This document shows positions 1 to 64,000 of a stretch of DNA of 64,000 nt, piece by piece. Source of the DNA: Eunapius fragilis (Eukaryota > Porifera > Demospongiae > Spongillida > Spongillidae); assembly GCA_963681505.1 (NCBI GenBank), contig OY811971.1, positions 4,538,545-4,602,544 of the forward strand, written 5' to 3'. The stretch's first letter is position 1; each line of letters opens with the position of its first letter. The notes under the pieces were generated by a model. It saw only the letters and a list, made by a program, of their open reading frames with translations, was not told where the DNA came from and made no database searches. A program made the position numbers and the translations under genes.

Positions 1-1141
1 CGGGGAAGGGGCGCCTGGTGGGACAGGCACTTGTGGACAACCTGGATGTGAGGAAGATAGGCTTCACTGGGTCTACAGAAGTGGGCAAACAGATCATGAA
101 GAGGTGGGTGTGGTTTGGATGTGGCATTAGTGGGGAGTGATGTGTGCATATGATGTGTATCCATGGGCATAAGACCACACCCCCTCTCTTAATCCAGCTG
201 TGCGGTCAGCAATGCCAAGAAGGTGTCGCTTGAACTTGGGGGGAAATCCCCTCTGATCATCTTTGGGGATTGTGACCTGGACAAGGCTGTCAGGCAGGCA
301 AGTGAAATAAATGTGTTGCCATGGTTTCTTTCTTGCTCTGCTCCCATAATACGTTGCCATGGTTCCTTGGTAAACAGGGACTTCAGGCAGTCTTCTTTAA
401 CAAAGGGGAGAACTGCATTGCAGCTGGTAATGAGTGGGTGGAGCACAAGGGGTGTGGTTAGATCACTTTATTTCCTGTCTCCAGGACGACTGTTTGTGGA
501 GAGATGTATACATGATGCCTTTGTCACCAGAATGGTAAGGCTGCTAGCCCCACTCCATCCCTCTCACATTGTGTGCATGGGTTTATGTATGAATACTGTA
601 CCTTAAAGTACCCATTAGAGTTAAAGTTAGAGGCTGGTACTGTCTTTGTCAATACTTACAACAAGACTGACATAGCCGCCCCATTTGGTGGGTTCAAGCA
701 ATCTGGCTTTGGGAAGGACTTAGGTGAGAGACATTCCTTATAAGGGAACAATCAAAAATTACGTTTCACTCATGGGGTGAGGGAACACCATAAGGACCTT
801 TATTAATGTGATGTAATTTGGTAATGCTCCCCAAGGTGGGGGGTAATGTGTGGGGTTATGGGGGTAAAACGAGGGGGTAACGTGCAAGTTACATGTGGGT
901 AGCATGAGGTAGCATGTGGGGGGTCATGGGGGGTAATAACGTGGAAGTAACATGTGGGTAGCATGTGGGGGTCACATGAGAAGATGAGGGGTAACATGTG
1001 GGGGTAACATGAGAACATGAGGGGGTAACATGTGGGGGGAGGGGGGAAGGGTAGCATGTGGGTAACATGGTACGTCTCCTTTCAGGTGAAGAAGCTCTGC
1101 ACGAGTACCTGAATACAAAGGTCGTGACCTTTGAGTACTGA
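1..1141 (+). CDS. ALDH1L: 3' part of ALDH1L (10-formyltetrahydrofolate dehydrogenase), six exons, internal portion missing
   Basis: The ALDH1L enzyme oxidises 10-formyl-THF to THF and CO2 with NADP. Only the C-terminal aldehyde-dehydrogenase domain is present; the gene runs in from the left edge. Exons by splice sites and frame: 1-103, 198-297, 378-426, 485-534, 633-723, 1086-1141 (stop TGA). Visible motifs are [10 protein letters not shown] (coenzyme loop), LELGGKSP (general-base Glu), FFNKGENC (catalytic Cys), [20 protein letters not shown], and the C-terminal TFEY. The wording fits ALDH1L1/ALDH1L2 better than other ALDHs. The intron at 298-377 starts with GC (CAG/GCAAGT), a GC-AG intron. 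Between the exon ending FVTRM (534) and the one starting AGTVF (633) there are only 98 bases, whereas family members have about 125 further residues there, including the E-E-S-F-G-P stretch. Those exons are deleted or collapsed in the assembly, so the gene may be non-functional as shown. Confidence 0.88.
834..1070. repeat. G-rich minisatellite in the last ALDH1L intron
   Basis: Short irregular units built on 'gggtaacatgtggg' and 'taacatgaga' repeat along the intron between the last two ALDH1L exons. Open frames on the minus strand here are repeat translations and are not called as genes. Confidence 0.8.
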
Positions 1142-1560
1142 GGACAGAAGAAGTGTAGAACAATATGTGACTGTTTCTGTCTAATGCCTACCCCTTTCCC
1201 ATCCCAATTCCCTTAATTCAAATGACATTATTTTCGTTATACCTTTCGTACATTTGATATCAAAAGACACATGTGATTGCTAATAGTTTGATGTCATACC
1301 ATCACTACAGCAGTGGTGCCCAGGCCATAGGCCCAGGTGCCCAGACCACAGGCCACTGATATCGGTGACCCTGAGGGAGTGGCATTAAAGTTGATTATCA
1401 GGGGATGGAGGTGTATTGGGGAAGATGGAGGTGTACCGGGGGAGTTCTGTCATGGGTGGAGCCCCAGGAGCCAACGCTTTTCGCATCATTAGTCGAAAAT
1501 AGCGCATGCAGTTTAGATGTGAATTGTGTGCATCATGTACCTAACTCATTTGCATTTAAA
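1142..1560. other. ALDH1L downstream region, no feature seen
   Basis: No canonical AATAAA and no coding exon recognised. A short duplicated phrase 'gcccagg..ataggcccagg' occurs near 1318-1350. Confidence 0.5.
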
Positions 1561-1741
1561 GAAGTAAAGAAAAACATTCTCTAACGAGAAAGTTGGTGGG
1601 ATATAGGAACTGGAGGCAATGGTGGTGTTAAAAGGAAGGGAACAAGGTTTTGAGAAAAGGGTAATGAGACAAAAATCCTATATTTAGCATTTCTTTTGGT
1701 TCTGTTACATTTACACGTGCTCAATATAGGATTTTTGTATA
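1561..1741. mobile_element. MITE-1 family copy, 3' truncated
   Basis: Begins with the family terminal repeat (GTAAAGAAAAACATTC...GAGAAAGTTGGTGG), runs through the left arm and the loop, and stops shortly after the start of the right arm, at a poly-C run. It is closely related to the full copy at 14466-14747. Confidence 0.8.
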
Positions 1742-1925
1742 TATACAGTCCCCCCCCCCCCCCCCCCCCCATTTGAATTCAAGAAATATAAAAAATTTAG
1801 ATGTTAAATGTGAAGCGGAAACCAGCTGTCATTGCGACCGCCTTTTGTGTGGGAGGTGGTCGTTTCTATAGCTATTGGTAGCTAGGTACGCGTACATACC
1901 TAGCAACCAATAGGCGCTAGGCCGT

Positions 1926-2310
1926 GTATCTGAACCTGCGTCAGCAGGTTCAATATAGGATTGATTGAGGAATGATGAATGTCGTTAAAAATTTTAAATC
2001 GCGTCGGGAGGGACAACGGAGAAACGGATCACTTATCTCGTTGCAGCAATCGAACGACAACACCAAGATCTACGTTTTCATGCTAGTTTCATATCATTAA
2101 ACTATGCGCTTCCAGACAAACAAAGAACCTGCTTCTCGTGCCCATTCCCAAAAAAATTGTTCGTCGTCGTCGTCGTCGTCTTCCTTAGGAAGGTATAACT
2201 CGAGCTACGAACGGTTTTAAAGAACGAAAATAGTACCAATCTCTTCAGAATTTACCGGCACGTTATCCTAGCATGTCATTTGGACACATATCACATCTAG
2301 AAAGAAACTA
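1926..2310. mobile_element. Hairpin-terminated element family (HTE), copy A, one end only
   Basis: The outer tip is a palindrome, TGAACCTGC-GTCA-GCAGGTTCA, followed by ATATAGGA and ATGAATGTC.TTAAAAA, the layout shared by all HTE ends in this window. The body extends right, with a GTC/GAC triplet run at about 2160-2183. The same sequence is present in reverse complement at 60590-60982. Homology stops near 2310, so this copy is truncated. Confidence 0.75.
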
Positions 2311-2403
2311 CAGCGAGAAATACCCTATTTTGTTGCAAGTTCTATGGCCATCTAGCAAGTTCTAGCAAGTTCTTAATAAAAAAAAGAAAAAAAAACTTAT
2401 GAA

Positions 2404-2700
2404 ACAAGTAAATAAAAACATTCTCTAACGAGAAAGTTGGTGGGCATATAGGATTGACAATGTTGGTGTAAAAAGCACGGAAACAAGTGTGACAGAAATG
2501 TTACTGGAAAATTGAAATAGGCCTATATTTAGCCCAGTCACATTTAGGCAGCGCACGCCTGAGAAAATGGGCTAAATATAGGCCTATTTCAATTTTCCAG
2601 TAACATTTCTGTCACACTTGTTTCCGTGCTTTTTACACCAACATTATCAATCCTATATGCCCACCAACTTTCTCGTTAGAGAATGTTTTTATTTACTTGT
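2404..2700. mobile_element. MITE-1 family, full-length foldback element with 132-bp arms
   Basis: Left arm 2404-2535 and right arm 2569-2700 are reverse complements over 132 bases with one mismatch that I can find (near 2455). The loop is 33 bases. No open frame of note. The near-identity of the arms suggests a young insertion or recent arm conversion. No clear target duplication seen. Confidence 0.92.
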
Positions 2701-3822
2701 ATAAATGAGTTACGCGGACGTACGTACGTACGATGGAAATTATGCTATTAGACTAGCGTGTCCCCGTGAAAAATCACGGGTTGATAATTCGTCTCGCTGT
2801 TATTCGTCTGGCTATTCATTTGCCAGATGAACAGTTGGTCTACCTCCTAGCTCCTCTATTTTTTACCGGCTGTTTTACCAAATGTTGCATATCACCTGTT
2901 TTAACATACGGTTACTACGCAACCTCTATAACATGCCCGCGCAATTTCAGGTAGTAACTACATGTTCTCGGCCTGTACGATGAGACTTGAGAGTGAACCA
3001 CAATGGCGTTGCGTTCGGTACTTATGCAGTTCCCCCTCCCACTTTGAATTCAAGAAATATTGAAAAAAATTTAGATATTAAATGTGAAGAGTGGAAACCA
3101 GCTGTCATTGCGACCGCCTTTTGTGTGGGAGGTGGTCGTTCCTATTGGTAGCTAGGTACGCGTACATACCTAGCAACCAATAGGCGCTAGGCCGAGTATA
3201 TAAATGAGACGTACGTCCGTGTACGTACGTACGATGGAAATTATAGTATTAGTTAAAAAATATACGAACACGTTTTACGAATTATTGTATAACTAGCGTG
3301 TCCCAGTGAAAAATCACGGGTTGATTATTCGTCTCGCTGTTATTCGTCTCGCTATTCATTTGCCAGATGAACAGTTGGTCTACCTCCTAGCTCCTCTTTT
3401 TTTACCGGCTGTTTTACCAAATGTTGCATATATAATCTATCACCTGTTCTAACAGACGGTTACTACGCAACCTCTGTAAACATGCATATGCCCGCGCAAT
3501 ATCAGATAGTAACTATACATGTTCTCGGCCTGTAAGATGAGACTCGAGAGTGAACCACAATAGCGTATGCAGTTCCCCCCCCTCCCCTCCACTTTGAATT
3601 CAAGAAATATTGAAAAAATTTAGATATTCAATGTGAAGTGGAAACCAGCTGTCATTGCGACCGCCTTTTGTGTGGGAGCTGGTCGTTCCTATTGGTAGCT
3701 AGGTACGCGTACATACCTAGCAACCAATAGGCGCTAGGCCGAGTATATAAATGAGTTACGCGGCGGCGGACGTACGTACGTACGGACGTACGTACGTACG
3801 ATGGAAATTATAGTATTAGATT

Positions 3823-4404
3823 TTTTAATGATCGATTATTAATACTGGCAAGTGCCCCCTCCCACCCCCCCCCCCCCCCCCCCCCCCACCCCTCCGCTTC
3901 AATTATCGTCACGAGCATGCAGACGCCCGCTTTTGTTTGGTAAGGAACGCGGGAGAATTATTATACGTCGTCTGCTCTCCTCTTTGTTTGCACAATTCTA
4001 AATATACGTAAATGTCGCCGTGGGAACGCTTCTATTTAACACTACGCATTACGTAATGATTACGTATGTAAGTTTTAAGCTTTATTCATATATCCGATAC
4101 TTGAAGATATTCTAAAGCGATTGAGCGCTCTTCAATCCGGAGTTATACTCACCCGAGAAGAAGACGACGACGACGGAGAAGATTTGGCCTGGGGACGAGG
4201 TAAAACACGAACTTTTTTGTTCTCTTAAAGCAAACAGTTTGAAGACTGGAATAAAACATTAAAATGACCGTATTTGCCTTCTGGTTCGATAGCAACAAAG
4301 AGCAACACTATCCGTTTCTTGGTATGCGAGTTATACGCGGGGCGCGTTTTTTAATGATTTCACGACCCGGGCCAATTTCTATATAGGAACTACTATCGTA
4401 GTTC
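3823..4404. mobile_element. HTE family copy C, left-truncated
   Basis: Matches the right two-thirds of copy B (14128-15664), including GAAGAAGACGACGACGAC, the block starting 'atgaccgtatttgcc', and the terminal palindrome GGAACTAC-TATC-GTAGTTCC at about 4386-4405. It contains a long C run at about 3866-3888. At the point where copy B carries an inserted 318-bp element, this copy is uninterrupted (around 4155-4175) and so serves as the empty site. Confidence 0.78.
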
Positions 4405-4597
4405 CTGACAAAGTCAAGTATCCGCGAAAAAGGTTGCATCAAATTATTTGATAAGAGATTCCGATTCCTCTACAACTTCTTTTTTCTTATGCACTTGAAA
4501 TTGACCGGAGTTACAACGGTATATATGCGTACATGTATATTTCATTTGCATCAACGTCGGCGCTAAAAAAATGCGTTAAGTCCATTAGGTGCAAGCA

Positions 4598-4927
4598 TAG
4601 TCTCGTCCCCAGACCCAACGGACGCAGCTGCGGATGGATTACATCACCGCTACGCGTGATTACGTCTTGATTCATCGCGAGCGCGCGTGACAGTCACGCG
4701 AAAAATGCTAATTAGTGCATTGCGGCAATCTGATTGGTAGGATGAAATTCCTACCTGGTTGGCCCCGATTTTGTTGCCAATTTCCCCAGACCCTATACTG
4801 ACGCGTAGCGGTGATGTAATCCATCCGCAGCTGCGTCCGTTGGGTCTGGGAGGGACGTGACCTACTGACGCGTAGCGGTGATGTAATCCATCCGCAGCTG
4901 CGTCCGTTGGGTCTGGGGACGAGACTA
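4598..4927. mobile_element. 330-bp TIR element with perfect 9-bp target duplication
   Basis: The target duplication GTGCAAGCA is at 4589-4597 and 4928-4936. The terminal repeats start TAGTCTCGTCCCCAGACCC and extend about 60 bases. The right-hand repeat occurs twice (about 4800-4850 and 4862-4927), an internal duplication. A 9-bp duplication is typical of Mutator-like elements, but no transposase is present, so the superfamily is inference. A second member is at 15118-15435. Small minus-strand open frames here are just the repeats. Confidence 0.9.
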
Positions 4928-4936
4928 GTGCAAGCA

Positions 4937-5408
4937 CGCGGCTGACTGATAGGAACAAGTCCTGGACGGCCGGCTGACTGGATTAGACCCCTGACGGTCA
5001 CGGTCACGGCCAGAAATGGCCGGCACTAGTCATGGCCAACCGTCTGCAGCCTATCCGACACGGCCACGGCCATTCCTGACCACTGACGGAGCCTGGATTT
5101 TGTTATAGGGGGCCAACTTAATGGGAGGGACACTCCCTCCCGAGTCCCGACGGGACCAGCTAATGCGTGTTGGTTTCTGGTGCAGATGCCAGAAGCGAAA
5201 AGCTCTTGCTATTACATTTTATCATCGTGCATGGAATCCACGGATAATATAACTTCTATACTAGTACTGATGCAGAATCATTGAACCATGTTTTATTCCT
5301 CCTGGCTTTAATTTGTGACTGTGATAACATGAAAAATTGTGATGGGAATAAAATAATAAATAAATGAAGTAGTTGGTTTGATGATTTACTACGCAATTAC
5401 TCAGTGGA
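4937..5408. other. No gene seen
   Basis: Contains short repeats of the phrase 'cggtcacggcc' around 4990-5070. Nothing else recognised. Confidence 0.5.
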
Positions 5409-5711
5409 TCACATCGTTTCCCTTCTCTTCCCAAACTGTGTGGCAAAGTAGTAAATGGCTTGAGTGAATGAAGTGTCACTGTTATCTGCTTTGAGAATAG
5501 CATCCACCAGGTCATTTTCTACAAGCATGGTCAATAGATTCAATGGTAGACCTGAGGCTGTTCTTAACAATTTCAATCCAGAGAAGTTCCTCTCACATGC
5601 TGAGGAGTAAGGCAGCACACTTACAAGAACATACAAACGCTGAGTAAGCGGGTAGCTGCCTGACTTGGTATGCAGCCATTTGTACATGTCATTCGTTTTC
5701 ATCTCTGACAA
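5409..5711 (-). pseudogene. hAT transposase C-terminal (dimerisation) fragment
   Basis: About 100 residues remain. The core VLPYSSACERNFSGLKLLRT followed by LLTMLVENDLVDAI corresponds to the hAT dimerisation signature (S-A-x-x-E-R-x-F-S-x-L-K, then N-x-L-x-x-L-x-x-x-x-x-L). The frame ends with a normal-looking stop at the low-coordinate side. Upstream (5712-5830) only degenerate, stop-containing coding sequence remains, so the transposase is truncated and inactive. Family assignment is from motif memory. Confidence 0.75.
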
Positions 5712-6985
5712 TTCAGTTGCTTTTGCACCATTGTATTCTCAGTAATCATTAGCTCTACTTCAGTTGACAACATTCCACGTTCAGTGTCATTGTAAGCAGT
5801 CTTAGCAGTGCTTCCCTTGAGGCCGTAGTTTGGCGAACAGATGAATGCAGTCATTTGCTAGCTCCCCAGACTACAGAGGTAGAGGCATTGGTTCCATTTG
5901 GTATTTCGGGGGCCGAAGCAACACCTATAAATATAATCACCTTTGTTACATATATGCCTCTACCTCTGGCTCTTTTATCTTCGCCGTACAAGTAAATCCA
6001 AACTTAATGAACGATATAGTAATGTACGTGCACCTTGAATGCAGGGAGCCTTGGACGCATTGTACCACAGCGCGACCTCCAGGGCCACCGTAGGACGAAG
6101 CCATGGCTTGTCCAAACTATCTATTTTAGGAAAAATTTGGCGTCATTGTGAAGTAAATATTTTTAACCCCTTACGGAAGGCAGTATTAATCAAGAGAGGA
6201 GTGACGCGTTCGACAAAGTAATTAGAGGACTGGAGGCACACAGGCTGCTAAAAACATGTACGTGTGCATACACATATTTAGGGGAGGGGGGGGGGGGGGG
6301 GGCCAGGCGCTGACGTCACTGTACAAGGTGAAATCGCAGGGGGGGCCAAGCCCCCTCCAGCCCCCCCCCACCCTAGCTCCGCCACTGTTCCTGACCGCCA
6401 TAACCGTTAAATCTCGAGTTTAGCGGTCACGGTCGGCTGTCAACCGCGCACTACTGTTTCAATACATTGAAACGTGGGTCAAAAAGACCTACGCCCAGAA
6501 ATATTGAAATGGCTGCGTGTGCTTAGCAACGAAATATTGCAATCGAACAACGTTGGAATGTGCGCTACTCTTTTTTAACACAACACTTGGTAGCATATTT
6601 GACGCTGTTTTATGGTTATAAATCTTGTACTCTATCCAACACCACAAGTACCATGATCGTAGCTTAAGCCAATCGAACACTGTGCGACTTAAAACATATA
6701 CACTTTTAGCGGTACGTCGTTACTCATTGGCTTGTGTACAAACTGAGGAAGTTTTCTGGCTCCAACGGCGCATAGCGTTGTATTGTACATGGAATGAACT
6801 TGAAAATTTTTTTGTTTTCTAAGTGGCTCTGTTATACGTTTTGAAGTTAACAGTTCGTGCACGAGACCTAGCAACATGGTCAAAACGGTTAATCAGTATG
6901 GTACTACGTTATAGTTTTGCACGGACTGTTTTATACAACAGACACTGGCATTTTAGAAAATGAAAGGTTCTAATGTCCATGCATG
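5712..6985. other. Unassigned sequence with one small inverted repeat and a G-run element end
   Basis: An inverted repeat, CAGAGGTAGAGGC / GCCTCTACCTCTG, spans about 5872-5970. At 6280-6390 a run of about 20 G is followed by '..gctccgccactg', the type of end seen on several C/G-rich transposons here. No gene recognised. Confidence 0.5.
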
Positions 6986-6989
6986 CTTG

Positions 6990-7770
6990 AATGGCCTCAC
7001 ATACTCAGCCCTGACCCCATGTATAACCAGCCCTACCCCCACAACCCAACCCTGACCCCAGGCACAACCAGCCCTGACACCATGCACAACCAGACCTGTC
7101 CCCATCCACAATCAGCCCTACCCTCAGAACCAATCCTGGGCCTATGCACAACCATGCAGCCCTGACACCATGCACGCACGACCCACAACCAGCTCTGGCC
7201 CACAACCATGCCTCACAACCAGCTCTGGTCCCACACCAACCCTGGGCCCATGTACAACTGTGCTACCCTGACCACGTGAATGCACAACCCCACAACCAGC
7301 CCTGGTTCCACAACCAGCCCTGGCTCCACAACCAGCTCTGGCTCCACAATCAGACCTGGCCCCACAACCATCTGGCTCCATGCCGGACCCACAACTGGCT
7401 CTGGCTCCACAACCAGCCCTGGCCCCACCCACAACCAGCTATGGCACCACAACCAGCACTGGCTCCACAGCTAGCTCTGGGTCTAGGTCCCACAACCAGC
7501 TCTGGCTCCACAACCAGCCCTGGCCCCATAACCAGCTCTGGCACCACAACCAGCTCTGGCTCCACAACCAGCTCTGGCACCACAACCAGCTCTGGCACCA
7601 CAACCAGCCCTGGCCCCATAGTGGGCCCTGGCTCTACAACCAGTACTGGTACCACAACCCGCTCTGGCTCCATGCCGGACCCACAACCAGCTCTGGCCCC
7701 ACAACCAGCTCTGGTCAGCACTAGCTCTGGCTCCTCAACCAGATGCGAGCTCTGGTGAGCACTGCTCTGG
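6990..7770. repeat. 18-bp minisatellite (CAACCAGCTCTGGCNCCA type)
   Basis: Units of about 18 bases, 'ccacaaccagctctggct' with variants, repeat about 35-40 times. Because 18 is divisible by three, several frames stay open on both strands; no splice or start context supports translation. Confidence 0.9.
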
Positions 7771-7945
7771 CTCCTCAACCAGATGCACACAACCATACAG
7801 CTAGCTGTATGCACAACCAGCTCTCAGCGGCTCTTAAAAAACTTCTTAAGGATGATTTAGATATATATAAAATATTATGAATAATTGTAATTGTGTTTTT
7901 TTTCCCTGTATTCCTGTGCATGCATATAGCTGTGATCTGTCTATA

Positions 7946-7999
7946 TGTGTGTGTGTGTGTGCATGTGTGTGTGCATGTGTGTGCGTGTGCGTGTGTGTG
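7946..7999. repeat. (TG)n / TGCA microsatellite
   Basis: TG-rich tract with interspersed GCATG. Confidence 0.9.
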
Positions 8000-9299
8000 G
8001 TAAGGAATTAATGGACAAACGTATGTATTTATATGCCATTGTATTAACATGCATGCATGTTGCATGTGTAGGGGGGCGTGTCATTAAGTCAGGTCCAAGC
8101 GACCGGGAGGGTATAAAGTACAGTCAACTGTGAGCTTTGAACAATCGCATAGTACTTTGAATGCAATAAAGTGCATCCACAATATGAAGGAAAGCATTCT
8201 CTCGAGACAGCGTTGTGTCGTATTCCAGTCTACCATGCAAAAAAGTCGAATACTCGTACTTTTTGTGCTCGAAAAACTAGTAAGATTATAACAGAGCCAC
8301 TTTGAAATGTATCTTGACACATAGAACAATGTCAGCACGTAATGTAGGATGGTGTGGCATGTCTCGAAAAACTTCCAGACGGGAACACTTTGAATCAGAC
8401 TAACAGTAGTCTTCCGCACCAATTGCACATGCGTACAATAGAAACACCTCCCCGCGGAGTATAAAAAACTTTCTGCATCTGAATTAGGTACGTATGTGTA
8501 CAGAAAGGTCCTTTCTACATGCCTAGACTCTCTATGTTGCTGCATTTCATTCTGGTTGTGCAAAAAGTGGCTCCAAACAATGCACTAAGATAATGAGTTT
8601 AATGACGCCATTTTTCCGGCATGTTTAGCATTTGTTCCAATTATACCCTTTTTGACCCACTCGGAACAATAGTGCCGCCAAGGGCTGGAATTAATTACCT
8701 GCACTGATGTACAAGCTTCCATGTATAGCCAGTAAATTGATGCGTGTAAATAATTATGGATTTTACTTCAATAATGAAAAAAGCATGCTGAACAGCTTTA
8801 TTTAGTATAAACAACGGGCAGGGAGGTACGAAAGGGTATATGTTTAGACACAATTTATAAAGTAAATCATTTTGTGGTGGGTAAGTATCTACCCAGGACG
8901 GCTCTTGAGATGGCTCGGACCAGGGTGAAGTTCAGCCTGCCATATATTTCAGCATTTGTCCAAATTGCCCCAAAGTTACCATACATGTATTAGCTATGGA
9001 TGCATATGTCCATGAGGTTACTTGTACATATGTGGCTACATGTTACACTTGTTATGCAGAGAGTACTTCAACACACCAGAGGATCGATGCTTACACTTGT
9101 GGGTAGGTGAGAGGGTGGAGCGGTTATGGGGGTGTAACATGGATTAGAAGAAACCTTCTAAGTGTCGTAGTATGTTACGCTGGGATGCGGAGGCGGAATT
9201 CTCGCTATATCTATGAATATAATTGTGTGGCTTTGCAGTTTTACCGCTCGGAAAGCGTGACTAAACCAAAGACAGCTCTAGCCCTTACAGCACGCGAGG
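8000..9299. other. Region upstream of the 2A/death-domain gene
   Basis: No confident coding exon or element. A minus-strand frame at 8084-8563 and a plus-strand frame at 9107-9583 are open but show no domain. Promoter elements cannot be identified with confidence. Confidence 0.4.
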
Positions 9300-9363
9300 A
9301 TGGGTGTAGACTTGCAGACATACAGAGCTTACATTGGAACCTTTATCAGTTTAAAAAATGCAA
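9300..9363 (+). CDS. Exon 1, start and YRxxIGxF-type leader
   Basis: ATG at 9300 has A at -3 and G at +4. It encodes MGVDLQTYRAYIGTF and a few more residues. A donor (A/GTATGA) at 9363/9364 leaves phase 1. Joined to the acceptor at 9535 (TACAG), the codon completes in frame with the 2A exon. I recall similar Y-R-x-R-I-G-x-F segments just before 2A peptides in other invertebrate proteins; this cannot be checked here. If this exon is wrong, translation could start at the ATG at 9544. Confidence 0.5.
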
Positions 9364-12300
9364 GTATGAGCAGCTATGCAGAGGCGCCAACGACGCAGAG
9401 ATTGACGAAAAAGTGGAGAAGCAGGCATTGCACCGGTGCTCTGCAGGCAGATGGGAGTGCCCGGCCGAATATATCTCATGTGGCACGTGCGTCTGGAGCG
9501 GGCCCAATTATAAGGTCGTTATTACAAAAGTACAGGTTGGACCATGTTTTGGCAATGGAAGGCGGGGTATGTGGCGGAAATAGCATATTTGTTGTTGCTG
9601 AAATCCGGAGATGTGGAGGAAAACTCCGGACCTCTGACTCACGGTGAGGCCAAATAGTAAGCGGACCATGCATTTCAAAATAACTTATTTTTCGTTACTG
9701 CATGCTAGACCCGCTGGATTCACAGTGCAGTGTTGAACACATGAACACAGTAGCTGCAACATGTTTCTTTGACTGGAGGGTGGTGGGCAGACGTCTGGTG
9801 AGTGAGCAGGCCATTGTAGACATTGATAGGGAAGAGCAGGGTGAACAAAGGAAGAGAGACAAAATGTTCCAAAGGTGGCTAGAAATAGAAGGACCCAAGG
9901 CTACTTATAGAGTATTGATTGGTGTGTTTGAAGAAATAAATAACCATCAGGCAGCTGCGGCAGTGAAGGGATTGGTAACTAAGGCAGTACCACCAATGGC
10001 TGAAGGTAGGTGACATTATTGTAGCATGGCATAACAGAATGATTTAAATAAACAAACATATTGTAATGATGTAACAACATATTTATATCAGTGCATTTCA
10101 CATCAAGATGAAACATTAACATTTCTTGCTATACAAGGATATTCTCACGAGAATGATGTTGATATGAAGCAAGGTAACAACGTTTGACTGAAAGGAAAAT
10201 GAAATAGACCTATTTAGCTCCATTTTAGGATGCTGTACAACTCTGAGTGTGCTAGGTACATTTCATTCTTCCATTTCAGTCAAAGCTTACCATTGAGCTA
10301 ATGCAGCTGGGTTAGGTATACAAATGCTTGTTGAGAATAGTATCTTGAAAAAACTATTTTTGTCTAATGCTGGCACGTGCCACATTTTATTTGACTGATC
10401 ATCTCAACAGGCACTTATAGGGTCAGGTACCAATTTTTAAATTATTTTTACGGCATACTTTCCAACCTCATTGTTCTTTCATTGCTATAACACTATACGC
10501 TTGTTGTTGCTGAAATCCGGAGATGTGGAGGAAAACTCCGGACCTCTGACTCACGGTGAGGCCAAATAATAAGCAGACCATGCATTTCAAAATAACTTAT
10601 TTTTCGTTACTGCATGCTAGACCCGCTGGATTCACAGTGCAGTGTTGAACACATGAACACAGTAGCTGCAACATGTTTTTTCTTTGACTGGAGGGTGGTG
10701 GGCAGACGTCTGGTGAGTGAGCAGGCCATTGTAGACATTGATAGGGAAGAGCAGGGTGAACAAAGGAAGAGAGACAAAATGTTCCAAAGGTGGCTAGAAA
10801 TAGAAGGACCCAAGGCTACTTATAGAGTATTGATTGGTGTGTTTGAAGAAATAAATAACCATCAGGCAGCTGCGGCAGTGAAGGGATTGGTAACTAAGGC
10901 AGTACCACCAATGGCTGAAGGTAGGTGACATTATTGTAGCATGGCATGACAGAATGATTTAAATAAACAAACATATTGTAATGATGTAACAACATATTTA
11001 TATCAGTGCATTTTACATCAAGATAAAACATTAACATTTCTTGTATACAAGAATACTCTCACGAGAATGATGTTGGTATGAAGCAAGGTAACAACGTTTG
11101 ACTGAAAGGAAAATGAAATAGACCTATTTAGCTCCATTTTAGGATGCTGTACAACTCTGAGTGTGCTAGGTATATTTCATTCTTCCATTTCAGTCAAAGC
11201 TTACCATTGAGCTAATGCAGCTGGGTTAGGTATATAAATGCTTGTTGAGAATAGTATCTTGAAAAAACTATCTTTGTCTAATGCTGGCACGTGCCACATT
11301 TTATTTGACTGATCATCTCAACAGGCACTTAGGGTCAGGTAGCAATTTTTAAATTATTTTTACGGCATAATTTTTGTACTTTCCAACCTCATTGTTCTTT
11401 CATTGCTATAACACTATACGCTTGAAGCTGCTTATATCAGTACAAAAAACTGTGAAAGTTATATTCCAGCTGCTTGGTTAGTTAACGAGTTATTGTTGGG
11501 TATGGTGACCCTTTTATGTGATAAACAATACAAAAGGCGGATACCTTCCTGTGCGCATTTGTGCCTTTTAATGACACTAGTACATAGAGCTCAGAGGTAA
11601 GTAACTGGCTATGGGTCCTACTTGATTTTCATCTACTATCGTTGAGCGAACTACCAACGGAATGTGTCACGAGTGGGGGGGTTACATCACAAAATGGAAC
11701 CATTGAAAGGCTACAAACTCTTCTAAGCAGTGTCGGTTCGCCAGCAGTACCCAGGGCGAGTTACTATGACACTCCCTGTACACCAGTCATTGCGGTCAAA
11801 TAACTTTTGTTTTGTTCGACACCATTGTGAATAATTATTGGATCCTGCCCTTATGTGCGTTTAGCCCAAGGACAGGTCCAGTTTGATGCTGGGACTGAGT
11901 CTGAGCTAGTCTTATTCAACCCCATATTATGCACAAATAAAGCAAATGTGTAGTTAGCATATACATGTGGAGGGATTTCAAGCAGTATTTGAGATGCTTG
12001 CAATTATCTATCCTGCTACCCAGAATTTGTTGATTTTTGTCTTCTAAGCATACGGACAAAAGGTCACGAATGCTATGCTATGCTAACTCATTGCTTCCAA
12101 CCAGATAGGCATATACTTCTGTCACTGCCCCACTGTGTAGTATGTTTATTATGACACAATACATGTAGTCAATCTTTGGTTTGTAGGTTAGTGGACTAAA
12201 TTTAGAAACTACGTTTGCAACAACCATCTCCTTCCTCCACTAATCCATGTGTTCCTACCCCAGGACCAGTGGGAGAATTCCTGGCAACAGTCACTCATTC

Positions 12301-15300
12301 TCCTATGCCCTGAAATAGAAAAAGCACTCGTTAGTTGTCTGGACAATAAATATTAAAATAAGCAGTAACTTTATGTTACTTGGATTTTTCGTTCCATAGT
12401 TGAGAACTATAACAATAGCATATAGTCTTCATGTATGAAAAGATACCTGAACAGCCTATCAGCAGGCCTTACTGGGAACAAGGTTGACTGAAATGGACCT
12501 ATGCGCTTATATTTAGTACACCGTATGTACAGTGTCTTAAAATTTGGGTGTACTTCATTTTTCCATTTCAGTCAACATTTTTCACCACTATTTCTACTCA
12601 ATCCTATATGCCACTAACTTTCTTGAAGAGAATGTATTATATTACTTGTTTCATGCATATTTTTCTTGAAGTGAGATAGAACACCATTTAGTACAGTGTA
12701 ATTAACCCCCTGTTTGCTGCCCCCCCCCCCCCCCCACCCCCCTCACACCTGCATTACTCCCGGCTATCCTATTTCATTAACTCTGAACGTAAGGAAGAAG
12801 AGAAAATAACGTGTGCAAACTATACAAAGTTTATAAGGTCACCCATAGTCACGTCTGCGGGTAGATGAGTCATACTGAAGACATCATTTAACTGCTGTCT
12901 ATCCCTAAGAGTATAGAGAATTTCAAAAAGTGCTCAGTGATTAAAACTGTTCTTGTTTGTGTTTTCTTTTGATAAGCTATTACGTGTATGGTTGTCCTCC
13001 AGACATGAGTCATGTTTATAATGACTTCATTAAATTCCATCTGAAACCTACAGAAGCAGGTATGAATGCAGAAGACCTATGTTGCCTCCAACATTTTTGC
13101 ACATTGCAAAGTGAACACATAGTCATGACATATTATGATAAACTCCAAGAGGACTATTGTAGTACGTGTCACATGAATGTCTGTAATGGTATAACTCTTG
13201 CAATTGGCTGTTTGTGATAACAAAAAAGCTAGTAGCATCTTGCCCTATGCGGTTTACATATATCTTAACCACATATATCTTAACCACTAAAGGCATCATC
13301 AGCCCCCCCCCCCCCCCCCCCCCCCCCCTCCAATACCCCACGCCTATAGTCTTGTACTCTGTACACAATCGTACATAAAATAAATAATTGCCACACCATT
13401 GTGAGTTAAGTCACAATAACTAAACATTGCTTGTCTGGGAGTTAAGGTGGAGGTTGGTAGTTGAGTAGGGTTAGGAAGCTAGAGGTAGTTAGTATATGGG
13501 CAAATCATATACAATGTATTGTGGTTATCTGTCTAAAAATCAGCTAATCAGTGGGATCTGTTTTTACAAAGGTTTTGAATGTGATTTGAGTTTTGTGACT
13601 TACATGTACAATGTACAATGTTTTGTGACTTACATATACAATGTATTGTGGTTATCTGTCTAAAAATCAGTTAATCAGTGGGATCTGTTTTTACAAAGGT
13701 TTTGAATGTGATTTGAGTTTTGTGACTTACATGTACAATGTACAATGTTTTGTGACTTACATATACAATGTATTGTGGTTATCTGTCTAAAAATCAGCTA
13801 ATCATTGGGATCTGTTTTTACAAAGGTTTTGAATGTGATTTGAGTTTTGTGACTTACATGTACAATGTACAATGTTTTGTGACTTACATATACAATGTAT
13901 TGTGGTTATCTGTCTAAAAATCAGCTAATCATTGGGATCTGTTTTTATAAACGGTTTGAATGTGATTTGAGTTTTGTGACTTACGTGTACATGCAAGTCA
14001 CAAATACTTGGCCAATCTGTGATTAATGTTGTATCTATTACATGCATAGAACAACAGCAGGAGGCTGCCCCGTGGGTACCTCACAGCCAGCACCAGCGGC
14101 TTCAAATGATGGTAATGATGTGTCTACTGGAACCTATGGGAGTAGGTTCCTATATAGGAGTGATGTGATATGATGAATGTCATTAAAAAATCACTTGCGT
14201 TGGACTGGCAGCCATGAGTCGGGACATTTATCCCTTTGTTCCAATCGAGCGATATCAAAAAGGAGAACTGTTCTATGTTATTTCTGTGTCATAAAACTGC
14301 AAGCTGTTAGAGAACAGCTTTTAGCTTTGTTTTACCTTTATCTGTACTGGATTTAGCCCATAGTTGAAATCATTCCCTTTGTCTTTCACACACGAAAATT
14401 AACGTAATTTTTTGGATTCATTTGGAAATAGCTGATTTCATTTTCATATGAACTGTAAAGTATAGACAAGTAAAGAAAAACATTCTCTAACGAGAAAGTT
14501 GGGGGATATAGGAATTGGAGGCAATGGTGGTGTAGAAAGGAGGGGAACAAGGTTTTGAGAAGAGGGTAATGAGACAAAAATCCTTTATTTTGCTTCTGTT
14601 ACATTTACACGTGCTCAATATAGCTATAGGATTTTTGTCTCATTATACTTTTTTCAAAACGTTGTTCCCTTCCTTTTACACCACCATTGCCTCCCAATTC
14701 CTATATCCCACCAATGTCCTCGTTAGAGAATGTTTTTCTTTACTTGTTTCCTCTATTATTTTATTATCATTTATTATCGATTATTAAGACTGGCAAGTGC
14801 CCCCCCTCCGCTTCAATTACCGTCACGAGCAGACGCCCGCTTTTGTTTGGGATCACTGTAAGGAACGCGGGAAAATTCTAACTCGTCGTTAGCTCTCCTC
14901 TTTTGTTTGCACAATTCTAAATATACGTAAATGTAGCCATGGGAACGCTTCACTACGCATTACGTATTGATTACGTATGTCAGTTTTATGCATACATCTG
15001 ATACTTGAAGATGTCCTTCCAGGATATTCTAAAGCGATTGTATAATTGGCGCTCTTTAAAACCATTCCTATTCGGAGTTATACTCACCCGAGAAGAAGAC
15101 GAGACGACGTTGACGACTAGTTTCGTGCCCAGACGTATATAAAAAACTATCCGTCTGGCGAAAATAGGTAGAATTTCGTGGCATTAGCGACAGAATTCTG
15201 TCGCTACCAATCAGATGCGGGCAGTCATGTGACACACCCACAGTCATGTGATAAGGTAAACAAACGGTGTCATAATCACATCCCATATATTAGCTTGCCT

Positions 15301-18300
15301 TCTGGTATGCATTCTGACGCTGCTATAGAAACCGCCTTGTCAAACGCTGTTAATTACATTCCAATGTGCCACGAAATTCTATCTATTTTCGCCAGACGTA
15401 CAAAACGTCCATTTATACGTCTGGGTACGAGACTAGTTGACGACTGAGAAGATTTGGCCTGGGTACGAGGCTAAACTCGAACTTTTTGTTCTCTTAAAGC
15501 AAACTGTTCGAAGACTGGAATAAAACATTAAAATGACCGTCTTTGCCTTCTGTTTCGATAGCAACAAAGAACACTATCCGTTTCTCCATACGCGAGTTGC
15601 GTTTTTTAATGATTTCACGACCCGGGTCAATTCCTATATAGGAACTACTATCGTAGTTCCTGATATATGCATGCTTGTGTTACACAAGTGTCTTACCTGT
15701 CAACTGATTCAATGTGAGTGGCGGCTCTTTTCTCGTACTCGGACTTACATTAGCGATCATTACATCAACTGCATGTACAAGCGCCTAAATCAGCATGCAT
15801 AATAAAATCGGTATCAGACAGTATCTATGTGTGCTGTGCCTTATACGAAGTACCAGATCAGTCTTTTTCAGGTTGTGGTGAATTAAATAGGCCTGTAGCT
15901 CTTGCTTATTTCACTTGGATTGGTCCTTCTACATATCACAGTCACTATAGCACATATTAGCCTTCTTCCTCCCAGAATCAGCTGCATTCTCAAAGGTTTT
16001 CCACGCTTGTAACTACCAGCAGATCATGCCACCAAAATTTTTATACATTGCAAGTATTTTCCTGGGAGTGGCAGCACATAAAGCTTCTGAAATTGCATCT
16101 CTTCCAATGTGTCATAGACACCTGCAGCCAATATTTTAACTTTGCCGAGTTCTTTGCTTTCTCCTGCTTTCCATCATTCATGGATTACACTCTTTACCTT
16201 TGAGGTTAGCTCTGCGTGCATGCATGTTTTTCTTTGGGTGGGCCCAACCAGCAAAAAGATTAGGCTCAAACGTTAAATTCATATATGGTGGTGTTTTAAC
16301 ATCATCTAAAAACATGCTTGCAGTTTGGTCGATAGCACCAGTGATAGAGAAGTCCATCCTTGCTAAACGTTGGTCAGCATGCCACATGGCAACAACTCTG
16401 AGAGCATCCCAAGGTTGTGTAGTGCCAGTACCCACATGATTTTTGAGTAGCTGTGGAAGCTTAAAGTGGTACAAGAATTTGGCACGCTGTGAGTAAATAG
16501 TTTGTATCATATCCAATGCCTTTCATCCTTGCTTTGGTTGATTCTCATGCTAACTTCTAGGCTACCCCTTTTGTACCTCTTTTAACTTTTTACTTGTACA
16601 CAACTACTGGTGCTACCATTGCTGAGGAGTGCAATGATTCCTGTAAAGTTGATACTGTCTGTTCCAATCTCATGTGATGATTGGCACGAAGGAATGGACA
16701 GACATTTGGATAGCATCTTCTGCTGTAAAATCAGACAGTTTTATGGTTATCACATACTGGGCTGCATAGAAATCTGAGATGCCTTCATCTTCAGGAGACA
16801 TACCAGACAACTGCAGATTGATAAGGGGCCTTGAAATCTAGTGTTAACAGCACTTTGTGTTCATTATAGGATTCTCCATCAATGCCACAGCAAGTTGCTA
16901 GGGTGCAGACATCTCCCTCCCTCTCCTTGTATCAAATAATGTGTTAGCTGGTGCGAAAAGTGAATCCTTTCCAATCTGGGCTTCATAGTGGTGGTACACC
17001 ACCCATCAGCAGAGGACACGTATGGCAATAGCAGCTTGGTTTGTTGCTATCGTCAAAAAAAAACTTTCTCGTCTGACCACAATTGTGATTTTGGCATTTA
17101 CAACACTTTTAGCAATAATAATCTGCATCGCACTTGTCACACACTGGCTTTCTGTGTTTATCATAGCACGCAAGTGGCATTCCAAATAAGTATGTATGTA
17201 ATGCATAATTATAATTAGTACCCAGTCCCTACACCTTATTTAAATTATGCAAGAAGCATTGCATCATGTTAGTCTAGGAACGAGAGAAAGTGTTATATAA
17301 TGATGGTCTGTGGACCGATGGTCCACAATACAGCTGCAAGTTATAACTTGATACTACCTGGTTCCTTTGTTTATGCAAAACAAAATCTCCTGGGCAAGCC
17401 ATATTCAAAAACAAAGGCCTAGGGTAAAAAAGTATACTATGAAATGCAATAAAAAATGGGAATGACACCACTATGCATCAGTATATCTCATTACTGGAAA
17501 TAGATAAACACTTAGAAATCTCTTGATAGCTCAGCGAGAGATTAACTTTTTGATTATGTAGTTTAAATAGCAAATGGAATCAATGAGACTAATTTTCTGG
17601 ATATTGAGTTTGACGAAAAAAGTCATCTAATTTCACGGACACGGTGTTAAAAACTTGAACTTGGACTTAATTAATTACCACATCAATTATTAGTTCTAGA
17701 GCAAGGTGGACCAGGCCTTCTGTTTGTGCAAAGTTATTCAAGTGTGACACATGTTTGTAATGAATAATAAAGCTGTTTTGGCTACCTAAAAATGACAGGC
17801 CCTTTATCACAAATGCAGAATTTGTTGGTGGGTGTAGGAGTCATAGTTGGTAGGAACCCTATTTGGTATGGAGGGTTGGATCACGTAACATGTTGGTGCT
17901 GGAGGATCTTGGTTGGAAGGTACCATGTTGTATCTCGGCCCCTCTATGTGCACTATAATCACTGTAAATGAATGGATACTTGCATACATAACTTAAGGAC
18001 ACTTTATAGATTGATTTGATGATAACACTGCCATGTAATTACCTGTTCATGGACTCAAACAAATAGTCTCATCCTGCTCTTTGAATGATGGTGTGGAATG
18101 ATGTTGCATGATAGATAGTAAAAATGGAATATTACCTGTGCTATGTACTATTTCAGACCAATGTCGTGTAGTCAAGGATAATTGTGGCTGTGGAAAATGT
18201 GACTTTACAAAACTCATAAATGATGGATGCTCTAACCCACGTCGACATCAATTCTTGTATCTTGACAAAAATACACTTGATCCACTTGATAAAAGCACAT

Positions 18301-21300
18301 TGATTTTAAAAGTTGATGAAGGTGCAAAGACCATCAACAAAGCCTATCGCCATGTGGTCTATGAATTTAAAAATTGGATGGAGAAAAATGTACCTGTTGA
18401 GGTTTACAGGACAATCCTCGTAAACATTCCTGGCACTAGAATGAATAATATACCTTTTCTAAAAGATCGATGGACAGAGATAGAGAAAGCTGATTTTGCT
18501 AAATGTTTTTGTACTACTCTCTGACTATCATACTTGGTTTAATTGCTCAGTATTAGAACAAGTACTAGAAGATGCTAAACATGAAACCAAAAATAATCCA
18601 ATTGAAGTTAAATCTAAACTTCAGTCTTACACAGAAGAAGTGCACAGCTATTGCAAACGAAACATCTTTGAATGTCCACCACAGTCAAGTATGTCACTGA
18701 CAAATGGAACGAAAACTTACTGCATAGTAAAAGTGAACAATCATCAGTTATTTGATGAGAAGAAGTTCACTGCAGATGAAATCCAACTGGTTGAAGCAAA
18801 AATAATCCAATTGTTTAAACTTAAACAGTATACACTGAAGTTGTGCACTGTTGGTATGGGATGCATGGAGCTTGTGTATTCAATGCCACTCTGTATATAT
18901 GCTGAACTGTTCCCTTTGAATGAATACCAGTGTAGAAACCTTACTACTGTTGGTGTGTCAGAGATCACAGTGAAGGACTACCACTATAGACTGGAACATG
19001 TAAGTGGTATCCATATTCATTGTACACTGAGTGGGATTTTATTATTTCACCTTGCCTCTTAAATAAGGTGCCTTATTATGTGTGTTATCCCATAACAGGT
19101 TTGTTGTGGTCAATTCATTGATTATATTAAGGGTATTTCCTTTAGGCCAATGGTTGTGGTGTAAAAATCATGAGTGTATCATTTACGCTGTGTAAATGCT
19201 CAACTAGCCGGTAGCTGCCTAAGTTATTTATGATGCCAACCTGATGTCAATGACAAATTGTTACAGTGTCCCAATGATAGGGAGCAGGCAGCAGCCAGTA
19301 GTTGAACTTGCTGACTTCCTTGCAGAATGGCTTTTGCTTATTGACTCAACCATACATTTTAAAAATCATTGCTACATTTGTTCTAAGATTTGTAGGTTTA
19401 CATTTGATAGGCTGCCACTGATAACCAATAGGACAGTGTGGGGGCACTATGTGTCAGTATGTGCATTTTATCCAACATGAAAATAAGTGCATACCTCCTC
19501 CAGAATGGTGATACAACATTGCAGCTGGTCTCAGAAAAAGCCACAACTGAACATCTTCATTCTACTTCATCTTCTCATGGGGTGAGTTATGACATTTATA
19601 ATTTAGTAATCTGCTATGAACGTAACATGTCAATATATTGTACAATCACTAATACCGGGCATTTCACCCTATAATCGTGGGTGTTGTGATAGTATACCCT
19701 CTTTGGAGCTCTGCTACGTGTGTTTCTTGACCGGCACTATAGCTATCGCATACAGCAGCTTGCTTCTTTTTAGCAAAAATGTGGGGTTTTGCTTTGCATG
19801 CTTGACGATCAATCTCCCAATACTTGCTATTGGCTCTGCATGAAGCTATTTTGTTTGGCTCTATTCTTTTGTTGACAAGAAGCATTTTGTGATAAACAAC
19901 TTCAGTAGACAAAAACCCAGCATAATGTATCTAGCAATTAATAACTGATTCTTATTTCATACAATGTTAAATTGCAATAAGCTTGTAACAATGTACAAAT
20001 GCAATAGTTCCATCTGACATAGTATGATACAATACAACTTCCACACAATAAGAGGCGGCATCACATACCGGTATCAGTTCTATATGAAGGTCAAAATGCA
20101 CCAATAGAAGCCAGAATCAAGTTCTTTGATTTCTCAAAAGTAATGGTCTCTTGGATATCCATGTCCTCTTGACGTTTGACTGTAATAATCTCTAATACCC
20201 TATACTATTGCCATTTGTGGAAGGAATTAGCAAGTAGAATGACAAAAGACCCAGGTATGATTTCAGTCACATTGTTTGATCTGGTTCATTCTTTACTGCC
20301 TCTATCTTCTCTGTCTGGAGATGAATTCCATTCTTATCAATTATTTACCCCAAATGCATCATTGACCTCTTCAAAAATAGACACTTTCAATACCTTTTTA
20401 GAGATGAATACGAGCTTTCCATAGATTGTACATTGTCGAGTGCCTTTTAATACACTTCGTCAATACTGCCTGATAATAAAATGTCATCAATGGTTTCCAG
20501 TATTATGCAATACATACAAATTAATGTGTCAGCATCAGAGCACAAAGAAGAATAGAGATGCCAGAGAGGTACTTTTGCACCAGGAGGATGGTAAAAAATG
20601 GCAGTTGTAGTCTGCAATAGAGTTGCCAGTGTAATTACTTCAACTTCAGTTCCCCACGTTCCAGATATTTCCATTTGAGTTGTGGTTAGGTAGTCAGAAA
20701 CATTCATGTTGTTTAGATGCCTTGATTCAAACTCCGATTGATCCAGATCAGTTTGTAATATACCACATGCAGACATACAAAAAAATCCATGATGATTTTG
20801 AGACAATGTAACCTCGTAGCATATTGCCTGAACAAGAAGTTTCCATCACCTTCAATTACATCAACTTTCAAAGGTGCTCTTAATGCTCCTTTCTTGCGAC
20901 ATTCAGAGTTTGAATTGGGAGTTGGCAGTAGGAACTGTTTGCACTTTTGTTTCCTCCAAGCAGGTGTTGTAGGACAAAACCAATTCCATGCAGGAGCGAG
21001 TTCACACACAAACTGAACATCCTCTTCGTTAGTTTTATCATCACTTTGTGTGCATTCACTTTCCTGTTCATCTGAAACCCTCCTGAAACTACTGTCATTC
21101 TGTGTTCCGCTTGCTAGCTTGAGTTTTTGCTTCATTATCATCCCTCTTGTTTGTTTCATTTTCCTGTCCTTCAAGAAATTTCTTATGTTTTTGATTCACC
21201 TTTTTTCCATCCACTTTTTTACCATTTGCATGCCAATCTGAATTTCTGTTTCATCAGTATCTTTTTTCTTTACTTCATTTTCCCGTCTATCATGAAATAT

Positions 21301-24300
21301 CTTGAGATTGCAACCATTCTGTTTTTGCTTCTTGCCACATCCTTTAGATTTTCACTTGATATACACCATTAGGCAGAACCTTATCAATAAAATAAGGACC
21401 ATCATAGTGCAAACATCCTTTGTCACCTTTCCTATCTGCTCACCTTAAGTTGTATAACAGTACTTTTTCACCAATACTGAATTCTGTTTTAAATTGGTGC
21501 CTTCTTTCATAATCTTTATTTTGCCTTTTTGGGGCTTTAGCAATGCTCTTTGCAGCTTCTTGGTGAATTACTGATTGTATGTTTAGAATGTGGCTCAGTT
21601 GTTCTTGTACTTTCTTTTCATCAACTGGTGATTCGTCTGTGGTTAGTCTGTGGTTATCACCTCAGCATCTGTATCATCTGCGGGAAAGCGTCATTTTCAA
21701 TGGAAAGGAGGGCTTTGTGACCATGTAACATTTCAAATGGTGTCTGACCAGTAGATTTGTGCCGTGCTATGCGAAAAGCAAACAAAACCCCTTGTAGAGC
21801 ATCAGGCCATCTTTGCTGTTCACCTTCAAGGACTTTTAGCGTACTACCCTGTATGGTTCTATTTTGACGTTCTACAAGCCCATAAGCTTGGGGATGGTAG
21901 GCACTAGTAACCCTTTATGTAATGCTTATAAGTTTTAGTAGAGTATGTGAAACTGCATTGCAAAATTACTGTCCTTGATCATTGATCTGTATACAGGTAC
22001 ATCCATGGCGACAAATACAATGTAAGCTCATACAAGAAGACTGCCACGTCATGAGCAGTCTTGGCCATCAGAGGCTTTGCTTCTACTAACTTTGAAAAAT
22101 AGCCTACAACACAAACACATACAAATCCTTCATCTGTATGGGGGGGGGGGTAAGCTGCACAAATCCACTCCAATTTGGTACCAAACCTTACTAGGGATAG
22201 GGATTGGATGCAGTTTAGTTGCAGCTCTATCAAAACGTGTGTTTCCACGTTGGCATTGTGCACATGCAGCGGCATAGGAAGGAGTTTAAAAGTGGGGGGG
22301 GGGGGGGGGGCAAAGTTCGATGGTCATCATGGCGGGAGAGCGGTGCCCCTCCCCCAGCCAGCTAGGGGAGTGCTGTAAGCTTCCACATTGGGGTCTGGGG
22401 CTGTGCCCCAGAAGCCAACGCTATTTGCATCTAACGACGTTACAAAACTACACTAGAATCAGTGCAATTCATTACAAATTACGCATTTATCTGTAGTATC
22501 GCCGGCGAAAAAGTGGGGGGGCATGGCCCCCCCCACTTTTAAAAGTGGGGGGCAGTTGCCCCCCCTGCCCCCCCTTTTCCTACGCCACTGACATGTTTTG
22601 ACCAATTGTCTTGCATCAATATTCATTCTTGGCCACCACATATTGGCATCCACCAACTTTTGAATCGTTTTATCACGACCACCATGACCCCCATAGATTT
22701 AGATTGGATTGTTTCCCCCTGCACCTTCATGAACAGATTTCAGTACCTTTTTCCTCACCTCTACATCCTTTACTACTCTCAAGTAGGTAGAAGCTCCACT
22801 TTCCCCCTTCATCTTAACCTCCGCATACTTACAATGCAGTATGATTTCAGTAGAATGTACTTACTGGACACTTTTCTTAAACTGGATTTCAAGTCTGATC
22901 TACCTTTCATTTTCTCTGGGTTACAGCCGCTAGATAAAAATTGCGTTATAATCGGGTTCATCAGCGCCATTACTTGTGGTGTCAGCATCTTCTACGCTAT
23001 CCTTTTGGCAGTGCAGTGATACCATAGATATTACTATATTCTATGGTTATACGTTTCTTCCCCATTATGAACGCACCTGTTCCATGTCCGTAATAGCTGG
23101 CGACAGTATACCGTATCCCTTATTGAGTGGTTTTTAAATTTTTCGCTTTTATTATTTTTAATTTTATGAGCGTACAGATCTAATATGGCGAGAGAGTGAA
23201 TGTTGTTTATTTCCCTAGCTGTCTGCAGACTCATTTATTTATTAAAGTCATGGTTTCTATCTCGTAAATCTTTAGGACACCGAAAATTCATTTGCGGTTT
23301 ACGTTCCTATACACTGGATTTGGCGTCCAGGGTTAGTATAGCTTAAAAACATGCTGGGTTTGTTGAGCTCATTTTTATTCATTGCTTCAACATTCTTTTT
23401 GTTCGACAAACCCAGCATGGTTTTTAGGCTATCAACATAGGCGTAGGAACAGCCTTAATAGCGGGGCCCAAAGTCATATTACTCATCGATTTTCACCGTA
23501 CACATGTAGGTGAAATTCAATGAATAATATGACTTTGGGCCCCCCTATTAAGGTTGTTCCTACGCCTATGACTGAGTATTCCCACCCTGGACGCCAAACC
23601 CCAGGATGGTTTTTGCGTTATTCCCATGCTAGACGCTCAATTCCAGGATGGCTTTTTGTTAAAACCCAAGGCTGGGATTTTGAAACTTTTCCCTGTGATA
23701 GTTGTGTTCGATATGGGCATGTTGATATTATTAACCCATAGATTGAAGACCTTTTAGGTCTTCAATCTATAATTAACCGTACTTACTCTAAGGACACAAA
23801 CATGTAGAACATATTCATTTTCATTTGCGATTAAACTGAGTGGCTTGGATAATGTAGGTGGTTGCCGAACGCGATCCCCATGACCGGGACTATATGGTAT
23901 AGTCGTACATCTTACACAAGTCTATGAGGTTGAGGGTAGTTTAAATGTTGTAACATTTGCCGCCTTATGGGATGCGTGTGAGTACATCTGCTGGTTCCAT
24001 TATTGCAGGAGTTAAATAGGAAACTGCTATGGGCAGCAGAAAATGGCTGGACAGAGGAGGTCAAGGCGCTTCTTCGTCAGGGGGCAGACATTAAGTATAC
24101 TGATGAGGTAAGACATGTGTAGCATACAAATCATTACAGTAACTTCTGTGTGATGTATCTGAAGTAGCAACATAGCCAGCTCCTCAGAAGGGGTGCCTTA
24201 GTGGGAGGGACTGCAACCAGCCCATCCCACCAAGAGGGTTTGATGGGTCCCCAGGCTTATGATTGGCTGCATGTGATGTCCATGATATCATACCATCTCC

Positions 24301-27300
24301 CTGGACATGTGTTCAGACATTCGGCACCATCACTTATCCCCAACCCCCTTGGACCAGCACACCTACATGTACATGTATGTTTAGCATCCCAAAAGACCCC
24401 AATATCTATACCCATCTTCTCTTGAGCATTGGACCATCATTCAGATGTATATGCAGGACGTCATATCTATAAATAGGGAGGTTGTTTATCATTGATAACC
24501 AGCAAATGCCACCAAACACATAGTCAGCAATGTGGCCCCACCATGAGCTCAGGACTTTGTCAGTTTTATCCCCCAGAACTATATTCCATGGGATGTATTT
24601 CTCATACTGAAGTACCTCTCCATCACACTCATGGACATGTTAATGACTCCTTGTATGCAATGTCTAAGGATGCACCCTCCTGATGTTGGTCCATCTAAGT
24701 GGACCAACATCAGTGTCAGATAATTTGAGGTTGACCAGCTCATTACAACACTGATAACCAGCAAATACCACCAAACACATAGCCAGCAATCTGGCTCCAT
24801 CATGACCTTCAGCATGTGGGCCATCACCAGTTTTTTGTTTTGGCCAACTTTTGTTTCAATCCTTCCAAAGTTCCAATGTAGGTTTAATGAATAAGTGCCA
24901 GTAATATCACTAGGTTAACCTAGCGTTCACGGCATTTTGCTTCACAATTTTCTTAGCGATTGTCATGTATTGTAAGGTACAGCAAAGGTTATACAAGCCG
25001 TGTAAATCTTAATGTCACAGCTATCTTTAGAAACAGTGCACACAGATTAGGTTCTAGCATTGGGCACTCTATCCATCTATCAGATCTATGCTACTAGATA
25101 TATGAACTTTCACACCTACCCTATAGTACTTCTGGCTTGATGAAACAAATATTCTGCTCCTGCTACCACCTTTTCAACGATTGATGTATGTAAGCCCCTC
25201 AGAAAAACCCTAACCTAGCGTCAGGAACCTATTCATGAATTAGTAGCCTATTGATGGAGGACTATCAGCATTGGGGAGGACTGTAAGCATTGGTGGAGGA
25301 CTGTAAGCATTGGGGGAGGACTGTAAGCATTGGGGGAGGACCCATCATGTGTTCATCCAAACCCTCTGTTTTGCTAACTGCATTCACTGTCTGGGGCCTC
25401 CCCCCCTTTTGGAGATGTGTCACCCTGGGTAAAGGGAGTTAAAGGTGCAATGGACTTTTAGGTATTTAAAGGTATTACAATAGTGAGTGTGTTGTGCCCT
25501 GTCTACTGCAATTCTCAATTACTGCATGGAGCCATGGAAAATCACCAAAGTATAGGTTCTAGGGCTCTGACCCCAGACCATGATGCTAACAGGGCTCATA
25601 CAAGCTGCCAGGCATAGGCGTAGGAGCCATGGGGCTAGGGGCTGGGGGTAGGGTGGGGGGGATATAAAGTGGTTGACTTTTTCATTCAGCATATCATACT
25701 GATCAAAATTCGATCCTTAGTGATCATACATGATTTTAAAATGAAGGAAACAAGGTATAAAAAACATTATCTTTGAGAAAGTTGGTGAAATATACGATTT
25801 GATGGCATTGGTGGTGTAAAAAGGATGGGATCAAGAGATCAATGATTATATGAAAATTTTTAACATTCTACACACTGTATATACTGTACTTTTGTATAGT
25901 ACATACATGTTACGTTGCTAAATATAGAATTCATATAATCATTGATCTCTAACACCACCATTGCCTTCAAATCCTATTTATTACCAACTTTCTCAACCAG
26001 CCATCACTAAGATCCTTACATGTATATGTACTTTCTTTTCTAAGATTGTGATTGTAGTGTGTCATGAGATCATCAAGTAGTTGTATACAAGAGGACATGC
26101 ACACATAAGGTCATTGGAAGGGACTGGTGGGTGGGTATACCTTGTATTCATCCATGTCCGCAAGGCTATAGCAGATGTGTTCAATAGCCACCACATGGAA
26201 CTAACCACTAGGCAGAGCAGTCTAGTTGTGTTTCAGTACAATGGAGGGTTTATCCCTTGATCTATTTGTATCTCAATAATACTACAGCCATTCCCCCTAG
26301 CTGAGTGGGAGGGCCCCCACTCTATAGTGGTGTTTACCCTTTGATATGTGTTAGTATATATACAGTAAGTGATGATCTGTGTATATATAGGATGTTGTGC
26401 ATGTCCATGTAGATGTACATGCTTATGGACCACAATGTGTGTGCTGACATGATAGAGTATTGATGGTGCTTCCTATGATGTGTACTTATACTTACAGGAT
26501 GCAGAGTCACCACTGATGGTGGCATCATCATGGGGACATTTAGAGATTGTTAAGCTGCTGCTCGATAAGGGTGCAGAGGTCAACCATCAGAACAAAGTGA
26601 GTTACAGTTGAATTGTAGTAATCATGTTCAACAGATTTCCGTTGCATGTACCAGATGGCTTGTGATATATGGTGGATCAGTGGGTTGTGATGATACATGT
26701 ATACATGTATGTACCATTGCATGTGGGCCTGGGGGGTCACCTCTATGGTGTCAGCGTAGTAGGGAAGGTGGCTGTGGGTGGGTGTGGAGGATGTGAGGGA
26801 CACTTGGGATGGTGTCGGGAACACTGCAGTTGTTACAAAAGCTACCCCCAATGGTTATTTAATAGGATGCTGTAGTTTTTCACCGCTGGCCATCAACCCC
26901 ACAGTTACCTATATTATAGTCTAAACTTGCATACATTGTAGAGATGTAAGCATATAATAAAGTAAAACTCAAAATGGCACACAAGTGTCAAAGATGATGT
27001 ATAATATATTGCAGTGACCATAAAGCACATGTTTATATTTGTAGCTGCAGTAGGATACAATGTACATAGCCACCATGTTTAACAAGTGTAATTGGTGTGT
27101 TATGAGTTGCATCGATCTTCTTCCACATCAGCCTGTCACCATATGGTACAAGAGGTAACTCAATTAAACTAAGTCCTGTGTCTACACCAGTTGTGTTTCA
27201 GTACAAAAGAGGGTTTACCCCTTGATATGTGTTAGTGTATTTACAGTAAGTGATGATCTGTGTGTATATAGGATGTTGTGCATGTCCATGTAGATGTACA

Positions 27301-30300
27301 TGCTTTTGGACCACAATGTGTGTGCTGACATGATAGAGTATTGATGGTGCTTCCTATGATGTACATTTATCTTTACAGGATGGAGAGTCACCACTGATGG
27401 TGGCGTTATCAAGGGGACATTTTAAAGTTGTTAAGCTGCTGCTGGATAAGGGTGCAGAGGTCAACCATCAGAACATGGTGAGTTACAGTTGAATTTTAGT
27501 AATCATGTTCAAAGTATTTCTTTAACTGATTAATAAGTTTGTCAGTTCATCCTCCAAACATACATGTATATTTAAGTCATGACTATGTAAAGTGAACTTG
27601 TCTCCCTTTTACAGACACTACCCCTTTTAGTAGGGCAGGATATCAGTGCATTTATATATGCATTACTTGCCTTTGTGTAAATAATGTCCATAAATGAAAA
27701 TCATATCAAATCAAATCATGAAGTAGTCCAACTGTGGCCATACCCTCTAGCTGGGTGGGAGGGCCCCCACTCTTTATTGCAGTTTACCCCTTGATACGTG
27801 TTAGTGTATATACAGTAAGTGATGATCTGTGTGTATATAGGATGTTGTGCATGTCCATGTAGATGTACATGCTTTGGACCACAATGTGTGTGCTGACATG
27901 ATAGAGTATTGATGGTGCTTCCTATGATGTGTACTTATATTTACAGTATGGAGAGTCACCACTGATGGTGGCGTTACCAGGGGGACATTTAGAGATTGTT
28001 AAGCTGCTGCTGGATAAGGGTGCAGAGGTCAACTTTCAGGACACGGTGAGTTACAGTTGAAGTATTTTGCTTGCATGTACAAGATGGTTTGTGATCTATG
28101 TACTAGATGTTGGAGTTGGTTAAATATGGTTTCCATGTACAGTGTTTAAGCCTCCTCCCAAACCAACCATCACTATGATCCTTACATGTACATGTACTTT
28201 CATTTGGTTTGTCATACATGTATATAGAGTGGTATATGTAGTGGTCCAGTTATGTTTCAGCACAAAAGAGGTGCAAACACATACAATGCACAACCATAAT
28301 GTGTATCTCAATGTACTACACTCCTTCCACCTTAATCTGTGTAGATCAGGGTACTGACATGTGGGTCACTTCAGCTCACGTGTACCTTGATGGTGGGCGT
28401 TCATTAAAGTGTAACTAGCTCCTCCCCAGAACCTTATCCAATGGCAGGTGCTCTCCTCCCCAGAACCTTATACAATGGCAGGTGCTCTCCTCCCCAGAAC
28501 CTTATACAATGGCAGGTGCTCTTCTCCCCAGAACCTTATCCGGTGGCAGGCGCTCTCCTCCCCAGAACCTTATCCAATGGCAGGTGCTCTCCTCCCCAGA
28601 ACCTTATCCAATGGCAGGTGCTGTCTTCCCCAGAACCTTATCCAATGGCAGGCGCTCTCCTCCCCAGAACCTTATCCAGTGGCAGGTGCTCTCTTCCCCA
28701 GAACCTTATACAATGGCAGGTGCTCTCCTCCCCAGAACCTTATACAATGGCAGGTGCTCTTCTCCCCAGAACCTTATCCGGTGGCAGGCGCTCTCCTCCC
28801 CAGAACCTTATCCAATGGCAGGTGCTCTCTTCCCCAGAACCTTATCCAATGGCAGGTGCTGTCTTCCCCAGAACCTTATCCAATGGCAGGCGCTCTCCTC
28901 CCCAGAACCTTATCCAATGGCAGACGCTCTCCTCCCCAGAACCTTATCCAGTGGCAGGTGCTCTCCTCCCCAGAACCTTATCCAATGGCAGGCGCTCTCC
29001 TCCCCAGAACCTTATCCAATGGCGGGTGCTCTCAGCTATGTCCCCTGACTCACTTGTTCAGACTGTCGGCAGTCTTTTCCGAAGCGTAAGGCGTTCTGTT
29101 CTCCATGGAGCTGAGATGCTGTCCCTTTCTTCCTCTCATGGTGTCTCACAGGAACGGGTCTTGTCTTGAAACATCCCTGGTACAGACATTGAATCTGTCC
29201 AAACACTTCTCCCGAAACGTTTCCCCCACAGAGGGCTGGGATACTGTCCCTCTCCCTCTCATGGTGGCTGGTACCTTCTTCTAGCTCTTCCAGATGTTTA
29301 CCCTCGTCACCAATGTGATATACACGCTTCACACGTGGCCAAGCCATGGACACACTCTAGCCAGTGGTCACCAGCATGGGACATAACGACTGCACACACA
29401 TGCAAACACATACAATATATACTATTAAGCAAAACCAGTTCATCTCACTTGCAGTGGCCACAAACCAGTTACAGCCCCTCTCCTGTGGTCAACTTGTACA
29501 CAATATGGCCACCTCATGCACAAATGTGTATCTGGGTGGGAGGGCCCCCACTCTTTTTTGCTGTTTACTCCTTGATACGTGTTAGTGTATATATACAGTA
29601 AGTGATGATCTGTGTGTATATAGGAGTTTGTACATGTCCATGTAGATGTCCATGCTTTTGGACCACAATGTGTGTGCTGACATGATAGAGTATTGATGGA
29701 GATTCCTATGATGTTCATTTATATATGCAGAATGGAGAGTCACCACTGATGATGGCGTCACGTAGAGGTCATTTTGAGATTGATAATTTGCTGCTGAATA
29801 AGGGTGCAGAGGTCAATCATCAGAACAAAGTGAGTTACAATTGAATTGTATGTTGATAGTATTTCGCTTGCATGTACCAGGTGGCTTGTGATCTATGTAC
29901 TGGATGTTGGCATTGGGGTCTTCATTCAACATACATAAGTTGCACATCATTGTATTATGTTTCATGATGACAAAGGGGTTACTTATACATGTATATATAA
30001 TTACCTACTAAACATTCTGGCCAGATTTTAAAAATCTTATGGCCTTATCTTCTGTATATGATATGATATTGTAACCGAATTACATATGGAAGTGGGTTAG
30101 AGACTAAGCGTGAGCAGAAGAGTCCATGAATGAAAAAGATATTCCTTATGTTTTGATATGCTGTATTTACTCTCACTCACTCTTGTTTCCACCCTTACTT
30201 TTGTCCTGAACCTTCTCCCCCCTCCCCATTACCCAACCAGCCTATGGGCGTGCTGCGCTATGGGAAGAAATTTAGTGTGGAATTCAAAGGAAAGCAGAGT

Positions 30301-33300
30301 CTCTAGATATGTGAGAATGTATGCAACAGAGTAATTGGATAGCAATCATTGGGGTCAATCCATTATATGTCAATAACTTTTAGCACTCACATCTTCAGAT
30401 CTTGATGCAATTTCTCATTATTTATTTGCCTTGATATAGATGTTAATTATGCCTATTATCAACTTAATAACTTTAATGATGTACGAAATAAATCTTCCTG
30501 AATAATTGAATTTTTACCAAAAAATTGCAACTTGGAGGCTCACATCTTTGCCACCACAGTGCAGATGCTGGTATATCAGGCATCAAATTGAAGCTCATTC
30601 TCAGCACAACTGAACGATGTAAATCATTTTTCAGGGTAATAAAAGAGTTAAATATGAAACTTGTTTAATGTTTTCTTTACAAAAGAGGTCACTTGCCATA
30701 TGATACTCAAGGTTTTTATTTCACCACATAGTAGTCATTGATGGTCCCAATAAATAAAAAGTTTCAGTTATCAGTAACCCCTGGACACCATGCGCAGCTA
30801 AAACCTGAAGTTGCCATTTTATTTTCAAGTTGGTTGATTTAGCTCTAATCTAAAGTAAGTTTACATAGCAGTATTATGTAACCGTCTTACCACGGCTATC
30901 CAAATTGTGGTTTATTTGTTACCGTGACTCGACATTTTTTTGTAACTGTAGTACGAATCGTTGAGCGTTAAATAGAGGCAAACTTGTGCGAACGCATTAA
31001 TTACAGTGTACAGCCATTAGCAGTTAGTGGAGAGTCGATACTGTTGCGATCCTTTCAAGCACCATCGGCGCCGTATATACTCGCACCTCCGAGTTGTACC
31101 AGCATCATTGATTGTAAAACACCCATCTCTCTCGCTACAAAGTGGAGTTGTAGCTTGCTGAATTGACAAAAAGCTATACGTGAGTGTTCTCCTAAGTCCA
31201 GGGTTCCTGATGTACCTTTATTAGAATGTGCAGGTCCAAGCAATGAACGTAATTACAGCAAGCATCGTGTAGATCTGTACTCTAGTTTTTTTTATATTGA
31301 AAACTTTATGACAACCATACCTTCCTTATATTGTCTACTGTCTCTACTATGTAATGGTCCAGATTTGGCTAACGGATCCAGGATTTGGCTAGGGGGGGGG
31401 GGGGGGGGGCGGTTTTACGGGAGGGGTGGCACATTGACAATGAATGTATGCGAAGCCAGGGGCGAATATACAAGATTTTTCCAAAAGGGGGAGTTTAGAC
31501 CCGCGACACGAAAAGCGGAGGGGGGGGGCTGTCCGCTTCAGGTCCGATACAAAAAGTGGGGGGGGGGGGGGGGGGGGGGGCGGGGCTGCTTGCCGTACGA
31601 TGATGCGATGATTTATATCTTCGTTTTGTGTGAGCGTGCGTGAGGGGTGGAGCGGGGGGGAGGGGGGGTGGCAATTGGAGCCAGAGGGCGGCATTTCATA
31701 TGAATGGGGGGGGGGGGGGCGCCCCCCCTCCCCCCAAGCCTATACTGGATCGGCCAGGACGGACATGGGCTTCCTCTCAATGATCCATATACGTATTGTA
31801 GGTGATAGACAATTCAGGAACTGCTCCAAAACAACAGTATTTTTGATCTGCTCCACCATGATAACATCTTTCAGCCACTTGTTCGCCAGATTGCCAAGCC
31901 GAGCCGCTAACTCCCGATGCGTCTCCTTGACACCCTTGGTACTCGTGCGGAACCGTTAACAGTAAGTCTCCTCGGTGATGTCGTATCGCCGTAAGATTGC
32001 TGCCTTCACCACGTCGTAATCTAGCGCTTGATCCGTAGGCAGCGCTGCGTAAGCTTGTTGGGTTTTCCCCGTGAGTTGGGGTGCTAGCTTGAAAATCCAT
32101 TTGGTTTTTGCTACTGCGTTAGCAGTCATCAGATGCACAAAGGTAGTTAAATAAGCCTATATGTATTTCTCACTGAGCTTCAACACTTGAAACTTGCTCT
32201 CGCTCCCAGACTTGGGCGGGTCAGATTTTGCTTCTGTGAGCTTTGACAAGTCTAATTGAACAGGAAGCTCCGAGTCACACTGTTGCCACTCCTCATCACG
32301 GCGTCTCCACTCCATCTCCTCGTGTTGCCGCCTTTCCTCTTCCCTCGTATGTGTCTTTCTTAGCTTCGCGCCTCTTCCATTCCTCTTCTCGCTCCTGCCT
32401 TTCTCTCTCCGGCTTCCTCGGACCCTCTTTTCCTCCTCTCGCTCCTGCCTTTCTCTCTCTCTGGCTTCCTCGGATCTCCTCTTTTCCTCCTCTCGCCCCT
32501 GCCTTTCTCTCTCTCTGGCTTCCTCGGACCTCCTCATTTCCTCCTCTCGCTCCTGCCTTTCTCTTTCCCTGGCTTCCTCGGACCTCCTCTTTTCCTCCTC
32601 TCGCCTCCTGTCTTTCCGTTTCGCGTCTCCTTGCGTCTTCCTCGTCTCTCTGTTTCCTATCTTCCAGCATCATCCGCAGCAGTAGCATCACGTTAGACAT
32701 AGTCACCTCCTCTCCCATTTCGTTAACGTTGTCTCTGCTGCTATTGTAGACAGTTCTCCGACGTATTGTCATCCTCTGATGGCGAAAATCCTAATCTATC
32801 TACCACAGACACTAAATCCCACCACTGCCACCAACTTCATGTAACGGGCCACCTAGTGTAACTACGCGATGACTGACACGCTCGAGAGGAATATGACACT
32901 AAGTTTCATTCAAAGGTCATTTCCCATCACTATGTATGCACATAAATAACATTTTTAAAAATGACCGACTTTGCCTTTTGGTTTGATAGCAACAAAGAGC
33001 TAAACTATTCGTTTCTTGGTACGCGAGTTATACGCTGGTCCTGCCCATATATGAGCAACAATGCATTCATGTGTGCATGCATGTCAGCTGCTAATCATAG
33101 TTCAAGGTTCACAATAAGGCTGCTCTTCAGGTGCTGCACCACTCCCCTCTTTTCTGAGTGTGTCCTCATACCTATAACATCTAAGTATTTGCTAAGATCT
33201 TCTCCTGTTTAGACACTTTGCCTCTGAGGTCTTCCAGTTCTAATCTATTCTCTTAGCTGCATGTGCATGTTGGTGCTGCCTGTACCTGCTGATGGTGGCA

Positions 33301-36300
33301 CCTGTGCCATCTCATCAGTGTTGTTAGTAAGAAGCCCTAGCTGGACATCATCATCAGAGATGCTGTCAGGTACATGTACTAGGCTCTTCCATGTCTATCT
33401 TCTATAAGGTGGAGCTGGGACATGTTTGGAAGGAGGGAAAATTTTAAAGTAGCAATGTAAATTGTATGTGCTATATAAAAGTGCTAAACATCAGACTTAA
33501 AATTTGTCAAATCATCGTTGATGCTTTTTTCCATCCCTTTTTACACCACATTTGCCTTTATGTCCATATACTCCACCAACTTTCTCTGAAAGAAATGTTT
33601 TTATATCTTGTTGACTATGCTTTTATTCAGAATGCACATCATCTTTCTTCCCCAAGTAAGGAGACGTACATGTAGTACAAGTGAAAGTGCAAAAGGATTC
33701 ATATAGATCGGCATTTTAGCACTGAAGAATGCCATATGACAACCATACCTTCATTACATTGTATACCATCTCTGCTATGTAATGGTATCCTCTTTCTGAG
33801 TACTGGATGTACCACATCTGAAATGAAATAATGTGATGAACAGTATATTGATTTGGTATTATTTTTTCTCATGCATTGTCTGGTGAAATCAGTTTGTCAT
33901 TAATGGTACATGTTGTTAGCGACTGTTCTAGACCCTGCAAACTAGAACTGATATATAAATTTTGCCCACAGAAGGGTGTCTGATTTTACTACGCCATGAA
34001 GACATTCAATGCACTAATATCTTCATATGAAATGTTTCATTACATCGACATGTGTATTAACATTATTAGTTGTGCACAACACCAAAAGGTTTTGTATGTA
34101 ACCTGAAAATATTCTATTCCTGACATCATTGTTCCTATTACCAGTATGGTGATACTGCTTTACATTGGGCTGCCAGTGAAGATAAACCTGATTGTGTAAG
34201 AGTACTCCTGTCACATCCTGATATTGATGTGAACATCAAGAACCATGAAGGACGTACAGCCATGATGGAGGCAAAGTACCGATCACTTGGTGTGTTCAAG
34301 AAGATACTGCTAACATGCAAGGCCTTTCCTGCTGATTCATACAATAAGGTGGTGTTATGTGGCAATTCTGGTGCTGGAAAGAGTACATTGACACAGGTGA
34401 GATCAGTACAGGTGTGTACATTTATATTCTAGAAATGGGCCTTGTATATATAGCATCCTAAACAAATCAAAATATTTATCTTATGCTGTCATGTTCTTAT
34501 TTTTTATGACACACCTATGGTGAAAATACATTTCGATGTCTTATTAGTGTGGACTCCGTCAGTACCGACATTGCATGATCCAATACCCCAGTCATGTACA
34601 TTACTATTAGGTATTCCAATGAGCAATATCTTTAGGTTGGAGCATTGAAATTGCTACTAATTTGGTAGTTACATGTATGTAGATAGGTTTGTTGCTATTG
34701 ATTTGTTCTGTTTATTATATTTTACTTCATCTCTTTTAATACGGGCAAAGTGCATGCACGGTTTACCGCCCTTTGTGTCCATGATTTAGCCACCCACCTC
34801 CCATGCATTGAATCACCTAAATCATTGGTACAAATAGAGCGGGAAACCATGCATGCACTTTGCTCAGAAATTAGGGTGTGTAACCCATTTTCAGGTCTTG
34901 TAGGTTACTAATTATTTGACCATTTGCGATTACCTGTTCATTAAACTATGCATTTAGAATGATTCAGGTTAAACAAGTTCAGAATTTGCTTTTAGTCCAA
35001 ATAATCGATTCCGTTTTTCTTAGTGGCAAATATTCTCCTTCACATTACCTTATGATGTACCCTCCCCATCTATCTGAAAATGGCTTACCAAAGAGATAAT
35101 TCAATTGCAACTGTAGAAAGAAATTTTGTTGATGTAATCAGCACTTAGTCTGTGGAGCTGTTGGGTCCTCAGTCTCACTCGTGCACACACACGGGACAAT
35201 TTAAATATGTTTGGTATAGTTCGCTTGACCTTCCCTCTCTCTGCAGTATAATAAATCAAACACGTTACATACTCTTTGGCATCAGCTAAGTCCAGATGTC
35301 ATCTTCGAGCCCAAGTACTTAGGTAGGGTAGTGTGGGGTGAGGAGTGGTTGGCTACCACACGTTAAACAACACACAAGGCCTTTAAGAAGGCGTTTCTAT
35401 ATTAAAGGATAAAAGCCACCCTTCTGGCTTATCTTAGGAGACAGTTAGTATAGTTTAACGGAACAGTGTCCAGCTAAATCACCCTTATGATACTTTATCA
35501 AACTTTCCAGGAGAAGCAAAAAAGAGTAATGCTCACATTGAAATGTATGCAGGCTAATTATAAATTCAGTGCCTAATAACTTTATGATGGATAGTCCAAT
35601 GTGTAAGGACCATTTGATAGAAGTTTTTTGGACTTCACAGAAAATGAAAAAAAAATGACAATGAAAACTTGAAAAACTACCCAGAAGGGTGATTTTGTTG
35701 GACGCTACAACTACAGTCTCTTGAAATAAAATCACATCATGTGACTATCACTCCCTACACTATCAGACACCCTTTTCCTGACGTTCACAGATGACATATT
35801 GACTATTGTGCATGTCTTGATTGCATTGTGGCTTTGTCATATGCTGGAGTGGAGATTTGCCATGAGGTTTCACAGGCTTCTGTGGTTCTGCTACTTGTCG
35901 CTTTTTCGAATTCTTGGATGTATGGTGTTTGAAAAATATGGCCATTGTTTGAATAATTTATAAGCTGATAAGCTAGAAGGAATAGCGATAATATAGACAT
36001 GAGGAACAGTGTTTTATCACAGCACTTAAAAAAAAAAACGGAGAAGCCTAGGTTAGATAATCGTTGACAAATTAATTGAATATCGATACTGATTTTGCTA
36101 GGTACTATAAACCTGACCAATATATTAGACTTTTTTTCATAGTCATAGTCGAATTTAGATTTTTCAAAAAGGCCTACACCTTAACAGGAATATTTCCATA
36201 ACAGAAAAAGTAAATGAAACTTACAGAACAAATTGATAGCGACATACCCTTCTACGTACATACCGAATTTGAAGCGATTTGAACGGTCCTACCTGAAGGT

Positions 36301-39300
36301 GATTGAATCAAGGGGGACCGGAGGTAGGTGAGATAGAAGATAGAGACATGAAAGAGGATGGTGCTCATATGGTGGTGGGAAGGAGCTCATATGGAGGTGG
36401 GGAGGGGTTCATATGGTGATGGGGAGAGGCTCATATGGTGGTGGGGAGGGGCTCATGTGGTGGTGGGAAGGAGCTCATATGGAGGTGGGGAGGGGCTCAT
36501 ATGGTGGTAGGGAGGGGCTCATATGGTGATGGGGAAAGGCTCATATGGTGGTGGGGAGGGGCTCATATGGAGGTGGGGAGGGGCTCATATGGTGGTGGGG
36601 AGGGGCTCATATGGTCGTGGGGAGGGACTCATATGGTCGTGGGGAGGGACTCATATGGTGGTGGGGAGGGACTCATATGGTGGTGGGGAGGGGCTCATAT
36701 GATGGTGGGGAGGAGCTCATATGGTGGTGGGGAGGGGCTCATGGTGGTGGGGAGGGGCTCATATGGTGGTGGGGAGGGGCTCATATGGTGGTGGGAAGGG
36801 GCTCATATGGTGGTGGGGAGGGGCTCATATGGTGGTGGGGAGGGGTCATATGGTGGTGGGGAGGGGCTCATATGGTGGTGGGGAGGGACTCACATGGTGG
36901 TGGGAAGGAGCTCATATGGAGGTGGGGAGGGGCTCATATGGTGGTGGGGAGGGGCTCATATGGTCGTGGGGAGGGACTCATATGGTCGTGGGGAGGGACT
37001 CATATGGTGGTGGGGAGGGGCTCATATGATGGTGGGGAGGAGCTCATATGGTGGTGGGAGGGGCTCATATGGTGGTGGGGGAGGGGCTCATATGATGGTG
37101 GGGAGGGGCTCATGACACCTAATTGTATTTTCACAGCAATGGTGTGGTATGTAGTCATTGTACTGTTAAAAATTGGAACTCTATATCATTTATGTTTAGG
37201 AAGATATTTCGATGTGATTTGCTGTATATATATAAATCCACAAGCCTCAGTTTGTTATATATAATTGAATATTCACTGTCTGCATCACTACTACTTCCGA
37301 ATGATTGAAGCTATCTACTTACCATTTCCAGCATGTCCTACCAAACTATTTTCTACAGCACAATCCATTAGCTCTTCTCCACACAGTACTTAGACAATAG
37401 CGGAAGTGATTCGCGCAATCTGATTGGTCAATTGCAGGTATCTAAACGCGGTAGAAACCTAGAGAAGGATTCTAAGTGCCAGTGGGGGGGATTCTAAGTG
37501 CCCAGGGCACTTAGAATCCCCCCACTGGCACTTAGAATCCCTCCCGTTATCGTTATCGCGTTGCGCGCGATAATTTATTGGTTGCTACGTACGCGTTGCT
37601 ATTGTCTAAATTGGTTAGACAATAGCAACGCTCTGGACGCTACAGCCCAGGGCCCTCGGTGATTCTAAATCACGTAGATCCCTCGGCTTCAGTGTCTAAC
37701 CTATATATAGAAATGGCCTTACTCTTAGTGACATCATAAATATCCTTAATTCTAAATTGTTTCAAAATGGTATATACATGGAAGAGTCCTGTAGCTATTA
37801 TCTAAATACTGAATTGGAAGCCGCTCATACTCGAAGGTGTGGCCATTTGGTACTTATGGGGTAATGGACTGGCTCCTCATTACTCCCATCCCAGGCTGTA
37901 GAATGTTATTAATGTTATCTTTTTTAAAGGCCATCATCAATCTTTCAAAACCAACAGCAACTAGGCTTGCAAAGGTGAGAACAGATGCTATGCTATATTT
38001 GAACAACAAATTGCATGCAAGGATTGTTTGTGGTCTCCAATGAAAGCAGATAGTAGATTTAAAAGTGTTACATGCAAGGCTGACATTCTTTTGTTTGCAT
38101 GCTACACTACTGGATCACATAAAATGAGATTAATGTATATAATTTATCCGTTCTGGGGGTAAATCTTTGCAAAGTGTGTCCACAGTTTCCTGCTTGATTC
38201 ACACCAATCATTTAGATACCTGCCTCCCATAACATTAAATGCCTAAATCATTGACACAAATTGAGCGGGAAACTGTTTAAGCACTTTGCACAGTTATATC
38301 GTCTAATGGATTAAAGCAAAAGTAAAAGGACAATAAGGACAGGACCCTTTTACATTCAAATAGATTTGAATGCTCCTACCTGAAGAATGTGGGGGAGGGG
38401 GGGGGGGGGGGGGGCATTGAATTTGTGCATTACACCAAATTATACTTCTGCATGTAAAAATGGTGTGATATGCAGTATTGAAAAACGGCTTTAATAGTTC
38501 AGAAGATATATAGATTTGATTTTGATGCTATAAATATAAACCCACAAGGATAAGATCTCATATAACAAATCTTATACAACACAAGTTGAGAAAACATTCA
38601 TCAATGAGATTGTTGATGGGATATACAAATTGAACTAAACTACTAGCTACTTGTATTGTAGCGTGAACACTATTGGTCAGACACCAGTACTGCATTTTCC
38701 TCCATCCTTTATGACACCTCTACTCACAACACCCTGTGTAACTCATTTTGATGTATGATAAAAATTCATTTTCTGCAGTTGAAGTTACATCCCCCACCAA
38801 TCTCTCATATGCCATAGAATTTTTTTGAGGGGTGAGGGGTTGGGCACTTATAGTTGTTAGGAACACTACCAATACAGTAAGGACTTGGAGAACAATGAGG
38901 TTAATCATATTTAATTAGACTGGGTATGAGATGAGCAACTCATTTTAGTTCTCAGAAACCATACTTTTTGTTGATTTGACAAGCGCAAAACAATTCGTTT
39001 TTAACTCTTCTTCCACAATCTACGCTGTTCATTTGTCGGGAGTCTTTGCTAGGCGCAGTTTGCATTTTCTTAATTATTTCATATCCCTATTTTTACACAC
39101 CAATCTCATACATGGGAGTCTCAGGGCAGTAGAACATGATTAATTTAAATTATTTATAAGAGCCTGTGCATTTACTAGCTGCTGGTATTATTTCAGCGTT
39201 TATTTGGACGGCAAGATGTGGTAGAACCTCTCACTGCTGGGATCATTCCACTTCAAGTTGACAGTCCCTACAGCAATATGGTTATCCATGACTTGGCAGG

Positions 39301-41408
39301 ACATCACCAATACTTCTCCAGCCACTGTGCATGTCTGGAGGCCATCTCCCTCAACAGTCCAGCTACCTTCCTTCTCCTGCAGGACATCAGGAAAGATGAA
39401 GAGACCATCACCAAGGAGGTCCACTACTGGTCTACAATGATTGATGGTGTGTGTCCTCAGCAGCCTGGATCCGTCATAGTCATGGGAACGCATGCTGACC
39501 TGCTAGCACCACAGGAGACAACCAGGAAGATGGCTCATCTGAATTTGGTTTCTGAATCAGCTATTAGTCATCAAAAGTTGATAAAGGTTGTAGCTCTAAA
39601 TCTTACACAGATATATAGGGATAAAATGAATCAGTTCATGGACCTGTTGCACGCAACCAACAGAGATGCCATTAATATGTGTCCTTCAATCTCCATGATG
39701 TGTCACATGATGCTTGCATTCTTTAAGGAGAAGCTACCCCCTGACCTTAATGCCATATCCCTCTTTGACCTTCTGGTACGTCTGAAGGATGATCCAGATG
39801 AACTCATTGATCCTGCCATCTCTAATGTTATCCCACTACTTAACACCTTATCAGATAAGGGTTTTATTGTCTTTATGCCATCAGATGACCACCTTAAAAG
39901 CTGGGTAGTTCTTAAGAAGGAGTGTATCCTTAAGGAGGTCAATGGAGCTTTGTTTGCAGATCCATCTCTTAAGCAATATACTAAGCTTGCTAGCAACACT
40001 GGGATAGTACCCAGAGCAATACTTCAAAAGGCATTTCCCAAGTACAATATTGATATGATTATTCAATTAATGATTCACTTTGAGCTGTGTCAGGTAGTAG
40101 ATCTATCCCAAATTACTACAAACATGGCACCTGATGGCTCACCCGGTCCAGACATTGGTCCCCTCTACTTCTTCCCAGTGCTGGTCAAAGTTGGCAGGCC
40201 TGATACTGCCGAAGTTCCAAAAAACAGTTTTGTTAGATCCATAAAAGTTAGGCCTACTGGTGAAAGATTCCAATTTTTTACCACACGCTTTCTTCATGTC
40301 CTATTTCTAAGGCTACTGTTTGAATTCTCACTGCCTACAATAACAACTGCACGCCTCTGCTCCCCCTTCCATCGTGGCTGTGATGTATGGAGCATGGGAA
40401 TAAAGTGGCATAGTGAGACAGGGGTGACCACCATTGTTGAGATGGACGAGATGTTCCAGTCCCTTTCCTTGGCTATGTCCTCACCTGACAGGACAGACCC
40501 CAAGTACCTAGAGTTGGCACACTCTGTTCTTGCAGTCATCAAAAAGGCCTGTCAAGAGTTCTGTCCACGTGTAGAGTTCTTTGAGATAATCTCCTGTCCT
40601 GAAGTTAGCTCAACCCACTCTATTGAGGTAGAGGTGTCCTTATTAAAGAAGGCCCTCTGTGAGGGGAATAAACATGTTGCTCATTATGATGGCATACAAC
40701 ATGTTGTGATTGGAGAATGGATGAAGATAGAGCCATGTCTACCAAACCTTATTGGAGGTGAGGTGTAGATAGTAGATGATGTTACTAATATGAGGAATCT
40801 CTTCTTTGTAATGCAGTGTCTTCCTCTATGGTCCCCTGTCATCAGCCATTACCAGACATGGCTTACCAGCAGCCTGGGCCACATAAGAAAGGTTAGTATG
40901 ACATGGTAGAGACATGTGCATGGACCAGGTGGGGTTGGTATTTATTTGGGTATGACGCTGTTTGAAGATGAGGAGGGGACCATAGAAGTAAACATGTCTA
41001 TGGTATCTTTCTCTTCTTCCCAGTTATTATCAGATAATGGAAGTGGTATACATGTAGGAGGGGACTTGAGCCTTGGTGGACATATGTAGTTCCTTCCTTA
41101 TAGATACTACATTGACAATCCTAAGTGAAAGTGACCATAGAATGGTATTTGATGCTACTCTGTCTGCAAGTGATAAATGGAGGACCATAGGCTGGAAGCT
41201 AGGATTCACTGCAGATCAGCTGGATGCCATTGTACATGAACCTGGATGGCATGGGGAAGAGGATTGGTATATGGCCATGTTGAGGAGGTGGTTGGACTGG
41301 GCACCACCTGACCACGCTTATCCTTCTCTTCAAAGTCTGACATCAGCTCTTTGTGCAGTGGGCAAAGAGAGACAGGCAGCAGACCTTGGTACTATTTTTA
41401 TTTCTTAA
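9300..41408 (+). CDS. Large multi-exon gene: 2A-like leader, death domain, ankyrin repeats, Roc-COR, death domain
   Basis: Whole-gene model assembled from splice signals, frame and domains; exons are listed separately. Order: 2A-like leader (9300-9643), death domain (9709-10005, duplicated at 10621-10920), linker, two conserved cysteine/hydrophobic modules (18157-18999), linker, ankyrin exons (24009, 26498, 27379, 27947, 29731), ankyrin plus P-loop (34145-34396), microexon, Roc-COR (39197-40757), C-terminal death domain to stop 41406-41408. All junction phases agree, except for one base-level frame break inside 18157-18999. Death domains, ankyrins and Roc-COR together suggest an intracellular innate-immune or cell-death signalling protein, comparable in parts to DAPK1 or MFHAS1 but with no kinase. 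The two exons at 43505-44041 may be alternative 3' ends. It could be two genes split near 14-18 kb. Confidence 0.6.
9536..9643 (+). CDS. Exon 2, hydrophobic stretch plus 2A-like peptide GDVEENSGP
   Basis: In frame this encodes a segment ending AYLLLLKSGDVEENSGPLTH, followed by donor CACG/GTGAGG at 9643/9644 (phase 1). The 2A consensus is D-V/I-E-x-N-P-G-P, where the ribosome skips the last Gly-Pro bond. Everything matches except Ser in place of the first Pro (codon TCC; one base from CCC). Leucine-rich sequence before it resembles the N-terminal 2A signal sequences described for sea-urchin NLR proteins. The Ser change would be expected to weaken or abolish skipping. The segment may act only as a signal-like leader. 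Confidence 0.65.
9709..10005 (+). CDS. Exon 3, N-terminal death domain (copy a)
   Basis: Acceptor GCATGCTAG/ACC and donor GAAG/GTAGGT; phase 1 to phase 1. Preceded by a 65-base intron. It encodes about 99 residues containing FDWRVVGRRLV, MFQRWLEIEG and KATYRVLIGVFEEI, the death-fold pattern W-x-x-h-G-x-x-L ... h-h-x-x-W ... A-T-x-x-x-L-h. Partners cannot be inferred. The exon is symmetric (1-1), so it can be skipped or doubled without breaking frame. Confidence 0.8.
10501..10555 (+). CDS. Duplicate of the 2A-like exon end (copy b), without a start
   Basis: Repeats LLLLKSGDVEENSGPLTH and the GTGAGG donor. The frame is open leftward to 10441 but has no ATG and no good acceptor, so use of this copy as an exon is doubtful. 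Confidence 0.35.
10621..10920 (+). CDS. Duplicate N-terminal death-domain exon (copy b)
   Basis: Same as exon 3 with one extra codon (Phe) from a TTT insertion near 10679. Acceptor and donor are intact, phase 1 to 1. It could be used in place of copy a, or in series with it, since 2a to 2b splicing also stays in frame (G + AC). Confidence 0.65.
11424..12469. other. Intron, no feature seen
   Basis: AT-rich single-copy-looking sequence with no exon recognised. Confidence 0.5.
12470..12652. mobile_element. MITE-1 family, right arm and loop
   Basis: Contains 'ccatttcagtcaac..' and the right terminal repeat ending '..gagaatgtattatattacttg'. The left arm is truncated. It is followed at 12720 by a run of C. 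Confidence 0.65.
12653..13495. other. Intron with poly-C runs and an unassigned open frame
   Basis: C runs are at about 12719-12735 and 13303-13328. A plus-strand frame at 12957-13217 (86 codons) shows no domain and no convincing splice sites. Confidence 0.45.
13496..13990. repeat. ~127-bp tandem repeat, about four copies
   Basis: Units contain 'acatatacaatgtattgtggttatctg' and 'tttgaatgtgatttgagttttgtgac'. Copies start near 13504, 13634, 13761 and 13887 and are nearly identical, hence recent. Confidence 0.92.
14058..14111 (+). CDS. Possible linker exon of the large gene
   Basis: Acceptor CAACAG/CAGGAGG (a second CAG lies 3 bases on) and donor GATG/GTAATG. The exon is 54 bases and keeps phase 1 to 1, so it fits between the death-domain exon and the exon at 18157. 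It encodes a short Pro/Ala/Ser-rich linker. Support is only signals and phase. Confidence 0.35.
14466..14747. mobile_element. MITE-1 family, full-length copy nested in HTE copy B
   Basis: Imperfect inverted arms run inward from ACAAGTAAAGAAAAAC at 14466 and from its complement ending 14747, with the loop near 14590-14620. Total 282 bases. The arms have diverged more than those of the copy at 2404. Confidence 0.88.
15118..15435. mobile_element. 318-bp TIR element with perfect 9-bp target duplication, nested in HTE copy B
   Basis: The target duplication GTTGACGAC is at 15109-15117 and 15436-15444. Terminal repeats TAGTTTCGTGCCCAGACG / CGTCTGGGTACGAGACTA share TAGTYTCGTNCCCAGAC with the element at 4598-4927. 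Homologous HTE copy C lacks the insert, confirming the boundaries. Confidence 0.93.
15665..18156. other. Intron with degenerate minus-strand coding sequence
   Basis: Minus-strand frames across about 15900-17000, the longest at 16178-16516, look like decayed coding sequence interrupted by stops and shifts. I cannot name the protein. No plus-strand exon recognised. Confidence 0.35.
18157..18999 (+). CDS. Exon with two conserved modules of the large gene, one frame break
   Basis: Acceptor TTTCAG/ACC (phase 1, giving GAC with the preceding exon) and donor GAACAT/GTAAGT (phase 0). Module 1 has a Cys-rich start (CGCGKC), then FLYLDKNTLDPLDKSTL and a helical stretch to about 18450. Module 2 begins LLSDYHTWFNCSVLEQVL and includes CKRNIFECPP and LYSMP-like and ELFPL motifs to about 18960. 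From memory, these two modules in this order precede ankyrin repeats in many sponge death-domain proteins; I know no established name. The frame changes by one base near 18500-18510, between the modules, so either an assembly indel or a disabling mutation is present. Confidence 0.65.
19000..19503. other. Intron, no feature seen
   Basis: A frame at 19244-19480 is open but lacks splice support. Confidence 0.5.
19504..19581 (+). CDS. Short linker exon of the large gene
   Basis: Acceptor CCTCCTCCAG/AAT and donor CATGGG/GTGAGT; 78 bases, phase 0 to 0, consistent with both neighbours. It encodes 26 residues rich in Ser, Thr and His with no domain. Confidence 0.55.
19582..20429. other. Intron, no feature recognised
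   Basis: A minus-strand frame at 19664-19912 is basic and Cys-containing but unrecognised. Nothing else seen. Confidence 0.4.
20430..22810 (-). pseudogene. Ty3/gypsy-type integrase followed by an OTU-like domain, broken
   Basis: Read from high to low coordinate. An H2C2 zinc-binding segment (GGHGGRDKTIQKL, WWPRM, KTC...CAQCQRG) is followed by an integrase core (VVGYFSKLVEAKPL, AHDVAVFLYEL). Next comes an integrase C-terminal region (NKDYERRHQFKTEFSIGEKVLL, then HYDGPYFIDKVLPNGVYQVK), and then an acidic/basic linker. Last is an OTU-like segment starting IEGDGNFLFR and continuing in another frame (SQNHHGF, TDLDQSEFESRHL, GTWGTEVEVITLATLL). OTU proteases have Cys in D-G-N-C-L-F; here it is Phe. 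Several stops and shifts plus a 320-bp MITE inserted in the H2C2 knuckle show that it is dead. It lies antisense in an intron of the large gene. No LTRs recognised. Confidence 0.75.
22273..22596. mobile_element. C/G-rich TIR element inserted in the integrase relic
   Basis: Ends read CAGCGGCATAGGAAGG and CCTTTTCCTACGCCACTG, with CATGT next to each end as a possible 5-bp target duplication. It splits the integrase codons between LVKTC and ACAQCQRG. It contains long G and C runs. Confidence 0.75.
23436..23574. mobile_element. 139-bp foldback MITE (CATAGGCGTAGGAAC ends)
   Basis: Arms of about 45 bases are near-perfect inverted repeats around a short loop. The outer end CATAGGCGTAGG recurs at 25613 and, as a variant, at 55515. 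Confidence 0.8.
23737..23771. mobile_element. 35-bp mini-hairpin insertion with 7-bp target duplication
   Basis: CATAGATTGAAGACC / GGTCTTCAATCTAT palindrome flanked by ATTAACC at 23730-23736 and 23772-23778. A second copy is at 52464-52501. Confidence 0.75.
24009..24107 (+). CDS. Ankyrin repeat exon 1
   Basis: 99 bases, phase 0 to 0, acceptor TTGCAG and donor GAG/GTAAGA. Encodes one 33-residue ankyrin-like repeat (LLWAAENGWTEEVKALLRQG). Confidence 0.8.
24108..26335. other. Intron with duplicated phrase, small minisatellite and a MITE
   Basis: A phrase 'aaccagcaaat.ccaccaaacacatag' recurs at 24499 and 24753. A 21-base unit 'gggggaggactgtaagcatt' repeats four times at about 25254-25340. MITE-1 at 25746-25996 is listed separately. 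Confidence 0.6.
25746..25996. mobile_element. MITE-1 family, diverged copy
   Basis: Left arm 'aaaaacattatctttgagaaagttggtg' and right arm '..ccaccattgcctt..accaactttctc' around a loop near 25870-25920. Confidence 0.7.
26498..26596 (+). CDS. Ankyrin repeat exon 2
   Basis: 99 bases, phase 0 to 0, acceptor CTTACAG and donor AAA/GTGAGT. One repeat with SPLMVASSWGHLEIVKLLLD. Confidence 0.9.
27379..27477 (+). CDS. Ankyrin repeat exon 3
   Basis: 99 bases, acceptor TTTACAG and donor ATG/GTGAGT. Duplicate of exon 2 with changes at surface positions (for example GHFKVV). Confidence 0.9.
27947..28045 (+). CDS. Ankyrin repeat exon 4
   Basis: 99 bases, acceptor TTTACAG and donor ACG/GTGAGT. Carries ALPGGH in place of ALSRGH. 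Confidence 0.9.
28416..29035. repeat. 34-bp minisatellite, about 18 copies
   Basis: Unit 'cctccccagaaccttatcc' + 'aatggcaggtgctct'. A 34-base period cycles all three frames, which is why all three plus-strand frames stay open (188-242 codons); these are not called as genes. Confidence 0.95.
29731..29829 (+). CDS. Ankyrin repeat exon 5
   Basis: 99 bases, acceptor ATGCAG and donor AAA/GTGAGT. More diverged (MMASRRGHFEIDNLLLN). Confidence 0.88.
29830..31375. other. Intron, no feature seen
   Basis: No exon or element recognised. Confidence 0.5.
31376..31757. mobile_element. C/G-run-rich TIR element (GGATCCAG ends)
   Basis: Left end GGATCCAGGATTTGGCTA then G run; right end C run then AAGCCTATACTGGATCGG. 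Internal G runs at 31393-31409 and 31558-31580. The right end has a second copy at 54727-54845. Confidence 0.65.
31758..32790 (-). pseudogene. Ty3/gypsy gag-like (SCAN/capsid) relic with coiled-coil N-terminus
   Basis: From high to low coordinate: start near 32770 (MTIRRRTVY), then a highly charged Glu/Arg coiled coil made of a degenerate ~20-residue repeat (REREREEEKRRSEEA type) across 32370-32660. After a linker comes a capsid-like segment with FKLAPQLTGKTQQAYAALP, LRRYDITEETY, FRTSTKGVKETHRELAARLG and VEQFLN-like residues. Frames change at least twice and a stop interrupts ITEETY. The low-coordinate end abuts the element ending at 31757. Antisense in an intron of the large gene. Confidence 0.72.
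32955..33045. mobile_element. HTE family fragment (copy D)
   Basis: Matches the 'atgaccg.ctttgcctt.tggttcgatagcaacaaagag' block of copies B and C, then stops; no terminal hairpin. Confidence 0.65.
33046..34144. other. Intron with one MITE-1 arm
   Basis: A right-arm-like MITE-1 fragment is at 33517-33613. Nothing else recognised. Confidence 0.5.
34145..34396 (+). CDS. Ankyrin repeat plus P-loop exon
   Basis: 252 bases, phase 0 to 0, acceptor ATTACCAG and donor ACAG/GTGAGA. Residues 1-60 form one to two ankyrin-like repeats (TALHWAASEDKPDCVRVLL, then NHEGRTAMMEA). Residues 69-84 are VVLCGNSGAGKSTLTQ, the G1/P-loop (GxxxxGKS/T) opening the Roc GTPase domain. Confidence 0.92.
34397..36355. other. 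Intron with a foldback MITE
   Basis: MITE at 34740-34868: arms GGGCAAAGTGCATGCACGG / CCATGCATGCACTTTGCTC. A related copy is at 38166-38291. The rest (34870-36355) shows no supported feature. Confidence 0.6.
34740..34868. mobile_element. ~129-bp foldback MITE (CAAAGTGCATGCACGG ends)
   Basis: Imperfect arms of about 45 bases surround a short loop. The second copy at 38166-38291 shares ends and the internal 'aaatcattg.cacaaat.gagcgggaaac'. Confidence 0.7.
36358..37112. repeat. 22-bp minisatellite, roughly 33 copies
   Basis: Unit 'catatggtggtggggaggggct'. The G-rich strand is the plus strand. A 22-base period cycles all three frames, giving long spurious Gly/Trp/Val-rich open frames. Blocks of several units recur (compare 36458-36650 with 36890-37000), suggesting higher-order duplication. 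Confidence 0.95.
37466..37541. repeat. 76-bp near-perfect palindrome
   Basis: GGATTCTAAGTGCC..CCCACTGGC arrangement: the left half (two 'gattctaagtgcc' motifs) is mirrored exactly in the right half around AGGG. It is flanked by 'gacaatagc' copies at 37393 and 37619. Confidence 0.85.
37930..37974 (+). CDS. 45-base microexon in the Roc domain
   Basis: Acceptor TTTTTTAAAG and donor AAAG/GTGAGA; 15 codons, phase 0 to 0, fitting exactly between KSTLTQ and RLFGRQDVVEPL. It supplies the short segment after the P-loop (LSKPTATRLAK). Assigned by signals, phase and position. Confidence 0.7.
38166..38291. mobile_element. Foldback MITE, second copy of the 34740 family
   Basis: Arms TTTGCAAAGTGTGTCCACAG / CTGTTTAAGCACTTTGCA, diverged. 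Followed at 38395-38415 by a G run and at 38575-38725 by a decayed MITE-1. Confidence 0.65.
39197..40757 (+). CDS. Roc GTPase (from switch region) and COR domain exon
   Basis: 1,561-base exon, acceptor TTTCAG and donor GGAG/GTGAGG (phase 0 in, 1 out). Residues 1-50 contain VEPLTAGIIPLQVDS (G2 region) and the G3 motif DLAGH. G4 is GTHAD (about residue 95-99) in place of N/T-K-x-D. From about residue 175 the sequence fits COR: LPPDLNAISLFDLL, LNTLSDKGFIVF, SWVVLKKECILKEVNGALF, NTGIVPRAILQKAF, MIIQLMIHFELCQVVD, PLYFFPVLV. COR dimerises Roc GTPases in ROCO proteins. With the P-loop exon this makes an ankyrin-ROCO protein. The frame is fully open, so selection appears intact. Confidence 0.9.
40817..40891 (+). 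CDS. Linker exon before the C-terminal death domain
   Basis: 75 bases, acceptor ATGCAG and donor AAAG/GTTAGT, phase 1 to 1. Related in position and start to the exon at 43505-43582. Confidence 0.7.
41104..41408 (+). CDS. C-terminal death-domain exon with stop
   Basis: Acceptor CTTATAG/AT (phase 1, giving Asp). Encodes DKWRTIGWKLGFTADQLDAI, MLRRWLDWAPP and LQSLTSALCAVGKERQAADL, a death domain. The frame ends TAA at 41406-41408. A weak donor (CTTG/GTACTA, 41395) could instead lead to the exon at 43505, which also enters in phase 1. Confidence 0.85.
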
Positions 41409-43504
41409 TAATGTTTTTTACTTTAAACTACAGAACATTTGAATTGGTACATGTAATCTTTTGATATCTGTTTGTGTAATTTTTATCAACGGTTTATTTA
41501 TATGTATTAATCTTTATGTCACATACACTGTGCAAATAGTTTGTTATACGATACTGTATACTTTGGACTATACTTGAAATATACGCCGGATCAGTACATT
41601 TGAAATATACGACGTTGTATATTTCACGAATACACAACCGCACTTGCGTCACAGTTTACATAGGCAGCCATTAAAATGTTATGACCAAGCAATAACCCGT
41701 TGTGCGCTTATTACACTTGCAAATTCATTGGCCACAGCTAAAATTCTCTTCTCATCTTACAGGCTAGTGTAGCCAAACTATAGTAAGTGCTCCGGTTATA
41801 ACTATGGCCGGTATGGGAGGGCCGGTTAATGCATACGTCAGGGGGTCACAACTGTTTTTTCTTCCCTCGGGGAATAAGTGCATGGTCCGGTTAAAACCGT
41901 ACCTTGTCCTATAATCATACTTGTTTACAGATGCTGACATGGTCATTTTAGCATCCTTTTAGCGAACAAAAGTCAAGCTGTAGCCACTATCGGTCGACGA
42001 ATGGAGCACTCCATGTATGTATACGTACTGGTTACTCGAAGCTATCCCTTATCAAATTTTTTACCACAGCCACTTGCGAGCGTGAGTATATATGTATTGT
42101 ACTGGTACATGATCGCATGTTACCTGTATACTAAATTATGTATATAGCGGATATTGCATTTATACAAATAAACTTTAGAAGTAATTAGTTTCCACAATGT
42201 CAGATCCTTAGGCTAGTAAATATGATTTCGGGTTCTCCAGAAATCTCATCGAGGTGCCATCGCTTCCTTGCATGGTAACAGACATGCTATGATTCATTGT
42301 GTTGGTGATGATCTTTGGTGCTCTTTCTGACATGAGCGATGGTATAGGGCTGCTCCAATTAGGAATGTGATTTGCTTACCGCACGTGACTTGTAAATTTT
42401 AGGCGGGCTATTCCATTGCCGCGTGTTGATTGCTTTTAATGCGAAGACTCTGACAATGGACTCTTAAGATCAGCGTATTGTTTTAATGGTAAGACTAAGT
42501 TGACGAGAAATAGTGTTGCTAATCACCTCTGACTATTTGCACCAGTTTGGCATGTCCCAAGTGTTCCTGTTGAGCAACCGAAACCGGCACAACGGAGCAC
42601 GGTAGAAAAAGGTATGTCATTTCTTGTTTTGCGAAGTGCTGCTATACTCGTCCATTTGTCTAAAGTTGTTCGTGTAACTGGCTACGTGTTGGGCGAATCC
42701 GGGCACTTTGACAAGTCGGGTATTATCAGACAGTTTCATCGTGATTTGTTGCTGACAGGTCCGGTAAGCGTTTAACCTCCTTGACCTTTCCCAACTGTTC
42801 ACAATTTGCTAGATGAAACGTGACTAAAAGGTAAGCGTTGCCAATTTCGTTTTCATTTCAATGTGTCTGTTGTATCAACACGACAGTTCGCAAGGATACA
42901 TATGCGGTGAGTTAAATAATTTTGACGATAAGAATTTACAGTTGTTGTTCTGTACAGGCGACTTGGAACGAAGTTATGCTGAATGCCACCTCGGGCTGTT
43001 AGTTTGTTGTTCTGTTGTACTTGTGCAAATTATTAAAATTTCAATTGGATTCTAAATTGGATCGGGAACGAGGGGTGGGAGTAGGACAAATACACGGAAT
43101 ATGAAGCGCGTAGTATACGGTGACCGACAAGATAGCCACAAAGTGAATTCAAAGGCTTGCTCAGCGACCATGAATGTCACGTGATCGGTTATATTTCAAT
43201 ATACGCACCCGTGTATATGGTTCTATACGCAGGTGCGTATATTTAAGGGGTATATTCGAATATACGCTATTGATAGAATACGCTATCGTATAACAAATCA
43301 TTTGCACAGTGATAAGGAAGGTTAGTGTGGCATGGTAGAGACATGCATGTGCATGGACCAGGTGGGGTTGGGTCGGTATGCATATGTATTTGGGTATGAA
43401 GGCTGTTTGAAGATGAGGAGGGGGCCATAGAAGTAAACATGTCTATATGTTCGATAGGTGTTACTAATACATGTATGAGAAATCTCTTCTTTGCCTGCAT
43501 ACAG
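41409..43504. other. No gene recognised
   Basis: AT-rich sequence with repeated 'atatacg' phrases around 41580-41630 and 43190-43270. No exon supported. Confidence 0.45.
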
Positions 43505-44041
43505 TGCCCACCTCTGTGGTCTTCTCATCTCCTTCCCAACTGTTGTCAGAGCTGGTCTGTCAAACTGTACCCGAGTTAGAAGGTTAGTACGAATTGGAAA
43601 ATAGGCAATCATATGTAGAGGCTATGTTCAATGAATGTGCATGCATGGTAATGTGTGAATGGTAGTATGTATGAAGGGCCATGTGTATGGAAAGCCATGG
43701 TAATTTGTTACTTGTTGGGGTGCACATTGGCAAGATGTTCCCATCACTGACTATTGGTCATGTTGCTCCTCCCACCAGGCACACCCACAATGATGGAGCT
43801 CTTATCTTTCTCCTCTAGCAAACTGAACATCGCTGTGCAGGTTGGAATGAAGTATGATAAATTTGGAGTATTTCTACTGGAGGACACCAATGGAGTCATA
43901 GTGGAAGCATTGAAAGTGGAACATATGAAGAATGCTGAAAGGATCAATATGACCGTACTTAAAACATGGCTTCAGGGAAAGGGTGTAAAGCCAGTTACCT
44001 GGTCAACACTTGTATCTGTCCTTAAAAATATAGGAATGTGA
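43505..44041 (+). CDS. Second C-terminal death-domain exon pair (alternative 3' end or separate gene end)
   Basis: Exon 43505-43582 (acceptor ATACAG, donor GAAG/GTTAGT, phase 1 to 1) encodes SPSQLLSELVCQTVPELEG. Exon 43779-44041 (acceptor CCACCAG, stop TGA 44039-44041) encodes KLNIAVQVGMKYDKFGVFLL, TVLKTWLQGKGVKPVTWSTL and LKNIGM, a diverged death-domain-like fold. Phase allows joining to the death-domain exon at 41104. A possible polyA signal (ATTAAA) lies near 44196. A damaged duplicate is at 53554-54078. Confidence 0.7.
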
Positions 44042-44413
44042 GGAATGGAACTGTAGAACAGTACTGTGTATGTTTTTAAAACCTCATAAGGTGAAGTATT
44101 ATAATTTCAATTCAGATAATACTAGGATAGCAAAACTGCTCACATGTTCGTTTAGTACTGAACTGTATAGTGTGAATATCATGTATTTGTTCACATTAAA
44201 TATTATAGCTAGGGCTGGACATGTCTCAGTGTGTTGAGCTGATGTCAAGAAGCTTGCACGTTTTATTTGCCTGTGTGGTGTGTTGTTTAGTTACTACGGT
44301 GGGGCTAGTAAGAGTTATACAAGACACCATAGCTAGTTGTTTTGCACAAAGCATGACGTAGCTAGCGTTTCTTTCGACCGAAAGCGATCATGCGATTGTA
44401 CTTTTAATCCATA

Positions 44414-44677
44414 AAGCCTGGTTCACAATATGACGCAGGAGCCCGCGATGTAGTCGGGCGGGCCCTACGTATACCCGACCAAACACCGTGGTAGGGCCCG
44501 TCCGACTACCCGCGATGAGTGGAAAATAGTTCTGCTCTGGTCAATTGTTAATAGCGTACCATCATTTGATTCAAACCTTTTGATTGAATTGGCTTAATCA
44601 AAATTTCGTGGCTTATTCAAACCCGCGCGGTTTGATTGGAACAATCAAAAACCTGGATTTTCTTCTTCTCCATATAA

Positions 44678-44709
<32 letters not shown>

Positions 44710-44741
44710 TTTTCCATCCCCTTTAACTACTACCACCCCCT

Positions 44742-44772
<31 letters not shown>

Positions 44773-45184
44773 TGGCCCTGTGGCTCTGCTTGGTGGGAAG
44801 ATTAATCTGCCACCCCCCTATCATTAATAACAGCCGCGCGACTGATCACCCCCGTTCCATTGCCGCTAAGCAGAGACTGTTTTGTTTGAAAAAGTTACAA
44901 CACCAAATCATCGTCAGAATCAGTACTGTCGGAAGCTTTTTTTTGAGGTCGCAGAAAATTTGAATGGCTTAATCAAACATTGATTGGATAAATCAAAACT
45001 TTGATTTGGCTTTGATTGTTTTGTCCAAAGGCTAGGGTTGGTACCATGCGTGATTTATAATTAGCTATAGGTTTATCACTGCGACGTCGCATCTCGTCGC
45101 AGGATATATATATAACTATTAATTCCTGCGACAACCATCGCGTCGGGATCGTGGGCTCTTGCGTCATATTGTGAACCAGGCTTA
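44414..45184. mobile_element. TIR element with AAGCCTGGTTCACA ends
   Basis: Left end AAGCCTGGTTCACAATATGA and the inverted right end (TCATATTGTGAACCAGGCTT) at about 45163-45183. It contains long G and C runs (44679-44708, 44741-44766) and 'ggcttaatcaaa' repeats. In the paralogous segment only the right end survives (about 54900-55030). Confidence 0.78.
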
Positions 45185-45667
45185 ACAGTACAGTGGTGAT
45201 ACTCGCTTTTAGAGCCCACCCCCATGCCAATAGTAAATACCATAGATCAGTTCATCATTGTCTAAATAATCTATGTAAACACCTAGCCTACCGCAGGTGT
45301 AGTAGGATAGCCTGTCCCCCCGTAAAAATTGTCCACCCGGACAACGTATCCTAGGACACGGAGTCCCCCGGACATCGCGTCCTAGGATACGTTGTCCCCC
45401 AGCGGACAATTAGTTCTAGGAATGCTAGTCCGCCTTAGGACTAGCAGTCCCCTCACTGGTGTTTGAGAACTAAGTGCACACAAGCATCCTTTATGTGACT
45501 ATAACGTGCTGGGGCGTCTCGACCAAAGGACGGCGCTTGGGCCTAGAACTAAGTGCGCACAAGCATCCTGTATGTGACTATAGAGGGTTCCCACCGTGAC
45601 GTCACGTAGGACGTCACGTTCTATGAATTTCTTATGTCCGCCATATTTAGAGGATTCAATGCATTGA

Positions 45668-45916
45668 ATGCCAGTCAGTTGTGGTGCTGTGGGTTGCTCA
45701 AATAACAAAAAAAGAGATAAAACACTGCGTTTTTACAAACTTCCGGCAGTGGTGCGTGGTTCGGATGTTAAAACTTTGGAGCTATCAATACGTCGTCGAC
45801 AGCAGTGGCTCGCAAATATCAACAGGCGTGACCTTACTGCAATGCAGCTACACGAAACAAAATCAACGCTGATGGTATGCTGCAAACATTTTATAAGTGA
45901 ACACACACGCACGCAC
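45668..45916 (+). pseudogene. THAP zinc-finger domain, 3' truncated
   Basis: Starts MPVSCGAVGCSNNKKRDKTL and continues RFYKLP, RRQQWLANINR and VCCKHF. The C2-CH spacing (C-x-x-x-x-C ... C-x-x-H-F), the Phe-Tyr-x-x-Pro and the Trp are typical THAP DNA-binding features. After the His-Phe pair the frame enters a CA microsatellite and the rest of the protein is missing. THAP domains bind DNA ends in P-element-type transposases and occur in host regulators. Confidence 0.85.
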
Positions 45917-45952
45917 ACACGCACACACACACACATACATAATTTGAAGTTG

Positions 45953-47224
45953 TCATAATTTGAAGTTGTCATGACTGCTACCTTCCACATTTGTGTACAC
46001 TTTTAATGCTTTTTTTTCATGGCAACATCCCCACTGAGTTGCTGCATTGGAGAATTTAGTACGTGCAGGGTAGCACACTTGCATTATAAGAGACTGTGAT
46101 GGTTTTTTAATGTCAGTATGACATACTCTTCTCATGACTGCATGAGGATGTAGTTCTTCCTAAGCGAAACTGGAACCAAAGTCTATTTGTACTCTGACCT
46201 CTTGAATGTTTCCTTTTCAACACAATCAACTTGCTCTTTGGTAACATGAAGCTGGATCTCTTTACATCTGTTTATGAGCTCAGGCAGACTTAGCTTCATT
46301 GATTCAGGATCATAGACACTAGTTAACACATCTGGAAGTGCATGTTGGACTTAGTGATTTTGGCTTTAGTTGATGGCTAAACCCAGGCATAACTGCAAGA
46401 ATAGCAGCCTTCTTAGAGCAGGTGCCTAAAACTCCCAAGAGGTCACTTAGCTCATCCGCTGTCATAGGATCAACATTTTTGAGCACTGGAGTGTCACATT
46501 CTGCAGGCAAATCACTTATATCAACTGCATCATCAAACTTTTGTTTTTTTTTTCATTGCACTAGTGAAGTCAATATCTCTAATTGAAGACATTGTGGCAC
46601 TCTCCAAAGCTTTTGGCATAAGCCAATAAGCCCTTTCTCCTGTCACAGTTGCGGAATCTCTAATTCGAACACGAGCTTCAATCCAAAAAAGTAAAGCGGC
46701 AACGTGAGTACAAGCCTCACCTAGTCCGGCTACACAATTACAGTGAGCTGTGACAATTTTCCCCGTCTTCTCAGCGATGATCCAAGGTACAAGAGGCTTC
46801 TTATTAAGGCTTTGTGAGTGAAAAACCTGGGGAAGACAACTGCATTTGCACTATGGCTATTGTAATGATTAATAACAATGCTCACTCTTCCTTTCACAAC
46901 TTCTAAGTCATTCTTCTCCATCGATTGGATATCCCGCACCCAGCCTTCAGTAACTTGATTAAAGGCTTCAAGGCTCTTATAGCACTTAAGTTGTTGTGAA
47001 GTATACGCACTATGTGAGAAAAGCAAGTAGTTGACGTTATCAGGGTACGTAATAGCAGGAAGAGCTTCATCGTTATCGTCTAGTGATGCGTAGCATGGGT
47101 CGAAGTCTAGGTAAGGATCGATGAAACCAATACAGGCGATATTAGCTTTGTATCTTTCCTTTGATTCTGAGTCGAGCGAACAAAGATATTCCGATTCACA
47201 CGCTGTTTTACTGCTACACGCCAT
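45953..47224 (-). pseudogene. SWIM zinc-finger and YqaJ-nuclease-like protein, broken and truncated
   Basis: Starts at 47224 (MACSSKTACESEYLC). Recognisable blocks are YPDNVNYLLFSHSAYTSQQL, KSYKSLEA-like and GWVRDIQ. A SWIM finger follows at about 46690-46760 (HCNCVAGLGEACTHVAALLF; C-x-C...C-x-H). The next block is RIRDSATVTGERAYWLMPKA. After a 10-A run (46545-46554) the frame shifts to DVLTSVYDPESMKLSLPELI, then the beginning of a YqaJ-like region (SQSLIMQVCYP) to about 45953. At least three frame breaks and one stop interrupt it, and the nuclease core is absent. SWIM plus YqaJ proteins are common in invertebrate genomes; identification is from motif memory. Confidence 0.75.
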
Positions 47225-47460
47225 TTGCTCAATCCTCTAAATATGGCGACCGGATATCGTTACCATGGTCACGTATGTCCGTGGTAACCCTCTATAACGT
47301 GCTGGGGCGTCTCGACCAAACAAAGGACGGCGCTTGGCCTAGAACTAACTAAGTGCGCACAAGCATCCTGTATGTGACTATAACGTACTGGGGGCGTCGG
47401 ACGGCGCTTGGGCCTAGAACTAAGTGCGCACAAGCATCCTGTATGTGACTCATATCCAGA

Positions 47461-48045
47461 AATGGCCCATACATAGGCGGTCATCTTGCTTTTTTTTTCA
47501 AATTGAATTTTAAACCAGTCTATAATGTACTATAAATCGGTCCGATTATCGTATATGTACTTCAAAAAATTGTGGCATTAACCATTCCGTAAATAAATTC
47601 AAGACAAAATATTAATTTCTACCGCGCATAATTTATTCATAAAAGTCTATCATTGCGTAATCCATTCAATAAAATTATTAAGAATGGCGGGAGCTAGCTC
47701 ACGAGACCTATAGGATGTCTATACTTTTTATAATTATGCCAATACATTTTTAATAAATGTCACGCCCCCCCCCCCCCACCCCCAAGGCTCCCCCTTATCT
47801 ACGGCTTTTCAAACGTCAGTCTGGTTCTTTTTTTTACTTCTATAGCGAACGGAATTCGCTAAGCGATCGAAATGCGTGGCCGGATTCAGCTGCCAGCTGC
47901 CATCGCCTTACGCAACACGGTATGTACTAGCCTATAGCAGTAGTGAATACGCGCGCACATAACATCATATTTATAGAAATCGTGTGCCTGTCGGTTCAGT
48001 GCACTCCTTGCGTGCCCATTTATCGACGTACAATGCTATAACAGA
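47461..48045. other. No gene seen
   Basis: AT-rich; C run at 47765-47778. Nothing recognised. Confidence 0.5.
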
Positions 48046-48207
48046 TCCATGAGAAACGATGCATGGGGGAGGCGGGGTCGAGTTAAAATTACAGCTGGGC
48101 TGAAAAGTTTATGCTCTGTACGCACAGATGTATTAACCAACCACCATATCTCTCCGTTTTTTATTTCTTCTGCATGTTACACCCACTTGCAGATATATGT
48201 AACCCCT

Positions 48208-48209
<2 letters not shown>

Positions 48210-48245
<36 letters not shown>

Positions 48246-48260
48246 ACACACACACACACA
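48210..48260. repeat. (CA)n microsatellite
   Basis: CA repeats with one TA interruption. Confidence 0.95.
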
Positions 48261-48502
48261 AACCATACATGCTTGTGTGTCATAACCTCCGCTACATGGT
48301 TTTATCTCAGTCTCCAACAACATGCTTGTGTCTTATTACATGCTTGTGTCTCATCACCTTCAGTACATACCAATGTTTCATAGTCTCTACTACCTGCTGG
48401 TGTCACATAATCTCTGCTACATGGTCCTTGCTTATAGCGTCCATTACAAGTTTATGTCTCATAGCCTCCATTCCATGGTCCTGTCTCATACATTTTTGTG
48501 TT

Positions 48503-48684
48503 ACATAGCCTCCACTACATGCTCCTGTCCCATGCCCTTCCTTCACTGTAAATTCTGAATGGGGGGAGGTGTGGTTGAGTTAAATCACAGGCATAATTTT
48601 GTGTTGGAATTTACTCTCTGAAAGCACAGATGGACCATATTTTAATTTCATCTGCATGTCACACCCTTGCAGCTACAGGTAAAT

Positions 48685-48739
<55 letters not shown>

Positions 48740-50064
48740 ATTAACATTCATAGCACCCTACATGTGTGTCTCTTAACCTCCAGTACATGGTACTGTATTG
48801 NNNNNNNNNNNNNNNNNNNNNNNNNNNNNNNNNNNNNNNNNNNNNNNNNNNNNNNNNNNNNNNNNNNNNNNNNNNNNNNNNNNNNNNNNNNNNNNNNNNN
48901 NNNNNNNNNNNNNNNNNNNNNNNNNNNNNNNNNNNNNNNNNNNNNNNNNNNNNNNNNNNNNNNNNNNNNNNNNNNNNNNNNNNNNNNNNNNNNNNNNNNN
49001 GCCCTCACCCTCCCAAATCCTAAATCCGCCACTGCTACATGCTTTGTCTCATTACTCCACTACATGCTCGTGTGACCCCTTCACTATGTGCTCAAGTTCA
49101 GTGTGTGTTGTGTGTGGTGTGTTGTGTGCATGTACAAAGGTGATGTGACTCTTTTCATCCCTCAATGGTACCATTCACATGGTCCTTACTGAACAGAAAG
49201 TTCTGTAAGTTCTATAATGGGAAGCCTTTATTATTGCTGCCCAATCAGATCAGATGTGGTAGATCTGAGGTACATGTACTAAAGTTTATATAGACAAGCA
49301 CCCTGAGAATGTAGCATTCAAACTTTCATGGCTTCACCACATATAGTGAGACACAAGGGCATCACAGTGGAGGTTATGAGACATGAGCATTTAATCCAGG
49401 CATGAGATAGGAACATGTAATGGAGAAGCACAAGCATGAATGGTTTGTGTTAGTCAGTGTGTGAAGGTTGTCAAGGGCATGGTCACATGAGCTTGTAGTG
49501 GAAGAGGATGAGACACAAAGCAGTGGTTGATTTGGGAGGGGGGGTGGCATAAGGTGTGGGGGAGGGGGGGGGGGGGGGGAACGTAAGGGGTACAGGGGTA
49601 CAGGCTCATCTTCCCACCCCCCTTGGGGTCCTAGGAGACCTGCATGGGCATTCAGGGGAGGATATGAGACATGTAGCGGAGGCTATGAGATCCATGCAGT
49701 CCTGCGAGACGCAAGCCTGTGAGGTTTGTGTACATGTCTAAGTGCTAATGTGTGTGTTTACATATATCTGCAAGGGGGTGTGACATGCGAATTAAAGTAT
49801 TGTCACATAACCTCCACTCATGTCCCATGCCCTTCCTTCTCTATAAGTTCAGAGTGGGGGGAGGTGTGGTCGAGTTTAAAACCACTGCCGTGCTGATAGC
49901 AACCCTTCTTTTTAGTTGGGATTTATGCTCTGCACGCACAGATGTATGAACCCCCCCCCCCCCCCCCCCCCCCCCCACACACACAAAAATGTAGTGGAGG
50001 CTACAATACAGTACCATGTACTGGAGGTTAAGAGACACACATGTAGGGAGTTATGGATGTTAAT

Positions 50065-50117
<53 letters not shown>

Positions 50118-50275
50118 ACCTGTAGCTGCAAGGGTGTGAGGTTTCAGAGAGTAAATTCCAACACAAAATTACGCCTGTGATTTAACTCAACCACACCTCC
50201 CCCCACTCAGAATTTACAGTGAAGGAAGGGCATGGGACAGGAGCATGTAGTGGAGGCTATGTGACATAAGCTTGC
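48503..50275. repeat. Large inverted repeat with assembly gap in the spacer
   Basis: Left arm about 48503-48800 (ends at the gap) and right arm about 49990-50275 are reverse complements with scattered differences. They include '..gggaggtgtggttgagttaaatcac' against 'gatttaactcaaccacacctcccc', and CA/TG tracts at 48684-48738 and 50068-50114. The spacer holds minisatellite-like 'cctccactacatgcttgtgtctcat' units in both orientations (48270-48520, 49290-49740). Confidence 0.82.
48801..49000. other. Assembly gap (200 N)
   Basis: Exactly 200 unknown bases, probably a placeholder length. It breaks one arm edge of the large inverted repeat. Confidence 0.99.
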
Positions 50276-50569
50276 CTTCCTGCTGTGCATTACTAGTATC
50301 CTATGTATGGTGTGGCCACGCCTAAATCTGTCTCTGTGTCGACTTCCGGTCCAGGGCAACGCCCAAATCGAACTGTCATATAAGTATGTCCTATGGTTAC
50401 GTCATATTGCGTAAAGTTCACATCGCCCTGCTGCAAGCCTAATTAACGTACTTAGTTATTGTACGTTCGACGTAAGCAGGACTGGGACGAGGGCCCCAGT
50501 CCTCCGTAGCCCGTACGTCCTGGCTTGCGAGACTAACTAGACGTACATAAGTATTAACTTAATGAAATT

Positions 50570-51005
50570 ATAAATAGTGCCTCATTCCATCGATCGGAAA
50601 TTGACATCGTCGTATCAACCCGAGGCTGCTAAATTTTGCCTTTAGCAAGCGACGTACACGTGCGTACGTATTAGCTCAACTCCACACTCGGATCACGTGC
50701 CACCCCCCCCCCCCCCCCCCCCCGACATAGTTACAACGTATGGAGATTCAATGCTTCTGGTACAACGCTCCTCACAACTCCTTGTGTGGAGCGTTGTATG
50801 CTCCCCCCCATAGGGGCCCCCAGAAGCTTTGAATTTATAACTGTGATGTTGCGCGATAATTATCAGGGGGATGGCACGTGATCCGAGTGTGGTGCTGAAC
50901 TAATACTTACGTGCACGTTGCAGGCTAAAGGCAAAATTTAGCAGCCTCGGGTTGCTACGAAGATGTCAATTTCCCCATCGTTACGATGGAATGAGACACC
51001 ATTTA
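50570..51005. mobile_element. Foldback TIR element (~436 bp)
   Basis: Arms about 50570-50705 and 50872-51005 read CTCATTCCATCG..AATTGACATCGTCG..AACCCGAGGCTGCTAAATTTTGCC and inverse, with small indels. The centre has a C run (50702-50723) and a secondary hairpin, ACAACGCTCC / GGAGCGTTGT. Confidence 0.82.
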
Positions 51006-51910
51006 TCATTCCCAGCTTGCCTGCCTGCCGTACGTTACTAGTATCCGACTTCTGGTGGGATCACGCCCAAATCGGTCTCTGTGTCGACTTCCGGTCCCAA
51101 ATCGGTCTCTGTATTGGTCTCTGTGTCATTTGCTCTATGTCAACTGCTGTTGCGACGTACGTACAATTGTGAGGGCACGAGACGGAGACAACATGCTGAT
51201 TCAATATGGAATACTTCTTCCAATTATGGAAGCCGATTTTTAAATTGGAAGACCTAGTTTTCAATGCATAATATAGTTCTTCGATGTACTAACTATGTGT
51301 TTCTCTCTTGGCAAAATAGGGAATCGTTAAGGTGTTGACACAAATGGTCGTGGAATATTGTAATGAGAAACGCTCCCATTGACTACCTGTACATTGAGGA
51401 CAATGTTATGACAATCCTAGGGAAGCCTAACCTTAAATAGGAAAAATACGGCGACCCCACTAAAAATCATGGCAAATGTAGTATACAAACAATTTCTTTT
51501 GGCAAAAGCTGAGAAAAATCTGGTGTGCTTGGTATTGAAGGACCCCATACATTTCTATGGGAAAATATACGGGAATATTCGCTGATTCGCAAACCGCGAA
51601 TTAATTAGCTTTTCCCTTTGACCGCTCATTTCTGGATATGTATAACCAGAGATAATATATTATCTCTGCTATAACGTGTTGGGGGCGTCTCAATCAAAGG
51701 ACGGCGCGTGGGTCTCAACTATTTTGGCCGAGTCTCCAAATTACTTTCCTTTTGTTTAGCCATTTTTGGTGGTCCATTATATATAACAACAAATACAACA
51801 GAGCATGCAAATATCATACAGACCATACATGTTATGCATTCGGTGGTATTGTCAGACACCAACTTATACATGTATTATCAGCGTGCAAAGGCGGACCAGT
51901 GAACAGACTT

Positions 51911-51912
<2 letters not shown>
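51006..51912. other. No gene seen
   Basis: Duplicate of the phrase 'aaatcggtctctgtgtcgacttccgg' from about 50320. A solitary copy of the 80-bp minisatellite unit is at 51663-51715. Confidence 0.5.

Positions 51913-51986
<74 letters not shown>
51913..51986. repeat. (TG)n microsatellite
   Basis: About 36 TG dinucleotides followed by mixed GTGCGC. Confidence 0.97.
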
Positions 51987-51990
<4 letters not shown>

Positions 51991-52245
51991 ACGTGCGCGC
52001 GCGCGTGTGTTTGTGTGTGTGAGGGGGGGAGGGGAGGGGGGACAGTGTATCCCAGCGTTACTGGTGTATCCTAAAGGGGGACAGCGTGTACTAGGATGGG
52101 ATGTCCGGGGGGGACTCTCTATCCGGGGGGACAGGCTATCCTGTTACACCGGCGCCGTCTCTGTGTTAATTCCTCTTTTTCACAGATTTCTCTAACTAAA
52201 CTAGTCAGAACTAGTAGTGCTGCGCATGCGATGTACATGGCACCT

Positions 52246-52318
52246 GCCATAAACTCGATCGGCACGGCAGCTAGTACGAGGCACCGTGCCTCGTACTAGC
52301 TGCCGAATTTATGGCAGG
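52246..52318. repeat. Perfect-core palindrome, also at 55215-55287
   Basis: CCTGCCATAAA outer arms and core GGCAGCTAGTACGAGGCACC followed by its exact complement. The copy at 55215-55287 lacks an 8-base interruption ('gatcggca') present here. Both lie in the segmental duplication. Confidence 0.9.
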
Positions 52319-52463
52319 TTTCTTTGGAAATGGTGTTGAGACGCACGCGTACGCTAAATAGGCTAAGGAGAACGAAACTAAATGTCCAAAAGCAGAGCTT
52401 GGTGTCTCGCCTTCAATGTCCTCTTCGTATTCTTATTTGCGTGCGTAAATTATGTGATCTAGG

Positions 52464-52501
52464 CATAGATTGAAGACCTTACGGAAGGCCTTCAATCTAT
52501 G
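52464..52501. mobile_element. 38-bp mini-hairpin insertion with 7-8-bp target duplication
   Basis: CATAGATTGAAGACCTTACG..GGCCTTCAATCTATG flanked by (G)ATCTAGG at 52456-52463 and 52502-52508. Same family as 23737-23771. Confidence 0.82.
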
Positions 52502-52509
52502 ATCTAGGT

Positions 52510-53539
52510 TATGTGACACATTCAGATTTACTTCTACGAGCTTTGAGTCACATGCTTCTACTTGTGATGCCTCGAGTGCTGAAAAAGGTATGCCGCAAAT
52601 CAATCGTTGGACGTTGCTCTGTTTGCTTATGTTTCTTAACCTGTTTCACGAGCAAAAGGAAAGGAGTAACTTGCTGTGTCACTCGGTAGAACAAAAGGTG
52701 GTAAACCCAAAAGGTTAGCATGTTTTTTTTTTTCTATTTGTTGCGCGTGTGAGTTATGCCTGTTGCATTAATCAGAGAAGGGGTACATCCCCCTCGTTGG
52801 AATGCCATATGAAACATCTGAACCATCGCGTAAGTGGTCGTTTGAACCGTCATATTAAAACTTTGCTTTTGCTCTTATACATATCCATGGAAATCGGCAA
52901 TGATTTCGACATAGTCTCCTAGCAGCTGCGTCCTCCGCGTGATCATGCAAGCTGCAGCGCAGGGAACTACAAGTACGTTTTTATATTTACTCGCCTGCCA
53001 AAGTTTGTTTTACTTTACTGCAGCTTTGGGAAAGCCACTCAAAATACTTATCAGAGGCTGAATAAGCAACGCGTGTTCTGGGCTTCCGATCGCCGCCTAC
53101 GCCTTGTGCGCTTCTGAGAACATTTCACTCTTTTTTGTTTGGCAATGTGTATCGTATATTGTAATTAAAATCCTGAAGAATGCGAGTCAAGTGAACAAAA
53201 AAGGCGGGCTGAATACACGAGAATAAGTGGGTTGAAGAAAGCGGTATGTGTAGCCATGTAATGTCCGGACAGTGTAAACAAGTATCTGCGGAATCGGTTG
53301 AAACAACAAATGTAACCACAATAGAATACTCCTAGTTATACACCGGGTACTCATGTTATACATACACGAATACACACCACACTCATGTTATACATACGTT
53401 ATACTGCATGTGTATTCTATTGTTATACAAAAATGCAGCATATATAGTATCCATGCACCTTGCGTGTATAACATGCATACACGAGTGTATTGCGCGTGTA
53501 TAGCAAAAGATATCATGCGCCATACGGTACTGTATAACT
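52510..53539. other. No gene seen
   Basis: Unassigned. 'catgttatacatac' phrases repeat around 53340-53480. Confidence 0.5.
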
Positions 53540-53553
53540 TCGATTTTCCACAG

Positions 53554-54078
53554 TGCACCTCTGTGGTTTTCTCATTTCCTTCCCAACTGTTGTCAGAGCT
53601 GGTCTGTCAAACTGTACCCGAGTTAGAAGGTTAGTATGAATTGGAAAATAGGCAATCATGTGTAGAGGTTATGTTCAATGAATGTGCATGCATGGTAATG
53701 TGTGAATGGTAGTATGTATGAAGGGCCATGTGTATGGAAAGCCATGGTAATTTGTTACTTGTTGGGATGCACATTGGCAAGATGTTCCCATCACTGACTA
53801 TTGATCATGTTGCTCCTCCCACCAGGCACACCCACAATGATGGAGCTGTTATATTTCTCCTCTAGCAAACTGAACATGGCTGTGCAGGTTGGTGTGAAGC
53901 ATGTTACATTTGGAGCATTTCTACTGGAGGACACCAATGGAAGGATTGGAAGTGTAACATATGAAGAATGCTGAAAGGATCAATATGGCCATACTTAAAA
54001 AAATGGCTTCAGGGAAGGGATGTAAAGCCAGTTACCTGGTCAACACTTGTATCCCTCCTTAAAAATATAGGAATGTGA
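53554..54078 (+). pseudogene. Broken duplicate of the death-domain exon pair
   Basis: Exon-equivalents are 53554-53629 (2 bases shorter than its parent, so shifted) and 53826-54078. The second has an 11-base net loss near 53939-53958 and an added A near 54000, relative to 43779-44041, giving premature stops. Splice sites are still present. Confidence 0.88.
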
Positions 54079-54396
54079 AGAATTGAACTGTAGAACAGTA
54101 CTGTGTATGTTTTTAAAACCTCATAAGGTGAAGTATTATAATTTGAATTCAGATAATGCTAGGATAGCAAAACTGCTCACATGTTCGTTTAGTACTGAAC
54201 TGTGTAGTGTGAAATCATGTATTTGTTCATATTAAATATTAGTTACGGTTGGTCATGTCTCAGTGTGTTGAGCTGATGTCAGGAAGCATGCACGTTTTAT
54301 TTGCCTGTGTGGTGTGCAGTTTAGTTACTACGGTGGGGCTAGTAAGAGTTATACAAGACACCATAGCTAGTTGTTTTGCTCAAAGCAATGACGTAA

Positions 54397-54792
54397 CTAG
54401 CGTTTCTTTCGATCGAAAGCGACTCTGAATTTCTGTAGGGCCGACCTTGTCAATTCTTTGGCGATTTCCTCACTTGTGCTAAGTCCATCAACGTGCTCTT
54501 TTATAAGTAGTTCACGGTACGCTAACTCCGTTGCCAACATGAATGCCTCCATTTGATAAACGCACGTCCTTCCATCCTGAGACTGGACTAAAGCATCCAC
54601 AACAGCTCTTAGAGAAGAGATGATTGTATCCATGTACGCGTGCATGACTTTAAAAAGATAACATCTGGAACGGCCCATCAGTGCGATAAGTGGTTCTGCT
54701 CCGAAATGCGCGTGTGTGTTACGCAACATCATAGTGCGTGGGGAATGGAGCGGGGGGGGGGGGGGACTGCAATTGGTCCCAGAGAGCGGCAT
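54397..54792 (-). other. Unassigned 131-codon open frame
   Basis: The first ~20 codons lie in the C/G-run element end. The remainder encodes a helical, Cys-containing sequence (LFKVMHAYMDTIISSLRAVV) that I do not recognise. No start or splice support; it could be a decayed exon brought in with the insert. Confidence 0.3.
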
Positions 54793-54845
54793 TTCGTATA
54801 AATGGGAGGGGGCGGCCCCCCCCCCCCGAGCCTATGCTGGATCCG
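54727..54845. mobile_element. Right end of the GGATCCAG C/G-run element
   Basis: Closely matches 31640-31757, including 'ccagag.gcggcatttc' and the end 'agcctatgctggatcc'. Confidence 0.7.
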
Positions 54846-55514
54846 GGGCTGCAGCGATTCGATGAGTTCTGCTTTGGTCAATTGTTAAAAGCGTACCATG
54901 CGTGATTTATAATTAGGTGTGGTTTATCGCTGCGACGTCGCAGGATATAAAACTATTAATTCCTGCGACAACCATCGCGTCGGATCGTGGGCTCTTGCGT
55001 CATATTGTGAACCAGTGCAGGCTTAACAGTACAGTGGTGATACTCGCTTTTAGAGCCCACCCCCATGCCAATAGTAAATAATACCATAGGTTCATCGATA
55101 TCATTGTCTAAATAATCTATGACCTACCGCCGGTGCCGTCTCTGTGTTACTTCCTCTTTTTCACTGACTTCTCTAACTAGACTAAACTAGTAGTGCTGCG
55201 CATGCGATGTACGTGGCACCTGCCATAAACTCGGCAGCTAGTACGAGGCACCGTGCCTCGTACTAGCTGCCGATTTTATGGCAGGTTTCTTTGGAAATGG
55301 TGTTGAGACGCACGCGTACGCTAAATAGGCTAACAAAACTAAATGTCCAAAAGCAGAGCTTGGTGTCTCGCCTTAGTACTATGTTTTACGGTGAATGTTG
55401 TGAGGGGTAAGTAACAGTTATCTTATTATTTTTATAGTTATTCAAAATGATTATAAATGTTTTACTAAAGCACCCGTACCGTGACCTTCACTGCGCACCC
55501 ACATGATGACTCTA

Positions 55515-55560
55515 CATTCAGGGCATAGGCGTACGCAAGGGGGGGTCGATGGGTTCGAAC

Positions 55561-55592
<32 letters not shown>

Positions 55593-56683
55593 TCCCCTAA
55601 GCGAGGTCACCTTCACCATTGGATTTTTAAAAAAATTGCGTACTAGTATTTTACATAAAACACGCTAAGTACGATTGCGCTCACGCTGTACCGGTACCAC
55701 ATAGCGATCAGAGAGATGCATCAGGGTCATTGTTGTCCCGTGAAGCGTATGTCTATGATTTATCTGCGCATCACCTACACCACCAGTTATTCCAATCATA
55801 ACTACATCCATTGAATGTATAACAGCAGAAATTGATGAGTTCAAGAATGATCGATGTTGGACTATTATTAATTGGTCAACAGACACGATACGTAATAACT
55901 TTAGGCCAAAAGTATCATTTGCTTCAGCATCAATATGTACCTTGTATAGATCATACTTTTCCTGAGGAATACATGGGAGGATGTAAGCGACGTTTTAACC
56001 AACATCGATAAGGAAGAGGTTAAGGCCGACATCCACGGGTCGACTTCCTGCCGATTTATCGCCTGCAACTCAAATGAAAATGCGTTAAAACTTTAGTTTA
56101 TTGAATTTTCACCCGTATTCATTTGAGTTGCAAGCGATAAATCGGCAGGAAGTCGACCCGTGTATGTCGGCCTTTAATTGACAATAATGTTTGCACATAT
56201 GCACCCAAGACGACTCGAAAGGGACAATATATAGTACTACATTCATTGTTCTAACAATCATGTCATCTGTTTTTAAATCAAATGTATTCAGCTATCATTT
56301 CATGATATAGATTGATCATTTCATGTATCAGAAACTTGATTTGATTCCTCATGTTGAATGTCTGCATGATTCGTGAATGCATGCATGCACGAGCAAATTC
56401 TATTCAGGTATAACAATCCTGCATGTCCCAATATTGTCATTAGTCAATGCAAGTGTTACAGTATTTAGATTGGTTTTCATGATGGAGTGGAATGTGGTTA
56501 TAGTAATTATCGGTCTCCCTTAGTTATGCAACTTACTTTTTAGCGCCAATTGCAATTTATTATCCTGAATAGCATCATACAAAGCATCGATGTACAAAAT
56601 GGAAATAACATGTAATTAAGGTCACCTATTTAAAAAAAATCGACCCCCCCCCCCCTTTCCTGAAGGCTGCGTACGCCCATGCC
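55515..56683. mobile_element. ~1.17-kb TIR element with GGCATAGGCGTACGC ends and C runs
   Basis: Left GGCATAGGCGTACGCAAGGG then GGGTCGAT; right ATCGACCCCCC..GCGTACGCCCATGCC. A ~30-base C run lies at 55562-55590. 'aaggtcacc' blocks near both ends. A palindromic element is nested at 56030-56170. No transposase frame. Confidence 0.78.
56026..56172. mobile_element. ~140-bp palindromic element with TTAA-like flanks
   Basis: Arms GGCCGACATCCACGGGTCGA..CAACTCAAATGAAAA are mirrored almost perfectly. Left flank TTAA, right flank TTTAA; the TTAA target suggests a piggyBac-type MITE (inference). Confidence 0.78.
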
Positions 56684-56989
56684 GGGTTCTGCCGTGTCTC
56701 TTACTTGCGCTGCAGCAAGCAACTGCAGTGGCATTCAGTGGGTTCATAACGATAGTTCGGTCGTATCTGATGATTCCAGGACCGCGAACGGAGGATAATC
56801 GCACTTACGCCAGGATTAAGTGGAAGTTATAGGCGCCTGGCTTACTTGCAGTGGTGGAGCGGTTACTTCGGCCATTGCCCTTGTTCAAGTAGCAGGTGAA
56901 CCTTTATGTGCATAGCACGTGGGCATGCAGAACGCTTGAATAATGTGCATAATAGGCCTATGTATTTCCGTGATGTGTAATTAACAGTA

Positions 56990-57021
56990 CGTGTGTGTGT
57001 GTGTGAGTGTGTACAGAGATC

Positions 57022-57061
<40 letters not shown>

Positions 57062-57071
57062 TGTGTGTGTT
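56990..57071. repeat. (TG)n microsatellite
   Basis: TG tract with interruptions, upstream of the first Ig exon. Confidence 0.95.
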
Positions 57072-57217
57072 TGGTGTGTGTACATGTATGTAAGCAGGCT
57101 TTAAGACCTTTGATATTTGTAGGCACCCAACTTGTGGTGATAGACTGCTTTCTTAGAACAAATTCTTGCATTATTGTAGTGCTTAAGTTAAAAAAGCTAG
57201 AATCATCTCTCCCTCCC

Positions 57218-57369
<152 letters not shown>

Positions 57370-57779
57370 TCTTCAAATGTTGCCAGTCCCCATTCCGTTA
57401 AAGTCACGGCGGGGGTCCGCGTGAGTCTATCAGGACTGTGGCACCATCGTGAGCTACCCCCAGGCCATGGTCAACTGGATGCTGCCACGGGCTATGCTCG
57501 CCAGATTGCCCAGTCGGCGTCCATGAGCAACGGGAGCCTGTTCCTCAAGGCTCCTGGGCCCTCCCACAATGGCAAGGTGTACGTGTGCAGCCCTTACGTT
57601 ATGGACAGCACCCTGAGGCAGCTCAACGCTGAGACCATGGGGTACATCAAAGTGATTGTGGAAGGTGTGTGTGTTTACATGTACTTGTGTGCATGTGTGT
57701 GTGCGTGTATATAGCATGTGAGTGTGGAGGAATGTTTGGAAAAATGCGAGTGGGTGCTGTGGTTGGAGAGATGGAGCAA

Positions 57780-57912
57780 AGTAATGGAAAAGGGAAAGGT
57801 GGTAGAGGAGGGGGAGGAGGTAGTAGAGGAGGGGGAGGAGGTGGTAGAGGAGGGGGAGGAGGTGGTAGAGGAAAGGGAGGAGGAGAGGAGGTGGTGGAGG
57901 AGGGGGAGATAA
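57780..57912. repeat. GGAGGTGGTAGAGGA purine-rich minisatellite in an Ig-gene intron
   Basis: 'gaggtggtagaggagggggag' units on the plus strand. Confidence 0.9.
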
Positions 57913-58130
57913 TGGGAGGAGTGATACACTTTATTAGTAAACTGTTTATGGCATGCATTACCTTGTATCTATTTTTACTGTGTTGTTTTGATGTGGTGAG
58001 GTCATGTACAATGTACCATATTTCAGACCCTGCATACTCAGTACCTCTGCTATTGCCATGGTCACATCTCAAGACAGCAATACCAATCCTGGAGAAAATA
58101 TGGTTTTGGAGTGTCTTGTTGGAGGGCTGT

Positions 58131-58133
<3 letters not shown>

Positions 58134-58204
<71 letters not shown>
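58134..58204. repeat. (TG)n microsatellite splitting the Ig2 exons
   Basis: Lies directly after the GTAAGT donor of the first Ig2 half; the intron is only 134 bases, mostly TG. Confidence 0.97.
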
Positions 58205-58206
<2 letters not shown>

Positions 58207-59159
58207 TTGTGTATGTGGCATCAAGTCTCCACCGCTGTGTTAATAATCCTTTCCTCTTCCCCAGTCCTGTTCCGTCTATCTCATGGGTATACAAAACCAA
58301 CAATGATGCAGCCACAGGCGATCAGGTGGCAACCTTCTTTGACGGTTCCGTCTTGGTACTGCAGGGTGTCACCACAGATAATGAGGGCACCTTCACCTGC
58401 CTGGTGGGGGGCGTGGCTACCTACAGTGCTACCATCACCGTCAATAGTAAGTGTGTGGGGGGGGGGGCTACGTTTATACCTCTCAATTATTGCCCACCAC
58501 AGTGTTGGTATTCCATTGATCTGTTCTCTCTTTGCATTAAGGAGCTCTTGTATTGGATGTGCCAAACAGCATCTTGATCCTGGCTGTGGTACCACAAAGG
58601 TTTGATTATTGATGCTTCTGAAACCATGATAGTCGTGCCCTGACCAACTCTGGCAGACTCCAACACCTACCATGTGCTTCGCTTACAACTCTATTTCAAA
58701 CGTCAGTGCTGTTGGATCCGTTGCGATATATGGTAAGTCACATTCGTAGGTGTGTGTGTGTGTGTGTGTGTACTGCTTTTCAAGTGCTAAGTAATACTTT
58801 CCCTTGAGCAGGTATTCCAGCTGCCTTTGTCCCCGGGGGTACACCTTCAGACCAGGTGGTGTTCATTGGACAGCCTCTACAGCTCACCTGTACTGCCCCT
58901 GGAGCTCCACCCCCAAACCTACCGGTGGTTCAAGGACCTCCTCCCCATCTCCTCTTCCTCCTCGGTCTCTGTGGACGGTGCATCAGGAAGGCTGCACATT
59001 GGAGCCACTGATGGCTCCCATGCAGGGAGGTACACGTGCAGGGCAACCAATGAGGTTGCAGGAGTGGGGATAATAGGTGACATCTCAACATCTGCTGACG
59101 TCTATGTCATAGGTACGTGGCCTGATGGAGATTACTCAGGCATGCGTGTTATATTGTGT

Positions 59160-59292
59160 GCTAAATATAGGTCTATTTCAATTTTCCAGTAAAATTTCTG
59201 TCACTCTAGTTTCCGTGCTTTTTACACCACCATTGGTCAATCCTATATACCAACAACTCTCTCGTTAGAGAATGTTTTTATTTACTTGTTTC
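59160..59292. mobile_element. MITE-1 family, solitary right arm
   Basis: Matches the right arm 2569-2700 (ctaaatatagg..ctatttcaattttccag ... gagaatgtttttatttacttg) with a few changes; no left arm. Confidence 0.88.
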
Positions 59293-59639
59293 ATAGGTTT
59301 TTTTTCACCGTAGTCGATGAAATGTAGGAAGAGCATATAGAATTTGGACGATCCCCTTTATATTATCTCTTAATGCAATAACAAATAACTTTAATAATAA
59401 TAATTATAATTATATGAATTAGAAGTGTTTATTGTAAATTGTCTTCGCCCGCGCCCTCGTCACCTGCGGGGACGTCCTCCTCCCCGGCCTCCCCGCCATG
59501 CTGCATTCTGCCAGGGTGGCAGTGGCCATGCAGGCCAGGGAGGGAGCACAGACGGCGGTGGTACCGGCGGGAGCGCAGCTGGTGGTGGTGGTGGCGGGAT
59601 TATCCCTGCTCGTTGTTCCGCCAGGAACGCCGGCGGGGG

Positions 59640-59790
59640 CAGTGCTGGTGGTGCCGGCGGGGGCAGCGCTGGTGGTGCCGGCGGGGGGCAGCGCTGGTGG
59701 TGCCAGCAGGGGGCAGCGCTGGTGGTGCCGGCGGGGGCAGCGCTGGTGGTGCCGGCGGGGGTAGCGCTGCTGGTAGTGGTGGTGGGGGCA
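59640..59790. repeat. 24-bp GC-rich minisatellite
   Basis: Unit 'ggtggtgccggcgggggcagcgct' with small indels. Confidence 0.9.
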
Positions 59791-59929
59791 GTGCTGCTGG
59801 TGGTGGTAGGAGTGGCGGGGCTTCTGGAGGTGGCGGGGTGAAGGGGAGAAGAGTCGGAGGATGTATGTCATCCTCTTCCTCCTCCGACCCCTCTTGATGG
59901 CCGCTGAATTGTCCTCGTATTTCTGCCTG

Positions 59930-60300
59930 TTAGCAGCGCGGTTTCCCTCGAGGTCCTCTTCATATCGCCGCCTTTTAGCAGCACGGTTCTCCTCGAGGTC
60001 CTCTTCATATCGCCGCCTTTTAGCAGCACGGTTCTCCTCGAGGTCCTCTTCATATCGCGCCGCCTTTTAGCAGCACGGTTCTCCTCGAGGTCCTCTTCAT
60101 ATCGCCGCCTTTTAGCAGCACGGTTCTCCTCGAGGTCCTCTTCATATCGCCGCTTTTTAGCAGCACGGTTCTCCTCGAGGTTCTCTTCATATCGCCGCCT
60201 TTTAGCAGCACGGTTCTCCTCGAGGTCCTCTTCATATAGCCGCCTTTTAGCAGCACGGTTCTCCTCGAGGTCCTCTTCATATCGCCGCCTTTTAGCAGAT
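59930..60300. repeat. 45-bp tandem repeat, eight copies (coding on minus)
   Basis: Unit 'tatcgccgccttttagcagc' + 'acggttctcctcgaggtcctcttca'; preserved codon-multiple length except one copy with +2 bases. Confidence 0.95.
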
Positions 60301-60589
60301 CGCTTAGATTCAATATCTGCGTTGTAGCTGTCGCGTACAGAGGCCTTCTTCTTTCGGGATCGGCCTTGTAGAGCGCTCGGGCTTTAACTTTGTTCTCGTC
60401 TTGCTTTTGGAGGTATTCCGCTCGTTGCTTAGATCTCTTCTTTTGATTACGCGAAGGCATTTTTAGAAAAACAACTTCACTAGCCAAAGCAACAACTAAA
60501 CTGCGATATTAGGAACACCAGATATTTAGTGCAGGTTAGAGTATTTATACTGCCTAAAATTATTAATAAATATCTATTACATACATTAT

Positions 60590-60982
60590 TAATAGAACTT
60601 GATATGTGTCTATATGACATGTAAGGATAACGTGCCGGTAAATTTCGAACCGATTGGTACTATTCCCGTCCTTCTAAACCGTTCCTAGCTCGAGTTATAC
60701 CTTCCTTAGAAGAAGACGACGACGACGATGGAGAATTATTTTAGGACTGGGCACGGGAAACAGGAAATTGTTTGTTTCTCTATAACCACACCGTTTTATG
60801 ACACGGAACAAACGTATAACTGTAGATCGCTGTGCTCTCATTCGGCCGCGATAAAGAGATAAGCGATCCGTTTCTCCGTTGTCCCTCCAGACGCTAGTGA
60901 AGTTTTATTAATGACATTCATCAACCCTCAATCAATCCTATATTGAACCTGCTGCCGCAGGTTCAGATACGGGTGACGTCGT
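60590..60982. mobile_element. HTE family copy A', terminal region
   Basis: Outer tip at about 60960-60982: TGAACCTGC-TGCC-GCAGGTTCA, preceded by TCCTATAT and 'aatgacattcat'. Reverse complement of copy A (1926-2310), including the GACGACGACGACGATGG triplet run. Confidence 0.75.
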
Positions 60983-62400
60983 TAATTGCTAGCGATGTTT
61001 TTAATTATGGCTACCCGTAGCTTATTAGTCGTCGTTCTCGAAAAATTACACGGTTAGCTTACTTAGATATATTCTATGATATTAAAGCGTTCTATGATGT
61101 TTATTTTGATATTTTGGTGTACTAACTTAAAAAACAATGGTTGCTAACAACACTCGATATAGGCGGAGCCAAGTGGGCCGGGACTTGAAGCTTTCGTATC
61201 GTGTAAACTGTAAAACAGAAGACGAAAACACGTTATTTTTATTCCCTGGTGTTATTTCTAAGGTCCAGGTGTTCAAAAAGGCTTCGCTCTCCCCTATTTT
61301 AGTAGAACAAGCGGGTGCGTATTCAAAGCCGCTAGTACGATAGAGGCGCCATTACATGTACACCTGCAGCTGTTAGTTCCCGCTTTCTATTTAGTTAAAA
61401 ACCAACCCTCCAGTCATAGCTCCATGTCGTTAGGGCTTTTTGGTGCACAAAGTGCGTAACCATGCGACAATAGTTGGTTTTCAAATACGTGTGCACATAA
61501 ACGCGGGGTGCAATAATTGCACAAAAAAATGTGCACTTGGCGGTCAAGGAGTTAAACATAGCCCTACCAGCAAACAGACAGCTGAAAGCTCTATCACCCA
61601 CTGTGCAAAAAACCTAGTATACGCTAGCGTATATTTTTGCGTATATTTCGCGTATACCATCAATATACCAAGGGTAGTGTATATTTCGAATATCCACCTG
61701 GTATATTTCAAGAATCCCTAGGTGACAATTATTCATTGTGCGTATTCTCGAAATATCACGTATACGCACACCGCAATGAATTATGCAACGCATTCAAATC
61801 TAAATAACTTACATGTATAACTTTGATATGAATAATTTGAACCGCAGTATGCCTGCTATGTGAATTCGAACGTAGAGCATTATGGACGTTTACCACTTGA
61901 ACTATAAGCGTCGGTACGTATCTAAGATATTAATGATGCATGGCATGGCTTAACAGGTGGGTAAGATAAGTGAGGAGGACAGGAATGGGGGTGTGTATGC
62001 CAGGGTTATGTGTTATCGCATGCGTCACGTGTGTTATGCAGTGCGATGTTGACCATGCAGTGGGTACTTTTGGCAACACTAGCTAAGTTAACGAATGCGT
62101 AATTGTATGCTGTATACCAGTGGGTCAATGTGTCTACCGGATGGTAGGAAGCATGTTTGACCGGGGTCAATCTTTGTAACCAGGTAGCCCAGCAGGGTGG
62201 TGAATTGGCCGCCCATGCAACCATATATTTGCAGCTCATCATTTATATCAGCCATTGTTTTAAAGTGCGTGAGGGAGCAGGAGAATGGTCAAGATCCCCA
62301 GTAAGAAGGACCTAGAGTTGCAGAGGTTAGCTGATATGGTTCCTAACAAATAGGCCAACAGTATGATCACCACTGAAATAGCAGTGAAATAGCAGTGACA
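60983..62400. other. No gene recognised
   Basis: Open frames such as 61137-61343 have no domain or splice support. 'gtatatttcg'-type phrases repeat at 61618-61710. Confidence 0.45.
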
Positions 62401-62414
62401 CCTTGTGGTCTTGG

Positions 62415-62680
62415 CACTTGATAGGTGAGTTGTACAATTTAATTTATTGTACACTGGCACGTAATCACCACCAGACGTTGAGGACAGTATGTCCCTAAAG
62501 CATTCATGCTTTGAGACCTTACAACCTTGATGGGGTCATTGGAATCACGTGACTTTAGTGGGTGTGGCACTTGAAAGGTGAGTTGTACAATTTAATGTAT
62601 TGCACACTTGCACGTAATCACCACCAGACCTTGAGGACAGTATGTCCTTAAGCTTTTCATGCTGTCTCAGGTACACAAAC
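62415..62680. repeat. Direct repeat of ~100 bp, two copies
   Basis: 'ggtgagttgtacaatttaat' ... 'cacgtaatcaccaccaga' ... 'gaggacagtatgtcc' at about 62424-62520 and 62576-62672. Confidence 0.88.
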
Positions 62681-62772
62681 TTAATTGGTGTGTGTGTAAT
62701 TAGAATATGACATCAGTTGTGTGGCATCATAGATTTTCGGTCACTTTCTGTGATGTGACCATATCTTCCTCT

Positions 62773-62775
<3 letters not shown>

Positions 62776-62805
<30 letters not shown>

Positions 62806-62812
62806 TCTTTCC
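62776..62812. repeat. Poly-C run (~35)
   Basis: Longest C homopolymer near the right end; followed by 'tctctttccaacccctctcttt'. Confidence 0.97.
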
Positions 62813-63350
62813 AACCCCTCTCTTTCTATTTCACTCTTACTGGATATCCATAATGCTCCATTTATACACAGCATTCATTTATTAATACAAAATTCAGTTA
62901 GCATGTCCAGCAATTTCGGACATCCATAGACGCCTGTACATCGAAAACGCATGTAACGTATTTGATTTTTTTCTAACATGAACGCAGTAGGATTATTTTT
63001 TAAAATATAAATAATGCATTCTTTTATTTTTCACATTCATCTTGCGAGCAGAAGAATCAACAACAAAATTAATTACTTTTGTTAATTTCGTAATAATCTT
63101 ATTTAGAGCTAATGATGATTAATAACATGCCAATGGTGGGTGCGCCCTTATAGAACAAGTTATGCTGGTGCTGGTGCGTGTGTGAGTGGGAGGAGCGTGT
63201 CGTTTTCTAAATGCTCGTCTGGTTCAAAACGTTTGAAAATTTCTTTCATCGGCCTACGAAGATGCACTCGGCATGTGTCAACCTGTTTTCTACGACTGCG
63301 TAAGTTAACGGTCCGTTCCTATATCTTCACATGATTGCGCATGACAAGTA
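62813..63350. other. No gene seen
   Basis: AT-rich; an open frame at 63140-63334 lacks support. Confidence 0.5.
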
Positions 63351-63354
63351 CACC

Positions 63355-64000
63355 ACGCGCGCGCACACAGCTCTTTTTCCTGGGTGTATATTAGGAAGAA
63401 TCTCTTTTAAGAATCTCTTTAGCTGATGCGGACTAACCGGTTGGGTTGGTCTGTACCCTGGGTTAAATACCTCTAGCCGCTAGTCATTTATGTCATCTGG
63501 GCGTGGTCTTTACCCTGAGCAGGATTGTGTGTACTAGTACGTGTGAGTATGTGTGTCTGTGTGTGTGTGTATGTGTGTGTATGTGTGTGTGTATGTGTGT
63601 GGGCTCTTTTTCCTAGGATGTATGTTAGGAGAATCTCTCTATGTGCACGTGTGTGTGTATGTGTGTGTATGTGTGTATATGTGTGTGTGTGTTTCAGTGT
63701 ATACACACAGACACACACACGCATACTCCCAGCTCTTTTTCGTGGGATGAATCTCTTTATGTAACTGGTTGAGTTGATCTGTGCCCTGGGCAAGAAGGAG
63801 TTAAATATCTAAAGCTGCTAGTCAGTTGTGTGTTGTGGGTGTGGTCTATACCCTGGAAAAGATTGGGTTAAATCTATCTAGTTGAGTTGCCTGGGTGTGG
63901 CCTGTACCATGGGCAAGAATGGGTTAATGTTTAAATCTCCCAAACTGCATGCTGGGCAGTTGGTCTGGGCAAGAATGATTCTCTAGTAGTTTTAATGTCT
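63355..64000. repeat. Interleaved low-copy repeats and TG/CA tracts at the right edge
   Basis: 'agctctttttc.tgg.atgtat.ttaggagaatctctttatgtg' occurs near 63371, 63602 and 63731. 'ggttgagttg.tctgtaccctgggcaagaa.ggttaaat' occurs near 63440, 63768, 63880 and beyond. TG runs at 63541-63600 and 63648-63692. Confidence 0.75.

Follow-up and report, generated by a model that had tools for sequence, protein, structure and literature searches.

The 2A-like Leader and Death-domain Exons of the Locus

The window analyzed here is a stretch of 64,000 nucleotides from the sponge Eunapius fragilis (contig C1, positions 4538545–4602544), and the genome searched for its relatives comprises 219 Mb on 24 contigs. 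The window carries a short open frame that ends in a 2A-like core and is followed, across a predicted intron, by a death-domain (DD) exon (Table 1). In 2A or StopGo peptides the nascent chain is released after NPG and translation restarts at Pro, as described in the accessible parts of two accounts (PMC12846837; PMC5972666). A preliminary description of the locus had proposed a 2A-like frame joined in phase to a DD exon, and this arrangement is borne out by the same-phase splice signals and the Pfam Death match. The donor at 9644 and the acceptor CTAG/AC before 9709 are both in phase 1 and give the joined reading ...NSGPLTHDPLDSQC..., and the best PDB relative of the DD is the death domain of RIPK1 (E 0.005). 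ATG9545 is the sole in-frame Met start ahead of the 2A-like motif. A search of Rfam over window positions 9000–11600 gave no match.

The ATG at 9300 had been taken for a separate upstream exon containing YRAYIGTF. Comparison with the relatives does not bear out that reading: ATG9300 is the start of the family leader, which forms one exon with the 2A in the window's own group. Splicing out 9364–9535 would restore the frame of the window copy; no such splice is seen in the relatives, and we rejected this intron because 8 of the 14 loci of the window's group, the window itself being one of the 14, read through the stretch as coding sequence with no break. A second 2A–DD copy, overlooked in the preliminary description, lies in a tandem duplication immediately downstream. 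Between the two DDs there is no coding substitution, though 12 of the 909 aligned bases of the duplication differ.

Table 1. Features of the 2A–DD locus (window positions).
Feature	Position	Strand	Detail
Family leader start (MGVDLQTYRAYIGTF...LLQKYRLDHVLA)	9300..9556	+	Shares the frame of the relatives until about 9556; shifted after that
Open frame with 2A-like motif, reading MFWQWKAGYVAEIAYLLLLKSGDVEENSGPLTH	9545..9643	+	Ends at donor G/GTGAGG
2A-like core DVEENSGP	9610..9633	+	Ser in place of Pro17; sequence reading
Predicted intron between 2A exon and DD exon	9644..9708	+	65 nt, phase 1
DD exon	9709..10005	+	Pfam Death, E 1.4e-5, 25.5 bits (cut-off 22.6)
Tandem duplicate of 9589–10500	10501..11421	+	897 identities in 909 aligned bases
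Second 2A-like core DVEENSGP	10522..10545	+	No in-frame upstream Met
Second DD exon	10621..10920	+	One extra codon; otherwise coding-identical to the first DD
Conserved domain X	18102..19059	+	Common to 2A–DD genes on C13 and C12; sequence comparison
Scattered ankyrin-repeat-like readings (about 26507, 27382, 27950, 29734, 34148)	26400..34300	+	Text motif only

Elsewhere in the window there are long minisatellite-like blocks that are open in several frames (7078–7755, 28408–29166, 36420–37261, and 59410–60508) and an immunoglobulin-like reading, RYTCRATNEVAG, recognized by eye only at 58791–59189.

Genome-wide Distribution of the Motif

The pattern D[VI]ExNPGP has 29 matches in the 219-Mb genome and its reversed version, used as the control throughout, has none; all motif counts are lower bounds. 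With these figures a chance origin of the motif was rejected. The preliminary description had made its reading depend on conservation of the motif, and within this genome the motif is conserved in these 29 NPGP copies. Many of the copies are recent duplicates, so the 29 do not amount to 29 independent cases and fall into about six groups. When the pattern is relaxed to D-[V/I/M]-E-x-N-[P/S/T/A]-G-P there are at least 32 matches and no control match, namely the 29 NPGP sites, the two NSGP cores of the window and one DMEGNSGP, which we treated as noise. A wider pattern that admits other first residues and His at p16 gave 33 matches vs. 8 in the control: the 29 NPGP sites, NVEENPGP at C21:1266050, which lies at a DD locus, and three others. 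Another looser pattern had 3 control matches. The 2A/StopGo core (D/G/C/N)(V/I)ExNPGP is thus represented by 29 sites with D and by the C21 site with N at p12. One of the three other matches to the wider pattern, GVEPNPGP at C18:4727337–4727359, fits the expanded viral StopGo motif and may be due to chance.

Using window positions 9300–10005 as a genome query returned 28 matches, including the window's own two. Twenty-two of them contain a DD exon and one a DD remnant of 60 bases, while the other five are confined to leader or 2A; the count is not fully blind to the motif, as the query contained the 2A. The 22 DD-bearing matches, a tally read from several listings, divide into 17 with an intact core, the two window copies with Ser, one that reads NPRP (L019, C12:6380892–6381334) and two (L020 and L028) that have no core within 600 bases before the DD. 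L019, at C12:6.38 Mb, is a near-identical inverted copy of L044. As far as these readings go, core loss does happen in the family and the window is among the losers.

A motif search of the same kind located a silicatein-type active site, QCG[AS]SYAF, at nine sites on contigs C5 and C10 with no match in the reversed control; the motif is the serine version of the cathepsin site that is typical of silicateins. For one of the nine, a 42-residue piece, the best PDB match is silicatein alpha (4.3e-13), ahead of cathepsins. On these grounds the animal is probably a siliceous sponge. Another silicatein pattern was uninformative, with 11 matches vs. 5 in the control.

Splice Phase and Death Domains Across the Family

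We compared the GT dinucleotides in the roughly 40 nt behind the core at 32 sites (the 29 NPGP sites, C21 and both window copies). The one that scores best as a donor has phase 1 at every site, with scores mostly 6–9 of 9 and only 4 of 9 at L038. Of the 29 NPGP sites, 25 are followed by a DD exon, 24 of them within the same fetched stretch and one, at L029, beyond a 6.4-kb insertion. An in-phase acceptor was found for 27 of the 28 DD-bearing sites, the exception being L044. No DD was found in about 5.5–6 kb downstream of the NPGP of L039, L040, and L054, and L051 has a DD remnant only. Chance placement of 2A next to DD is negligible, given that the 219 Mb yielded 380 DD candidates, of which 150 were scored. 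The proposal that a 2A leader is spliced onto DD proteins in this animal is supported at the level of a gene family, by 29 cores, a shared phase and the DDs behind 25 of the 29, and more strongly than the preliminary description could know.

When the DDs were tested individually, Pfam Death was above cut-off for the window copies, L055, L041, L042 (as L061) and L030, below the curated cut-off for L057, L056, and L053, and without a match for L038. These last four DD calls rest on a home-built DD profile, which detects them with E values from 1.5e-23 to 1.4e-4. In the DD tree 3 of 27 forks are well supported and most are unresolved. The 6.4-kb insertion between the 2A exon and the DD exon (C1, about 21257464–21263937; L029, L012) carries long overlapping open frames, one of which was tested against Pfam and gave no match.

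Two Forms of the Leader

Within the window's group leader and 2A form one exon, with 100–137 residues from Met to NPGP, and the leader is intact in 8 of the 14 loci (L029, L037, whose start has diverged, L046, L047, L049, L050, L052, and C21). Several groups share a leader start of the form MGVD..TYR.RIGTF. A match to MGVD..YR.RIG.F was found upstream of 16 of 31 sites (the 29, C21 and the first window copy), and an altered start was recognized by eye at L036 and L055. Two of the three genes at C1:12.7–12.9 Mb, L054 and L055 (altered), have a similar start. The family start was sought and not found at L053, in the C5 groups and at C4:6.8–7.2 Mb, apart from the diverged L037. At eight sites (L038–L042, L056, L057, and others if not extended) the first in-frame Met stands 22–39 residues before NPGP, and short leaders may therefore also exist.

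The C2/C3 group has a leader in two exons. A leader exon of 249 nt (246 in one copy), beginning MGVDVETYRVRIGTF and reading YRVCIGTF in L036, is joined in phase 0 across an intron of 57–73 nt to an exon of 148/151 nt that contains a membrane-like stretch and the 2A. This split lies at another place than the intron proposed for the window in the preliminary description. Spliced models of the seven C2/C3 copies, two of which are identical, are open in six cases and have one TGA in L032, and the exon lengths differ only by threes. As a genome query the C2/C3 leader finds eight places, all of them 2A-linked; together with the shared leader start, this indicates that the genes of the ankyrin type and those of the NACHT type inherited their leader from a common source.

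The leader bears on the question whether the 2A exons are relics of non-LTR retrotransposons or viruses that inserted by chance before DD exons. In favour of such an origin, 2A is reported from non-LTR retrotransposons as well as from some NLR genes (PMC11512398). Against it stand the common intron phase that links 25 of 29 sites with a DD exon, the constant linkage of the C2/C3 leader exon to 2A, the lack of any RT-like [YF]xDD in frames of at least 60 residues from L029 to L067 (a text pattern, 2.8–8.3 kb each) and the lack of a confirmed relative of the C2/C3 leader among IMG/VR viral contigs. On the frames, the leader and the IMG/VR search we rejected a retrotransposon origin, and the insertion of relics by chance is very improbable.

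Constraint and Hydropathy Around the Core

Outside the search pattern Ser(-2), Gly(-1), and Leu(-5) are the same residue at 30 of 30 sites, each encoded by four different codons, many of the sites being duplicates. That E-N-P-G-P shows no non-synonymous change at all is a consequence of choosing the sites by this motif. Position p15 varies among E, I, S, L, M, and Q. Constraint is weaker over the ten codons that precede SG (pN/pS 0.65); pN/pS is 0.48–0.75 for the leader in three pairs and 0.17–0.83 for the DD in twelve pairs, with 0.19 for the window DD vs. C21.

With its L-rich stretch followed by SG the family matches the LLLLSG-like upstream class. The conservation of S, G and the L-rich part, which is as good as that of the core, would also be expected if the stretch were a conserved peptide signal, for instance the end of a signal anchor, with a coincidental likeness to 2A and no recoding, and the activity is here read from sequence. 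However, all residues known as required are present, the upstream class is functional in viral StopGo, and the free position p15 varies as it does in viruses, so that we regard a mere peptide signal as improbable.

The 19-residue Kyte-Doolittle maximum reaches 2.83 in L033, 2.04 in L055, 1.70 in L041, and 2.17 in L057, the last counting residues before the first Met. It is 0.88 in L038, 1.14 in L039, 0.96 in L047, 1.24 in L050 and 0.96 in the window, and by these values the residues ahead of the 2A do not resemble a membrane segment in the tested ankyrin-type genes (L047 and L050), in L038 or in L039. From these values a dual location is predicted to be plausible for the NACHT types and less sure for the others.

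Downstream Modules

In the loci read further, four kinds of module occur behind the DD as same-strand neighbours, which would form one transcript with the 2A and DD exons. NACHT follows in L055 (C1:12.88 Mb) and L060 (C3:3.95 Mb, about 6 kb away), with NACHT E values of 2.4e-21 and 2.5e-23, L060 being the only one of the seven C2/C3 copies that was read as far as NACHT. If each is a single transcript, L055 and the gene at C3:3.96 Mb would have the 2A in the N-terminal region of a DD–NACHT protein. One further frame behind the L055 NACHT showed no family above cut-off, and the label NLR as applied to these putative proteins refers to DD plus NACHT. CARD follows in L057 (E 2.6e-7), a kinase piece in L061 (E 1.9e-9), and domain X with ankyrin repeats in L058 and L059 (Ank E 1e-10). 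In the last two genes domain X, at L058:992–1875 and L059:7922–8299, lies between the DD and the ankyrin repeats; it has no Pfam match, and its second half has no PDB match. In the C12 gene L059 mobile-element-like open frames occupy about 3.4–7.6 kb between domain X and the ankyrin exons, and two of them gave no Pfam match.

The preliminary description had envisaged a DD/ankyrin/ROCO protein. The ankyrin part stood, as ankyrin exons follow the two related 2A–DD genes L058 and L059, and the ankyrin-like readings of the window possibly belong to the 2A–DD gene or to the downstream ROCO gene. The ROCO part did not: the 12 closest paralogs of the Roc-COR exon at 39179–40765 (among the 82 scored of 149 candidates) are all on C1 at 4.06–5.56 Mb, and by eye no other 2A site has one of these 82 in the 60 kb downstream of it. 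By this comparison the ROCO exon appears to belong to a gene of its own, with a fusion private to the window as a possibility. C1 carries a large ROCO array, and in the window a death domain at 41070–41405 follows the Roc-COR exon.

State of the Window Copy

Both cores of the window read DVEENSGP and so lack Pro17. Among 2,465 viral cores residues other than Pro hardly ever occur at p17 (PMC12846837), and both Pro17 and Gly18 have been called indispensable and fully conserved (PMC5972666). An indel after about 9556 puts the family start ATG9300 out of frame with the 2A. The unspliced translation from ATG9300 stops at a TGA at 9645–9647, and after the splice at 9644 the same frame meets a TGA soon after entering the DD exon. 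The frameshift may possibly be an assembly indel. Domain X of the window has an extra base near 18.5 kb relative to L058 and is frameshifted by it; L058 has a single-base difference of its own further on, which shows that the window is not alone in such damage.

With Ser for Pro17, the leader frameshift, the 0.9-kb tandem duplication and the frameshift at about 18.5 kb, the window copy is, as its sequence reads, a damaged member of the 2A–DD family, in which skipping has almost certainly been lost. With Ser in place of the required Pro and a frame broken from the normal start, neither a skip nor a normal leader would be expected there. The DD nevertheless looks constrained, and together with the lack of coding change between the duplicates this suggests that the decay is recent or incomplete.

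The same two observations would fit a working gene that has lost skipping and keeps its leader as a pure targeting or anchoring peptide, read either from ATG9545, which is in frame, or through a private splice of ATG9300. Such a state has a parallel in SpNLR2A6 of the sea urchin, where, in the part of PMC4981915 available, a Pro-to-Ala change kills recoding and spares targeting, and a two-exon leader does occur in the C2/C3 group. On the other side, the family start is out of frame with the 2A, the short leader from ATG9545 is weakly hydrophobic over 19 residues although its last ten residues are hydrophobic, domain X is frameshifted, and the private intron would remove sequence that is coding in the relatives. 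Because the damage reaches the start codon, the frame and the 2A core alike, leader function without skipping, as the preliminary description had suggested, is not the best reading of this copy; we give the working gene a small but appreciable probability.

A Model for the Family and Its Known Counterparts

In our view the window probably holds a damaged member of a sponge family of 2A-leader/DD genes, whose intact members would skip at NPG/P and whose leader may tether the protein to membranes. The family layout would be an L-rich leader end with SGD[VI]ExNPG/P, a phase-1 intron, the DD, and then NACHT, kinase, CARD or domain X with ankyrin repeats. In intact members the ribosome would skip the Gly-Pro bond at NPG/P and release the leader, leaving a cytosolic protein that starts with Pro and has few residues before the DD. 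When skipping fails, the leader would stay on, and a long hydrophobic stretch could tether or route the protein to membranes. Leaders capable of this would be those of the C2/C3 and C1 NACHT genes and perhaps of the C5 CARD genes. In the ankyrin type the released peptide of about 100 residues, or the mere removal of the leader, may be the important outcome.

The closest counterpart is SpNLR2A of Strongylocentrotus purpuratus, for which the available part of the report describes an N-terminal D(V/I)ExNPGP 2A before DD and NACHT, as predicted for the sponge NACHT genes, and a hydrophobic tract before the core, which in the sponge is strong in L033 and L055 and weak in the ankyrin-type genes and the window (PMC4981915). 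The sea-urchin leader recodes at about 80%, and the Pro-to-Ala mutant of SpNLR2A6 is inactive, its fusion product going mainly to the Golgi (Roulston, 2016; PMC4981915). As far as that text goes, SpNLR2A leaders have 26 residues (14 NCBI entries) vs. 100–137 in several sponge groups, and activity and location were assayed, whereas the sponge family is known here from its sequence alone (PMC4981915). Unlike SpNLR2A, sponge 2A–DD also stands before kinase, CARD, and ankyrin modules.

RNA-virus StopGo of the LLLLSG-like class shares both the core octapeptide and the upstream hexapeptide class with the sponge, and mutating LLLLSG-like motifs nearly abolished activity, according to the accessible part of that study (Li, 2026; PMC12846837). 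GDVEENPGP and GDIEENPGP are cores of viral 2As listed in the part of PMC8623073 available. The sponge 2A belongs to a host gene with a spliced leader, in contrast to the viral polyprotein (PMC12846837).

The DEATH-NACHT-LRR receptors (NLRD) of the sponge Dysidea avara have a DD and then NACHT, as in the NACHT types found here; they carry LRRs, and their description nowhere uses the terms "2A-like," "ribosome" or "signal peptide" (PMC12909245). Among the literature matches listed, with subscription literature largely outside the scope, 2A in host immune genes is reported for sea urchin only, and no relevant paper on 2A in sponges is listed, though Odon (2013) may mention it.

Significance

Roughly thirty host copies occur in one sponge, mostly before death domains and in four domain architectures, and damaged NSGP and NPRP copies stand beside intact ones as natural mutants. 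More tentatively, as something we hold possible and short of probable, the two-exon cassette of StopGo leader and DD might be a reusable N-terminal module of animal innate immunity, one that sponges and sea urchins have in common in principle and that shuffling has placed in front of NACHT, kinase, CARD, and ankyrin receptors; the split of each receptor between membrane and cytosol would then be set by the state of the translation machinery. StopGo has been described as rare in cellular genes in the available part of PMC12846837. If the model is true, immune-type genes of animals other than echinoderms would also make regular use of StopGo.
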